A stretch of DNA of 48,770 nt from Alphaproteobacteria bacterium (GTDB taxonomy: Bacteria > Pseudomonadota > Alphaproteobacteria > Puniceispirillales > Puniceispirillaceae), in contig WTJS01000047.1 in assembly GCA_011524735.1 (NCBI GenBank), forward strand, positions 1-48,770. The letters run 5' to 3'. The notes below the pieces were generated by a model that saw only the letters and a list, made by a program, of their open reading frames with translations, did no database searches and was not told the origin of the DNA. Below, piece after piece: positions 1-48,770 of this stretch. Position 1 is the first letter of the stretch. The number at the start of each line of letters is the position of its first letter. Both the position numbers and the translations under genes were made by a program.

Positions 1-252
1 TTTCATAATCGGCCCTAGTCTAGCATGGCTTTGGTCAGCAGGAAAAAGAGAGGCTTGTCTGTCCTCTGGGGCACCTCTTCCCGCCAATATCATCTTCATC
101 AATTTTTATGCAAGATACACTTAACATGCCATTTAGTTATGCATCCATCAGCGAGGCTTCAAGAGTGCAGACATCGATCTACCGCGCAGAATATGCGCTG
201 ATTACCCAATCCCCACTTGCCGCGATCTTCCCTGCATGATGAAATCCCGCCC
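1..252. other. Leading intergenic stretch, no gene recognised
   Basis: No convincing coding frame, RNA gene or terminator is visible between the window edge and the first transporter gene. A minus-strand ATG sits at the very edge (positions 4-6), but with no ribosome binding site I cannot say whether a divergent gene begins there. The stretch probably holds the promoter of the downstream transporter operon, but no clear -35/-10 pair stands out. Confidence 0.4.
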
Positions 253-1605
253 ATGACAAATCAGCCATCCGCCGCTCCAGACGCCAAAACCGTTACGACA
301 CAGATTGCCACGCTGGATTTTGCCCGTGTTGAGTGGCGCTTTCTTCTGTTCGGGATGGCCATGGCCTTCTGCTCATCCCTTGGCCAGACTTATTTCATTT
401 CGCTTTTTTCAGCCGAAATCCGCAGCGAGCTGGCGTTGAGCCACGCCGCATTTGGTACCTATTATGCCATTGCCACAACCGCCAGTGCGGTCACCCTGAT
501 CTGGCTCGGCAAGCTGGCTGACAGCATGAGAGTGGAACGGCTTGCGCTGTTTGTGATCGGGTGCCTGTGCGTTTCTGCTTTCCTGTTCAGCCAGGTCTTC
601 TCTGCCATCACACTGGTGATGGGGCTCTATCTGTTGCGCCTGTTCGGGCAGGGCATGACCACTCATACCTACACCACAGCGATTGCGCGACGCTACGTTA
701 TTGCGCGTGGAAGAGCCCTTTCAATCTCACAGCTGGGAATCAATGTGGCGGAATCCATAGGACCTGTTGCCATCGTCGCGCTGCTGGTCACTTTCAGCTG
801 GCGCAGCCTGTGGATGGTCCTGCCACTCATCCCGCTGTTATTGCTGATTCCATTTCTGCGCATCCTCACCCAGCGTACAAAATATCAGGATGGCGGGGGG
901 CTTGAAGGGTTAATGGCCGCCGCCAGGGCAGACGGACAACCAGACCCAACAGACGATATCGTTACAATTAGTGGCATCGATCACTGGCGGCGACGCGCCG
1001 TTCTACGGGACAGGCGGTTCTGGTTTGGGCTGGTTGGCCTGACTACCGTGCCCGGATTTTCTGTCACTGGCATCATGTTCCACCAGATCCATATCGCCGA
1101 TCTTGTTGGTGTCTCACTTTCGGACTGGGCCGCCAATTACGTTATTTATGCCGTTGCCGCCGTGATTGGTGCACTTGTCGCCGGCCAGCTTGTTGACCGA
1201 TTTACCGGCAGGCGGGTTGCCGCCTGGCTTCTGATGCCTCTGGCGCTCGCCTGTCTGTCACTATGGACCGGGACAGGTGCGCACACTGGCAACTGGGGTG
1301 TCATGGCGTTCTTCCTGTTCTTTGGCTTAACGGCAGGCATGCCCCATACGGCCATTACCGCTGCCATGGCGGAACTCTATGGCACGCGGTATCTTGGTGA
1401 GATTAAGGCTATTTTTCTCCCACTGGGCGTATTTTCCTCCGCATTATCTCCGATGGTGATGGGCGTGATGATCGACAAAGGTTACGGCCTGCCAGCGCTG
1501 ATGGGGTTGAACATCCTGCTGGCGTCGCTCGCCATGATTGGGGCGTCCTGCATGCTGACCGCGGCGCCTTCAGTGTCCAGCCATTCAAAAAGGACCGTTA
1601 AATGA
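253..1605 (+). CDS. Major facilitator superfamily (MFS) transporter
   Basis: A 450-residue polytopic inner-membrane protein with about twelve hydrophobic segments in two halves separated by a polar central loop (HWRRRAVLRDRRFW). Two MFS motif-A-like loops are visible: GKLADSMRVER in the first half and GQLVDRFTGRR in the second. The frame is open from a TTG at 217, but I prefer the ATG at 253, because the upstream codons read poorly as a protein N-terminus. Its stop overlaps the next start by four bases (ATGA), so the two are translationally coupled. The fold predicts proton-coupled secondary transport or efflux of a small molecule; the substrate is not evident. Nothing in the neighbours (a secreted Cys-rich protein and YgfZ) identifies it. 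Confidence 0.85.
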   Translation: MTNQPSAAPDAKTVTTQIATLDFARVEWRFLLFGMAMAFCSSLGQTYFISLFSAEIRSELALSHAAFGTYYAIATTASAVTLIWLGKLADSMRVERLALFVIGCLCVSAFLFSQVFSAITLVMGLYLLRLFGQGMTTHTYTTAIARRYVIARGRALSISQLGINVAESIGPVAIVALLVTFSWRSLWMVLPLIPLLLLIPFLRILTQRTKYQDGGGLEGLMAAARADGQPDPTDDIVTISGIDHWRRRAVLRDRRFWFGLVGLTTVPGFSVTGIMFHQIHIADLVGVSLSDWAANYVIYAVAAVIGALVAGQLVDRFTGRRVAAWLLMPLALACLSLWTGTGAHTGNWGVMAFFLFFGLTAGMPHTAITAAMAELYGTRYLGEIKAIFLPLGVFSSALSPMVMGVMIDKGYGLPALMGLNILLASLAMIGASCMLTAAPSVSSHSKRTVK

Positions 1606-2090
1606 GATCCACATATGCGCTGATCGTGCTTTGCGTCACCACGGCCATGTCGATTCTGCCGTCTGCACAGGCGGCTGATGATGTCTGGGGCGGCACCTGG
1701 TTCACCTGCGAATTTGCCAAAAGCCAGACCCCACCTCACGAAGATTGCCAGATGTTCGACGACGAAGGATTTCGATTTGCCGATGGACGGTTTACCTATG
1801 TCCGGATCACGGAATCTGACGAGACCGCCTGCAAGGGTGAAAAGGTTGGCCAGTGTTTTCGGCGCGACCGGCCTGCCATAACAATCTCAACCAAAGATCG
1901 TGGCAAGCTGGATTTGGGTCCGGATGCCATCCGAGTGAAATATCTGTTCTGCACACAGACTTTTTATTTCAAAGACACCGAACATTACCGCGAAATCTGG
2001 CCCGACGAAGACCGTTGCATATGGGCGAGGAAACGCCATTTCTACATTGCCCGCTATGAAGGCAGAATATCAGAAGCTGCCAAACAGTGA
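1602..2090 (+). CDS. Secreted six-cysteine protein of unknown function
   Basis: A 162-residue protein that I do not recognise. It has a standard signal peptide: a short basic start, a hydrophobic core and a cleavage site after SAQA (about residue 24). The mature part is about 138 residues with exactly six cysteines (36, 49, 77, 85, 117, 139), an even number suggesting three disulfides in the periplasm. It is rich in aromatic residues and has charged stretches such as WPDEDRCIW near the C-terminus. There is no membrane anchor and no lipobox. It starts inside the stop codon of the MFS gene (ATGA overlap), so it is made together with that transporter, and ygfZ follows 50 bases later. A role as a periplasmic partner of the transporter is possible but unproven. 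Confidence 0.7.
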   Translation: MRSTYALIVLCVTTAMSILPSAQAADDVWGGTWFTCEFAKSQTPPHEDCQMFDDEGFRFADGRFTYVRITESDETACKGEKVGQCFRRDRPAITISTKDRGKLDLGPDAIRVKYLFCTQTFYFKDTEHYREIWPDEDRCIWARKRHFYIARYEGRISEAAKQ

Positions 2091-2140
2091 GACCAGATGG
2101 CACGCCCCGAACTGGCAAGGTCAGATAAGGACACAGAAGG

Positions 2141-3013
2141 ATGACCGTTCCATTGCACGCTCTTGATCCCTCTCGCCGCATCATCCGTATTGCCGGAAGC
2201 GGTACAACAGCATTTCTGCAGTCACTACTGACGGCAAATGTGGAGACACTCCCCGTTGGTGAGTGCCGCCCGGGCGCATTGCTGACCCCGCAGGGACGCA
2301 TTCTGGCAGATATGATGATCTGCCGTCGCGAAGACGAAGAATTTCTTCTCGATTGCGATGCAACGCGTACGGCTGATCTTTACACCCGGCTACGCCGCTT
2401 TCGTCTTCGGTTACCAATTGATCTTGAATGTTTTGAGACCGCGACTGTCTGGATCATCTGGAACACGGATACAGCGCCTTCTGGCGCCTTTGCGGATCCA
2501 CGGCCCGGTCACTTGGGATGGCGCTGGATTGGTGATGCACCAGCGGTTGCAGGTGAGGCTGGCAATCTTGACGATTGGCATGCCCGCCGCATTATCGCCG
2601 GCGTACCACAAGGTCCTGTCGACTTGATTCCTGAACGGGCGCTGATGCTGGAGGCCGGCCTCGACAAAATCGACGCCGTCGATTTCTCCAAAGGGTGCTA
2701 TGTCGGTCAGGAAGTGACTGCACGCACGCATTATCGTGGGTTGGTGAAACGTCGCATAGCTCCCCTCAGAATCGGCACTGGTTGCCCGCAGCCTGGCGCT
2801 GAAATCAGGGACGAAGACAGTCTGCTTGGCGCAGTCCTATCTGTTGCACCTGTTGAGGGTGGTGCTGTGTGTCTTGCTGCGATGAAGCTATCAGACCTTC
2901 ACAGGATTATGGATACAGACGCAGCACTTACAGCAGGCGACTATGCCGCAAGCCTCGCTGTCCCAGATTGGATGCTGCCTTTGCCCGACCCCGCCAGAAC
3001 GGACAGCGCCTAG
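2141..3013 (+). CDS. ygfZ: YgfZ/GcvT-domain folate-binding protein
   Basis: A 290-residue member of the YgfZ (IBA57/CAF17) family, related in fold to the aminomethyltransferase GcvT. The family signature KGCYVGQEV is present at residues 184-192 with the conserved cysteine at 186. In characterised members this Cys and bound tetrahydrofolate support maturation or repair of a subset of iron-sulfur proteins such as MiaB and radical-SAM enzymes. The N-terminal part has the usual folate-fold beginnings (RRIIRIAGSGTTAFLQSLLTANV) and the motif GALLTPQGRILADM. It starts with ATG preceded by an AGGACACAGAAGG purine run. It follows the secreted protein in the same direction and probably closes that operon. 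Length fits bacterial YgfZ proteins. Confidence 0.92.
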   Translation: MTVPLHALDPSRRIIRIAGSGTTAFLQSLLTANVETLPVGECRPGALLTPQGRILADMMICRREDEEFLLDCDATRTADLYTRLRRFRLRLPIDLECFETATVWIIWNTDTAPSGAFADPRPGHLGWRWIGDAPAVAGEAGNLDDWHARRIIAGVPQGPVDLIPERALMLEAGLDKIDAVDFSKGCYVGQEVTARTHYRGLVKRRIAPLRIGTGCPQPGAEIRDEDSLLGAVLSVAPVEGGAVCLAAMKLSDLHRIMDTDAALTAGDYAASLAVPDWMLPLPDPARTDSA

Positions 3014-3042
3014 ACAACTAGAAACAGGCCGGACGACCGACC

Positions 3043-3228
3043 TTATTTTGAGTTACCAAACAGAGCTTCAGCCGCTTTGTTTACGGAGCCCTTACTCTCA
3101 ATGATGGCTTCAACGCGTGCGATTTCAGCCCTCATGCGTGCGATATAGGATTCCAGATCTTCGATGTTCCAGCGTTCCATTTCGGCGCTGGCAGCCACCG
3201 GCTTCATCGCTTCCAGTTCGTCATCCAT
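3043..3228 (-). CDS. DUF1192 family small protein
   Basis: A 61-residue acidic, helical protein of the DUF1192 family, which is widespread in alphaproteobacteria and of unknown function. The central segment ERWNIEDLESYIARMRAEIARVE is the family core and looks like an amphipathic or coiled-coil helix. Two in-frame ATGs exist (3234 and 3228). The strong GGGAGGAC motif is only two bases from the first but about eight from the second, so I place the start at 3228 (MDDELEAM). It is transcribed divergently from the TrcR-like gene and convergently with ygfZ. Confidence 0.85.
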   Translation of the reverse strand: MDDELEAMKPVAASAEMERWNIEDLESYIARMRAEIARVEAIIESKGSVNKAAEALFGNSK

Positions 3229-3428
3229 CACCATGTCCTCCCGATCAGATCACACCGTCCTTTTTGCGACCGGCCTGTCTGTTTGCAGGTTTTCAGTATC
3301 CGCAATTTCACGCATGCACGCAAAGCCCCTTTGCATTGGGGTGTTTCCCCAGTATATAGAGACATCCCCGCATGGTTAACGCGAGATCGCGCCGGCCCGT
3401 TTGAAGGCCGTGACGCAGAAAGCAGGAT

Positions 3429-3995
3429 ATGATGACACAGCTTCTGATGCCGAAGGCAACCGCCGTATGGCTTATTGACAACACGGCCCTGTCTTTTGAC
3501 CAGATTGCAAATTTCTGCAGCCTTCACCCGCTGGAAGTCCAGTCCATTGCGGATGGTGAAACAGGTATGGGCATTCAGGGCTATGACCCGGTCCAGAACG
3601 GGCAGCTGACACGCGAAGAGCTGACACGCTGTGAGGGTGACAGCTCGGCAAGGCTGACGCTTGCCGAATCAGACCTTCCAACGCCTAACCGTCGCACTAA
3701 GGGGCCACGCTATGTTCCTGTTGCACGGCGCGGTGACAAGCCCGACGGTATCGCCTGGCTTGTCAAACACCATCCAGAGTTAAAGGATGCGCAGATCGTC
3801 AAGCTGATCGGAACCACTAAGGAGACGATCACGAAAATTCGTGAGCGCACCCACTGGAACATCGCCAATATTTCAGCCAAACACCCGGCCATGCTGGGAC
3901 TGTGCAAGCAAACGGACCTTGACGCGGCCATCGAGAAGGCAGGCGGCTCACCTCAGGTTGAAGAGCAGATTTCTGATCTGACTGAAATTCCCTGA
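3429..3995 (+). CDS. trcR: DUF1013 / TrcR-type cell-cycle regulator
   Basis: A 188-residue protein of the DUF1013 family, annotated in alphaproteobacteria as the cell-cycle transcriptional regulator TrcR. The typical opening LLMPKATAVWLIDNTALSFDQIA is present, as is the segment IAWLVKHHPELKDAQIVKLIGTTKETITKIRERTHWN, which reads as a helix-turn-helix. It is cytosolic with no membrane segment. Two adjacent ATGs (3429 and 3432) could start it. The C-terminus (about residues 165-188) is acidic and variable. Its stop codon lies inside a 17-base tandem duplication (see 3990-4023). The DUF1192 gene is divergent and shares the promoter region, where a TATATA-like element occurs near 3354. Confidence 0.88.
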   Translation: MMTQLLMPKATAVWLIDNTALSFDQIANFCSLHPLEVQSIADGETGMGIQGYDPVQNGQLTREELTRCEGDSSARLTLAESDLPTPNRRTKGPRYVPVARRGDKPDGIAWLVKHHPELKDAQIVKLIGTTKETITKIRERTHWNIANISAKHPAMLGLCKQTDLDAAIEKAGGSPQVEEQISDLTEIP

Positions 3996-4023
3996 TTGCC
4001 AGGCGGCCCTGATTGCCAGGCGG
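3990..4023. repeat. Perfect 17-bp tandem duplication over the trcR stop codon
   Basis: The 17-mer CCCTGATTGCCAGGCGG occurs twice back to back, at 3990-4006 and 4007-4023. The first copy contains the TGA stop of the trcR gene, so the second carries a duplicate TGA. It looks like a recent slippage or tandem duplication. Confidence 0.9.
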
Positions 4024-4032
4024 GTAGTAAGA

Positions 4033-4088
4033 ACCAGAAGCACAAAATGTGGGCGGGCATGCTTTCGATGGCCGCCCGCTTCCCTGGT
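4033..4088 (+). other. Long structured hairpin downstream of trcR
   Basis: A nested stem can be drawn directly from the sequence. ACCAG (4033-4037) pairs with CTGGT (4084-4088); AAGC (4038-4041) pairs with GCTT (4078-4081); then, after a bulge, 4051-4060 pairs with 4068-4077 in nine of ten positions around the loop GCTTTCG. No T-run follows, so it is not a canonical intrinsic terminator. It may be the structured 3' end of the trcR message, or part of a leader or small RNA ahead of the DUF465 gene. Confidence 0.5.
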
Positions 4089-4152
4089 CCCCCCCTGACT
4101 GTACGGCTTGCGTAGAGCCAGCACAGCCGGTTAGGCTACTTGGCAGCGACTT

Positions 4153-4168
4153 GCCGGTGCAAACCGGC
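4153..4168 (+). other. GNRA-capped hairpin in the DUF465 leader
   Basis: GCCGGT pairs perfectly with ACCGGC around a GCAA tetraloop, which belongs to the stable GNRA class. It ends about 25 bases before the GTG start of the DUF465 gene and upstream of its GAGAAGG ribosome binding site. The whole 4024-4192 leader is rich in self-complementary segments. I do not recognise it as a known riboswitch. Confidence 0.5.
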
Positions 4169-4192
4169 CATGAATGACGAGAAGGCAAACCG

Positions 4193-4408
4193 GTGGCTGA
4201 TGCCGAAATAGAGGAACAGCATACACTCCGCTCAAAGCTGAACGAGCTTGAAAGCGAACATCGTGACTTGGATGATGTGATTGAGCGCCTTGCTGATGAC
4301 AAACCTTTTGATCAGCTGAAGCTTCAGAGGCTGAAAAAAAGGAAACTTGGCCTGAAGGATGAAATCTCAGTTCTTCGCAGCCGTATCCTGCCCGACATCA
4401 TCGCCTGA
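4193..4408 (+). CDS. DUF465 (YdcH-like) small coiled-coil protein
   Basis: A 71-residue protein of the DUF465/YdcH family. The whole chain is a charged heptad-like helix (RSKLNELESEHRDLDDVIERL ... LKLQRLKKRKLGLKDEI), with the family's conserved KKRKLxLKDEI segment near the C-terminus. It starts with GTG (MADAEIEEQ) preceded by GAGAAGG at a good distance; no in-frame ATG exists. The function of the family is not established. It sits alone between trcR and purEK, behind a leader with strong hairpins, which is unusual for so small a gene. Confidence 0.85.
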   Translation: MADAEIEEQHTLRSKLNELESEHRDLDDVIERLADDKPFDQLKLQRLKKRKLGLKDEISVLRSRILPDIIA

Positions 4409-4518
4409 GAAATACCCATTCTATCCAGTCCGCAGATCGACTTGTCGCTCGGCATTGGGTTTGTCATAGTACCGGTCCTCTCATCTTGAAATAAGCTATA
4501 GAGCCAGCAGAGACTGTT

Positions 4519-5016
4519 ATGTCCGAACCAACATCAACCAGCCTTCGAGTCGCCATTTGCATGGGCAGCCAGTCAGACTGGTCTACAATGGAGGAAAGCG
4601 CCAAGATCCTTGAGATGCTGGATGTCAGCTTTGAGGCAAAAATCATTTCAGCCCATCGCACACCTGATCGGCTGGCTAGTTTTGCTCGACATGCAGCAGA
4701 GAACGGGTTTGGCGTCATCATTGCGGGTGCAGGTGGTGCCGCCCACCTTCCAGGCATGCTGGCATCCCACACCAACCTTCCAGTGCTTGGGGTCCCTGTT
4801 GAGTCCAAATCCCTCAAGGGAATGGATTCCCTGCTGTCGATCGTCCAGATGCCAGCCGGTGTTCCTGTTGGCACGCTGGCGATTGGCGTTCCGGGCGCAC
4901 GGAATGCAGCCCTGATGGCGGCACAGATTCTAGCCCTTGGTGACAACGCGCTAGCCGCACGGCTTGGTAGCTGGCGTCAGGCACAGACTGACAGCGTTGC
5001 CGAGACTCCTTCATGA
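4519..5016 (+). CDS. purE: N5-carboxyaminoimidazole ribonucleotide mutase
   Basis: Class I PurE, 165 residues. It converts N5-CAIR to CAIR in de novo purine synthesis, downstream of PurK. The nucleotide-binding signature [10 protein letters not shown] lies near residues 15-24. It is followed by the conserved SAHRTPDRL with the catalytic His and by the glycine-rich [14 protein letters not shown]. The C-terminal segment [18 protein letters not shown] is typical. The start ATG overlaps no other gene. The stop overlaps the purK start by four bases (ATGA), so the two enzymes acting on the unstable N5-CAIR are translationally coupled. No purine riboswitch or clear PurR site is visible in the 110-base leader. 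Confidence 0.97.
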
Positions 5017-6083
5017 GTTCAGACACAACACCTATAATTGGCATCCTTGGAAGTGGGCAGCTTGGGCGCATGCTGGCCATCGCCGCAGCTCAGCTTGGCT
5101 TAAAAACCCATATTTATGCGCCGGATGCCGCTGGCAGCCCTGCCGCTGAAGTGGCAAGTTTTCACACCACCGCGTCCTATGATGATGATGCGGCGCTGCG
5201 CGTCTTTGCTGGTGGCGTAGATGTTGTGACAAGTGAATTCGAAAATGTGCCAGCCAGAACGATGGATATCATCTCGGAATTCTGCCCGGCCAGTCCGGGA
5301 CATGCCCCACTCCACACAGCCCAGCACCGTATCCGAGAAAAGACACTCGCCACCGAACTTGGCATTTCCACACCACGCTTCTGGCACATCCGAAATGCCG
5401 CAGACCTTGCTGCCGCCATGGATGAACTTCAGGCACCCGCGATTCTGAAAACCTGTCAGCTTGGCTATGACGGCAAGGGCCAGATTCGCATGTCGCCGCA
5501 GGATGACACCGACGCCGCCATAGCTACGCTGAACAGCGATGATGCCATCCTTGAAGAAATGATCGAGTTTGACTGTGAGATCAGCTGTCTCATTGCACGT
5601 GACCGTGACGGCCAGCATCATCATTTCCCGGTCAGTCAAAACCGACATGAGGCTGGAATTCTGGCACAGAGCGTCGCGCCAGCTCCAGTTCTTCCCCTGC
5701 TTGCTGACGCCGCCATCGAGGCGACCGCCGCTCTTGCTGACTCGCTGAATCTTTTTGGAATTCTGGCAGTCGAATTCTTTATTTCACGTGATGGTCGGCT
5801 GCTGTTTAACGAAATGGCACCGCGGCCCCATAATTCATTCCACTGGACGATTGAAGGCTGTGCAACCAGCCAGTTCACACAGCTGGCAAGAACTCTTGCC
5901 GGCCGGCCATTTGGGGCGACGCACACCTATGGTAGATGGCAGATGGACAATCTTCTAGGCCAGCACATGCCGCAGGTTCCGGATCTGCTGGCCGCACCGG
6001 GGGTCCATCTTCACCTTTATGGCAAACCGCAGGCTCGGACAGGCCGCAAGATGGGGCACGCGACCCGCCGCATTGGCGACTGA
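5013..6083 (+). CDS. purK: 5-(carboxyamino)imidazole ribonucleotide synthase
   Basis: A 356-residue ATP-grasp enzyme that carboxylates AIR with bicarbonate and ATP to N5-CAIR, feeding PurE. The N-terminal dinucleotide-like fold begins [18 protein letters not shown]. The ATP-grasp lysine region reads [15 protein letters not shown], and the metal- and substrate-binding region is [20 protein letters not shown] near residues 265-285. The length is normal for the family. It begins within the purE stop codon (ATGA). It ends 16 bases from the end of the convergent metA; no strong terminator fits in that gap. Confidence 0.97.
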
Positions 6084-6099
6084 ATTGTTGGAAAGATCC

Positions 6100-7026
6100 T
6101 TAGACCTTGTCTTGTCGCGATAGCGTGGTCAGATCGAAAGGTGTCGACTGGTACAGGTCATTGATCCAGTTGCTGATCAGAAGGAAAGCATAGGGCCGCC
6201 AGAAATTGACCGGCTCTGCCTGTGGATCATCATCCGGAAAATATCCATGGGGCACAGCGGTTCCCAATCCCTCTTTCTGATCTCGCCAGTATTCCGCTCC
6301 CAGCGTATCAGCGTCATATTCCAGATGATTCAACACATACAGGTCGCCACTGTCTGGGTCCCGTGCCATACCGACACCGCAGTCACCACTCTCAGCCAGA
6401 ATTTCGAGACCTGCCCGCCCAAGGTCTTCACGCCTGTTCTCGGTGTAGCGTGACACGGGCATCGGAAACAGATCTGTAAAGCCGCGCATCAGCCGGTCGG
6501 ACAGCTGACCAAGCTTATGCTCATAGACTCCAAACATCTTTTCACCAACATCATGCTTGGGCACATCATGGAAATGATAGAGCAATGCCTGTGCACCCCA
6601 ACAGATGCCAAGCCGGCGGAAACAGTGGGTCTTCGACCATTCCAGAATTTCGAGCAGCTCTTCCCAATAGGCGACATCTTCGAAAGGGAGCCGCTCAATG
6701 GGGGCCCCCGTCACAATCAGCGCGTCGAAATATTCGTCCTTCACATCAGCAAGCTGGCGGTAGAACCGGCGCAGATAGCCAGGCTCGGTATGCCGCGGCG
6801 TATAGCTTGCGGTGGTCATCAGGATCATTTCAATCTGAAGGGGCGAGTTGCCAAACAGGCGCGCAAACTGAATTTCGGTATCCTGCTTTTTTGGCATCAG
6901 ATTCAACAGCAGCAGTCGCAACGGCCGAATATCCTGCCGCAGAGCGTCCTGCTGCGCCATGACATCAACCTGCTCAGCAAGCAGATTGTCCAAAGCTGGC
7001 AGATTGTCTGGAACCCTGATTGGCAT
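6100..7026 (-). CDS. metA: MetA-family homoserine O-acyltransferase (acetyl-type)
   Basis: A 308-residue MetA that acylates the hydroxyl of homoserine in methionine synthesis. The catalytic Cys is C142 in GICWGAQ; H234 and E236 in NHLEYD complete the triad. Residue 111 (VTGAPIE) is Glu. In characterised MetA proteins Glu at this position goes with acetyl-CoA specificity and Gly with succinyl-CoA. This enzyme is therefore more likely a homoserine O-acetyltransferase than the succinyltransferase its family name suggests. The ATG at 7026 begins MPIRVPDNLPA, the usual MetA start. The roughly 150-base leader has a hairpin but no SAM-II core. It lies downstream of the COQ9 gene on the same strand and converges with purK. 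Confidence 0.94.
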   Translation of the reverse strand: MPIRVPDNLPALDNLLAEQVDVMAQQDALRQDIRPLRLLLLNLMPKKQDTEIQFARLFGNSPLQIEMILMTTASYTPRHTEPGYLRRFYRQLADVKDEYFDALIVTGAPIERLPFEDVAYWEELLEILEWSKTHCFRRLGICWGAQALLYHFHDVPKHDVGEKMFGVYEHKLGQLSDRLMRGFTDLFPMPVSRYTENRREDLGRAGLEILAESGDCGVGMARDPDSGDLYVLNHLEYDADTLGAEYWRDQKEGLGTAVPHGYFPDDDPQAEPVNFWRPYAFLLISNWINDLYQSTPFDLTTLSRQDKV

Positions 7027-7118
7027 GGAAATGTCTCGTTGTTTTTGAAGACCGGCAGGCGGTTATAGGCCTATCACCCTACAAAAACCACCCCCAGCAT
7101 GACGTGTCGCTAAGAGAC

Positions 7119-7138
7119 AGCCCTGACCGTAGAGGGCT
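7119..7138 (-). other. Hairpin in the COQ9-metA intergenic region
   Basis: AGCCCT (7119-7124) pairs with AGGGCT (7133-7138) around an eight-base loop, 40 bases past the COQ9 stop and about 90 bases before the metA start. No U-tract follows on the minus strand, so it is a weak terminator candidate or a leader structure of metA. Confidence 0.35.
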
Positions 7139-7177
7139 CCGGCCTAAGCTTCATGACACAGGCAAACAACAAACAGC

Positions 7178-7861
7178 TCAGTTTCGAGCGCGGCGAGAGA
7201 CAGCTTCGAACACACCTTCGGCGAAACGCTGTCCCGAGGCCATGATGCCACGCATGGGTGCAGAAGCCTTCGGTATCTTGGCCACTTCCTGCAGGCGGCG
7301 ATCAAGGAAGCCTTCAATATTAGCCAGATCACCGCTCGTATCGGCAATCCAGGCAAGCAGCGTCGCGCTATACACAGCCGCCAATGTGGCGCGTTTGGTA
7401 TAGAAGCTGAAATCAGTGTCTCGCTGGCCAGCCGCCCGCCACATAGCATCAACAGTGGAGTAAAGTGCCCGCGCTGATGCCAGCGCATTCTGCGGCACGG
7501 CAAGTAGGGTCAGGCCGCGGCGCACAGCTTCTTTATGGGTCGCAGACTGACGCAGCCTGATCAGGATCAGCTCGCGAATCATCAGGTGAACGCGATCTGG
7601 CCGACCTTCCATCTCGTCGAAAGCTTCCACCATGGCTTGGTCCGCCATGGCAGAATGCAGGATCACGGCATCGAGAGGCCCCGACGGAAACAGTCGTTGA
7701 ACCGCCGCTTCATCAAGACCTGCATCCGCTGCACCAGCCTGAAGCGCCGCCTCGCTACACCCATCAAAAGGCACATGCACAAGCGCGGCATCGACGATCC
7801 GCGCGGCGTCTGGATCGATCGTTGGATTGGTTGTCGTGAATGTTGAATAAGCTTTGGTCAT
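7178..7861 (-). CDS. COQ9 family ubiquinone biosynthesis protein
   Basis: A 227-residue COQ9 homologue. In eukaryotes COQ9 is a lipid-binding partner of the COQ7 hydroxylase in ubiquinone synthesis, and alphaproteobacteria carry the ancestral form. The C-terminal family core is clear: MWRAAGQRDTDFSFYTKRATLAAVYSATLLAW at about residues 138-169. The N-terminal half has a TetR-like helical start (ARIVDAALVHVPFDGCSEAALQAGAADAGL). The start ATG at 7861 is the only sensible choice. It is divergent from rpsU, an arrangement frequent in alphaproteobacteria, with a 333-base shared upstream region. Confidence 0.9.
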   Translation of the reverse strand: MTKAYSTFTTTNPTIDPDAARIVDAALVHVPFDGCSEAALQAGAADAGLDEAAVQRLFPSGPLDAVILHSAMADQAMVEAFDEMEGRPDRVHLMIRELILIRLRQSATHKEAVRRGLTLLAVPQNALASARALYSTVDAMWRAAGQRDTDFSFYTKRATLAAVYSATLLAWIADTSGDLANIEGFLDRRLQEVAKIPKASAPMRGIMASGQRFAEGVFEAVSRRARN

Positions 7862-8094
7862 ATCTGCCCCTAGCCTTGAACCATGGCCTAAGTTTTCAGA
7901 TCATCCCCCACAGCATTCGGTATTGCAGAAACGGGACCAAATTGCCAGTTGCAATTCGTCACACGCTGATCGAACAACATTATGAATGCGACGCCAGAAG
8001 TCCCGTGCCGCATCTACAGACCTTCCCCAGTTTCATTGAATGGCCTTAGGGCTTTACATTTGGCGTCACCCTATGATACCACCACCACCTTGCT

Positions 8095-8115
8095 GCACAT
8101 GGGGCTTCCATGTGC
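8095..8115. other. Perfect 8-bp hairpin upstream of rpsU
   Basis: GCACATGG and CCATGTGC form a perfect 8-bp stem around the loop GGCTT, 80 bases before the rpsU start. Neither side is followed by a T-run, so it does not look like an intrinsic terminator. It could be a dyad operator or an RNA structure. Confidence 0.5.
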
Positions 8116-8124
8116 CCAAACAGT

Positions 8125-8153
8125 TTGAGTGGTTTTGCGCAATGTTTTAAATT
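8125..8153 (+). promoter_or_regulatory. Candidate rpsU promoter
   Basis: TTGAGT and TAAATT are separated by 17 bases in an AT-rich patch about 40 bases upstream of the rpsU start. The match to the sigma-70 consensus is only partial, so this is a suggestion from position and composition. Confidence 0.3.
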
Positions 8154-8194
8154 GTGTGTTGTGGGCCACTAACAGTCAAAGGAAGTGATCGACC

Positions 8195-8398
8195 GTGTAC
8201 GTAACCGTACGAGAAAACAATGTTGACCAGGCGCTGCGCGTTCTGAAAAAGAAACTGCAGCGTGAAGGTGTGTTCCGTGAAATGAAGAACCGCCGTTCCT
8301 ATGAAAAGCCATCTGAGCGTCGTGCACGCGAAGCCGCTGAATCAACACGGCGTGTTCGTAAGCTGATGCGCAAGCGCATGGAGCGTGAGGGTTACTAG
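8195..8398 (+). CDS. rpsU: 30S ribosomal protein S21
   Basis: A 67-residue, highly basic S21 protein of the small ribosomal subunit, where it helps in mRNA recognition and translation initiation. The sequence [20 protein letters not shown] is the canonical N-terminus, followed by the Arg-rich tail ([20 protein letters not shown]). The start is GTG at 8195, preceded by AAAGGAAGTG at a normal Shine-Dalgarno distance; no ATG fits the family start. The transcript ends at the strong terminator directly downstream, so this is a single-gene unit. Confidence 0.97.
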
Positions 8399-8424
8399 AA
8401 CCACCCTCGAAAAACTGAGCCGTC

Positions 8425-8456
8425 AAAGCCACCACTTGCGGGTGGCTTTTTCATTT
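8425..8456 (+). terminator. Rho-independent terminator of rpsU
   Basis: A perfect nine-base stem, AAAGCCACC (8425-8433) with GGTGGCTTT (8441-8449), has a seven-base loop and runs into a T-rich tail (TTTTTCATTTTT). It lies 27 bases after the rpsU stop. Confidence 0.93.
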
Positions 8457-8645
8457 TTAAGATCGCAACGACCTTTGCCTTTGCACGCTTTTTCCGGTAT
8501 TTCATGAACCATTCGTGCGAGATACGCAAAGATCGTTTCCGCGCTTTGACTATTGCGTGACGTAACTGACGAGGTTCACACTCTTTTACATTGGGCACCC
8601 GGGTTTGTGGGGGATACGGCTGCCGACACATAATGGAATGACAGT

Positions 8646-10211
8646 ATGATTATTGGATGTCCCAAAGAAACCCTCACAGGCGAAAAGCGGGTGGCGATGA
8701 CGCCCGAAAGCGCCAAGCATCTTCAGAAATTAGGATATGACTGCATCATCCAGTCCGGCGCTGGTGCCGAGGCAGGGTTTGCAGACGCCGCCTATGACAA
8801 GGCTGGCGTTACCGTCGTAAAGACGCCCGCTGCTCTGTTCAAACAGGCCGACATCGTGGTGAAGATCCGCGGCGTCTCTGACAAGGAACAGTCGTTGCTG
8901 CGTGCTGATCAGACAGTCATCAGCATGATCTGGCCAGGACAGAATCCTGATCTGCTGGAAACCTTCAAATCTGCCAGAAGCAACGCCATTGCGATGGACA
9001 TGGTGCCGCGCATCAGTCGCGCCCAGAAAATGGACGTGCTTTCATCCATGGCAAATATTGCCGGCTATCGGGCCGTGATTGAAGCTGGCAATCAGTTTGG
9101 GCGCTTCTTCACCGGACAGATCACAGCCGCGGGTAAAGTCCCCCCTGCCAAGGTTCTGGTGATTGGTGCTGGCGTTGCCGGCCTTGCCGCCATTGGCACA
9201 GCCACATCACTTGGCGCGATTGTCCGTGCTTTTGACGTACGTCCGGAAGTGGCCGAACAGATCGAATCAATGGGCGCAGAATTCCTGATGCTGGAATTCG
9301 AAGAAGACGGGTCAGGCGAAGGTGGATACGCCAAGCCGGCCTCGCCTGAATTCATCGAAAAGGAAATGGCGCTGTTCCGCGAACAGGCGCCCGAAATCGA
9401 CATCGTCATTACCACCGCGCTGATCCCTGGCCGCCCGGCGCCAAAGCTGTGGCCAGCTGAGATGGTGGCACTGATGAAGCCTGGCTCGGTCGTGGTCGAC
9501 CTTGCCGCTGAACAGGGCGGCAACTGTGACCTGACCAAGGCTGACGAAATCATTGTCTCAGACAATGGGGTGAGAATCGTCGGCTACACTGATTTCCCAA
9601 GCCGGATGGCGGCGCAGAGCTCAACCCTCTTTGCCACGAATATTCGCCATATGATGGACGACCTGACCCCGGAGAAGGACGGTCAGATCACCATCAACAT
9701 GGAAGATGACGTGATCCGTGGCGCCACCGTGGTCCATGCTGGCGAGATCACTTACCCGCCGCCAGCCCCAAAGGTTCAAGCCATTGGCAAGGCGCCAGCC
9801 GCCGAGAAACCTGCCGAACTGACGCCTGAGGAAAAAGCGGCGCAGGAGCTTGCCGAACAACGTCGTAAGGGCCGCAATCAGATTGGCATGTTGATCGGAG
9901 GCGGATTGTTTATGCTGCTGATTGGCGCCTACGCGCCTGCCAGCTTCATGCAGCACTTCATTGTGTTTGCACTGTCCTGCTTTGTTGGCTTCCAGGTTAT
10001 CTGGAATGTCAGCCATGCGCTTCACACACCCCTGATGGCGGTTACGAACGCCATTTCGGGCATCATTATTCTGGGCGCACTGCTTCAGATCGGATCTAGC
10101 AATCAGATCGTTGTGATACTTGCGGCCATCTCGGTGCTGATCGCAACAATCAACATCGTCGGCGGCTTCATGGTGACCCGCCGGATGCTGGCTATGTTCC
10201 AGAAAAGCTGA
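8646..10211 (+). CDS. pntA: NAD(P) transhydrogenase subunit alpha (full length)
   Basis: A 521-residue alpha subunit of the proton-translocating transhydrogenase, which moves hydride between NADH and NADP+ at the expense of the proton gradient. It carries the NAD(H)-binding domain I, with the opening [20 protein letters not shown] and the Rossmann loop [22 protein letters not shown] at about residues 170-191. A charged Ala/Glu/Pro linker (about 375-415) follows, and then the membrane part of about four helices (about 417-515). Many alphaproteobacteria split this protein into PntAA and PntAB; here it is one uninterrupted chain as in E. coli. pntB starts 20 bases downstream. Confidence 0.96.
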
Positions 10212-10231
10212 TTGCAGGAAAGTTGACTGAC

Positions 10232-11608
10232 ATGAGTACAAATATCGTTACAGCGGTCTATATCGCAGCCAGCGTTCTCTTCATTCTCTCGCTTGGCGGG
10301 CTGTCCAATCAGGAAAGCGCCAAGCGCGCCGTATGGTTTGGCATCGTCGGCATGGCACTGGCGGTTAGCGCCACCATTTTTGGGCCACAGGTCACTGATT
10401 ATGGATGGCTCATCCCCATGATTGCCGTCGGGTCGGTGATCGGCCTGATTGTGGCGCAGCGGGTTGAAATGACCGGCATGCCGCAGCTGGTTGCCGCGCT
10501 TCATACATTTGTTGGCCTTGCTGCCGTCTTTATCGGAATCAATTCAGATCTGGCGCCGCCTGCCGGGCTGGCTGGTGCGGAAAAGATCATCCATGAGGTT
10601 GAAATCTTTCTTGGCGTCTTCATCGGGGCCGTCACCACCACAGGTTCAATCGTCGCGTTCGGCAAGCTTGCTGGCATCGTCAGCGGCAAACCTCTGACCC
10701 TTCCCGGACGAAACCTGCTGAACCTTGTCGCCGTGCTTGCCTGCGTCTGGCTCGGCGTAATGTATCTGAACCATGCTGGCCCATGGACGCTCTACCTTAT
10801 GACAGCCATTGCGCTAATCTTCGGAGCGCATCTGGTGCTGGCCATCGGCGGTGCTGATATGCCGGTCGTGGTCTCGATGCTGAATTCCTATTCAGGCTGG
10901 GCAGCTGCCGCAACCGGCTTCCTTCTTGGCAATGATCTGCTGATCGTGACGGGCGCGCTTGTCGGTGCCTCCGGCGCGATTCTGTCTTACATCATGTGCC
11001 GCGCGATGAACCGAAACTTCATTTCGGTAATTCTGGGTGGCTGGGGCACAACCACCGGTGCTGCGCAGGAAGTTGAGGGGGAAATGATTGCCACCGATGT
11101 GGCCACCGTTTCAGCTGACCTTCAGGACGCGCAGGACATCATCATTGTGCCGGGCTATGGCATGGCGGTAGCGCAGGCCCAGGGTGCCGTTTCCGAAATC
11201 ACACGCCGCCTTCGTGCTGCTGGCAAATCGGTTCGGTTTGCCATCCATCCGGTCGCCGGACGCCTTCCCGGTCATATGAACGTGCTGTTGGCAGAAGCCA
11301 AGGTTCCCTACGACATTGTTCTGGAAATGGACGAAATTAACGGGGATTTCCCAGATGCTGACATGGTGATCATTCTGGGCGCCAACGATATTGTGAATCC
11401 GGCCGCACAGGATGACCCGAACAGCCCGATTGCCGGCATGCCGGTTCTGGAAGCCTGGAAAGCACGTCAGGTGATCATTTCCAAAAGGGGTCAGGGGCGC
11501 GGCTATTCCGGCATTGAAAATCCGCTGTTCTTTAAAGAGAACTCCCGCATGCTTTATGGTGATGCCAAGGCGTCTCTGGATCAGATCCTGGCCAACCTGC
11601 CAAGCTGA
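10232..11608 (+). CDS. pntB: NAD(P) transhydrogenase subunit beta
   Basis: A 458-residue beta subunit. The N-terminal half (about residues 1-260) is the polytopic domain II that forms the proton channel with PntA. The C-terminal part is the NADP(H)-binding domain III, with [16 protein letters not shown], the [22 protein letters not shown] segment, [22 protein letters not shown] and [21 protein letters not shown] three codons upstream is also open, but the ATG at 10232 is preceded by a GGAAAG site and matches the usual start [10 protein letters not shown]. It follows pntA in one operon that ends at the terminator at 11636. Confidence 0.96.
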
Positions 11609-11635
11609 CCCTGCGGGCTGATAATTGCAAAATCA

Positions 11636-11670
11636 AAAAGGCGGGACCAATCGTTGGTCCCGCCTTTTCT
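11636..11670 (+). terminator. Strong terminator of the pntAB operon
   Basis: AAAAGGCGGGACCAA (11636-11650) pairs with TTGGTCCCGCCTTTT (11654-11668), a perfect 15-bp stem with a three-base loop. The A-rich left side and T-rich right side make it able to work in both directions. Only the plus strand has a clear user, since the minus-strand kinase gene ends 75 bases further on. Confidence 0.93.
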
Positions 11671-11742
11671 ATGTCTTCGTATTTTATGCCTTCACAGCAC
11701 CATGACAGCAAAATGCCGACTGCTGGCTGCTTCACCCAGGTA

Positions 11743-13119
11743 CTAGCCAGCCAGCTGTACAAGCTCTGCCGGCACGCCAGCCACATCTGCTGCCTCGCGC
11801 TGACGCTCGGCGAGCTTTGTCCGGTCGAAATCATCAATCAAATCATGGAACAGATTGTGCCAGTTCACCTCGGCCCCAAGGTGCATGAAGACTGATCCCA
11901 AGCCAACAGCGGCGCGATCCATGAGGACGAATTCGCGAGGCGGACGAATACCGCCTATACGCTTTAGTTCGCCATGCACCTTTCCAGCCAGTTCGCGCCC
12001 AGCCGACCCGTTGCGCAACGCCTGAATAGGCCGCACCTTATCTTCCAGAAGTGGGGCATAGATAAATTCAGCCCACATATTCAGAACATCAATAGCGTCC
12101 TTGTCGAGCCCATGGAAACCCCAGCTCTCATAGGCATGAACTGCCAGATCAGGATCATTGTCACGAAGCGCTCGATACAGATCGATAACGCCCCCAACAA
12201 AATCTGGACGGAACAGTCGGATCGACCCGAAATCCATCAAGTTAATCCGATGATCATTGGCCAGTGAATAATTGCCAAGATGCGGATCACCATGGATCAC
12301 GCCGTAATAATAGAAGGGCACATACCAGACACGGAACATCTTGCGCGCGATTTCGTTACGCACATCCTGCGACGGGTTGGTTTCAAGGAATGGCATGATG
12401 CGGGTGCCATCAAGCCAGCTCATTGTCATCAGACGGCCTGTGGAGAGGTCGGACCGATACTCAGGAAGACAGACGCAATCTTCGTCCTTCAGCATGTGAT
12501 GATACAGCGCCAGATTGGATGCCTCACGCTTGTAATCCAGCTCTTCGCGAAGGCGCTCTGACAGCTCGTCATAGATGTCACCAGTTGAGATTGCCGAATC
12601 ATAGCGTTCGTAAAGCTGGAACACGAGACGGAGCTGACGAAGGTCTGCATCAATCGCCGATGCCATGTCCGGATATTGCAGCTTCATCGCAAGCTGATGG
12701 CCATCAAGGTCCTCTGCCTTATGCACCTGTCCAAGTGACGCCGCCGATACAGCTTCTCGCGAAAAGGATTTCAGCCTGCTCTGCCAGTCCGGGCCAAGTT
12801 CACTGGCCATACGCCGACGGGTGAAGAGCCACCCCATGGCTGGGGCGTCAGCCTGAAGCCCGGCCAACTCGTCAGCATATTCCGGTGGCAGAGCATCCGG
12901 AATGGTCGACAGAATCTGTGCCACTTTCATGATCGGGCCCTTCAGCCCACCAAGTGCTTCACGAAGGTCGGCAGCATGTTTGGCCCGATCAATCTGCAGT
13001 CCAAGATACCGTTCACCAGCCACCCGCGCAGCCAGACCCGTCATGGTTGTTGTGACGCGTGCGTATCGTTTCAGCCTGCCGCCTACGCGGCCGCTATCTT
13101 CAGGGTTTGCTGGTGCCAT
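11743..13119 (-). CDS. ABC1/UbiB (AarF) family atypical kinase
   Basis: A 458-residue member of the ABC1/ADCK/UbiB family, kinase-like ATPases linked mainly to ubiquinone synthesis. Family landmarks are the N-terminal GPIMKVAQILSTIPDALPPEY (the K-x-x-Q extension), the Ala-rich loop SAASLGQVHKAE that replaces the usual P-loop, EELDYKREASN, the catalytic HGDPHLGNY and the metal site MDFGSIR. No C-terminal transmembrane pair like that of E. coli UbiB is obvious, so it may be one of the soluble ABC1 proteins. Its ATG shares one base with the stop of the upstream peptidase (TGATG), implying translational coupling. A role in quinone or lipid homeostasis is family inference. Confidence 0.9.
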   Translation of the reverse strand: MAPANPEDSGRVGGRLKRYARVTTTMTGLAARVAGERYLGLQIDRAKHAADLREALGGLKGPIMKVAQILSTIPDALPPEYADELAGLQADAPAMGWLFTRRRMASELGPDWQSRLKSFSREAVSAASLGQVHKAEDLDGHQLAMKLQYPDMASAIDADLRQLRLVFQLYERYDSAISTGDIYDELSERLREELDYKREASNLALYHHMLKDEDCVCLPEYRSDLSTGRLMTMSWLDGTRIMPFLETNPSQDVRNEIARKMFRVWYVPFYYYGVIHGDPHLGNYSLANDHRINLMDFGSIRLFRPDFVGGVIDLYRALRDNDPDLAVHAYESWGFHGLDKDAIDVLNMWAEFIYAPLLEDKVRPIQALRNGSAGRELAGKVHGELKRIGGIRPPREFVLMDRAAVGLGSVFMHLGAEVNWHNLFHDLIDDFDRTKLAERQREAADVAGVPAELVQLAG

Positions 13120-14897
13120 CAGGCCAGACCTTCCAACTCGTCAATCATTCCAGAAATCATATCAAGGCCCATCGACCAGAAAGCAGGGTCCCGCGGATCC
13201 AGCCCGAACCGGGCCAATGCCACATCATATCTTTCAGTGCCGCCTGCCTTCAGCAAATGTCGGTATTTCTCGACAAATTGATCGCCCTCACCCTGCTTCA
13301 CAGAGGCCTGATAATTTTGCCAGAGGGCATTCACCAGACAGTCACCAAAGGCGTAGGCATAAACATAAAAGGGCGTATGAACAAAATGCGGGATATAGCC
13401 CCAGATCGGGCGATAATCATCGCCAGTTCGAATAGCTGGGCCAAGCGCAGCACGCTGGGTTTCCATCCAGATGTCGGAAATTTCATCGGACGTCAGCTCT
13501 CCCTGACGGCGCGCATCGTGAATGCGTGTCTCAAAATTGTGGAAGGCAATCTGGCGGACAACCGTGTTCAGCATGTCTTCCACCTTGCCGGCGAGAAGTC
13601 GCCGCCGCACTGCCGGGTCTTCTGTACCATCAACCAACCGACGGAAGGCCAGCATTTCAGCGAAGACCGAAGCCGTTTCAGCAAGGGTTAGCGGCGTGTC
13701 AGACATCAGATATCCCTGATTGGCCGCCAACCTCTGATGGATGCCATGTCCCATCTCATGGGCCAGGGTCATGACATCCCGCGACTTACCCGAGAAGTTC
13801 ATCAGGATGTAGGGATGTGTTGAAGGTGTTACAGGATGCGAAAACGCCCCTGAACTCTTGCCGGCACGCGGGGCAGCATCAATCCAACCGCGTTCAAAGA
13901 ACGGCGTGGCCAGATCGGCCATCTGCGGGTCAAACCCAGCAAAGGCATCGAGCACAAGCTGCTGTGCTTCGTCCCATGAGAACAGGCGGTCATCATCATC
14001 TGGCAGAGGCGCGTTGCGGTCCCACCAGTCAAGGGTTTCACACCCCATCCATCCAGCCTTCAGCGCGTAATAGCGATGCGCGAGATCGGCATTGCGACTG
14101 TCGACGGCTGACACCAGCGCATCAACAACCGCATCATCAACGTCATTATCCAGATTTCGCGAGGCTACTGGCCGCGCAAATCCACGCCACCGGTCTTCAA
14201 CTTCCTTGTCTTTGACCAGCGTGTTGGTCACCAGCGACAGCAGCTTTTCATGATCTTTCAGGACCATTGACAGTGACGCACCAGCTTCGCGCCGCTCATC
14301 ACCATCCGTACTGGACAGTGAATTCAGAATTTCGGCCTCCGTCACGTCGGCACCACGAAACGGAAGCCGCATGGATGCAGCGGTCTCGTCAAACAGGCGT
14401 ACCCATGCCCCACGCCCGGTTGGTGCCCGTTCGGCCAGCATGCGCTCCATGTCCGCGGACAACTGGTAAGGTGCCATGGCGCGGACCCGGCGCAGCCAAG
14501 GCTGCCAGCCTGACAGTTCAGCCACCTGCAGCAGACCATCCATGTGATCCTGCGACATGGCTGCAATTTCAAGTTCGACAAACAGCAATAAAGAGCCAAT
14601 CTCGGCACCAGCTTCGCGGATGGACTGGCTATGCCGCGCAATATCGGCATCTGTTGTGTTGGCGGCAAACAACAGCTGGGCATGGCTGCCCGCCTTGCCG
14701 AGTCGTTCCAGAATATCTTCGTAACTGGCAATGACACCGGCGAGTGTCTTGGCGTCAGCCTCGTCAAGGCGGCCAGTCCATTTGCCTGACAGCTCTTCTG
14801 CGGCAGATCTGCACCAGGTCAGATCATTGACAATGGCCTTATCCTCAATGTCAGCATAAAGATCGGTTAGATCCCAGATCGGCGAACTGTCCGGCAT
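13119..14897 (-). CDS. pepF: M3 family oligoendopeptidase (PepF-like)
   Basis: A 592-residue zinc oligopeptidase of the M3B/PepF type that degrades short peptides in the cytosol. The zinc motif HEMGHGIHQ lies at residues 380-388 (H380, E381, H384), and the third ligand is within ETASVFAEMLAF about 25 residues on. There is no signal peptide. The N-terminal alpha-helical lid is normal, and the C-terminal YAYAFGDCLVNALW and LKAGGTERYDVALARFGLD are typical PepF segments. The length matches the family. It is the first gene of a two-gene unit with the ABC1 kinase (one-base TGATG overlap). Its promoter lies in the 270-base gap shared with the divergent glycine riboswitch. Confidence 0.94.
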   Translation of the reverse strand: MPDSSPIWDLTDLYADIEDKAIVNDLTWCRSAAEELSGKWTGRLDEADAKTLAGVIASYEDILERLGKAGSHAQLLFAANTTDADIARHSQSIREAGAEIGSLLLFVELEIAAMSQDHMDGLLQVAELSGWQPWLRRVRAMAPYQLSADMERMLAERAPTGRGAWVRLFDETAASMRLPFRGADVTEAEILNSLSSTDGDERREAGASLSMVLKDHEKLLSLVTNTLVKDKEVEDRWRGFARPVASRNLDNDVDDAVVDALVSAVDSRNADLAHRYYALKAGWMGCETLDWWDRNAPLPDDDDRLFSWDEAQQLVLDAFAGFDPQMADLATPFFERGWIDAAPRAGKSSGAFSHPVTPSTHPYILMNFSGKSRDVMTLAHEMGHGIHQRLAANQGYLMSDTPLTLAETASVFAEMLAFRRLVDGTEDPAVRRRLLAGKVEDMLNTVVRQIAFHNFETRIHDARRQGELTSDEISDIWMETQRAALGPAIRTGDDYRPIWGYIPHFVHTPFYVYAYAFGDCLVNALWQNYQASVKQGEGDQFVEKYRHLLKAGGTERYDVALARFGLDPRDPAFWSMGLDMISGMIDELEGLA

Positions 14898-15119
14898 AAT
14901 GAAACCTGCTAGCTACTATGGTCGGTAAGAGGGTTCTGCCCGCATCGTGCCATGCGTGAACCTATAGGGAGATATGGGGATAGCGCCAGTTTATCGCAAG
15001 CCAGAAATTGCCGCAGGCATGGTGCGAATGCCAAGCTGCTGACGGGTTAGAGACCGGCTGTAGCCAAGCGTCCTCTGACCTTTTCCAAAAGCGCAAGACA
15101 ATCCCGCTGGGATTTGCAC

Positions 15120-15146
15120 TTGCAAGAATGTCTTGCCGGGCATAAT
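15120..15146 (+). promoter_or_regulatory. Candidate promoter of the glycine riboswitch-gcv operon
   Basis: TTGCAA (15120-15125) and CATAAT (15141-15146) lie 15 bases apart, shorter than ideal. They are just upstream of the first aptamer, so a transcript from here would begin close to the riboswitch. Position is the main argument. Confidence 0.3.
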
Positions 15147-15168
15147 GTCTTATCGCTCGATACGCCAA

Positions 15169-15418
15169 GGGGGAGAGCGTCATCGGACTGTATTCGGCGG
15201 TACGGCGTTGCCCGTCACCTCTGATCAATCTGGTGAACACCGAAGGAGCAACCGCCCTGGAAACTCTCAGGTACCCGTACTCCTTGCACGTGAGCACTCT
15301 GGAAAGCGGCACAGCAGTGTCCACCGACGGGGAAAGCCGTCGCCCATAGACCAGTCGTTCTGACAATGGTCTGCCGGGCGGAAACGGGAAATCTCTCAGG
15401 TTCATAGACAGAGAGGGC
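15169..15418 (+). promoter_or_regulatory. Tandem glycine riboswitch upstream of gcvTHP
   Basis: Two consecutive glycine aptamers are recognisable. Aptamer 1 (about 15169-15290) has the GGGGGAGAGCG opening, CCGAAGGAGCAA at 15240-15251 and CTGGAAACTCTCAGGTAC at 15257-15274. Aptamer 2 (about 15295-15418) has CTCTGGAAAGCGG, ACCGACGGGGAAAGCC at 15322-15337, CTCTCAGG at 15393-15400 and the closing GACAGAGAGGG at 15408-15418. This is the classic cooperative arrangement; such riboswitches usually turn on glycine cleavage when glycine is plentiful. A short GC hairpin (CCGGC-TTT-GCCGG, 15423-15435) and the gcvT start follow within 60 bases, so the expression platform is likely in 15419-15471. Confidence 0.95.
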
Positions 15419-15471
15419 ATGGCCGGCTTTGCCGGACATGTTTCTATCTGTTGCAAACCTGGAGCGCACCC

Positions 15472-16566
15472 GTGGGAACCAGACAAACGCCTCTTTATGA
15501 TTTTCACATCGCGAACGGCGCACGCATGGTGCCTTTTGCTGGCTGGGATATGCCTGTCCAGTATCAGGACGGCATTAAGGCTGAGCATCTGGCGACGCGC
15601 GATTCGGCAGGGCTGTTTGACGTGTCTCACATGGCTCAGGTCTGGCTGTCCGGTGATGGCGCCGAGGCTATGCTGGAATCTTTAACCCCAACTGATGTTG
15701 GCGCCATTGCCGAGGGGCGTGTCCGTTATTCCCTGTTTCTGAACGACTCTGGCGGTGTGCTGGATGACCTGATGGTTGCCAGACTTGATGGCACTTTACA
15801 GCTTGTCGTCAATGCCGGACGCGCCGAGCATGACATCGATCATCTACGCGCCCATCTTACAGCCGACGTTGAGATGATCCATCATGAAGACCGTGCATTA
15901 CTGGCTCTTCAGGGACCGAAGGCCCCGCAGGTTCTGGCGCGTCTTGGCGTTGACCTGTCCGGCTTCTTCTTCATGCAGATCGGACATTTCACCATTGATG
16001 GCATCGAAACCATCATCACCCGCTCCGGCTATACGGGCGAAGACGGGTTTGAAATTTCATGTTCTGCTGACAGGGCTGTGCAGCTTGCCACCTTGTTGGC
16101 TGGTGATGACGCCGTAACCCTTGCAGGACTTGGTGCCCGAGACACGCTTCGCATGGAAGCCGGTCTGCCACTATGGGGCCATGAACTCGACGAAACGATC
16201 AACCCGGTCGCCGCTGGTCTGCGATTTGCCCTGTCTAAGCGTCGGCGCGAGGCGGCTGACTTCCCTGGTGCTGCCGCCATCATGAAGGACTGGAATAACG
16301 GCGCGCCACGCCTGCTGACAGGGTTGCTGCCGCAGGGCGGACGACCTGTTCGCGATGGTGCCGAACTGACCCTGAATGGTGAGCTTGTTGGCTTGGTTAC
16401 CTCAGGTGGCTTTGCGCCAAGTCTAGATGCACCAGCTGCACTTGGCTTTGTCGATGCGGCGCTGGTGGAACCTGGCACCGAGCTTATGGCGGTCACACGT
16501 GGCCGTGAAACCCCAGTGGTAACAGCGGCCCTGCCGCTGGTGCCTCACCGCTACATACGTGGATAA
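15472..16566 (+). CDS. gcvT: Glycine cleavage system T protein (aminomethyltransferase)
   Basis: A 364-residue T protein that transfers the methylene group from aminomethyl-lipoyl GcvH to tetrahydrofolate, releasing ammonia. The N-terminus TPLYDFHIANGARMVPFAGWDMPVQY is the family start, with DSAGLFDVSHMAQV and the catalytic-Asp region GYTGEDGFEIS following. GLGARDTLRMEAGLPLWGHEL is the usual folate-pocket segment. I choose GTG at 15472 (MGTRQTPLY), preceded by CTGGAG; the TTG at 15451 would add seven poorly fitting residues. It is the first gene after the riboswitch and is followed by gcvH and gcvP. Confidence 0.95.
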   Translation: MGTRQTPLYDFHIANGARMVPFAGWDMPVQYQDGIKAEHLATRDSAGLFDVSHMAQVWLSGDGAEAMLESLTPTDVGAIAEGRVRYSLFLNDSGGVLDDLMVARLDGTLQLVVNAGRAEHDIDHLRAHLTADVEMIHHEDRALLALQGPKAPQVLARLGVDLSGFFFMQIGHFTIDGIETIITRSGYTGEDGFEISCSADRAVQLATLLAGDDAVTLAGLGARDTLRMEAGLPLWGHELDETINPVAAGLRFALSKRRREAADFPGAAAIMKDWNNGAPRLLTGLLPQGGRPVRDGAELTLNGELVGLVTSGGFAPSLDAPAALGFVDAALVEPGTELMAVTRGRETPVVTAALPLVPHRYIRG

Positions 16567-16641
16567 ACCTCAGATAAGGGCAACGACCCACCCCCAGGGG
16601 TACGGCCCCAATAACAGAACGTGAAAGCAAAGGAGAGAGAC

Positions 16642-17004
16642 ATGCTGCGTTACACCGAGGATCATGAATGGATCAATCTTGACGGCGATACAGGGTCAGT
16701 TGGCATCTCGCCCCACGCAATCGAACAGCTTGGCGATATCGTCTTTGTAGAACTTCCCGAAGCTGGCGCCACCGTTGCCAAGGGTGATTCCGTTGCCGTG
16801 TTCGAATCCGTGAAGGCAGCGTCAGACATTTACAGCCCGGCTAGCGGCGAAATCACTGAAGTCAATGAAGCCCTGCTGGATGATCTGTCCGCGATCACAC
16901 CGGACGCGGCGCATGACTGCTGGCTTTTCAAGATCAAGGTCAGCGATGCCGGTGAACTGGACGAAATGATGGATGAAGCCGCCTATACGGCAATGATCGG
17001 CTGA
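16642..17004 (+). CDS. gcvH: Glycine cleavage system H protein (lipoyl carrier)
   Basis: A 120-residue H protein that shuttles the aminomethyl group between P, T and L proteins on a lipoyl arm. The lipoylated lysine is K58 in FESVKAASDIYSP. The N-terminal YTEDHEWI and SVGISPHAIEQLGDIVFVELPE are standard. The ATG at 16642 follows an AGGAGAGAGAC site; the open frame from 16621 is only the leader. The gcvH and gcvP leaders share the motif AAAGCAAAGGAGA immediately before their starts, which suggests matched translation rates for the two proteins. Confidence 0.97.
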   Translation: MLRYTEDHEWINLDGDTGSVGISPHAIEQLGDIVFVELPEAGATVAKGDSVAVFESVKAASDIYSPASGEITEVNEALLDDLSAITPDAAHDCWLFKIKVSDAGELDEMMDEAAYTAMIG

Positions 17005-17085
17005 CGCGCCAAAAAAGGCCGGGTTCCGGCACAAAACAGCAGAACAGGCTGAAATCCGGGTGCCCCCACATCGGTTCAGCCCCAC

Positions 17086-17117
17086 CCCTCCAGCAGCTGC
17101 CAACTGGCAGCGGAGGG
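17086..17117 (+). other. Hairpin in the gcvH-gcvP spacer
   Basis: CCCTCC (17086-17091) pairs with GGAGGG (17112-17117), and GCTGCC (17096-17101) with GGCAGC (17106-17111) around the loop AACT, leaving a four-base bulge. There is no T-run. It may stabilise or attenuate the message between gcvH and gcvP, or simply mark an RNase boundary. Confidence 0.5.
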
Positions 17118-17139
17118 TGCAAAGCAAAGGAGAAGGTTA

Positions 17140-19989
17140 ATGTCACCACTTGAGTCATCTTTTGGCGCCATGGACAGCGCCCCTCAGGCCCCGTTTTCAA
17201 GCCGTCATATCGGCCTGAACGCCCATGACGTGACAACGATGCTGGCGACGCTCGGCACCAAGAGCCTTGATGTGCTAATGGAAGAGGTTGTGCCAGCCAA
17301 TATTCGCCGTGATGGCGAGATGCAGATTGGCGCTGCCTTGTCAGAAGCTGAAGTTCTGGCGGAAATGCGTGAGCTTGCTTCGTGCAACCAGATCAAGACT
17401 TCAATGATCGGCATGGGATATTACGGAACCCACACACCGCCGGTGATCCTTCGCAATGTTCTGGAAAATCCTGCCTGGTACACCGCCTACACACCTTACC
17501 AGCCTGAAATCTCGCAGGGCCGACTGGAAGCCATCCTGAACTTTCAGACCATGATCATGGAACTGACAGGCATGGATATCGCCAACGGCTCGCTTCTGGA
17601 TGAAGCCACCGCCGCCGCCGAAGGCATGGCTATGGCGTTCCGCGCCCATCGGGCCAAGGGTACGGTTTTCAGGGTCGACCCTGACACACATCCGCAGACA
17701 CTTGCTGTGTTGCAGACGCGCGCGGCACCCATTGGTATTACGATTGAGGTGAAGTCACCTTCCGAGCCCTATGAGGAAGGTTGTTTTGGCACGTTAATCA
17801 GCTACCCCGGTAGCAGCGGCGAGGTTCGCAACATCCGCCCTGAAATCGACGCCATTCATCAGGCTGGTGGCCTTGCCATTGTTACCACGGACCTTCTGGC
17901 GCTCACCCTGCTGGAAGCGCCCGGCAATCTGGGAGCCGACATGGTTCTGGGCTCGGCCCAGCGCTTTGGCGTGCCGTTTGGTTATGGCGGGCCACATGCT
18001 GCTTTCTTTGCAACCCGCACAGCGCATCAGCGGTCTATCCCAGGGCGTCTTGTCGGCGTCAGCCAGGACAGTGCAGGCCGGATGGCGTACCGCCTTGCCT
18101 TGCAGACGCGCGAACAGCATATCCGCCGCGAAAAGGCGACGTCCAATATCTGTACTGCACAGGTGTTGCTGGCTGTTATGGCTGGCTTTTATGGTCTATG
18201 GCACGGGCCGGAAGGCCTGACCCGCATTGCCCGCCATGCGCATGGTATGGCGGCTCGCTTTGCAGCGGCCATGCAGGCCGCAGGTCGGACACTGCGGCAC
18301 ACCGCATTTTTCGATACTGTAACGATCGAAGCTGCCAACGACCGCGACGATCTGATTGCTGCCGCCCTTGCACAGGATATTAATCTGCGCGCCATGGATG
18401 GTGCCGTCGCCGTCAGTTTCGATGAAACCACAACCGAAGACACTCTGACACGTCTTCTCAATGCGCTGGGAGGCGGACAGCCCGTTGACGCACCGTCCCG
18501 CATCCCGCAGGCACTGGAGCGGGCTGACGGTTTCATGCGCCAGCCTGTATTTCATAAGTACAGAACCGAGACTGAAATGATGCGCTACATGCGCAGCCTT
18601 TCAGACCGCGATCTGGCGCTGGATCGCTGCATGATCCCGCTGGGGTCCTGTACCATGAAGCTGAATGCAACAGCCGAAATGATCCCGGTGACCTGGCCTG
18701 AATTCGCCAATATCCACCCTTATGCGCCGGAATCACAGGCGGCCGGCTATGCCGAGATGATTTCGCGTCTCGAACGCATGCTTGCCGACTGCACAGGCTA
18801 TGCCGCGGTTTCAGTGCAGCCGAATGCCGGATCACAAGGCGAGTTTGCCGGGCTGCTGGCCATTGCGCGTTACCATGCATCGCGTGGTGAATCGCATCGT
18901 AACATCTGCCTGATCCCGCAATCCGCTCATGGTACCAACCCGGCTTCGGCCGCGATGTGTGGCATGAAGGTCGTTGTGGTCAAATGTGATGAAGATGGCA
19001 ATGTCGATATTGAGGATCTGAAGGCAAAGACCGACACGCATCGTGACAATCTTGCCGCGATCATGGTGACCTATCCGTCAACGCATGGCGTCTTTGAGGA
19101 ATCCATCGCCGAGCTGTGTGATATCGTCCATGATGCCGGTGGTCAGGTCTATGTAGACGGTGCGAACCTGAACGCTCTTGTTGGCTATTGCGCCCCGCCT
19201 CAGTTTGGGGCCGATGTCAGCCATCTGAACCTTCACAAGACATTCTGCATCCCGCATGGCGGTGGGGGCCCGGGTGTTGGCCCGATTGGTGTCGCGGAAC
19301 ATCTGGCGCCGTTTCTGCCAGGATCACCCCTTGGCGGCGAAGGTGCGGTCAGTGCCGCTCCGTTTGGATCGGCTGGTATTTTGCCAATTACCTACGCCTA
19401 CATCCGGATGATGGGAAGCAGCGGCCTCAAGGACGCTACTGCCTATGCCATCCTGTCTGCCAACTACATCGCGGCACGGCTGGCATCGCACTATCCGGTT
19501 CTCTATACCGGCGCGAATGACCGTGTTGCGCATGAATGCATCATCGATATTCGTGGCATTCAGGACCGGTGTGGAATTACCAATGAAGATATTGCCAAAC
19601 GGCTAATCGATTTCGGGTTCCATGCACCAACAATGTCCTTCCCAGTTGCCGGCACATTGATGATTGAGCCATCAGAATCTGAATCCATCGCTGAGGTGGA
19701 TCGATTCTGCGAAGCCATGCTGTCGATCGCCGAGGAGATTGGCAAAGTCGAGCGTGGTGAGTGGCCTGCCGACGACAACCCGTTGGTCAATGCACCACAC
19801 ACTGCTGAAGATCTGCTGGCTGACGAGTGGCAACATGCCTATAGCCGCAGCGACGCGGCAAATCCAAAAGGTGACAGTCAGGCAAACAAATATTGGCCAC
19901 CGGTAGGGCGTGTCGACAATGCCTATGGTGACCGTAATCTGATCTGCTCTTGCCCATCCATTGATGAATGGGAAGCTGCCGCGGAATAG
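17140..19989 (+). CDS. gcvP: Glycine dehydrogenase (decarboxylating), single-chain P protein
   Basis: A 949-residue, PLP-dependent P protein that decarboxylates glycine and loads the aminomethyl group on GcvH. It is the fused form: the N-terminal half (about 1-450, starting [21 protein letters not shown]) corresponds to GcvPA. The C-terminal half corresponds to GcvPB, with the PLP lysine K700 in [22 protein letters not shown]. The [14 protein letters not shown] segment (about 502-515) and [12 protein letters not shown] are also diagnostic. The start ATG is preceded by AAAGGAGAAGG. No L-protein (lipoamide dehydrogenase) is present in the operon, so it must be supplied from elsewhere. A terminator follows about 40 bases after the stop. 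Confidence 0.97.
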
Positions 19990-20026
19990 ACGTCAGCTGG
20001 AAAGCTGACCATCCAGAACATTTTCA

Positions 20027-20060
20027 CCCCTGGCCATACTGCTTGGCCGGGGTTTTTCTT
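20027..20060 (+). terminator. Terminator of the gcv operon
   Basis: CCCC-GGCCA (20027-20036, one bulged T) pairs with TGGCC-GGGG (20044-20052) around a seven-base loop, followed by TTTTTCTT. A smaller perfect hairpin (GTCAGCT/AGCTGAC, 19992-20009) lies between the gcvP stop and this terminator. Confidence 0.88.
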
Positions 20061-20172
20061 GACCACCATCAGACGTGATCCTTTTTGCGGTGATGTGTTG
20101 CAGAATCTTTGCGCCGGCCGGATCACCAGACTAAGCTCGCCTTAAAGGCTGCTACAAAGGAAAGACACTGGC

Positions 20173-21777
20173 ATGGGCAATCCTAAATTTCGCAATCTGG
20201 AATACCCCGGGCGGTCACCTGTTGCGGCCCCGAATGGTATGGCCAGCACATCCCATCCCCTGTCTACGCAGGCTGCCATACGCGTCCTTCAGGACGGGGG
20301 CAATGCCCTTGATGCAGCGATTGCCGCTGCCGCTGTTCAGGGGGTTGTAGAACCGCAATCCACCGGCATTGGTGGCGACTGTTTCGTGCTATATGCGCCC
20401 GCTGGAAAACAGGACATCATCGCCTTCAACGGGTCTGGCCGGGCGCCGGCAGGACTTAGTTCTGAGGGCCTTCTGGAAACAGGCATTTCCAAAATTGATC
20501 TGACGTCACCACATGCAGTGACAATTCCTGGCGCAGTGGATGCCTGGGTGCGGCTGAATCGGGATCACGGCCGGACTGATCTGGCCCGTTTGCTGGCACC
20601 CGCGATCGAATATGCACGTGACGGCTATCCCATTACGCAGCGTGTCTCCAAGGATTTTGCACTGGCCGCGCCGCGCCTTGACGCCGATGCAAGGGCGGTA
20701 TTCTGCCCTGGCGGCAATCCTGTTGGCCTTGGTGAACGGCATGCCCAACCAGCTCTCGCACGGACACTTGAACTGATCGCCGCAAAGGGCCGAGACGGCT
20801 TCTACAAGGGCGAGGTCGCTGACGACATCCTGGCCAAACTAAACAGCCTTGGTGGAATGCAGACTCAGGATGATTTTAATCAGGCAGGCGGCGATTATGT
20901 TACCCCGATCAGCGCGCCATTCCGTGGGCAGACGATCTGGCAATGCCCGCCAAATGGCCAAGGTGTGATTGCGCTGATGCTGCTGAACATCATGTCCGAT
21001 ATTCCAACCTTTGGCGACGATCCTTTATCCGTGGATCGGATCCATCACGAGATTGAGGCAGGCCGTCTTGCCTACCGTGACCGCAACGCGGTTCTTGCCG
21101 ATCCTGATCAGGTCAATGTGCCTGTAAATCACATGCTGCAACCTGAATACGCGGCCACACTGCGCGACATGATCAAGCCTGACATCCGCATAGATCCGAT
21201 GCCAGCGAGCCAGCTGACATCACATGCCAGCACGGTCTATATCAGCGTCGTCGATCGCGACCGCAATGTCTGCAGCTTCATCAACACCCTGTTCTGGGGA
21301 TTTGGCTCGGGAATCATGGCCCCAAAAAGCGGAGTGCTGCTGCAGAATCGGGGGGCTGGATTTGTTGTCGACCCCAATCATCCGAATGGTGTTCAACCAA
21401 ACAAGCGGCCACTTCACACCATCATTCCGGGAATGGCCACCAAGGATGGCAGACCAACCCTGTGCTTTGGGGTCATGGGCGGAGATTATCAGGCATTTGG
21501 TCACATGCAGCTTCTGACGCGCATGTATGACTATGGTATGGACATTCAGATGGCACAGGACACTGCCCGTTTCTTTCCGCACCCCTTTGCTGACTCCGTT
21601 GAGGTCGAGGCGCCAATTTCGGAAGATATTCGGAACACCCTGCGACAGCGCGGTCATCCAATCAAACCAGCCTCCCGCCCTATTGGTGGATCGCAAGCCA
21701 TTGCCATTGACTGGCATACCGGGCTGCTGACAGCCGGATCAGACCCGCGCAAGGATGGTTGCGCCATGGGATATTGA
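20173..21777 (+). CDS. ggt: Gamma-glutamyltransferase family enzyme, cytosolic type
   Basis: A 534-residue member of the gamma-glutamyltransferase family of self-processing Ntn hydrolases. The N-terminal part has NGMASTSHPLSTQAAIRVLQDGGNALDAAIA and the substrate Arg loop NGSGRAPAG. The autocleavage nucleophile is most likely Thr354 in HASTVYISVVD, which aligns with the TTHYSVVD of classical enzymes but with Val-Tyr in place of Thr-His. The oxyanion glycines are in RPIGGSQA. There is no signal peptide, so it should act in the cytosol, unlike periplasmic GGTs that degrade glutathione. Related proteins include glutathione hydrolases and acylases, so the substrate is open. The 2OG-Fe(II) oxygenase gene starts 29 bases downstream, in the same operon. 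Confidence 0.85.
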   Translation: MGNPKFRNLEYPGRSPVAAPNGMASTSHPLSTQAAIRVLQDGGNALDAAIAAAAVQGVVEPQSTGIGGDCFVLYAPAGKQDIIAFNGSGRAPAGLSSEGLLETGISKIDLTSPHAVTIPGAVDAWVRLNRDHGRTDLARLLAPAIEYARDGYPITQRVSKDFALAAPRLDADARAVFCPGGNPVGLGERHAQPALARTLELIAAKGRDGFYKGEVADDILAKLNSLGGMQTQDDFNQAGGDYVTPISAPFRGQTIWQCPPNGQGVIALMLLNIMSDIPTFGDDPLSVDRIHHEIEAGRLAYRDRNAVLADPDQVNVPVNHMLQPEYAATLRDMIKPDIRIDPMPASQLTSHASTVYISVVDRDRNVCSFINTLFWGFGSGIMAPKSGVLLQNRGAGFVVDPNHPNGVQPNKRPLHTIIPGMATKDGRPTLCFGVMGGDYQAFGHMQLLTRMYDYGMDIQMAQDTARFFPHPFADSVEVEAPISEDIRNTLRQRGHPIKPASRPIGGSQAIAIDWHTGLLTAGSDPRKDGCAMGY

Positions 21778-21806
21778 TAAATCAATCACGACAGAGGCCA
21801 AACCAG

Positions 21807-22589
21807 ATGGCACAGCTTTATGACATTATCGACCAGCAGAACTGCCAGCTGGAGGATGACAGCTTTATCACCCATTGTCGTGCCACGCTGGATCAGGATG
21901 GGGTCCTGACAATCCCTGGGTTTCTAAAGGAAGAAGCCATATCCAGGCTTGTTGCCGAAGCAGAAGCTGGCAAGCCAGATGCCTTCTTCACAAGCTCAAC
22001 CCATAATGTCTATCTGACACCCAAACGGGACGATCTTGCAGATGATCATGTCTTCAACCGTCAGATCACGTCCTCAAAGGGCTGCATCACCACGGACCAG
22101 GTCACAGCCGAATCAGGGCTCCACGTCATTTATGATTCACCGCAGTTCCGCAGCTTCCTGGCACAGATTGTTGGCGAGGCGGCGCTTCACGAATATGCCG
22201 ACCCGCTATCCTCGATCAATGTGCATTATGCCGGCGCCGGGCAGGAGCTAGGCTGGCATTTTGACAATTCCGCCTTTGCCGTGACCCTGCTATTGCAGGC
22301 CCCTGAAGGTGGCGGTGAATTTCAATATGTGCGCGACCTTCGCGATGCTGACGGCGGCGACATGAATTTCTCGGGCGTAGAAAAAGTGCTGGACGGCCGG
22401 CATGCTCCCGCCACGCTGGAGGTTACGCCCGGCACGCTCGTGTTGTTCAGGGGGCGCAATTCGATGCACCGGGTGACACCAACCATTGGCGAGCGCACTC
22501 GCATACTTGTGGTTCTGGCCTATAATGCAACGCCTGGGGTCGCCCTGTCAGAGGCAGCCCGCATGACCTTTTACGGCAGACTTGGCTAG
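21807..22589 (+). CDS. 2-oxoglutarate/Fe(II)-dependent oxygenase
   Basis: A 260-residue double-stranded beta-helix oxygenase. The iron triad is visible as H151 and D153 (GWHFDNS) and the distal H221 (MHRVTP); the following RTRILVVLAY supplies the 2OG-binding Arg. It has HxD rather than the HxG of the amino-acid halogenases, so hydroxylation or another oxidation is expected. The N-terminal LDQDGVLTIPGFL is typical of the PhyH/2OG group. An upstream ATG (21759) would overlap ggt; I choose 21807 (MAQLYDII), preceded by GAGGCC. It probably shares a transcript with ggt. Its stop TAG overlaps the stop of the convergent lipoprotein gene within a single CTAG. Confidence 0.88.
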   Translation: MAQLYDIIDQQNCQLEDDSFITHCRATLDQDGVLTIPGFLKEEAISRLVAEAEAGKPDAFFTSSTHNVYLTPKRDDLADDHVFNRQITSSKGCITTDQVTAESGLHVIYDSPQFRSFLAQIVGEAALHEYADPLSSINVHYAGAGQELGWHFDNSAFAVTLLLQAPEGGGEFQYVRDLRDADGGDMNFSGVEKVLDGRHAPATLEVTPGTLVLFRGRNSMHRVTPTIGERTRILVVLAYNATPGVALSEAARMTFYGRLG

Positions 22590-23191
22590 AGAGCTGCCTT
22601 CAGCTCACCAGCAAAGACAAGAATGGCTTCTGACAGCGCCTCGCCAATAGCGGTGACGCCGGCTGCAGGTGTCTCAGCCTCAAGAGGTGCACGGCCCCAA
22701 TAGCTGCGGGCCAGCACAACGTCGCCCTTGGCCGATTTGACGGTGGCGTCAAAATTCACCATGGCTTCGCCGCCGGGCGCAAAAGCGAAACGGGTCACTG
22801 TCAGCACCATCCGATAATCAGCCCCGCGAACCGCATCGGAATTGCCAAAATACAGCTCATCCTGTGCATCATTGATGGATGTGGTGAAAGCCCTCTCCAC
22901 CAGGGTGGGTGTTGCCACATGCCAGAAATGACCACGCTCCTCGCGGAAGCGAGCCGGATTATCACCTGTCATGATGACAAGAGACCGACCTGACTGAAGA
23001 CCTCGAATATCGACACGGCGGATTTCCACGGTAGCGGATGTGCCAAAATCGATAGCGGGAAGGCTGACCTCAAGATCGTAATGCGTATCGGGATTACGAG
23101 CTGGCGCAGCACTGCAGGCTGCCAGAAGACAAGCGCCAAGGATCACGCCAAGGATCGCACGAAACATATTGAGTGGTGCAGGCATCTTCAT
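22586..23191 (-). CDS. ABC-type transport auxiliary lipoprotein (PqiC-like)
   Basis: A 201-residue lipoprotein of the ABC-transport auxiliary (PqiC/YmbA-like) family. The signal ends in the lipobox LLAAC with the Cys near residue 26. The mature domain begins YDLEVSLPAIDFG and contains the family-like elements VEIRRVDIRGLQSGRSLVIM and LVERAFTTSINDAQ. Such lipoproteins sit in the outer membrane and work with MCE proteins in lipid or solvent transport. It is the last gene of the mlaE-F-D operon, five bases after mlaD. Two starts are possible; the second Met (23185) has better spacing to AGGGAG. Confidence 0.88.
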   Translation of the reverse strand: MKMPAPLNMFRAILGVILGACLLAACSAAPARNPDTHYDLEVSLPAIDFGTSATVEIRRVDIRGLQSGRSLVIMTGDNPARFREERGHFWHVATPTLVERAFTTSINDAQDELYFGNSDAVRGADYRMVLTVTRFAFAPGGEAMVNFDATVKSAKGDVVLARSYWGRAPLEAETPAAGVTAIGEALSEAILVFAGELKAAL

Positions 23192-23196
23192 CTCCC

Positions 23197-24288
23197 TTAC
23201 TCGCTGCCACGAATGATCAGGCTTGGATCATCACGGAGGCGGGCCGTCATTTCTTCGATGTTCATTGCTGACGCTTCCATGCGTTGCAGGAACCCATCAA
23301 GGCGATCCTGACTGAACTCGCTGATCTTCTGAACATTTTCGGAAGTTGTCATGCTGGTGCCGACAATCTCGCCTATATCTTTCTGGATATTCTTCATCTC
23401 AGTCAGAATGTCGGTCACCATGCCGATATTCTCATCGCTCAGCGCAGTCTCTACCTGCAGAGTGGCGCGGTTCGCTGATTTCAGCGTTGTTTCGAGCTCT
23501 GCCGCCGCCGAGTCGATCCGGCCAAGGATACCTTCGATACGCTCAAGGTTGCTTTCCGAGGCAACACGAACCGCCCCGGAGGTTACTTCTGCCGCATCAT
23601 TTGCGATTTCGATGACGCCTTCCGAGGCCTTTTCAACATTAGCAATCGTCCTGTTGATCGCGTCGGTATTCTCACGGCCGGTAATATCCGCAATATTGGC
23701 TGTTGTGGCTTCAATGTTCGACATGATTGCCGGCGTGTTCTGGGCAAGCGCGCCAGAAAGAACGGAAACCGCTGACAATGTTCCGCGCCCTTCGGTATCA
23801 AGGACATCACGAAGCGTTGTCAGAAGCGGGGCCACATGAGTCTGGGCGATTTCGGTCAGCTCATCTGCCGTCTTGCTGATCTCGGCCATGACATTGACCG
23901 CTGTCATCGACTGAATCTCGGCTCCCGGCGCCAATGGTGTGGCTGTGCCGGCACTGATCTGAATGGCGTTGGCAGATAGCAGGGAAACAGACGAGATTTC
24001 GGCAATGGAGTCCGACGGGATAACCCAGTCCTTCTGAATGTCCAAATTTACTCGAAACCGCATTCCATTTTCATCCGCCAATGGATCCACATCCGCAACC
24101 GAACCAATGATATAGCCTTCATAGACAACAGCAGCGCCAGCACGAAGGCCGGCAACATTCTTGAAATAAGTGTGATAGCGATCTGGCGCACCGATCTGGC
24201 CTCTTACCACAAGGAAGATGGCCACGATCAGAGCAAAGCCTGTCAGCACAAAAAGTCCTGCAAGAAAATCAGCCTGTTTCCACCGCAT
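23197..24288 (-). CDS. mlaD: MlaD-family MCE substrate-binding protein
   Basis: A 363-residue, membrane-anchored MCE-domain protein. One N-terminal helix (FLAGLFVLTGFALIVAIFLVV, about residues 7-27) is followed by the MCE domain (about 35-125, YHTYFKNVAGLRAGAAVVYEGYIIGSV). A long helical C-terminal region (about 130-350) rich in Thr/Ala/Glu heptads then follows, ending in MTARLRDDPSLII. Hexameric MCE rings ferry phospholipids between the inner and outer membranes using the MlaFE ATPase and permease. The extended coiled-coil tail is longer than in E. coli MlaD and closer to plant/cyanobacterial or mammalian-cell-entry-like versions. It sits between mlaF and the auxiliary lipoprotein. Confidence 0.92.
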   Translation of the reverse strand: MRWKQADFLAGLFVLTGFALIVAIFLVVRGQIGAPDRYHTYFKNVAGLRAGAAVVYEGYIIGSVADVDPLADENGMRFRVNLDIQKDWVIPSDSIAEISSVSLLSANAIQISAGTATPLAPGAEIQSMTAVNVMAEISKTADELTEIAQTHVAPLLTTLRDVLDTEGRGTLSAVSVLSGALAQNTPAIMSNIEATTANIADITGRENTDAINRTIANVEKASEGVIEIANDAAEVTSGAVRVASESNLERIEGILGRIDSAAAELETTLKSANRATLQVETALSDENIGMVTDILTEMKNIQKDIGEIVGTSMTTSENVQKISEFSQDRLDGFLQRMEASAMNIEEMTARLRDDPSLIIRGSE

Positions 24289-24307
24289 GATCTATACCCC
24301 CACCTCT

Positions 24308-25099
24308 CTAGGCTTCGCCAACAAGGCGTCGAAGATGCGCCTCGGGATCGAATTCTTCGTCTTCAGCAACCCGGTTGATCAGGTTCTGAATTCTTTGATT
24401 ACTGCTTGCCTTGATCTCGGCAACCGTGCCGGAAAAAATGATGTATCCGCGATCAAGCACCACAATCCGGTCGGCAATCTTAAAGGCGCTTTCCAGTTCA
24501 TGCGTCACAACAACGACACTCATGCCCAATGAATCACGAAGCTTGATGATCAACTCGTCCAGCGCAGCCGCAACGACAGGGTCGAGCCCGGCTGATGGTT
24601 CATCCATAAAGGTCAGCCGGGGATCAAGAGCGATGGCGCGTGCGACGGCCACACGCTTTAACATGCCGCCTGACAGTTCGGACGGAAGCAGGTCCTCCTT
24701 GCCAAGAAGTCCAACAAAATCGAGCTTCATCCGGACAATAATGTCTATTGTTTCGCGATCGAGATCGGAATGTTCGACAAGCGGAAGAGCCACATTCTGG
24801 CCGACGGTCAGAGATGACAGAAGCGCACCAGACTGAAAGGCAACACCAATCCCCTTGAGAAGCTTCAGCCGTTCATTTTCTGAGACCCCGTAAAGCGATT
24901 CACCGAACAGCGACACGTCGCCCTGCATGGGCTCCTTCAGGCCAATGAGATGCCGCAGAAAGGTCGATTTACCCGATCCTGACCCGCCCATAATGACGAC
25001 AATTTCACCATGAGCGATCTCCATATTGCACCCATGGATCACCGGCGTGCCATTATAGCCACCCATCAGGTCGGACACGATGATTGGAGATACTGCCAT
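24308..25099 (-). CDS. mlaF: ABC transporter ATP-binding protein (MlaF)
   Basis: A 263-residue ATPase of the MlaF/Ttg2A type. The Walker A motif GGSGSGKST, the signature LSGGMLKRVAVARA and Walker B RLTFMDEPSAGLDP are complete, and the H-loop His lies in VVVTHELESAF. It hydrolyses ATP to power the MlaE permease and the MCE protein for lipid transport. It lies 9 bases after mlaE and 19 bases before mlaD in one operon. The C-terminal RIQNLINRV is characteristic of MlaF proteins. Confidence 0.95.
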   Translation of the reverse strand: MAVSPIIVSDLMGGYNGTPVIHGCNMEIAHGEIVVIMGGSGSGKSTFLRHLIGLKEPMQGDVSLFGESLYGVSENERLKLLKGIGVAFQSGALLSSLTVGQNVALPLVEHSDLDRETIDIIVRMKLDFVGLLGKEDLLPSELSGGMLKRVAVARAIALDPRLTFMDEPSAGLDPVVAAALDELIIKLRDSLGMSVVVVTHELESAFKIADRIVVLDRGYIIFSGTVAEIKASSNQRIQNLINRVAEDEEFDPEAHLRRLVGEA

Positions 25100-25108
25100 T
25101 CCCGTCCC

Positions 25109-25924
25109 CTAAAGCAGCAGGATGACCAAAGTGTCAGCTGCGATAATCGCGCCAATGCAGGTCACCACGGATGAGGTTGTCGCCCGGCCCAGAACCTCTG
25201 CCCCACCGGATACGCCAAGGCCCATCACAATACCGATCAGCGCAATCAGAAAGGCAAACAGCACAGACTTGCCAAAGCAGTGGGCGAGGTCTTCCATAGT
25301 TACGACCGACAGGATATCGGCCCAGTAGGCCTGCGAGGCGATGCCAATTGTGGCTTCGATATAGAGCTGTCCAGCGCCAAGCGATGCCACAGTTGCCACA
25401 GCCACCAGAATGGGAAGCGAAATCAACAGCCCGAAGAGGGCTGGCGCAACAATGAAGCGAACCGGTGAAATGCCCATGACGGTCAGGGCATCAATTTCCC
25501 CATTGAGGCGCATCGACCCCACGCGGCTGGCAAGCTGCGATCCGGAACGGCCGGCAACGATAATGCCTGTGATCAGCGGTGCAAACTCCCGTGGGATCGA
25601 TAGGGCAAGCCCGAACGTCACCTGGGTTTCAGCCCCAAAAATACGCAGCGAATGAATCCCCTGAATTGACAGCATCACCCCAATGGTCGCCGCCATTAAA
25701 ACCACGACAGGAAGGGATTGGATGCCCCCTGTAATGATTTCCTGAACAACGTGACGCAGACGCACCGGCTGGCCGATCGACGGCCCGCGGATCAGAAGAT
25801 AGAAGGAATCAAAAATGAGACGCGCCGCCTGCCCAACAAAGGCAATCGCCTGAATCAAGCCAAGTCCGATATCGGCAATCCGCCGGGTGGTTCGCTGGGC
25901 GATCCTGTCGAGGCGCTGTTCCAT
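25109..25924 (-). CDS. mlaE: MlaE family ABC transporter permease
   Basis: A 271-residue integral membrane permease of the MlaE (YrbE) family with about five to six helices. Landmarks are PREFAPLITGIIVAGRSGSQLASRVGSM and the MNGEIDALTVMGISPVRFIVAPALFG-like segment (here LNGEIDALTVMG). With MlaF and MlaD it makes the inner-membrane lipid transporter. I choose the ATG at 25924 (MEQRLDRIAQ); the longer TTG frame at 25951 has no ribosome site. It is the first gene of the operon (mlaE-mlaF-mlaD-lipoprotein), with a candidate promoter directly upstream. Confidence 0.93.
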   Translation of the reverse strand: MEQRLDRIAQRTTRRIADIGLGLIQAIAFVGQAARLIFDSFYLLIRGPSIGQPVRLRHVVQEIITGGIQSLPVVVLMAATIGVMLSIQGIHSLRIFGAETQVTFGLALSIPREFAPLITGIIVAGRSGSQLASRVGSMRLNGEIDALTVMGISPVRFIVAPALFGLLISLPILVAVATVASLGAGQLYIEATIGIASQAYWADILSVVTMEDLAHCFGKSVLFAFLIALIGIVMGLGVSGGAEVLGRATTSSVVTCIGAIIAADTLVILLL

Positions 25925-25960
25925 ACCGATGGCATAACTTTGAATTAGCAAAAAATCAAT

Positions 25961-25989
25961 TAGTTAAGTTGATAATGCAATTGGATCAA
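25961..25989 (-). promoter_or_regulatory. Candidate promoter of the mla operon
   Basis: On the minus strand TTGATC (25984-25989) and TAACTA (25961-25966) are 17 bases apart in an AT-rich patch. A start near 25954 would leave about a 30-base leader before the mlaE ATG. The match to consensus is moderate and there is no experimental support. Confidence 0.35.
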
Positions 25990-25995
25990 CGGCTT

Positions 25996-28173
25996 CTACT
26001 GAAGGGACAGCCGAAACCGCATTCCAGCAGTGACAACCTCTTTCTCTCCAGCATGCGGCGCATTCTGCCTCAGTTCCAGAAATTGCTCAGCGCTGAACCG
26101 ACCGTCTAACGCCTCACGCCGGAAGAACAATCCAAAATCCGTTTCCCGCTGTGCGGGCCTGAAATTGACGTCCCTGTGATCAAAACTGACGTCACCATTA
26201 AGTGTGCGCGCTGTCGGCAGGCGGTAGGTCATGACGGCGCGGGCAAGCTGCGCAGGCTGGCTGATCACCGCTCCAATGACGCCTCCATTGAAGGGATGTG
26301 TGACGCCCATTGTCGCGGTCTGAGACAGGGCTGGCGCGGCAGCATGAAGCAAGGATGGAGCTTCATCACGGTCAATCATCGTCACCCCGCCCCCAAGCTG
26401 AGCAAACAGCTTGCTGTCACTTTGGCCAAGCCCGCGTTCAAAATTGATCAGGCCATAGACCGTATGGCTTGCCTTTACCGATCCCAGAGCGCCCGACAGG
26501 CTGTTGCCAAGAAACCCTTTTTCTTCCCGACCCAACCCGCTGACCAAAGATAGATGTGGCAACAACTCCGTACGCATTCGAAGATGGCTGCCAGGGTTAA
26601 AATAACCAGCATACCCATCTGTGAGGCCACCGGCCTGAACAGCACTGGATCGGCGCGTATCGACCAGCTTCAACCCCCTCCCCAGATCAACATAGAAATC
26701 GCGGCGGTAGTCATCCAGAACCATGACCTCGGAGAGCGCTGCCATCGCCGCTGGAGCAATTGCCGCCATGGCACCGCCAGCTTCCAGATCAATAACATCA
26801 CCTTCGACATCATCCGAGACGGGTACAGCGATTTCACCGACTGGCTGGGTCGCCCGATCCATATCCAGCAAGCCCTGACCATGGGTATGCGGCGCATAGC
26901 CCGGCAGGTTCTTGTCCGCAGTGCTGAGTAGCAGACCTGCGAGCTGGCGCCCATCAAGATGCGGCCACATCTGGTGCAGAATGGCGACCGCTGCCGAGAC
27001 CATAGGCGCTGCCATACTGGTGCCACTCATGGTGGCGTAGGATCCGTTCAGATAGGTCGATTTCACGCCTGTGCCTGGTGCCAGGATGAAACTGTCGCTG
27101 ACTTTGGCCGCGTCAAGACAGGTCCCGTTCCAGCTTGTGCAAACATTCCCTGCCAGATTACCTCGGATCTGTTGACGTGCTGTATCCCAATTCCCCACAA
27201 CAAGCATCTGACCATTCAGCATCAGCCTGCCATTCGAATCGGTCGCCGTAGCAAGCTGATTCACTGCCGCACTGTAGCTTGTATTGCTGTTGCCAGCAGC
27301 CTTGACCAGCACCTGTCGCGGCCCAAGCGCGTCACGCCAGGCGCTTGCGGTGTGTTTCACATCATAGAAGCCGCTCTGCCCATAGGTGGGGTGATCGATA
27401 TAATAGTTACCCGGTCCAATCTGAACGAGACGGCGTTCCAGATCGCTATCACGCAAATAGGCGGCGCTGACATTGACCGCCACAGATCCCATATCGCGGG
27501 CCCATGCAGCTGTCTGCCTAGCGGCCTGAAAATCATAGGCCCTTGTATCAGCTGCCTTGCCAATCGCCAGCACGGCATCAAACGCCCCCCCATGGACACC
27601 GGCCCCATTCTTGACCGCTGCCACGATGCCAGCGACATGCGTGCCATGGCCATGGCGATCATCATTCACAGTTCCGGTGAAATCTCGGCTTGCTGCGATG
27701 TTAGCGGCAAGGTCGGGGTGGTCAGCATCCACACCTGTGTCAGCGATTGCGACAAGGCTTCCATGGCCGGTCCAACCACGTGCATAGGCGGTGCTGAATT
27801 TGCCAGTGGCAAGTGGTGCCGGACTGCCACTGGCAAAATACTCGGCTGTCTCATAATGCGCAGGATTCGGAACGGTGCCGGGTGTTGGCACACCCAGCTC
27901 GCCAGCATCCCCCCCAGATGCCCCACGATAATAGATATCACCGTCGGTCGCGGATTCGCTGCTTCCCTGCTGCGGATTGGCCAATCGATCGGTGCCCTCA
28001 ACATAAACTACCGGCCCAGCGGCAAGACCGCCACCGCCGCCACCGCCACATGCTGACAGGACCAGCATGGCAGCCAGCATCATAGGCACCACAGTCACGA
28101 CGGGATAGGAAGGCTGGGCCGCCAGATTGGCGAGGCGATAGCCCCACCAGAGGCCAAAAAATTGATTGCGCAT
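25996..28173 (-). CDS. S8 subtilisin-family protease with lipobox and beta-rich C-terminus
   Basis: A 725-residue secreted serine protease. The signal region ends in a lipobox LSAC with Cys42, followed by seven glycines, so it may be lipid-anchored. The S8 domain (about 130-440) has the full triad: D145 (IADTGVD), H176 (HGHGTHVAG) and S386 (GTSMAAP), plus the oxyanion N295 (AAGNSN). The C-terminal 280 residues are rich in alternating beta patterns (LSLVSGLGREEKGFLGNSL, MGVTHPFNGGVIGAVIS) and end in RFRLSLQ. They resemble the autotransporter-like C-terminal regions of some S8 proteins, but the barrel motif is not certain. The gene stands alone between ydiJ-like and mlaE. Its target is unknown; the long N-terminal extension before the hydrophobic core leaves the start uncertain. 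Confidence 0.88.
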   Translation of the reverse strand: MRNQFFGLWWGYRLANLAAQPSYPVVTVVPMMLAAMLVLSACGGGGGGGLAAGPVVYVEGTDRLANPQQGSSESATDGDIYYRGASGGDAGELGVPTPGTVPNPAHYETAEYFASGSPAPLATGKFSTAYARGWTGHGSLVAIADTGVDADHPDLAANIAASRDFTGTVNDDRHGHGTHVAGIVAAVKNGAGVHGGAFDAVLAIGKAADTRAYDFQAARQTAAWARDMGSVAVNVSAAYLRDSDLERRLVQIGPGNYYIDHPTYGQSGFYDVKHTASAWRDALGPRQVLVKAAGNSNTSYSAAVNQLATATDSNGRLMLNGQMLVVGNWDTARQQIRGNLAGNVCTSWNGTCLDAAKVSDSFILAPGTGVKSTYLNGSYATMSGTSMAAPMVSAAVAILHQMWPHLDGRQLAGLLLSTADKNLPGYAPHTHGQGLLDMDRATQPVGEIAVPVSDDVEGDVIDLEAGGAMAAIAPAAMAALSEVMVLDDYRRDFYVDLGRGLKLVDTRRSSAVQAGGLTDGYAGYFNPGSHLRMRTELLPHLSLVSGLGREEKGFLGNSLSGALGSVKASHTVYGLINFERGLGQSDSKLFAQLGGGVTMIDRDEAPSLLHAAAPALSQTATMGVTHPFNGGVIGAVISQPAQLARAVMTYRLPTARTLNGDVSFDHRDVNFRPAQRETDFGLFFRREALDGRFSAEQFLELRQNAPHAGEKEVVTAGMRFRLSLQ

Positions 28174-28491
28174 GATCTGCCTGTATCTTCGGCTGTGTCG
28201 TCGAAACGTGAAGACCCGCCAACTAGCAGTCAGACTTATGAAAGTAAAATTTGTGTAAATAACAATGTCTTACTCAACTTTTTAGCCCAGAAGACAAGTT
28301 ACATCAGACCAGAAAACACAATCTGATGAGAAGCCCTAGCTAGCTGAAAAACCGGTCAAAATTCAATGCACCAGTCCAAGACAGAGGCTGCGCCCTGCAT
28401 TTCATTCGCCTTCAGAAATACAATCTAAAGGCGATTTAAACTGTTAATAAACTGTCAATCAATCAGATGATGCGTGTCTATGAGACTGGTT
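28174..28491. other. AT-rich intergenic region between the S8 protease and the FAD/Fe-S dehydrogenase
   Basis: A 318-base, noticeably AT-rich stretch without a coding frame that I can support. It should carry the leftward promoter of the S8 protease and the 3' end of the dehydrogenase message. A 7-bp inverted repeat CATCAGA/TCTGATG (28302-28308 with 28322-28328) and a near-direct repeat AAACTGTTAAT/AAACTGTCAAT around 28439-28461 are visible. No terminator or RNA gene stands out. Confidence 0.5.
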
Positions 28492-31449
28492 TTAGCGAAC
28501 CCGATCCTGTTGCAGCCTGTCAATAAACAGCGCCATATGCGTGGCATCGCGCCCTGTGCCATCTCCGATCTGACAGCGACAGGACGTGCCGTCAGCCAGA
28601 ATGGCGGTTTCCGCATCTGCACCCCGAATGGCTGGCAGCAGTGAGGCTTCAGCCATGCTGATTGAAACATCATAGGTATCGCGGCCATATCCAAAGGCAC
28701 CGGCCATCCCGCAACAGGATGTCTCCACCGTTTCAACCTCCAGGCCCGCCATGTCGCGAAGGACCGATTCGATCGGGCGCACGGCATCAAAGGCTTTCTG
28801 ATGGCAATGACCATGCAGCTTTACCGGTGGACCACCAGCCAGACCAAGGTCAGGTTCATCCGCCGCAAGAAGTTCGGCAAAGGTCAGCGTTGCTGCGGCC
28901 ACAACATCGGCCTTCTCACTGCTCAGCAGCCCGGGCACCTCGTCACGGAGCGCCAGTGTGCAGGACGGCTCCAGCCCCACAATACGCACACCGGCTCTGG
29001 CCAGCGGATAAAAGGCGTCGACAAGCCGATTGGCTTCGCCGCGCGCTGCATCCACCATGCCTGATGACAGATAGGTCCGCCCACAACAAAGCGGCCGACC
29101 CGTTGCCGGAGAAGGAGCGAAGACGTCATAGCCAGCCCGTTCCAGAACGCGCACGGCTGCCCGCAGATTTTCCGGTTCAAAATACCGGTTGAAGGTGTCG
29201 GCAAACAGGACAATCGGCGTGCCGTTGCCGGTTGGTGCATTGCCAATCTCTCCATCACGAAAGGCATTGGCATGCCACTTTGGCAACGCCCGCTTCGTGG
29301 TAAAGCCGGTCAGTCGGGACACAATGCTGGACACAAGCGGTATGTACCGCCAGCCAGACTGCAGCAAATTGGCAAGGGACGAGAGCCTTGATGCCAAAGG
29401 CGCATAGGCGGGCAGATTGCCAACCAACCTGTCATGAAGAGACATGCCATGCTTTGCGGCATGTGCAGCGGTTACTTCGACCTTCATGCGCGCCATATCC
29501 ACACCAACAGGACATTCCCGCTTACAGGCCTTACAGGACACACACAGCTTCATCGTGTCCTGCATCGCCTGGCTTGTCAGCGCATCCGGCCCAAGCTGAC
29601 CAGACATCGCAAGGCGTAGCGAATTGGCGCGTCCCCGCACGGCGTCACGTTCGTTGCGGGTGGCTCGATATGACGGGCACATCACTCCGCCAGCGAGCTT
29701 ACGACACGCCCCATTATTGTTGCACATCTCAACCGCACCCTGAAAACCACCACCAGCTCCTGGCCAGTCAGCCCAGTCCAGAACTGTGTCCATTTCCTCG
29801 ACCCCATAGCCCGGCGCAAACCGGAACAGCGATCGATCATCCATCTTTGGCGCATCGACAATCTTGCCGGGGTTGAACATGCCAGCAGGGTCAAACATCG
29901 ATTTCACATCACGGAACAGTTTTGGCAGCACCGGCCCGAACATCGTATCGTTGAATTCTGACCGCACGATCCCGTCACCATGCTCACCAGAATGCGACCC
30001 GCCGAAGGCACGAACAAGGGCGAAGGCATCCTCAGCAATGGCACGCATGGTGGCAGCGCCATCAGCCTGTTTCATATTCAATACCGGCCGCACATGCAGG
30101 CAGCCGACCGAGGCATGCGCATACCATGTTCCCTTGGCGCCATGACGCTCAAAAATTTGCGTGAGCTGATCGGTATATTCGGCAAGGTCCTTGAGTTCGA
30201 CAGCGCAATCCTCAAGGAAGGACACCGGCTTTGCCTCACTCTTCATGCTCATCATGATGTTCAGACCAGATTTGCGCATCTCGGCAACGCGGCCCTGCAT
30301 CGCCGGGTCAATCGCATCAACAACCCCGCCGCGCCACTCATCCCCCTTGTCCCAGCCAAAGCCAAGTTCCGCCATAAGGTCATGAAGCTGGCGAAGACGA
30401 CGGTGGTTTTCCTCCATGTCATCTTCGGCAAACTCAACCACCAGAAGTGCGGCGGGATTTCCGCGGACGGCTTCTTCAACCGTTTTCTGGAAAATAGGAA
30501 TCGAGCGGGCCAGCGCAATCATCGTGTCATCGATCAGTTCGACCGCGACAGGGTCCAGCGTGACCAGATGCTGGGCGGCATCCATCGCCTTGTAGAAAGT
30601 GGGGAAATGGCAGATCCCCATCAGCTTCTGTGCTGGTAAGGGCCATAATTTCAGCTCAATCGCGGCACTGTAGGCAAGCGTTCCTTCCGATCCGACAAGA
30701 AGATGTGCCAGGTTGATCCCGTCACCTGCGGCACCGCCAGGGCGCAACGCCATCGCATCGGGCATCAGCGAGTCGATGTTGTAGCCACCAACACGGCGAA
30801 GCACTTTGGGAAAGCCTTCAAGAATATCGCCTGCATGATCAGACCCCATGGCCAGCAGTTGGGGCAGTAAATCGGCCAGCATACCCTCAGCCCTTGTGGC
30901 TTCCAGATCGGCAAAGCGTGACCTAGACCCGTCAGCCATGATCGCGTCAATGGCGGTAACATTGTCTCGCATCATGCCATAGCGGATCGACCGTCCACCG
31001 CAGCTGTTATTGCCGGCCATCCCGCCAATGGTGGCGCGGCTGGATGTTGAAACATCCACGGGGAACCACAACCCATGCGGTTTCAGCTGACGGTTCAGTT
31101 CATCCAGCACGATTCCAGGCTCGACAACGCAGCGCCTGCCTTCCACATCCAGTTCCAGAATACGGTTCAGATGCTCGCTATTATCGATCACAATGGCGTG
31201 GTTGACCGTCTGCCCACATTGCGATGTGCCGCCGCCCCGCGGCAACACGGCCAGACCCTCAGCCCGGGCGAAGTCCAGTGCGGCTTCCACGTCAGCCAGT
31301 GTTTCAGGAACCACCACCGCATGTGGCATCATCTGATAGATTGATGCATCGGTTGCGTAACGCCCACGCGCAAACAGATCATCGAACAGCATGCCCTGAA
31401 GATTGGCTTTCAGTGGGGCAAATGATGGTATTTTGACTTCATTCGGCAT
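28492..31449 (-). CDS. FAD-linked oxidase with Fe-S and CCG domains (YdiJ-like)
   Basis: A 985-residue flavoprotein with three parts. An FAD-binding PCMH-type domain (about 40-280, VLPRGGGTSQCGQTVN and SSRATIGGMAGNNSCGGRSIRYG) leads into the FAD-oxidase C-terminal domain (about 280-560, with GSHSGEHGDGIVRSEF). A ferredoxin-like cysteine cluster follows near 633-645 (CVSCKACKRECPVG). Two CCG modules complete it (LCCGRTYLSSG about 788; SCCGMAGAFGYG about 915). This architecture is shared with YdiJ, a D-2-hydroxyglutarate dehydrogenase in E. coli, and with D-lactate dehydrogenases of the Dld family. It oxidises a D-2-hydroxy acid and passes electrons to the quinone pool or a partner. The next island could supply hydroxy-acid substrates, but this link is speculative. 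Confidence 0.92.
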   Translation of the reverse strand: MPNEVKIPSFAPLKANLQGMLFDDLFARGRYATDASIYQMMPHAVVVPETLADVEAALDFARAEGLAVLPRGGGTSQCGQTVNHAIVIDNSEHLNRILELDVEGRRCVVEPGIVLDELNRQLKPHGLWFPVDVSTSSRATIGGMAGNNSCGGRSIRYGMMRDNVTAIDAIMADGSRSRFADLEATRAEGMLADLLPQLLAMGSDHAGDILEGFPKVLRRVGGYNIDSLMPDAMALRPGGAAGDGINLAHLLVGSEGTLAYSAAIELKLWPLPAQKLMGICHFPTFYKAMDAAQHLVTLDPVAVELIDDTMIALARSIPIFQKTVEEAVRGNPAALLVVEFAEDDMEENHRRLRQLHDLMAELGFGWDKGDEWRGGVVDAIDPAMQGRVAEMRKSGLNIMMSMKSEAKPVSFLEDCAVELKDLAEYTDQLTQIFERHGAKGTWYAHASVGCLHVRPVLNMKQADGAATMRAIAEDAFALVRAFGGSHSGEHGDGIVRSEFNDTMFGPVLPKLFRDVKSMFDPAGMFNPGKIVDAPKMDDRSLFRFAPGYGVEEMDTVLDWADWPGAGGGFQGAVEMCNNNGACRKLAGGVMCPSYRATRNERDAVRGRANSLRLAMSGQLGPDALTSQAMQDTMKLCVSCKACKRECPVGVDMARMKVEVTAAHAAKHGMSLHDRLVGNLPAYAPLASRLSSLANLLQSGWRYIPLVSSIVSRLTGFTTKRALPKWHANAFRDGEIGNAPTGNGTPIVLFADTFNRYFEPENLRAAVRVLERAGYDVFAPSPATGRPLCCGRTYLSSGMVDAARGEANRLVDAFYPLARAGVRIVGLEPSCTLALRDEVPGLLSSEKADVVAAATLTFAELLAADEPDLGLAGGPPVKLHGHCHQKAFDAVRPIESVLRDMAGLEVETVETSCCGMAGAFGYGRDTYDVSISMAEASLLPAIRGADAETAILADGTSCRCQIGDGTGRDATHMALFIDRLQQDRVR

Positions 31450-31640
31450 GGGATATCTCGGTCTATGCTAGCTGGCATTCCTTTTGGCGGTCTGGTGTCA
31501 ACCGTCCTTTACCGGCGATTCGTAACGGCGTAAAAAACAGCCAGAATGACACAGTACAGTGCTCTCACCTGTTAGATGTTGTGCAATAGCGTCGCGGGTC
31601 TGGTCACACTGTTGTTTCGCCTCCACAAAAAACGTAGGGT

Positions 31641-31656
31641 ATTTGGTATCCCATTC
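31641..31656 (+). promoter_or_regulatory. Operator-like site A, upstream of the class V aminotransferase
   Basis: ATTTGGTATCCCATTC matches the left half of the island's shared palindrome ATTTGGTATACCAAAT; the right half is degenerate. It ends 21 bases before the aminotransferase start codon. A GntR/FCD-type dyad (GGTATACC core) is the inferred nature. Confidence 0.7.
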
Positions 31657-31677
31657 CAACGTGAAAGATTATCGCAG

Positions 31678-32865
31678 ATGACTTCCAGTACATATAAGGC
31701 CGGGCGGCATTTCCTTCAGATTCCTGGACCAACCAATGTTCCCGACCGCGTTCTGCGCGCCATGGACTATCCGACAATTGATCATCGTGGTCCGGATTTT
31801 GCCAAGCTTGGAAAGCGTTGCCTTGACGGTATGAAGACCATTTTCAAAACAGAATCTTCCGTCATCATCTATCCGGCATCTGGCACGGGCGCCTGGGAAG
31901 CTGCCCTTGCCAATCTACTGGTCGAAGGCGACCTGGTGCTGATGGTGGAAACCGGACACTTCGCGACATTGTGGAAGAAAATGGCCGACAGGCTTGGGGT
32001 GGAAACTGAATTTCTGGAAACAAACTGGCGGCATGGCGTTGACCCGCAGGCAATTGAAGATCGGCTTCGCGCCGACAGTGAGGGCAAGATCCGAGCGGTT
32101 TGCGTCGTTCATAATGAAACCTCAACCGGATCAACGTCCCGTATTGGCGAAGTTCGGGCGGCGATGGATGCGGCCGGCCACGGTGCCCTGCTGATGGTTG
32201 ACACCATTTCGTCACTTGCCTCTATCGATTTCCGTCATGATGAATGGGGCGTTGATGTCACCGTATCAGGATCGCAGAAGGGTCTGATGCTACCCCCTGG
32301 CCTGTCCTTTAATGCCCTGTCCGAACGCGCCATCACCGAAGCCAAGTCAAACGGCATGCGCCGGTCTTACTGGGACTGGCAGGAACAGCTTGCCGCCAAT
32401 AAGGATGGGGCCTTCCCTTACACCCCGGCAACAAACCTGCTGTATGGCCTTGCGGAAGCCATCGACATGCTCCACGAGGAAGGCCTTGAGGCTGTCTTCG
32501 CCCGGCATGACCGTCACGCCGAAGCCACACGCCGCGCCGTGCAGGCCTGGGGACTGGAAGTTCTCTGTCAGGAACCTCGTGATTATTCCAGCTCGCTGAC
32601 CGCTGTTCTCATGCCGGAAGGTCACAGTGCTGATGCCTTCCGCGCGACGGTTCTGAAGCATTTCGACATGTCGCTTGGGAACGGGCTTGCCAAGCTTGCC
32701 GGCCGGGTTTTCCGAATCGGACATCTTGGTGACTTCAACGATCTGATGCTGACCGCAACATTGAGTGGTGTTGAAATGGGTCTCCGCGTTGCCGACGTCC
32801 CACATCAGTCGGGCGGCACAAATGCAGCGATGCAATATCTCTCCGAAACAGCTGCCGCTGCTTGA
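31678..32865 (+). CDS. Class V aminotransferase (serine/alanine-glyoxylate type)
   Basis: A 395-residue PLP aminotransferase of the serine/alanine-glyoxylate group. The N-terminus HFLQIPGPTNVPDRVLRAMDYPTIDHRGPDF is typical. The PLP lysine is K201 in SGSQKGLMLPPG, and D175 in VDTISSLAS contacts the pyridine ring. It should move an amino group between glyoxylate or another 2-oxo acid and serine or alanine. An open frame extends upstream to 31576, but the ATG at 31678 (MTSSTYKAGRHF) fits the family and leaves operator site A outside the gene. A crotonase follows 57 bases later, so the two form the first plus-strand unit of the island. A glyoxylate-forming or hydroxypyruvate-forming step may exist elsewhere in the pathway. 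Confidence 0.9.
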   Translation: MTSSTYKAGRHFLQIPGPTNVPDRVLRAMDYPTIDHRGPDFAKLGKRCLDGMKTIFKTESSVIIYPASGTGAWEAALANLLVEGDLVLMVETGHFATLWKKMADRLGVETEFLETNWRHGVDPQAIEDRLRADSEGKIRAVCVVHNETSTGSTSRIGEVRAAMDAAGHGALLMVDTISSLASIDFRHDEWGVDVTVSGSQKGLMLPPGLSFNALSERAITEAKSNGMRRSYWDWQEQLAANKDGAFPYTPATNLLYGLAEAIDMLHEEGLEAVFARHDRHAEATRRAVQAWGLEVLCQEPRDYSSSLTAVLMPEGHSADAFRATVLKHFDMSLGNGLAKLAGRVFRIGHLGDFNDLMLTATLSGVEMGLRVADVPHQSGGTNAAMQYLSETAAAA

Positions 32866-32922
32866 ACCAAGTCCCGCAGCAGCACGGCGTTACAGGACCA
32901 GATATCCGTCAGGGAGACACAG

Positions 32923-33714
32923 ATGAGTGTGCAGGACGAACTTCAGTTCACGGCCAGAGATGGCATTGGCCATATTGTACTGAACCGGCCACATCGCCGG
33001 AACGCCATGACGTTCGACATGTATGCCCGGATCCGAGACATCTGCACCATGGCCGGAGGCAAGGATGATCCAGATGGGTTGAAGGTTCTCGTGTTTTCGG
33101 GCGGGGGCGATGCCGCCTTCGCCGCCGGCACTGACATCTCGCAGTTCAAGACCTTCACCAGTCAGGACGCCATTGAATATGAAGCCATGATCGATCGGAC
33201 GCTGGTTACGATTGAGGAATGTCGCCTGCCGACCATTGCCGCACTAAACGGGTTCTGTACAGGTGGCGGCGCTGCCATTGCAGCCTGTTGTGATATCCGG
33301 ATTGGCAGCCGTGATTTGAAAGTGGGCGCCCCCATCGCGCGCACGCTTGGCAACTGCCTAGCCATCGGTAATCTCAGCCGCTTTGTCAGGCTTGTTGGTG
33401 AAGCAAGGGTCAAATATATGCTGTTAACAGCGCAACTCATTGATGCCGACGAGGCGGCCTCTGCCGGCTTTATTTCAGAACTTCTGGAAGACCGAGATGC
33501 CATGCTGGCGCGCGCAGAGGAGCTTGCTGGCACCATCACCGAGCTGGCCCCACTCACACTCGACGCCACCAAACGCGGCCTGCGCAGGCTGCAGGCGGTG
33601 ACGCCTCTGCCCGATGATCATGATCTTGTCGAACAATGTTTTGGCAGTGCTGATTTCAAGGAAGGCATTTCGGCCTTCTTCGAAAAGCGCAAGCCAGACT
33701 GGAAAGGTGTCTAG
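32923..33714 (+). CDS. Crotonase-family protein lacking both catalytic glutamates
   Basis: A 263-residue enoyl-CoA hydratase/isomerase-fold protein. The oxyanion-hole segments are present (DAAFAAGTDISQF and NGFCTGGGAAIAACCDIRIG). The two Glu residues of rat crotonase (E144, E164) correspond to Ala in GGGAAIA and to a non-acidic residue in GAPIART. It is therefore unlikely to hydrate enoyl-CoA in the standard way. It may catalyse a decarboxylation, dehalogenation, hydrolysis or isomerisation with other residues, as elsewhere in the superfamily. It has an AGGGAGACACAG ribosome site and follows the aminotransferase. A second, more distant paralogue lies on the opposite strand of the same island. 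Confidence 0.88.
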   Translation: MSVQDELQFTARDGIGHIVLNRPHRRNAMTFDMYARIRDICTMAGGKDDPDGLKVLVFSGGGDAAFAAGTDISQFKTFTSQDAIEYEAMIDRTLVTIEECRLPTIAALNGFCTGGGAAIAACCDIRIGSRDLKVGAPIARTLGNCLAIGNLSRFVRLVGEARVKYMLLTAQLIDADEAASAGFISELLEDRDAMLARAEELAGTITELAPLTLDATKRGLRRLQAVTPLPDDHDLVEQCFGSADFKEGISAFFEKRKPDWKGV

Positions 33715-33776
33715 CACCAGCCACCCGATAAAACTGATGTGAAAGGGGCAGCCAGCGCGGCTTTGCCTTTTTCGGA

Positions 33777-33792
33777 ATTTGGTATACCATGT
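33777..33792 (+). promoter_or_regulatory. Operator-like site B, upstream of the semialdehyde dehydrogenase operon
   Basis: ATTTGGTATACCATGT has a perfect GGTATACC core and a clear left arm. It lies 51 bases before the GTG start chosen for the dehydrogenase, in the 130-base gap after the crotonase. Its unit includes the GntR gene, so binding here would be autoregulation. Confidence 0.78.
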
Positions 33793-33843
33793 TGACCTAC
33801 TCAGATGGTGGGCCAAGCCAGCCAGTCAGCGGGAGATCACAAG

Positions 33844-35268
33844 GTGGATTTTGCACATTATATCGGCGGCGCATGGGTTGCTGACACGGACGTTACAACC
33901 AACCGTAACCCGGCCAATCAGGACGATATCATTGGCACCTATGCGCGCGGTACAGCTGCACGGGTAGATGAAGCGGTTGCTGCCGCCCTTGATGCCCAGC
34001 CAGCCTGGGCAAGCGCCAGCCCACAGATTCGCCATGATGTTTTGGAAGCTGCCGGCGCGCTAATCATGGCACGCAAGGAAGAGCTTGGGAAACTTCTGGC
34101 CCGGGAAGAAGGCAAGACCATCGCCGAAGCGACGGGGGAAACCATCCGGGCCGCTCAGGTATTCAAATTCTTTGCTGGTGAGGCGCTCCGCAATACCGGT
34201 GATGCTGTCGCCTCAGTGCGGCCTGGCATCGATGTGATGATTGAACGGGAAGCGGTTGGCATTGTTGGCCTGATCACACCATGGAACTTCCCCATTGCCA
34301 TTCCAGCGTGGAAGCTGGCACCGGCGCTTGCCTTCGGGAATGCGGTGGTGATGAAGCCGGCCGAACTGACCCCGGGCTGTGCGTGGGAACTTGCCAAAAT
34401 CCTTGATGAAGCGGGATGCCCCGCTGGCATTTTCAATCTGGTGATGGGACCCGGCTCACAGGTTGGTGCCCGTATTGTCGATCATCCCGACATTGCCGCC
34501 GTAAGCTTCACCGGATCGGTGGCAACTGGCCGTCAGGTCGCTGTGCGCTGCGCCGAACTTGGCAAAAAAGTGCAGATGGAGATGGGCGGCAAGAACCCGA
34601 TGGTTGTCGTCGACGATGCCGATCTTGACGTGGCCGTGGGCGCTTCGCTGAATGGGGCCTTCTTTTCCACCGGTCAGCGATGCACCGCCTCATCACGCCT
34701 GATTGTCACTGCCGGCATTCATGATGCCTTCCTTGACAAGCTGACCGCGGCTGCGGCTGATCTGGTGGTTGGTGACCCGCTGGATACCAAGACCCAGATT
34801 GGTCCTGTGGTGGATCAGGGTCAGCTTGATCAGAATCTGAAATATCTGGCACTGGCATCTGAAGAAGGATGCGACGTCCGCGGCGGTGGGCTTGGCAATG
34901 GCAACGGGTTTTTCATGCACCCTGCCGTCTTTGCTGGGGCTAGCAACAGCATGCGCGTCTCACGTGAAGAAATCTTTGGGCCAATGGCTTCGGTCATCAA
35001 GGTCGGCGACTATGACGAAGCGTTGGCAGTTGCCAATGATACTGAATTCGGTCTGTCTGCCGGCATTTGTACCAGCTCGCTCAAATATGCGACGGATTTC
35101 CGGCGGAATTCTAAAGCTGGAATGGTCATGGTTAATCTGCCAACCGCAGGTGTCGACTATCATGTACCCTTTGGCGGTCGCAAGGGATCAAGCTATGGCC
35201 CGCGGGAACAGGGCAGCTATGCGCGTGAATTCTACACCGTCGTTAAGACAAGTTATATTGCACCATAA
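33844..35268 (+). CDS. Aldehyde dehydrogenase, alpha-ketoglutaric semialdehyde type
   Basis: A 474-residue NAD(P)-dependent aldehyde dehydrogenase. The catalytic Cys is C280 (FSTGQRCTASSRL) and the general base E246 is in MEMGGKN. The diagnostic ends NGAFFSTGQRCTASSRL and AGVDYHVPFGGRKGSSYGPRE closely resemble known alpha-ketoglutaric semialdehyde dehydrogenases. These make 2-oxoglutarate in the oxidative (Weimberg) pathways of arabinose, xylose and glucarate and in hydroxyproline breakdown. I choose the GTG at 33844 (VDFAHYIGGAWV, preceded by GGGAGA); an ATG at 33805 would add 13 residues and has no ribosome site. It opens the operon ALDH-DapA-GntR-PdxA2-enolase. Confidence 0.88.
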   Translation: MDFAHYIGGAWVADTDVTTNRNPANQDDIIGTYARGTAARVDEAVAAALDAQPAWASASPQIRHDVLEAAGALIMARKEELGKLLAREEGKTIAEATGETIRAAQVFKFFAGEALRNTGDAVASVRPGIDVMIEREAVGIVGLITPWNFPIAIPAWKLAPALAFGNAVVMKPAELTPGCAWELAKILDEAGCPAGIFNLVMGPGSQVGARIVDHPDIAAVSFTGSVATGRQVAVRCAELGKKVQMEMGGKNPMVVVDDADLDVAVGASLNGAFFSTGQRCTASSRLIVTAGIHDAFLDKLTAAAADLVVGDPLDTKTQIGPVVDQGQLDQNLKYLALASEEGCDVRGGGLGNGNGFFMHPAVFAGASNSMRVSREEIFGPMASVIKVGDYDEALAVANDTEFGLSAGICTSSLKYATDFRRNSKAGMVMVNLPTAGVDYHVPFGGRKGSSYGPREQGSYAREFYTVVKTSYIAP

Positions 35269-35282
35269 GGAGTGTTCGACCC

Positions 35283-36200
35283 ATGACACAGCGTCCCTAT
35301 CACGGTATCTGGCCAGTCGCCCCGACACCCTTCACCGAAAATGGTGCCATCGATGATGACGGCATGCGCCGGGTGCTGGACTGCGTGATTGATCAGGGAT
35401 GTGATGGTCTCTGTATCCTTGCCAATTTTTCCGAGCAGTTTCTGATTTCAGATGCCGAGCGGGATCACCTCATGGAACTGTGCCTGACCCATGTAGATGG
35501 ACGCGTGCCGGTGATTGTCACAATCAGCCATTTCGCAACGGATATCGTTGTTGCAAGGGCCCGCCGGGCCAAGGAGCTTGGCGCGGCCATCGTAATGATG
35601 ATGGCGCCCTATCACGGGGCCTTGCTGAAAGGGACGGCGCAGCAGACCTTTGACCAGTTCCGGATCGTTGGCGATGTCGGCATCCCCATCATGATTCAGG
35701 ATGCGCCTCTGTCAGGTGTCGATCTGCCAGTACCGCTGCTGGCCAGAATGGCCACTGAAATTGAAATGGTGAAGCTGTTCAAGATCGAATCGACAGGGGT
35801 CGCCAATAAGATTCGTGCTCTGATCGATGCGGCAGGCGACGCCATTGAAGGCCCCTTTGATGGCGAGGAAGGCATTACCCTTCTGGCCGATCTTGACGGC
35901 GGCGCGACGGGGTCCATGACATCGGCCATGATCCCTGATCTGATCCGGCCGGTGATTACGGCGCATGCTGCCGGTGATCGCAACGCGGCCGTTGCAGGCT
36001 ATACGCGCGTGCTACCAGCCATCAATCATGAAAACCGCCAGTGCGGTTTCCGCGCAGCAAAAGCCGCGATGGTTGAAGGCGGCGTTATCAAGTCGGATTT
36101 CTGCCGTCACCCGATCGACCCTCTCCCCGATGCTACCCGCAATGAGCTTCTTGGGCTGCTTCGGGATCTGGATCCAATTGTGCTGAACTGGGGAAAATAG
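35283..36200 (+). CDS. DapA-family aldolase/dehydratase with a missing tyrosine
   Basis: A 305-residue (beta/alpha)8 member of the dihydrodipicolinate synthase family, using a Schiff-base lysine. K167 in VKLFKIESTG aligns with the family lysine. The residue where DapA has its catalytic Tyr (IxLYNVP) is Gln here (IMIQDAP), and the usual GTTGE loop is replaced by ANFSEQF. It is therefore not a lysine-pathway enzyme. Its neighbour suggests cleavage or dehydration of a 2-keto-3-deoxy sugar acid to the semialdehyde that the ALDH oxidises. The start ATG is 15 bases after the ALDH stop with AAGGAG before it, and gntR follows after 3 bases. Confidence 0.88.
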   Translation: MTQRPYHGIWPVAPTPFTENGAIDDDGMRRVLDCVIDQGCDGLCILANFSEQFLISDAERDHLMELCLTHVDGRVPVIVTISHFATDIVVARARRAKELGAAIVMMMAPYHGALLKGTAQQTFDQFRIVGDVGIPIMIQDAPLSGVDLPVPLLARMATEIEMVKLFKIESTGVANKIRALIDAAGDAIEGPFDGEEGITLLADLDGGATGSMTSAMIPDLIRPVITAHAAGDRNAAVAGYTRVLPAINHENRQCGFRAAKAAMVEGGVIKSDFCRHPIDPLPDATRNELLGLLRDLDPIVLNWGK

Positions 36201-36203
36201 AGC

Positions 36204-36914
36204 ATGGGCAAGCAGGCAACCCTGAACAACCTCGTTGAGATTGGTGATATCAAGCCAAGCCAGCGCCGGTCTCTGAGCGCAGAAACAGCCGATAAGCTGC
36301 GGGAACTGATCCTGCTGGAAAAGCTGCCACCGGGCATGCATATTCCCGAACGCGATCTGGCAGAAGTGCTTGGCATCAGCCGCACCCCGATGCGTGAGGC
36401 GCTGCGTATTCTTGAAAGTGAAGGGCTGGTTGATTACACCGCGACCCGGCGATCACGAGTTGCCAACCCCTCGCTTGAGGAACTGTCAAACAGCATGAAG
36501 GTTCTTGGCTCACTTGAGGCGCTCGCCGGAGAGCTTGCCTGTGCTAATGCAACCGATGCAGAGCTTGAAGAAATTGCCATTCTGGACCAGCAGATGTCAG
36601 ACGGAAGCAATAACATGCTGTCGATTGATTTCTTCAAGACGGACATGCAGTTCCACACAACCATTGTTGCGGCCAGCCGCAATGAATCCTTGATCGACAC
36701 ACATCAGAAATTCAACGCACGGCTTTGGCGGGCACGCTTTCTGTCATCGCGGAAGATTGATGCGCGCGTGACAACACTGAACCAGCATAATGACATCACT
36801 GATGCGCTGACCCGCAGAGATGCCAAGGCAGCAGCCGAGGCCATGCGCATCCACATTGAAACAGCCATTGGCAATCTTGTTATGTCCGATGACGGACAGG
36901 AGACTTCATCATGA
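36204..36914 (+). CDS. GntR-family regulator with FCD domain
   Basis: A 236-residue transcription factor. The N-terminal winged helix-turn-helix spans about 25-90 (LPPGMHIPERDLAEVLGISRTPMREALRILESEGLV). The FCD effector domain (about 95-225) has the likely metal tetrad D147, H151, H195, H217. Such regulators usually bind small organic acids and repress catabolic operons. It sits in the middle of the operon it should control, three bases after the DapA homologue and overlapping pdxA2 by four bases (ATGA). The shared GGTATACC-centred sites of the island have the symmetry expected for FCD-type GntR operators, so it is the best candidate for their regulator; this is inference. Confidence 0.93.
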   Translation: MGKQATLNNLVEIGDIKPSQRRSLSAETADKLRELILLEKLPPGMHIPERDLAEVLGISRTPMREALRILESEGLVDYTATRRSRVANPSLEELSNSMKVLGSLEALAGELACANATDAELEEIAILDQQMSDGSNNMLSIDFFKTDMQFHTTIVAASRNESLIDTHQKFNARLWRARFLSSRKIDARVTTLNQHNDITDALTRRDAKAAAEAMRIHIETAIGNLVMSDDGQETSS

Positions 36915-37915
36915 AACCGCGTATCGGCATTATTCCAGGTGATCCGGGCGGCATTGGCCCAGAATTGATTGCCAAACTTCTGTCCGATCCAGAGGTTGCC
37001 GAAAAGGCAGACATTCTGCTGATTGGTGACAGGCATCTTTTCGAACTTGGTCAGCGCCAAGCCGGTCAGGACATCGAGATGACGGATTGCAACGCGCGTC
37101 AGGATGAGTGGGCTTCACTCTCCGGCTTTGCCCTGCATCACCGCGACACCATTACCCCTGAAGAGGTCAGGCTTGCCGAAGTCACCTATGCCAACGGCCA
37201 TTCTGCTCTGGATAATCTGAACTGTGCTCTTGAAATGGCACGGGACGGTGTGATTGACGCCATCACTTTCGGACCATTCAACAAAGCAGCCCTGATCGAG
37301 GCTGGGCTTGGCCATGAGGATGAGCTTCACTACATGGCAGAGTTTCTGGGGGTCGAAACCTATATCTCCGAATTGAACACGCTGAACGGCATCTGGACCA
37401 GCCGGGTGTCCAGCCATATCGCTCTCAAGGACGTGTCCAGCTTCATTACTGAGCATCGCATCACTGAGGCAGTACATCTTATTGATCGCACGCTGCGGCG
37501 CTCTGGCCTCGCGCGGCCCCGCCTGTCAGTTGCCGCTCTGAACCCGCATGCCGGAGACAATGGCAATTTCGGCATGGAAGAAATTGAAGTGATCAATCCA
37601 ACGGTTGAAACGCTCCGCCAGAAGCAGGTCAATGTCGATGGGCCCTGGCCTTCGGACACTGTTTTTCTGAAAGCCAAGGCTGGTGACGTTGACGGAATCA
37701 TCACCATGTATCATGACCAGGGTCAGATTGCGCTAAAGCTTATGGGGTTTGACCGCGGCGTGACAGTACAGGGCGGCATCCCGTTTCCAGTCACAACACC
37801 CGCGCATGGTACAGCCTTCGATATCGCCGGTCAGGGAACTGCGGATGTTGGCGCAACCCGCGCAGCCTTCGATATCGCCTGTGACATGGTCAGCCATTGG
37901 GAGGCCGTTGCCTGA
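36911..37915 (+). CDS. pdxA2: PdxA2-type NAD-dependent dehydrogenase
   Basis: A 334-residue member of the PdxA family, related to 4-hydroxythreonine-4-phosphate dehydrogenase. The metal His residues are visible: H169 (VSSHIALKD), H213 (NPHAGDNG) and H268 (MYHDQGQI), with TTPAHGTAFDIAG near the C-terminus. PdxA2 paralogues in catabolic islands oxidise phosphorylated four-carbon sugar acids such as threonate and erythronate 4-phosphate. The usual partner there is a DUF1537 kinase, which is absent here. The substrate is therefore uncertain. It overlaps gntR by four bases, and the enolase-superfamily gene begins 22 bases later. It is probably not the vitamin B6 enzyme. Confidence 0.86.
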   Translation: MKPRIGIIPGDPGGIGPELIAKLLSDPEVAEKADILLIGDRHLFELGQRQAGQDIEMTDCNARQDEWASLSGFALHHRDTITPEEVRLAEVTYANGHSALDNLNCALEMARDGVIDAITFGPFNKAALIEAGLGHEDELHYMAEFLGVETYISELNTLNGIWTSRVSSHIALKDVSSFITEHRITEAVHLIDRTLRRSGLARPRLSVAALNPHAGDNGNFGMEEIEVINPTVETLRQKQVNVDGPWPSDTVFLKAKAGDVDGIITMYHDQGQIALKLMGFDRGVTVQGGIPFPVTTPAHGTAFDIAGQGTADVGATRAAFDIACDMVSHWEAVA

Positions 37916-37937
37916 TTGTGGCACGCAATATTGAACC

Positions 37938-39065
37938 ATGAAGATTACCGCTATCCGGGCCCATGCTCTCAGCCTTCCTGTTACGCTTGATATCACGCAG
38001 CCTGGCAAGCCGCTGAAGCATCAGGTCTGTGTCGTTGAAATCGAAACAGACGCCGGCATTACAGGACATGGCCTAACATCGATTGGGCCAGCGGTTCCGA
38101 TCAAGGCAGCGATCGATGCCATTGCCGCTCCGCAGATCATCGGCATGGATCCCATGAACCATGAACGCATCTGGGACCGTCTCTACTGGGCACTTGTACC
38201 ACGCGGACAGAGTGGTATTGGCATGCACGCCATTGCCGCCATTGACGTTGCGATATGGGACATACGCGGCAAGGCTCTTGGTCAGCCAATATGGAAGCTT
38301 CTGGGCGGCGCTCGTGACGCCTGCCCTGTCTATGTCACCTTCGGATTCGGCGTCTATGGAGATGATGAACTTGGTCCAGCCGCCGAAGCCTGGCGACAAC
38401 GAGGATTTTCACGCCTGAAAATGACCGTTGGTAACAGTGCCCTGCAACGACGGGATGAACCCCGCCTCTTAAGCGATGTTATCCGTCAGGACGAACACCG
38501 CGTTAAGGCTGTTCGTGAGGCAGCCGGCGCTGATGCCGAGCTATTCATCGATGCGAATTGCAGTCTTGATTATTTTCACGCTGTGGAGTTGGCCGGGGCG
38601 CTGATGCCCCATCACATCACCTTCTTCGAAGAACCCATCACGCAGAATGATGTACGCCAGATGGCTGACCTCAGGCGGGCCACCGGCATGCGAGTTGCCT
38701 GCGGACAGAATGAAGCGCAGTCCTACCGCTTCCGCGACATGCTGATGGCTGAAGCGGTCGACATGATCCAACCCAATGTGGTGATTACCGGCGGTTTTAC
38801 GCAATGCGCCAAGATCGCGGCAATGGCGGCAGCCTTCAATGTCAGTGTCGATAATGGCGGCGCCTGGCCGTTCTTCAACGCCCATCTTCAGGCTGGCGTA
38901 TCAAATGGTGGCCTTGTTGAAATGCATTACTCCTCAGTTGAGGCCTGCCGCCTGATCTATGACGGGTTGCCAGAGGCAGCCGATGACTGGATCAGCATGA
39001 GCGATACGCCGGGGCTTGGTTTCGACCTGAATACAGACCGGCTTGACGCGTTTCGTATCGGCTGA
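37938..39065 (+). CDS. Enolase-superfamily (MR/MLE-type) protein with an altered active site
   Basis: A 375-residue member of the mandelate racemase/muconate lactonising family. Metal ligands D205 (FIDANCS) and E231 or E232 (FFEEP) are conserved. The third position is Gln257 in ACGQNE, where relatives have Glu, though E259 is next to it. The K-x-K base pair reads K161-M-T163, so the second lysine is lost. The acid-base dyad of mandelate racemase (Asp270, His297) is Asn280 and Asn306/Gly307 here. The fold is clear, but neither a racemase nor a standard dehydratase active site is present. In context it would be a sugar-acid or other hydroxy-acid lyase. It ends the GntR operon, before the terminator shared with tctA. 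Confidence 0.87.
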   Translation: MKITAIRAHALSLPVTLDITQPGKPLKHQVCVVEIETDAGITGHGLTSIGPAVPIKAAIDAIAAPQIIGMDPMNHERIWDRLYWALVPRGQSGIGMHAIAAIDVAIWDIRGKALGQPIWKLLGGARDACPVYVTFGFGVYGDDELGPAAEAWRQRGFSRLKMTVGNSALQRRDEPRLLSDVIRQDEHRVKAVREAAGADAELFIDANCSLDYFHAVELAGALMPHHITFFEEPITQNDVRQMADLRRATGMRVACGQNEAQSYRFRDMLMAEAVDMIQPNVVITGGFTQCAKIAAMAAAFNVSVDNGGAWPFFNAHLQAGVSNGGLVEMHYSSVEACRLIYDGLPEAADDWISMSDTPGLGFDLNTDRLDAFRIG

Positions 39066-39083
39066 GCCGTCTTTGCTTCCAGA

Positions 39084-39129
39084 ATCCCATCCAACAAAAA
39101 GGGCGTATCCCATCCAACAAAAAGGGCGT
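39084..39129. repeat. Perfect 23-bp tandem duplication at the tctA/enolase convergent end
   Basis: The 23 bases at 39084-39106 are repeated exactly at 39107-39129. Both copies end in AAAAAGGGCGT, and the second copy's end is the left arm of the terminator at 39122-39151. The duplication has copied part of a terminator T-tract (as read on the minus strand). It is the second small tandem duplication in the window. Confidence 0.92.
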
Positions 39130-39151
39130 GACAGAGCCCCGTCACGCCCTT
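39122..39151 (-). terminator. Intrinsic terminator of the tct operon
   Basis: AAGGGCGTGAC (39122-39132) pairs perfectly with GTCACGCCCTT (39141-39151) around an eight-base loop. On the minus strand the stem is followed by TTTTTGTTGG, so it ends leftward transcription of tctCBA. Rightward it lacks a T-run. Confidence 0.85.
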
Positions 39152-39173
39152 CCTGCCTTGGAAGGAACCAGGT

Positions 39174-40682
39174 TTAGTTTACGTCCTGCTTTGCGTCCGA
39201 TGATTTGCCCTGCTTGGTAATCATCGACACGATCTGCGACCCGAACAGGCCAAGGAAGGACAATACCAGGAACAGCAGCGCAAGCGGCTGAGCCAGGATC
39301 ATCCACCAGGCGCCGTCGAACATCTTCAGTGAGTTCTGAAGATTCACCTCAACCATGTGACCAAGGATGAGACCAACGGCAATCGGTGCTACCGAGAAGC
39401 CATGACGGCGGGCGAAAAACCCAACCACGCCAAAGATCAGGGCAATCCAAACATCCAACAGCGAAGCTGCCAGCGAATAGGCACCAATCACCGACAGTGC
39501 GAATACAATCGGCCACAATATGGCGGTCGGGATCAGTGAAATACGGGCAAAAAGCTTTGCCGCATACAGCCCCATCCCGAGGAAGATGATGTTTGCCACA
39601 AGCATCGCGCCAAAAATCTGATAGACCGTGTCCACCTGTTCCGTGAACAGATAGGGCCCTGGACGCAGACCATGCACCATCAACCCGACAAGGATGATGG
39701 CCGTCGTGCCGCTTCCCGGAATGCCGAGCACCATGGTCGGCACCATTGCACCGCCGGTCGCCGCATTGTTCGCCGCTTCCGCACCAGCAATGCCTTCAAC
39801 CGAACCCTTGCCAAATTCCTCACGGTTCTTTGACCATCGCCGTGCTTCGGAATAGCCAATCATTGAGGCAACAGTCGCCCCTTCAGCTGGTAGAATACCA
39901 ATGAAGGTGCCGATGCCAGATGATCGCGCAATGGTTTTCCAGATGCGTTTGTAATCTTCACGCGTCGGCAGTTTGACCGCCTTCAACGTGACCATGTCTG
40001 CTACCAGATGCGCATTCTTTGACTGCACCAGCAGCTCCGATATGGCGAACAGTCCGATCATCACAGGTACGAAGGACAACCCTTCATAAAGCTCATAATT
40101 GCCGAACATGAAGCGCTCGATGGATGTCACGCGCTCAGCGCCAATGGTGGCAAGCCACACGCCAAAGACGCCACCTATGAGGTTCTTTACCGCGCCACCA
40201 GCACCGACACTTGCCAGCATCGATAGTCCGAAAATCGTCAGGGCAAAATATTCTGGCGGCCTGAATTCATAGGCCACCCGGGCCAACATCGGGGCAGCAA
40301 GACACAGAATAATGACTGAGAAAATCCCCCCGATCGTGCTGGACACAACGGCAACGCCAAGGGCGCGGCCGGCCTGACCACGCTGTGCCAGAGGAAAGCC
40401 GTCAAAGGTGGTTGCCGCAGCCGCGGATGTGCCGGGTGTATTGATCAGAATGGCTGTAATGGACCCGGCGAAGGTCGCCGAGACATATAACGTGGCCAGC
40501 ACGGCAATCGCGTTCACCGGCGTCATTGTCAACGTAAAGGGCAGCAGCAACGCCGCACCAGTCGTGGCACCAAGCCCGGGAAGAACCCCAATGATGATGC
40601 CGATAATCGTGGTCATGAAGATCAGTCCCAACAGGTACGGATCAAGCATGACCGAGCTCATTGCGGAAATGGCTTCAAGCAT
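39174..40682 (-). CDS. tctA: Tripartite tricarboxylate transporter permease, large subunit
   Basis: A 502-residue polytopic membrane protein of the TctA family with about ten to twelve helices. The family glycine-rich loops are present: GVLPGLGATTGAALLLPFT at about residues 32-50 and NTPGTSAAAATTFDGFPLAQ near 81-100. A second pair in the other half reads GILPAEGATVASMIGY and GIPGSGTTAIILVGLM. It is the large membrane subunit that, with TctB and the periplasmic TctC, imports a carboxylic acid using an ion gradient. The gene ends before the terminator at 39122, and tctB starts 11 bases upstream of it. The substrate is not visible. Confidence 0.94.
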   Translation of the reverse strand: MLEAISAMSSVMLDPYLLGLIFMTTIIGIIIGVLPGLGATTGAALLLPFTLTMTPVNAIAVLATLYVSATFAGSITAILINTPGTSAAAATTFDGFPLAQRGQAGRALGVAVVSSTIGGIFSVIILCLAAPMLARVAYEFRPPEYFALTIFGLSMLASVGAGGAVKNLIGGVFGVWLATIGAERVTSIERFMFGNYELYEGLSFVPVMIGLFAISELLVQSKNAHLVADMVTLKAVKLPTREDYKRIWKTIARSSGIGTFIGILPAEGATVASMIGYSEARRWSKNREEFGKGSVEGIAGAEAANNAATGGAMVPTMVLGIPGSGTTAIILVGLMVHGLRPGPYLFTEQVDTVYQIFGAMLVANIIFLGMGLYAAKLFARISLIPTAILWPIVFALSVIGAYSLAASLLDVWIALIFGVVGFFARRHGFSVAPIAVGLILGHMVEVNLQNSLKMFDGAWWMILAQPLALLFLVLSFLGLFGSQIVSMITKQGKSSDAKQDVN

Positions 40683-40693
40683 AAGGCGCTCCT

Positions 40694-41158
40694 TTATCCG
40701 TAATACCAGTTGGTGATCAGACCACGGGGGAACCGGATCTTCAGGACTTCGTCAAACAGCAGGAACAGAGACAGCGGCGTAACCACTGATACAAGGCCGG
40801 CAACATGAATGCGGCGCTCGCCCCAGCTGTAGCAGAGCACAAACATCACCACCGCAATGGCGATGAAGAAATCAGCATAGGTCGTCAGCAGATAGAAAGC
40901 TGCAAACATCGAGATGCTGACCCAGGTGGTAACCCCCTCAAGCTTGATTGGATCAGGTGGGTTCTGCTTCACCTGCCACACAAGGATCCCGATCAGGATC
41001 AGGTTGATCACCATTAGAAAAATAGGAAATGAACGTGGCTGCATGCTGTGACCGACAATCATCGGCGGCGATAGCTTCAGCTGCAGGGCCAGATAAATGA
41101 TCACCACCGAGAATACGGCTAGCAATCCTGGAACAATGAAAGGTCGCATAGATTTCAT
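40694..41158 (-). CDS. tctB: Tripartite tricarboxylate transporter small membrane subunit
   Basis: A 154-residue TctB protein with about four helices, beginning MRPFIVPGLLAVFSVVIIYLAL and ending in the amphipathic segment IRFPRGLITNWYYG. The conserved QPRSFPIFLMVINLILIGILV belongs to the second helix. It is the small partner of TctA. It lies 67 bases downstream of tctC and 11 bases upstream of tctA in one operon. The family is poorly conserved, so identification rests partly on position. Confidence 0.88.
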   Translation of the reverse strand: MKSMRPFIVPGLLAVFSVVIIYLALQLKLSPPMIVGHSMQPRSFPIFLMVINLILIGILVWQVKQNPPDPIKLEGVTTWVSISMFAAFYLLTTYADFFIAIAVVMFVLCYSWGERRIHVAGLVSVVTPLSLFLLFDEVLKIRFPRGLITNWYYG

Positions 41159-41225
41159 CCTTCGTAAGCACCCGGTGGGCAGCAGCTATGCGAAGCCGCC
41201 CACCGGTCTGTTCACGTGAGGACGA

Positions 41226-42200
41226 TTAGTCCATCAGCCCCATTTCTTTTAGGGCCGGACCAAACTCGTTGACCATCATCTTGATCTGCTCACCCCAGGC
41301 CTTGGATTCCATCGGCGAGGTTGAGTCCAGACCAGAGTTCATCAGGTAAGCCTGATACAGCGAGTGGCCCATGGCCTTGGTCATCGCAGCTTCCAGCTCG
41401 GCACGGCGCTCTTCAGACACACCCGCATGCGTTACGAAGCCACGTGTTGTAGACAGAACGAGATCAATGCCCATTTCCTTGGCGGTCTTGGCTGCAGGGA
41501 TTGGGTCCATGCGGTTCTCACCGAGGATGACCAGCGGGCAGACATCGCCAGCTTCGATTGGAGCAGACGCTTCGGACAGGTTCAGCGTACCGACGTCAAC
41601 AGCACCGGCAACAAGCTGAGTTGCCAGCTCACCGCCACCACCGAATGGGATGTAGGTTGGCATATCTACACCAAGACGCTTGGCCCAGAGATAGACTGTC
41701 AGATGGTCGATGGTGCCTGACGAGGTGCCGCCAAACTTCATCGAGTCACCAGCTTTCATGCCAGCAACAAACTCTTCAGGAGTCTTGTACGGGCTGGTCT
41801 TACAATTCACCATCAGGATCTGCGGGTCATTGGTACCGCGGGCAATTGGTGCCATATCCTCAATGGTCAGATCAGTCTTGCCCTTCGCCATCGTGATCGC
41901 GTGACCAACGGTGAAGGTAAGGACGGTATTACCGTCAGCTGGACGACCCTTGAAATACTGCATGGCAGCGGCACCACCGCCACCGCGCTTGTTAACCACG
42001 ACCATGTCCTGCTTCAGGTGACGGCGTGTACGGATCATCATCATCCGCGAGTTCACGTCGGTACCACCACCAGCGCCGGCATGGGTCACAACTTCAACAG
42101 TGCCTTCGGCAGCCGCAACAGGCATGGATGTCATAGCCATCACACCTGCCATCGACGCGATACCTACGCCTACCGACAGAATTTGTTTTGTGCTGAGCAT
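41226..42200 (-). CDS. tctC: TctC-type periplasmic substrate-binding protein
   Basis: A 324-residue periplasmic solute receptor of the TctC family. The signal peptide (MLSTKQILSVGVGIASMAGV...) ends with the AAA site near residue 31. The mature part has HAGAGGGTDVNSRMMMI, the carboxylate-binding region typical of the family, and FGGTSSGTIDHLTVYLWAK and IPFGGGGELATQLVAGAVDVG. Two cysteines (NCKTS, VCPLV) are present. It delivers a carboxylate to TctAB. Its start has a GGAGGAAG ribosome site. A long 5' leader of about 170 bases separates it from operator C, which suggests a regulated promoter. Confidence 0.94.
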   Translation of the reverse strand: MLSTKQILSVGVGIASMAGVMAMTSMPVAAAEGTVEVVTHAGAGGGTDVNSRMMMIRTRRHLKQDMVVVNKRGGGGAAAMQYFKGRPADGNTVLTFTVGHAITMAKGKTDLTIEDMAPIARGTNDPQILMVNCKTSPYKTPEEFVAGMKAGDSMKFGGTSSGTIDHLTVYLWAKRLGVDMPTYIPFGGGGELATQLVAGAVDVGTLNLSEASAPIEAGDVCPLVILGENRMDPIPAAKTAKEMGIDLVLSTTRGFVTHAGVSEERRAELEAAMTKAMGHSLYQAYLMNSGLDSTSPMESKAWGEQIKMMVNEFGPALKEMGLMD

Positions 42201-42373
42201 TTCTTCCTCCCAGAATTTTGTTTCGCTCTTCGCATTTCACAGAACGGTGGCGAAGGGCTGCTCCCTTACTCCGCTGGCCGACAGCCGATAGAGTGGGATT
42301 TTTTGCAGGTCACCCGACGAAATTCACACGCTCTACATTCAGGGATTTTGGAATTAAACCTCACCCCTACAAA

Positions 42374-42397
42374 ATACGGTATACCAAATATTTTGGT
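42374..42397 (-). promoter_or_regulatory. Operator-like site C, upstream of tctC
   Basis: Read on the minus strand, ATTTGGTATACCGTAT (42389-42374) contains the shared core. On the plus strand an overlapping inverted repeat ACCAAA-TAT-TTTGGT (42383-42397) extends it. It lies 173 bases before the tctC start, between tctC and the isomerase gene, so it is positioned for the leftward tct promoter. Confidence 0.75.
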
Positions 42398-42478
42398 TAA
42401 ACAACGTCCAAAGTGGCACCTTTTGACGCGTCAGGAATAAAAGCAGACGCACCTGGCATCAGCGGCTCAGGCCAACGG

Positions 42479-43321
42479 TCAATCAACCTTCAGACCAGCT
42501 TCGCGGGCGCGGTCAACCATATAGTCCCGTCCCACCAGCATATCGTCGATGCTGCCAAACCCATTGGTGTAGTGGCCGGTATATCCCATGCCTTCGATTT
42601 TCTTGAACATGGCACCGAAATCGATGGTGCCGTCGCCAGGCTGCTGATGGATCTCGTAAGACCCGTTATTGTCCGCAAGCCGCACTTCATGACACAGGCT
42701 GAAATCCATGGCGTCAATGAAATTGGCGATACCAACACCGGGCAGAAAATGCGCATGATTGGCGGTAAAGGACCAGCGCACGGCCGGGCTATCAATCTCA
42801 CGGAAAAAATGCATGCATTCCGCCGGGGTAACCGGCATGTAATTGACCTCGGCCAGCACCGGTTCCCAATTGAGGTTCTCCAGGAGCAGCAACACGCCCT
42901 TTTCAGCCGCGTAATCGCCAATACGCCGCAGACGGTCAATCGACGCCTGCATGCGAAGTTTTTTACAGGCCGTGAAGTGATACCCGCCATGAACCACGAT
43001 CCATTTCGCGTTCAGTTTGGGCGCAAGATCGATATAGGCCTTCATATAGGCATCAACCGCATCGCGGCAGAAAGGTGAGAATTCAGCAACATTCACCCCT
43101 GACAGGGTATGAAGACCAAAATTGATCCCGCTTTCATCCAGAAGCTCGCGCACCCCGGCACACCGTGCATCATCAAATGTTTCAAGCGCGTTGGGGGCGA
43201 TGTCCGTCTGCGCATCAATGAAGTGCACGTCGTTTTCAGCCGCCCAGCGAATGCCATCCTCAAGCGGCAGGCGCCTGCCAAGGTCAACACCGATCCTCTG
43301 TTTCAGTGACTTTCCAGACAT
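42479..43321 (-). CDS. TIM-barrel sugar isomerase/epimerase-like protein
   Basis: A 280-residue AP-endonuclease-2-like (beta/alpha)8 protein of the xylose-isomerase-like group, close in style to hydroxypyruvate isomerases and inosose-type epimerases. Metal-binding candidates are H in VVHGGYHF, E in LLLENLNWEPV, H in FTANHAHFLPG, and the E/H pair near the C-terminus (CHEVRLADNN and GDGTIDF). It should interconvert a keto- or aldo-sugar acid or a related hydroxycarbonyl compound. It follows the second crotonase and CoA-transferase in one leftward unit. The substrate is unknown. Confidence 0.82.
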   Translation of the reverse strand: MSGKSLKQRIGVDLGRRLPLEDGIRWAAENDVHFIDAQTDIAPNALETFDDARCAGVRELLDESGINFGLHTLSGVNVAEFSPFCRDAVDAYMKAYIDLAPKLNAKWIVVHGGYHFTACKKLRMQASIDRLRRIGDYAAEKGVLLLLENLNWEPVLAEVNYMPVTPAECMHFFREIDSPAVRWSFTANHAHFLPGVGIANFIDAMDFSLCHEVRLADNNGSYEIHQQPGDGTIDFGAMFKKIEGMGYTGHYTNGFGSIDDMLVGRDYMVDRAREAGLKVD

Positions 43322-43366
43322 GCATTCCTCCCTCTTTTGTTTTGTGATGTGTCGATCTATGCCGAC

Positions 43367-44179
43367 CTATTTCCCCTGAAATTCTGGCTTTCTCTTTTCC
43401 ATGAAGGCACGGCGGCCCTCGATATAATCCGCACTGTCAAAGCAAGCCTTGACCATGTCATCCAGACCGGCAAGGTCCAGATCGGCCTCATGCCCCTGAA
43501 GCGCCTGCGTGATCGCCTTAACCGACTCAATCGTCATGGGCGCGTTGTCGGCAATCCGGCGGGCATAATCATCCGCAAAAGCAGCTAGCATATGTGGCGC
43601 CAGCACGCGGTTCACCAACCCCATTTCATAGGCCTCTGCCGCGCTGAACTGACGCGCCGTATAGAAAATCTCTTTCACCATTGACGGACCAACAAGATTG
43701 GCAAGCCGCCTGATGCCTTCATAGCCATAGCCAAGACCAAGCTTGGCCGCTGGGACAGCAAAGCGGCTCTTATCTTCACACAGGCGCATGTCGCAAGCGA
43801 CGGCAAGCCCCATCCCGCCGCCAATACAGTATCCTTGAATGACCGCTATGGTTGGCTTGGGGAAATGAAACACCGCATCCGAAAAGGATTTTGACGCCGC
43901 GGCGTAGATATCCACATCCTCAGCTGTCGATCGTTCCTGTTCAAATTTTGAAATATCCGCGCCCGAGGCAAAGGCCTTGCCACCGGCACCACGGATTACC
44001 AGAAGACGCGCCTCAGGATCGGCCGCCATCGCTGACACCTGTTCAGCGCCAGCACGATACATGGCAAGTGAGATGGCGTTGTGGCGTTCCGGATTGTTGA
44101 TGACCAGATAGCCAACGCGATCCCTCACGCCAGCCAGAATTTTGCCATCTGCAAATTCAGCCAGACCGTCTAGCTTCAT
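43367..44179 (-). CDS. Second crotonase-family protein, catalytic glutamates absent
   Basis: A 270-residue crotonase-fold protein. The oxyanion-hole segments are clear (GKAFASGADISKFEQ and IGGGMGLAVACDMRL). As in the other crotonase of the island, E144 is Gly (GGGMGLA) and E164 falls at Ala in FAVPAAKLGLGYG. The phrase AAKLGLGYGYEGIRRL is typical of a subset of enoyl-CoA hydratase/isomerase proteins of unknown substrate. It overlaps the CoA-transferase gene by four bases (ATGA) and is followed by the isomerase. It would act on the CoA ester made by that transferase. Confidence 0.88.
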   Translation of the reverse strand: MKLDGLAEFADGKILAGVRDRVGYLVINNPERHNAISLAMYRAGAEQVSAMAADPEARLLVIRGAGGKAFASGADISKFEQERSTAEDVDIYAAASKSFSDAVFHFPKPTIAVIQGYCIGGGMGLAVACDMRLCEDKSRFAVPAAKLGLGYGYEGIRRLANLVGPSMVKEIFYTARQFSAAEAYEMGLVNRVLAPHMLAAFADDYARRIADNAPMTIESVKAITQALQGHEADLDLAGLDDMVKACFDSADYIEGRRAFMEKRKPEFQGK

Positions 44180-45360
44180 GTCACGCCCTTATCTGAAAAG
44201 GCGGCAATCTCGTCACTGGAAAAACCATATTCGGACAGAATCTCTTCCGTATGCTGACCCTTGGTTGGTGGCGGGCGGCGAATTTCAGACTTCGACCGGC
44301 TCATGATAATCGGCTGGCCAACAATCTGGCCGGGGCCACGTTCCTGAGAGACCATGTCACGGGCAATACCAAGATGCTGTACCTGCGGGCTGGCAAAGAC
44401 CTGATCGATATTGTTGATCTCACCGCATGGCACACCAATTTCAGCAAGCCGCTCTACCCAATATTCGGTGGTCTGCTTAGATGTGTTTTCATTAATGATG
44501 GCATTCAGCGCCTTACGATTAACGCTTCGCGACGGCTGATCGGCATAATCTTCATGATCCATCCGCGGATCTGCCAGCTCGTCCTTCAGGCGCAGCCAGA
44601 TATGCTGTCCAGCGCAGGCGATGTTGATATGCCCGTTTGACGTGACAAAGACCCCGGTCGGGATGGAGGTCGGATGATCATTGCCAGCCTGTTTGGGAAC
44701 ATCACCATCCATGAGCCAGCGCGCCGCCTGGAAATCCAGCATCGCGATCTGCGCCTGCAGCAATGATGTCTGCACCCACTGGCCTTCACCGGTCTTTTCC
44801 CGGCCAAGAAGCGCCAGCAGCACACCCTGCGCCGCAAAGCCGCCTGCCGTCAGATCGGCAATCGGAATACCAACTCGCATCGGACCTTCGCCCGGCGCAC
44901 CGGTGATCGACATCAGTCCGCCCATACCCTGGGCAATCTGATCAAACCCGGGACGCCCCGCCAGAGGACCGTCCTGCCCAAAGCCGGAGATCGAGGCGTA
45001 GACAATGCCAGGGTTAATGGCGCGCACGGACTCATAATCAATACCAAGACGGAATTTCACATCCGGACGAAAATTCTCGACGATGACGTCGGCCTTGGCC
45101 GCCATCTTCATAAAAATCGCGACACCATCCTCATCTTTCAGGTTCAGAACCATCGACCGCTTATTGCGGTGCAAATTCTGGAAGTCCGACCCTTCGCGCG
45201 ATCCACCCATATCCGATCCGGCGGCACTTGGCGTCTCAATCTTGATGACATTGGCGCCCCAGTCGGCAAGCTGCCGGACACAGGTCGGGCCAGACCGGAC
45301 CCGTGTCAGGTCTAGCACGGTGTAATCTGAAAGAATGTCGCTTGCTGCTTCGAAAGCCAT
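44176..45360 (-). CDS. Class III (CaiB/BaiF) CoA-transferase
   Basis: A 394-residue family III CoA-transferase that activates a carboxylic acid by moving CoA from a donor such as succinyl-CoA. The catalytic Asp is D140 in GRPGFDQIAQGMGG; the N-terminal VLDLTRVRSGPTCVRQLADWGANVIKIE and ENFRPDVKFRLGIDY are family motifs. The frame extends to 45405, but the ATG at 45360 (MAFEAASDIL) has a TGAGGAT ribosome site 6-7 bases away, so I choose it. It opens the leftward unit CoA-transferase, crotonase, isomerase. Operator site D is 51 bases upstream, the same distance as site B to its gene. Confidence 0.92.
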   Translation of the reverse strand: MAFEAASDILSDYTVLDLTRVRSGPTCVRQLADWGANVIKIETPSAAGSDMGGSREGSDFQNLHRNKRSMVLNLKDEDGVAIFMKMAAKADVIVENFRPDVKFRLGIDYESVRAINPGIVYASISGFGQDGPLAGRPGFDQIAQGMGGLMSITGAPGEGPMRVGIPIADLTAGGFAAQGVLLALLGREKTGEGQWVQTSLLQAQIAMLDFQAARWLMDGDVPKQAGNDHPTSIPTGVFVTSNGHINIACAGQHIWLRLKDELADPRMDHEDYADQPSRSVNRKALNAIINENTSKQTTEYWVERLAEIGVPCGEINNIDQVFASPQVQHLGIARDMVSQERGPGQIVGQPIIMSRSKSEIRRPPPTKGQHTEEILSEYGFSSDEIAAFSDKGVT

Positions 45361-45411
45361 GAAAATCCTCACCCAACATCTATCCGGACATGTCCGGAAA
45401 CACACACTAAA

Positions 45412-45427
45412 ATATTGTATACCAAAT
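45412..45427 (-). promoter_or_regulatory. Operator-like site D, between the CoA-transferase and sulfatase genes
   Basis: Read on the minus strand, ATTTGGTATACAATAT contains the same half-site as sites A-C, with GGTATAC intact. It lies in the divergent region, 51 bases ahead of the CoA-transferase start and 102 bases ahead of the sulfatase start, so it could serve both directions. Confidence 0.75.
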
Positions 45428-45529
45428 TAAGAGGGGATAGCTTTTTGAAGTCAATTCACTTTTTGTGGTTGCAGGCATCTGCGGCAAACTGCCCGATTTC
45501 ACCAGCGACCTGATCCGAGCATTTGAGAC

Positions 45530-47038
45530 ATGAAAACCCTTTTTCTGTTGTTTGACAGCCTGAACCGATCTGCCCTTGGGGCCTATGGCGGGGCAGTTCC
45601 AACGCCAAACTTCGACAGGCTTGCGGCACGCTCAGCCGTCTTCGACCAGCATTTTGCCGGATCACTTCCCTGTATGCCGGCCCGTCGGGACATGCAGACC
45701 GGCCGACTGAATTTTCTGCATCGCAGCTGGGGACCGCTGGAACCATTTGATGACAGTTTTGCCGGACAGCTGAGGGCCACAAACACCTACTGTCATCTGG
45801 TAACCGACCATTATCATTATTTTGAAGATGGTGGCTCGACCTATCACACACGCTATTCCAGCTGGGACTTCATCAGAGGCCAGGAAAGCGATCCATGGGC
45901 GGCAAAGGTCACCCCACCACTGGAAGCATTTCGTCAGCAATATCACCCGCTACAGTTTGAAGATCACCGTAATGGCCACCGGCTTCAGGGCATGATCAAT
46001 CGAACCCAGGTACGGGGACGGAATGACTTCCCCGTTGTCAAATGTGTCGATGCAGCGCTCCAATTTATGCAGGAGAACCGGGACGCTGACAGCTGGTGCC
46101 TGCAGATGGAGACATTTGACCCGCATGAACCGTTCCATTCCCCGCCGGAATTCAAGACTGATGAAACAGGGTATGAAGGGCCAACACTTGACTGGCCGCG
46201 CTATAAGGAAGTTGATGAAACAGCCGAAGAGGCGGCGGAACTTCGCGCAAATTATGCCGCCCTTGTGAGGCTCTGCGATTCCGAACTAGGCCGTATTCTG
46301 GATGCTCTTGATCAGACAGATGGCTGGCAGGACACCGCCATCATCATGACCACGGATCATGGATTCCTGCTTGGTGAACATGGCTGGTGGGCCAAAAATC
46401 GCATGCCGTTCTATAACGAAGTCGCCCATATCCCCCTGATGATTTACCACCCGCAGATCAACGCGGATGGGGGCATGCGCATTCCAGCGCTAAGCCAGAC
46501 CATCGACATTATGCCGACCCTGCTGGAGCTTCATGGTCAGACGCCAGGCCAGCATGTTTGCGGGCGCTCACTACTGCCATTAATGAGAGGTGAGGTGGAC
46601 AGCGTTCGTGACATCGCGCTCTATGGTATTTTTGGAGGAGCGATCAATGCCACCAATGGCAAATACAGCTATTTTCGCTATCCCCCAGACATGGAAGCAA
46701 GCCCACTTTTTGAATACACGCTGATGCCAATGCATAACCGCAGCCTGTTCACCATTGAAGAGCTGGAGCCCGCCACGCTGGAGCGGAGCTTCGGATTCAC
46801 GCGCGGTGCACCCGTTATGCGATTGCCAGCCCGCGCCGATGCCAAACGGTCGCCTCGACAGGGCGGCTTTGCCGACACACAAACGGTTCTTTATGATCTG
46901 CAAAGCGACCCACATCAGCTCACGCCTCTTGACTTGCCGGAGATAGAAGCCGATTTCTGCAACAGGATCGTCGCCGAAATGACGGCCCATGAAGCCCCCG
47001 CCGAACTGTTTGACCGGTTCGACCTTTCACAAGCCTGA
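45530..47038 (+). CDS. Cytosolic sulfatase-family hydrolase (Cys-type)
   Basis: A 502-residue type I sulfatase-superfamily protein. The formylglycine motif is C48-M-P-A-R52 (LPCMPARRDMQTGR), matching CxPxR; the Cys must be converted by a formylglycine-generating enzyme, which is not in this window. Metal ligands are likely D9 and N12 near the N-terminus (LLFDSLNR) and the TTDHGFLLGEHG pair in the C-terminal half. There is no signal peptide, so it would work in the cytosol on an imported sulfate ester. Related proteins include choline sulfatases and phosphonate monoester hydrolases, so the bond cleaved is not certain. The malonyl-CoA synthetase gene follows 30 bases later in the same unit. Confidence 0.88.
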   Translation: MKTLFLLFDSLNRSALGAYGGAVPTPNFDRLAARSAVFDQHFAGSLPCMPARRDMQTGRLNFLHRSWGPLEPFDDSFAGQLRATNTYCHLVTDHYHYFEDGGSTYHTRYSSWDFIRGQESDPWAAKVTPPLEAFRQQYHPLQFEDHRNGHRLQGMINRTQVRGRNDFPVVKCVDAALQFMQENRDADSWCLQMETFDPHEPFHSPPEFKTDETGYEGPTLDWPRYKEVDETAEEAAELRANYAALVRLCDSELGRILDALDQTDGWQDTAIIMTTDHGFLLGEHGWWAKNRMPFYNEVAHIPLMIYHPQINADGGMRIPALSQTIDIMPTLLELHGQTPGQHVCGRSLLPLMRGEVDSVRDIALYGIFGGAINATNGKYSYFRYPPDMEASPLFEYTLMPMHNRSLFTIEELEPATLERSFGFTRGAPVMRLPARADAKRSPRQGGFADTQTVLYDLQSDPHQLTPLDLPEIEADFCNRIVAEMTAHEAPAELFDRFDLSQA

Positions 47039-47068
47039 CATCAAGACCCGTTTCCAGGACCTTATTTC

Positions 47069-48574
47069 ATGACAAACCATCTCTATGACCGTGTTTTCGG
47101 CGCTCACGCTGCAAGCAGCAAGACCTTCCTCTATACGGATGCAGGCGAAATCAGCTTTGCTGAGTTCGCGGCCATTACCAACAGGATTGCAAACACGCTT
47201 GTAGAGGCTGGCGTCACACCGGGTGACAGGGTGGCGGTTCAGGCCGACAAATCACCGATGCTGCTGGCGCTTTATGCGGCGACGGTCAAGGCTGGCGGGG
47301 TCTATCTGCCGCTGAATACCGGCTACACCGCAGCTGAGCTTGATTACTTCATCGGCGATGCCCGGCCGGCCGTTGTGGTTGTTCGCGACAATGCAGCAGA
47401 GGCCATCACCCCAGTAGCGGAACGCTGTAATGCCCGTCTGATGACACTGAATGCGGATGAAACTGGCAGCCTTGCCGATGCCGCACGGACCAGCGCAGAC
47501 AGCTTTGACGCCGTGACCCGGGGTTCAGAAGATCTGGCTGCCATTCTCTACACATCCGGAACCACTGGCCGGTCGAAGGGGGCCAAGCTGTGCCACCGCA
47601 ATCTGCTGTCCAACGCGGAAGTACTGGCGGATTACTGGCAATTCACCGAACAGGATGTCCTGCTGCACATGCTGCCGATCTACCATACGCACGGCCTGTT
47701 TGTGGCAAGCAATCTGCTGGCCATGGTAGGCGGGTCAATGATCTTCCTGCCGAAATTCTCTGCAGATGCGGCGCTGGCCTGGATGCCAAAGGCGACATCC
47801 ATGATGGGCGTTCCAACATTCTATACCCGCCTTCTGGACAGTGACGGCTTTACCGCTGACATCAGCAAACATATGCGGCTGTTCATTTCGGGTTCAGCCC
47901 CATTATTGGCTGAAACCCACACCCAGTTTGAAGAGCGCACCGGCAAGGCTATTCTGGAACGCTACGGCATGACCGAAACCAATATGAGCACATCCAACCC
48001 GTATGATGGGGACCGCCGCGCTGGCACTGTGGGCTTTCCGCTACCCGGCGTCGACATCCGGATCGCTGACCCCAAGACCGGTGCCCCCCTGGCCGATGGT
48101 GAGATCGGCATCATCGAACTGAAAGGCGATAACGTGTTTCTTGGATATTGGGAAATGCCGGAAAAAACGGAAGAGAGCTTCCGCGATGATGGCTATTTCA
48201 TCACCGGCGACATGGCCGTTCGGGATGAGCGCGGCTATATCAGCATCGTAGGTCGTGACAAGGATTTGATCATTTCAGGTGGACTGAACGTCTACCCCAA
48301 GGAAGTTGAAGGGATGATCGATGAAATTGACGGTGTGTTGGAAAGTGCCGTTATCGGTGTTCCCCACCGAGATTTTGGCGAAGGTGTTGTCGCCGTGGTG
48401 GTGCGAAGTGATGACAGCCTGGCGGCCGAGACCATCGAAACGTCTCTTGCCGCAAAGCTGGCAAAATTCAAGCAGCCAAAGGCGATCATCTTTATCGACG
48501 CGCTACCGCGTAACAGCATGGGCAAGGTTCAGAAGGCCGAACTTCGCAAGACCCATGATGGCCTGTTTGCCTGA
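47069..48574 (+). CDS. matB: Malonyl-CoA synthetase (MatB-type acyl-CoA ligase)
   Basis: A 501-residue AMP-forming acyl-CoA synthetase. The P-loop is YTSGTTGRSKGAK, the A5 motif is ERYGMTETNMS, and the C-terminal catalytic lysine is in NSMGKVQK. The TSNPYDGDRRAGTVGFPLPGV segment after A5 is characteristic of malonyl-CoA synthetases. It should form malonyl-CoA (or methylmalonyl-CoA) from the free diacid. There is no malonyl-CoA decarboxylase (MatA/MCD) nearby, so its product must enter fatty acid synthesis or be handled elsewhere. It follows the sulfatase gene in one rightward unit and is the last complete gene of the window. Confidence 0.88.
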   Translation: MTNHLYDRVFGAHAASSKTFLYTDAGEISFAEFAAITNRIANTLVEAGVTPGDRVAVQADKSPMLLALYAATVKAGGVYLPLNTGYTAAELDYFIGDARPAVVVVRDNAAEAITPVAERCNARLMTLNADETGSLADAARTSADSFDAVTRGSEDLAAILYTSGTTGRSKGAKLCHRNLLSNAEVLADYWQFTEQDVLLHMLPIYHTHGLFVASNLLAMVGGSMIFLPKFSADAALAWMPKATSMMGVPTFYTRLLDSDGFTADISKHMRLFISGSAPLLAETHTQFEERTGKAILERYGMTETNMSTSNPYDGDRRAGTVGFPLPGVDIRIADPKTGAPLADGEIGIIELKGDNVFLGYWEMPEKTEESFRDDGYFITGDMAVRDERGYISIVGRDKDLIISGGLNVYPKEVEGMIDEIDGVLESAVIGVPHRDFGEGVVAVVVRSDDSLAAETIETSLAAKLAKFKQPKAIIFIDALPRNSMGKVQKAELRKTHDGLFA

Positions 48575-48600
48575 ACAGACACCAGCTCTGCCAGAGACAC

Positions 48601-48770
48601 CTACTTCACGCCTGCGGCACGAAGCTGCTTTTCGCGCCGCAGGATGAAGATGGATGATCCGACGATGACAGCGCTGCCGATCAGAATCTGCGGCGTCATC
48701 ATCTCACCAAAGAACAGAATGCCAGCCAGAATGCCAACCGGGATGGACAGGTAACGAAGCGGTGCAAGCG
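48601..48770 (-). CDS. EamA/DMT-family transporter, C-terminal part only
   Basis: The last 56 codons of a leftward gene that runs off the window end. The translation LAPLRYLSIPVGILAGILFFGEMMTPQILIGSAVIVGSSIFILRRE reads as the final two helices of an EamA drug/metabolite transporter, with a basic tail ending RAAGVK before TAG. It converges with matB. Partial; function beyond small-molecule transport cannot be given. Confidence 0.8.
   Translation of the reverse strand, partial: LAPLRYLSIPVGILAGILFFGEMMTPQILIGSAVIVGSSIFILRREKQLRAAGVK

Follow-up and report, generated by a model that had tools for sequence, protein, structure and literature searches.

The locus and its gene cluster

The window, by which we mean the whole 48,770-nucleotide stretch of DNA analysed here, carries at 37938..39065 a gene for a 375-residue enzyme with the fold of mandelate racemase (MR). 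We assign it to a 'QN' family, defined by a Gln at the third metal position together with an Asn at the position of D270 in MR. The gene and its neighbors are arranged as follows.

28492..31449, - strand: FAD/FeS D-2-hydroxyacid dehydrogenase-like protein (YdiJ/GlcD-GlcF like)
31576..32865, + strand: class V aminotransferase (nearest to the aspartate-glyoxylate aminotransferase BhcA, 449 bits, cut-off 650)
32923..33714, + strand: enoyl-CoA hydratase-family protein (domain matches)
33805..35268, + strand: aldehyde dehydrogenase (nearest curated models are 2-oxoglutarate-semialdehyde dehydrogenases, below cut-off)
35283..36200, + strand: DHDPS/NAL-family aldolase or dehydratase (domain matches)
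36204..36914, + strand: GntR/FCD regulator (domain matches)
36911..37915, + strand: PdxA-family dehydrogenase, 22 bp upstream of the enzyme gene
37938..39065, + strand: MR/MLE-fold enzyme of the QN family, 375 amino acids, Gln at the third metal position and Asn at the D270 position
39174..42200, - strand: TctA, TctB and TctC (binding protein, 41226-42200) of a tripartite tricarboxylate transporter (TTT), convergent with the enzyme gene
42479..45405, - strand: AP_endonuc_2 TIM-barrel sugar isomerase-like protein, second enoyl-CoA hydratase and class III CoA transferase

The reading frame, strand and coordinates of the enzyme gene given in a preliminary description of this DNA are borne out, and its product is an MR-fold protein. 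Both Pfam domains are found in it (MR_MLE N, E = 1.9e-20; MR_MLE C, E = 1.7e-46), and the AlphaFold2 model (15 sequences) has a mean pLDDT of 91.8 and a pTM of 0.92, with residues 168-171 forming its weak segment. The model superposes on mandelate racemase (PDB ID 1mns) with Z = 43.8 and an r.m.s.d. of 2.1 Å over 348 residues; the Pfam matches and the superposition over ∼350 residues reveal the capping domain and the (β/α)7-β barrel of the enolase superfamily. The best PDB matches by profile and by fold are MR/MLE proteins, and the top structural matches belong to the MR subgroup (2ovl and 5xd7, Z = 46.5; 4h83, 45.4; 3no1, 45.0).

Several neighbors have features of their own. The FAD/FeS fusion at 28492-31449 is nearest to the D-2-hydroxyglutarate dehydrogenase YdiJ (515 bits, cut-off 1350) and probably represents another 2-hydroxyacid dehydrogenase. 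The DHDPS-family protein at 35283-36200 reads IQDAP where DapA-type enzymes presumably have YNVP, with its Tyr, and the region of the Schiff-base Lys (LFKIEST) is apparently kept; judged from these motifs, its reaction may be unusual too. Directly past the stop codon of the enzyme gene, two tandem copies of a 23-base unit, ATCCCATCCAACAAAAAGGGCGT, occupy 39084-39129. A hairpin-like GTGACAGAGCCCCGTCACGCCC stretch follows them, in the gap that separates the enzyme gene from the convergent tctA.

Active-site residues compared with mandelate racemase

We aligned the window protein with P. putida MR (23% identity), using a sequence verified to be identical to PDB ID 1MDR. K161 and T163 align with K164 and K166 of MR and T134 with S139; in the metal and hydroxyl sites D205, N207, E231 and Q257 take the places of D195, N197, E221 and E247; and in the acid/base sites N280 corresponds to D270, N306/G307 to S296/H297, H316 to H305 and E328 to E317. 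The main positions (all on the + strand) are listed below, with counts for 28 core QN members and 53 other MR-like proteins.

38337..38339: T134, at the MR S139 position, carboxylate site (28/28 in the family, 5/53 others)
38418..38426: K161-M-T163, MR K164 kept and base K166 replaced by Thr (Thr/Val/Gln/Ile within the family)
38550..38558: D205, first metal ligand, and N207 (MR N197, alpha-hydroxyl binder), by alignment
38628..38630: E231, second metal ligand, by alignment and model
38706..38714: Q257-N-E259, Gln at the third metal-ligand position, by alignment
38775..38777: N280 in place of MR D270 (His-Asp dyad), by alignment
38853..38858: N306-G307 at the site of MR H297, the R-specific base, by alignment and model
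38919..38927: E328 (MR E317, carboxylate acid) and H330 (candidate proton carrier, 26/28), by alignment

K161, T163, Q257 (in ACGQNE), E259, N280 and N306/G307 are found at the numbers reported earlier, and modelling against MR, as then proposed, places the named residues at the expected ends of the barrel strands: K161 and T163 lie on strand 159-163, D205 ends strand 201-205, E231 ends 227-231, Q257 follows two residues after 253-255, N306 ends 303-306, and E328 and H330 lie on 324-330. We considered misalignment as a cause of the odd residues and rejected it, as the model, profile and MAFFT alignments concur on the strand positions.

The proton-transfer bases of MR are K166 and H297; N197 contacts the alpha-hydroxyl, E317 acts as general acid towards a carboxylate oxygen, E247 coordinates Mg and K164 forms hydrogen bonds with bound ligands (PMC9835602). 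By alignment to the verified MR numbering, the gripping residues are thus kept in the window protein (T134, K161, N207, E328, D205 and E231) and the proton-moving ones are gone, confirming the reported loss of the usual acid/base residues. We could detect no alternative conserved His/Asp pair at the barrel-strand ends when comparing the family with the 53 canonical proteins; such a pair, together with a Glu in the metal site, had been named as evidence that would overturn the assignment, and both are absent from the model and from all alignments. H316 was considered as a base and set aside: it aligns with MR H305, and this position is His in 36 of the 53 canonical proteins, so that H316 is probably structural.

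The preliminary description had also drawn attention to the Gln at the third metal position. It is present, but the substitution is already known from 3MSY, 3NO1 (with magnesium) and 4H83, which read GQTE at the third-ligand position and have both lysines, Asp274 and the His pair intact. Going by these sequences, the odd feature is the combination of Gln257 with the loss of K166, D270 and H297, rather than Gln alone. The suggestion that the metal is instead held through the adjacent E259 is weakened, because Glu257 and Glu259 occur together in 14 of the 53 canonical MR-like proteins and because a Paracoccus member reads GQNN, retaining Q257 with Asn in place of E259. We take Asn289 of glucarate dehydratase to be a metal ligand; together with the Gln of 3MSY, 3NO1 and 4H83 it makes an amide oxygen plausible as third ligand, and the side-chain amide oxygen of Q257 is by analogy a plausible candidate.

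Comparison with known systems sets the window protein apart from each of them. Mandelate racemase (1MDR/1MNS) shares the fold, metal ligands 1 and 2 and the counterparts of K164, N197 and E317, whereas its K166, H297, D270 and E247 are all replaced. The 3MSY/3NO1/4H83 proteins, which are MR/MLE proteins of a marine actinobacterium (4H83 is EFI target 502127) and whose PDB titles name no function, share GQxE with Gln at the third-ligand position (∼30% identity, Z 44-45), but 3MSY keeps K-x-K, Asp274 and His300/301 and sits on a long branch of its own, apart from the QN clade. Glucarate dehydratase (1EC7) has the amide Asn289 beside the Q257 position and, like H330, a His two residues past the strand-8 acid; it is distant in sequence, and its own K-x-K and His339, and presumably Asp313 as well, are intact. 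The 3,6-anhydro-galactonate and galactarolactone cycloisomerases (5OLC, 5XD7 and 4GGB) are among the best profile and structure matches, but in the alignments of 5OLC and 4GGB, Q257 is matched by Glu and N280 by Asp.

The same holds for the signatures of the named classes. Of the superfamily's ligand sites on strands 3, 4 and 5, D205 and E231 are present in the sequence and the third is Gln, giving Asp/Glu/Gln instead of the Asp/Glu/Glu set of the MR subgroup. The K-x-K motif on strand 2 reads KMT, and the His-Asp dyad of strands 7 and 6 is replaced by N306/G307 and N280, so that the protein lacks the K-x-K plus dyad of the glucarate dehydratase subgroup as well. Galactarate dehydratase II has a Tyr-Arg dyad on strand 2 in place of K-x-K; the window protein has K161 and T163 there. 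Among the NCBIfam dehydratase equivalogs (galactonate, talarate/galactarate, arabinonate and others), the best score is 172 bits against a cut-off of 311. The protein should be filed neither as mandelate racemase nor as any named dehydratase.

Conservation and gene neighborhoods of the QN family

Q257 and N280 are found in all 28 core members and in none of the 53 other MR-like proteins, 52 of which have Glu at position 257. K161, T134, D205, E231, N237, N314, H316 and E328 are likewise invariant in the core set, E259 is present in 27/28, and N207 and H330 in 26/28 each (H330 is Gln in the other two). N306 occurs in 26 of the 28, with Ser in one member and His in the haloarchaeal one, and neither Lys nor Arg ever occupies the position of MR K166 (Thr, Val, Gln or Ile instead). 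The counts for Q257, N280 and N306 in the core, and the absence of Q257 and N280 from the other 53, exclude chance as the source of the pattern. The haloarchaeal protein (L035, 8001-9092) has its His306 beside Gln257 and Asn280, possibly as an intermediate or a reversal. Two outliers (L105 and L106) have the Gln and the Asn and differ at the N306 position.

The earlier proposal to check whether homologues with the same residues cluster together and keep the same neighbors has a positive outcome: they do cluster and do keep neighbors, chiefly the TTT transporter. In a maximum-likelihood tree calculated with the trait columns removed, the 30 Gln/Asn proteins form one clade (SH-aLRT 99, from a quick method without bootstrap). 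A same-family search returned matches in 11 further genomes (65-84% identity, no internal stops), and a single scan of genome contigs just one distant relative. Distant relatives occur in other alphaproteobacteria and in another class of the same phylum, and plasmid-borne ones in Ponticoccus, Burkholderia, Paracoccus and Neorhizobium and on a haloarchaeal plasmid. The gene is under purifying selection: against L010, the closest ortholog used, pN is 0.12 and pS 0.71 (pN/pS ∼0.17), and the pair L010/L013 differs by 0.05 nonsynonymous versus 0.47 synonymous changes per site. That the unusual active-site residues mark a decaying gene, which had already been thought not obvious, is refuted by these values, by the intact frame, also in the 11 same-family genomes, and by the 30 proteins with the same residues.

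Where contigs are long enough to judge, gene order is kept in the window's family, from the FAD dehydrogenase, divergent from aminotransferase, enoyl-CoA hydratase, aldehyde dehydrogenase, DHDPS, GntR, PdxA and enzyme genes, to TctABC, the sugar-isomerase-like protein, enoyl-CoA hydratase and CoA transferase, which are convergent with the enzyme gene. The exceptions are L045, with no recognisable aldehyde dehydrogenase, DHDPS or GntR gene there, L046, which lacks the aldehyde dehydrogenase, and L043, with no GntR match. Linkage to the TTT importer extends further: TctA lies near the QN gene in 12 of 18 loci and TctC likewise in 12 of 18, the haloarchaeon and several plasmids included (two of the 18 loci are from the window's family). 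PrpD-family genes occur at six of these loci, and an isocitrate/isopropylmalate-type (Iso_dh-family) dehydrogenase lies directly upstream of the QN gene in L054, L056 and L057. Because PdxA and the isocitrate/isopropylmalate dehydrogenases belong to a common fold superfamily, the upstream gene may be of one kind in both branches. Five loci also encode a second MR protein with the canonical residues intact (KxK, GENL/GEDL, QFDC and PHGGHQ):

L052, 212-1423: second MR protein
L054, 7164-8411: second MR protein
L056, 10566-11930: second MR protein
L057, 10908-12107: second MR protein
L059, 15713-18100: second MR protein

Genes scoring over the curated cut-off for arylmalonate decarboxylase (AMDase) are rare: the class sample of 385 genomes has one (G061), the phylum sample of 398 likewise one (G781), the order sample a further one (G885; 248 bits, cut-off 225), and the Ponticoccus plasmid carries another. 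All but the G885 gene are located within ∼3 kb of a QN-family gene, with a gap of ∼100 bases in G061. Of the four closest relatives outside the window's family, three (L033, L049 and L058) have AMDase next to the QN gene. AMDase is not an obligate partner of the QN enzyme: no gene over the cut-off is present in the window's own genome, and the genome of G885 contains no QN-family gene. In a survey published in 2016, 61% of AMDase loci had MR/MLE genes alongside, often with TTT genes; its authors gave no function for the MR/MLE genes and stated the natural substrate of AMDase to be unknown (PMC4996985). The same arrangement of MR/MLE and TTT genes beside AMDase is seen in our three QN loci, and the MR/MLE genes of the survey likely belong to the QN family. 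We found no literature on such a residue combination, or on an MR protein with TctA and PrpD.

Possible chemistry and its alternatives

Undescribed chemistry on an imported acid appears probable, because the residues that grip a substrate are kept and those that move protons are lost. The reading we prefer, with belief and doubt about equally weighted, is that of a working metal enzyme whose substrate is a hydroxy-(di)carboxylate taken up by the cell and whose proton carrier, K161 or H330, is unconventional. The TTT transporter would import an alpha-hydroxy carboxylate, probably a di- or tricarboxylate, which would bind a Mg2+-type metal coordinated by D205, by E231 and, through its side-chain oxygen, by Q257. 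K161, E328 and T134 would grip its carboxylate and N207 its alpha-hydroxyl, and N280 and N306 might bind a further polar group rather than act as base. An enediolate would then form and collapse, one-sided water elimination or epimerisation being most likely, and K161 (or H330) would be the sole proton carrier. The product would pass to the PdxA/isocitrate-type dehydrogenase and, in the window's cluster, also to the aldolase and the aldehyde dehydrogenase, an order guessed from the family names. Speaking against either base, K164 of MR binds the carboxylate end of ligands, and two members have Gln in place of H330; the idea of a single substrate class for all members may also be wrong, since the non-transporter neighbors vary between lineages.

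A dehydratase, a DHDPS-family enzyme and an aldehyde dehydrogenase are the usual trio of non-phosphorylative sugar-acid breakdown. With DHDPS and aldehyde dehydrogenase genes in the same cluster, the window protein could be an ordinary MR-subgroup acid-sugar dehydratase feeding these two enzymes, with a shifted conventional catalyst hidden from the alignment. Sugar-acid dehydratases and cycloisomerases are among its structural neighbors, and the principle of breakdown by such a trio has been described (PMC10444878). We consider this unlikely, as the DHDPS and aldehyde dehydrogenase genes are not conserved neighbors beyond the window's family and the strand ends offer no other conserved His/Asp pair.

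The metal-bound enediolate might also arise without removal of an alpha-proton, by C-C cleavage of an acid resembling malonate, malate or citrate, through decarboxylation or a retro-aldol reaction; breaking a C-C bond would itself yield the enediolate, so that no base would be needed on either face. The canonical base positions on strands 2 (second Lys), 6 and 7 have no Lys, His or Asp in nearly all core members (with one His306), the genuine AMDase genes adjoin the QN gene at the three loci named above, and PrpD, the isocitrate-type dehydrogenases and TTT are families that handle branched di- or tricarboxylates. But a neighboring decarboxylase could itself perform that step, the window's own genome lacks AMDase, and we know of no enolase-superfamily member that works by C-C cleavage, which makes this route quite improbable to us. 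An equally doubtful extension of it would make the QN family a functional class that decarboxylates an imported branched di- or tricarboxylate, or cleaves a C-C bond in it, to reach the enediolate, and that shares a pathway with AMDase in some bacteria.

Loss of every canonical catalyst could alternatively mean that the protein is catalytically dead and kept for binding or regulation, for example as a carboxylate sensor or as partner subunit of the second MR protein, whose K-x-K, Glu, Asp and His are intact near five loci. We hold this to be very improbable, because the metal ligands and most of the substrate-gripping residues are invariant and because most members, the window's included, lack a second MR protein in their vicinity.

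Textbooks use the enolase superfamily to illustrate divergent evolution around one shared step, in which a proton adjacent to a carboxylate is removed. Within this superfamily the QN family represents a new variant: in bacteria and a haloarchaeon the grip is kept and the canonical acid/base machinery dropped, which would mean either a new base arrangement or a new route to the same intermediate. AMDase is a prized biocatalyst. Because the two genes adjoin, and the natural substrate of AMDase is stated to be unknown (PMC4996985), the substrate of either enzyme may reveal that of the other.
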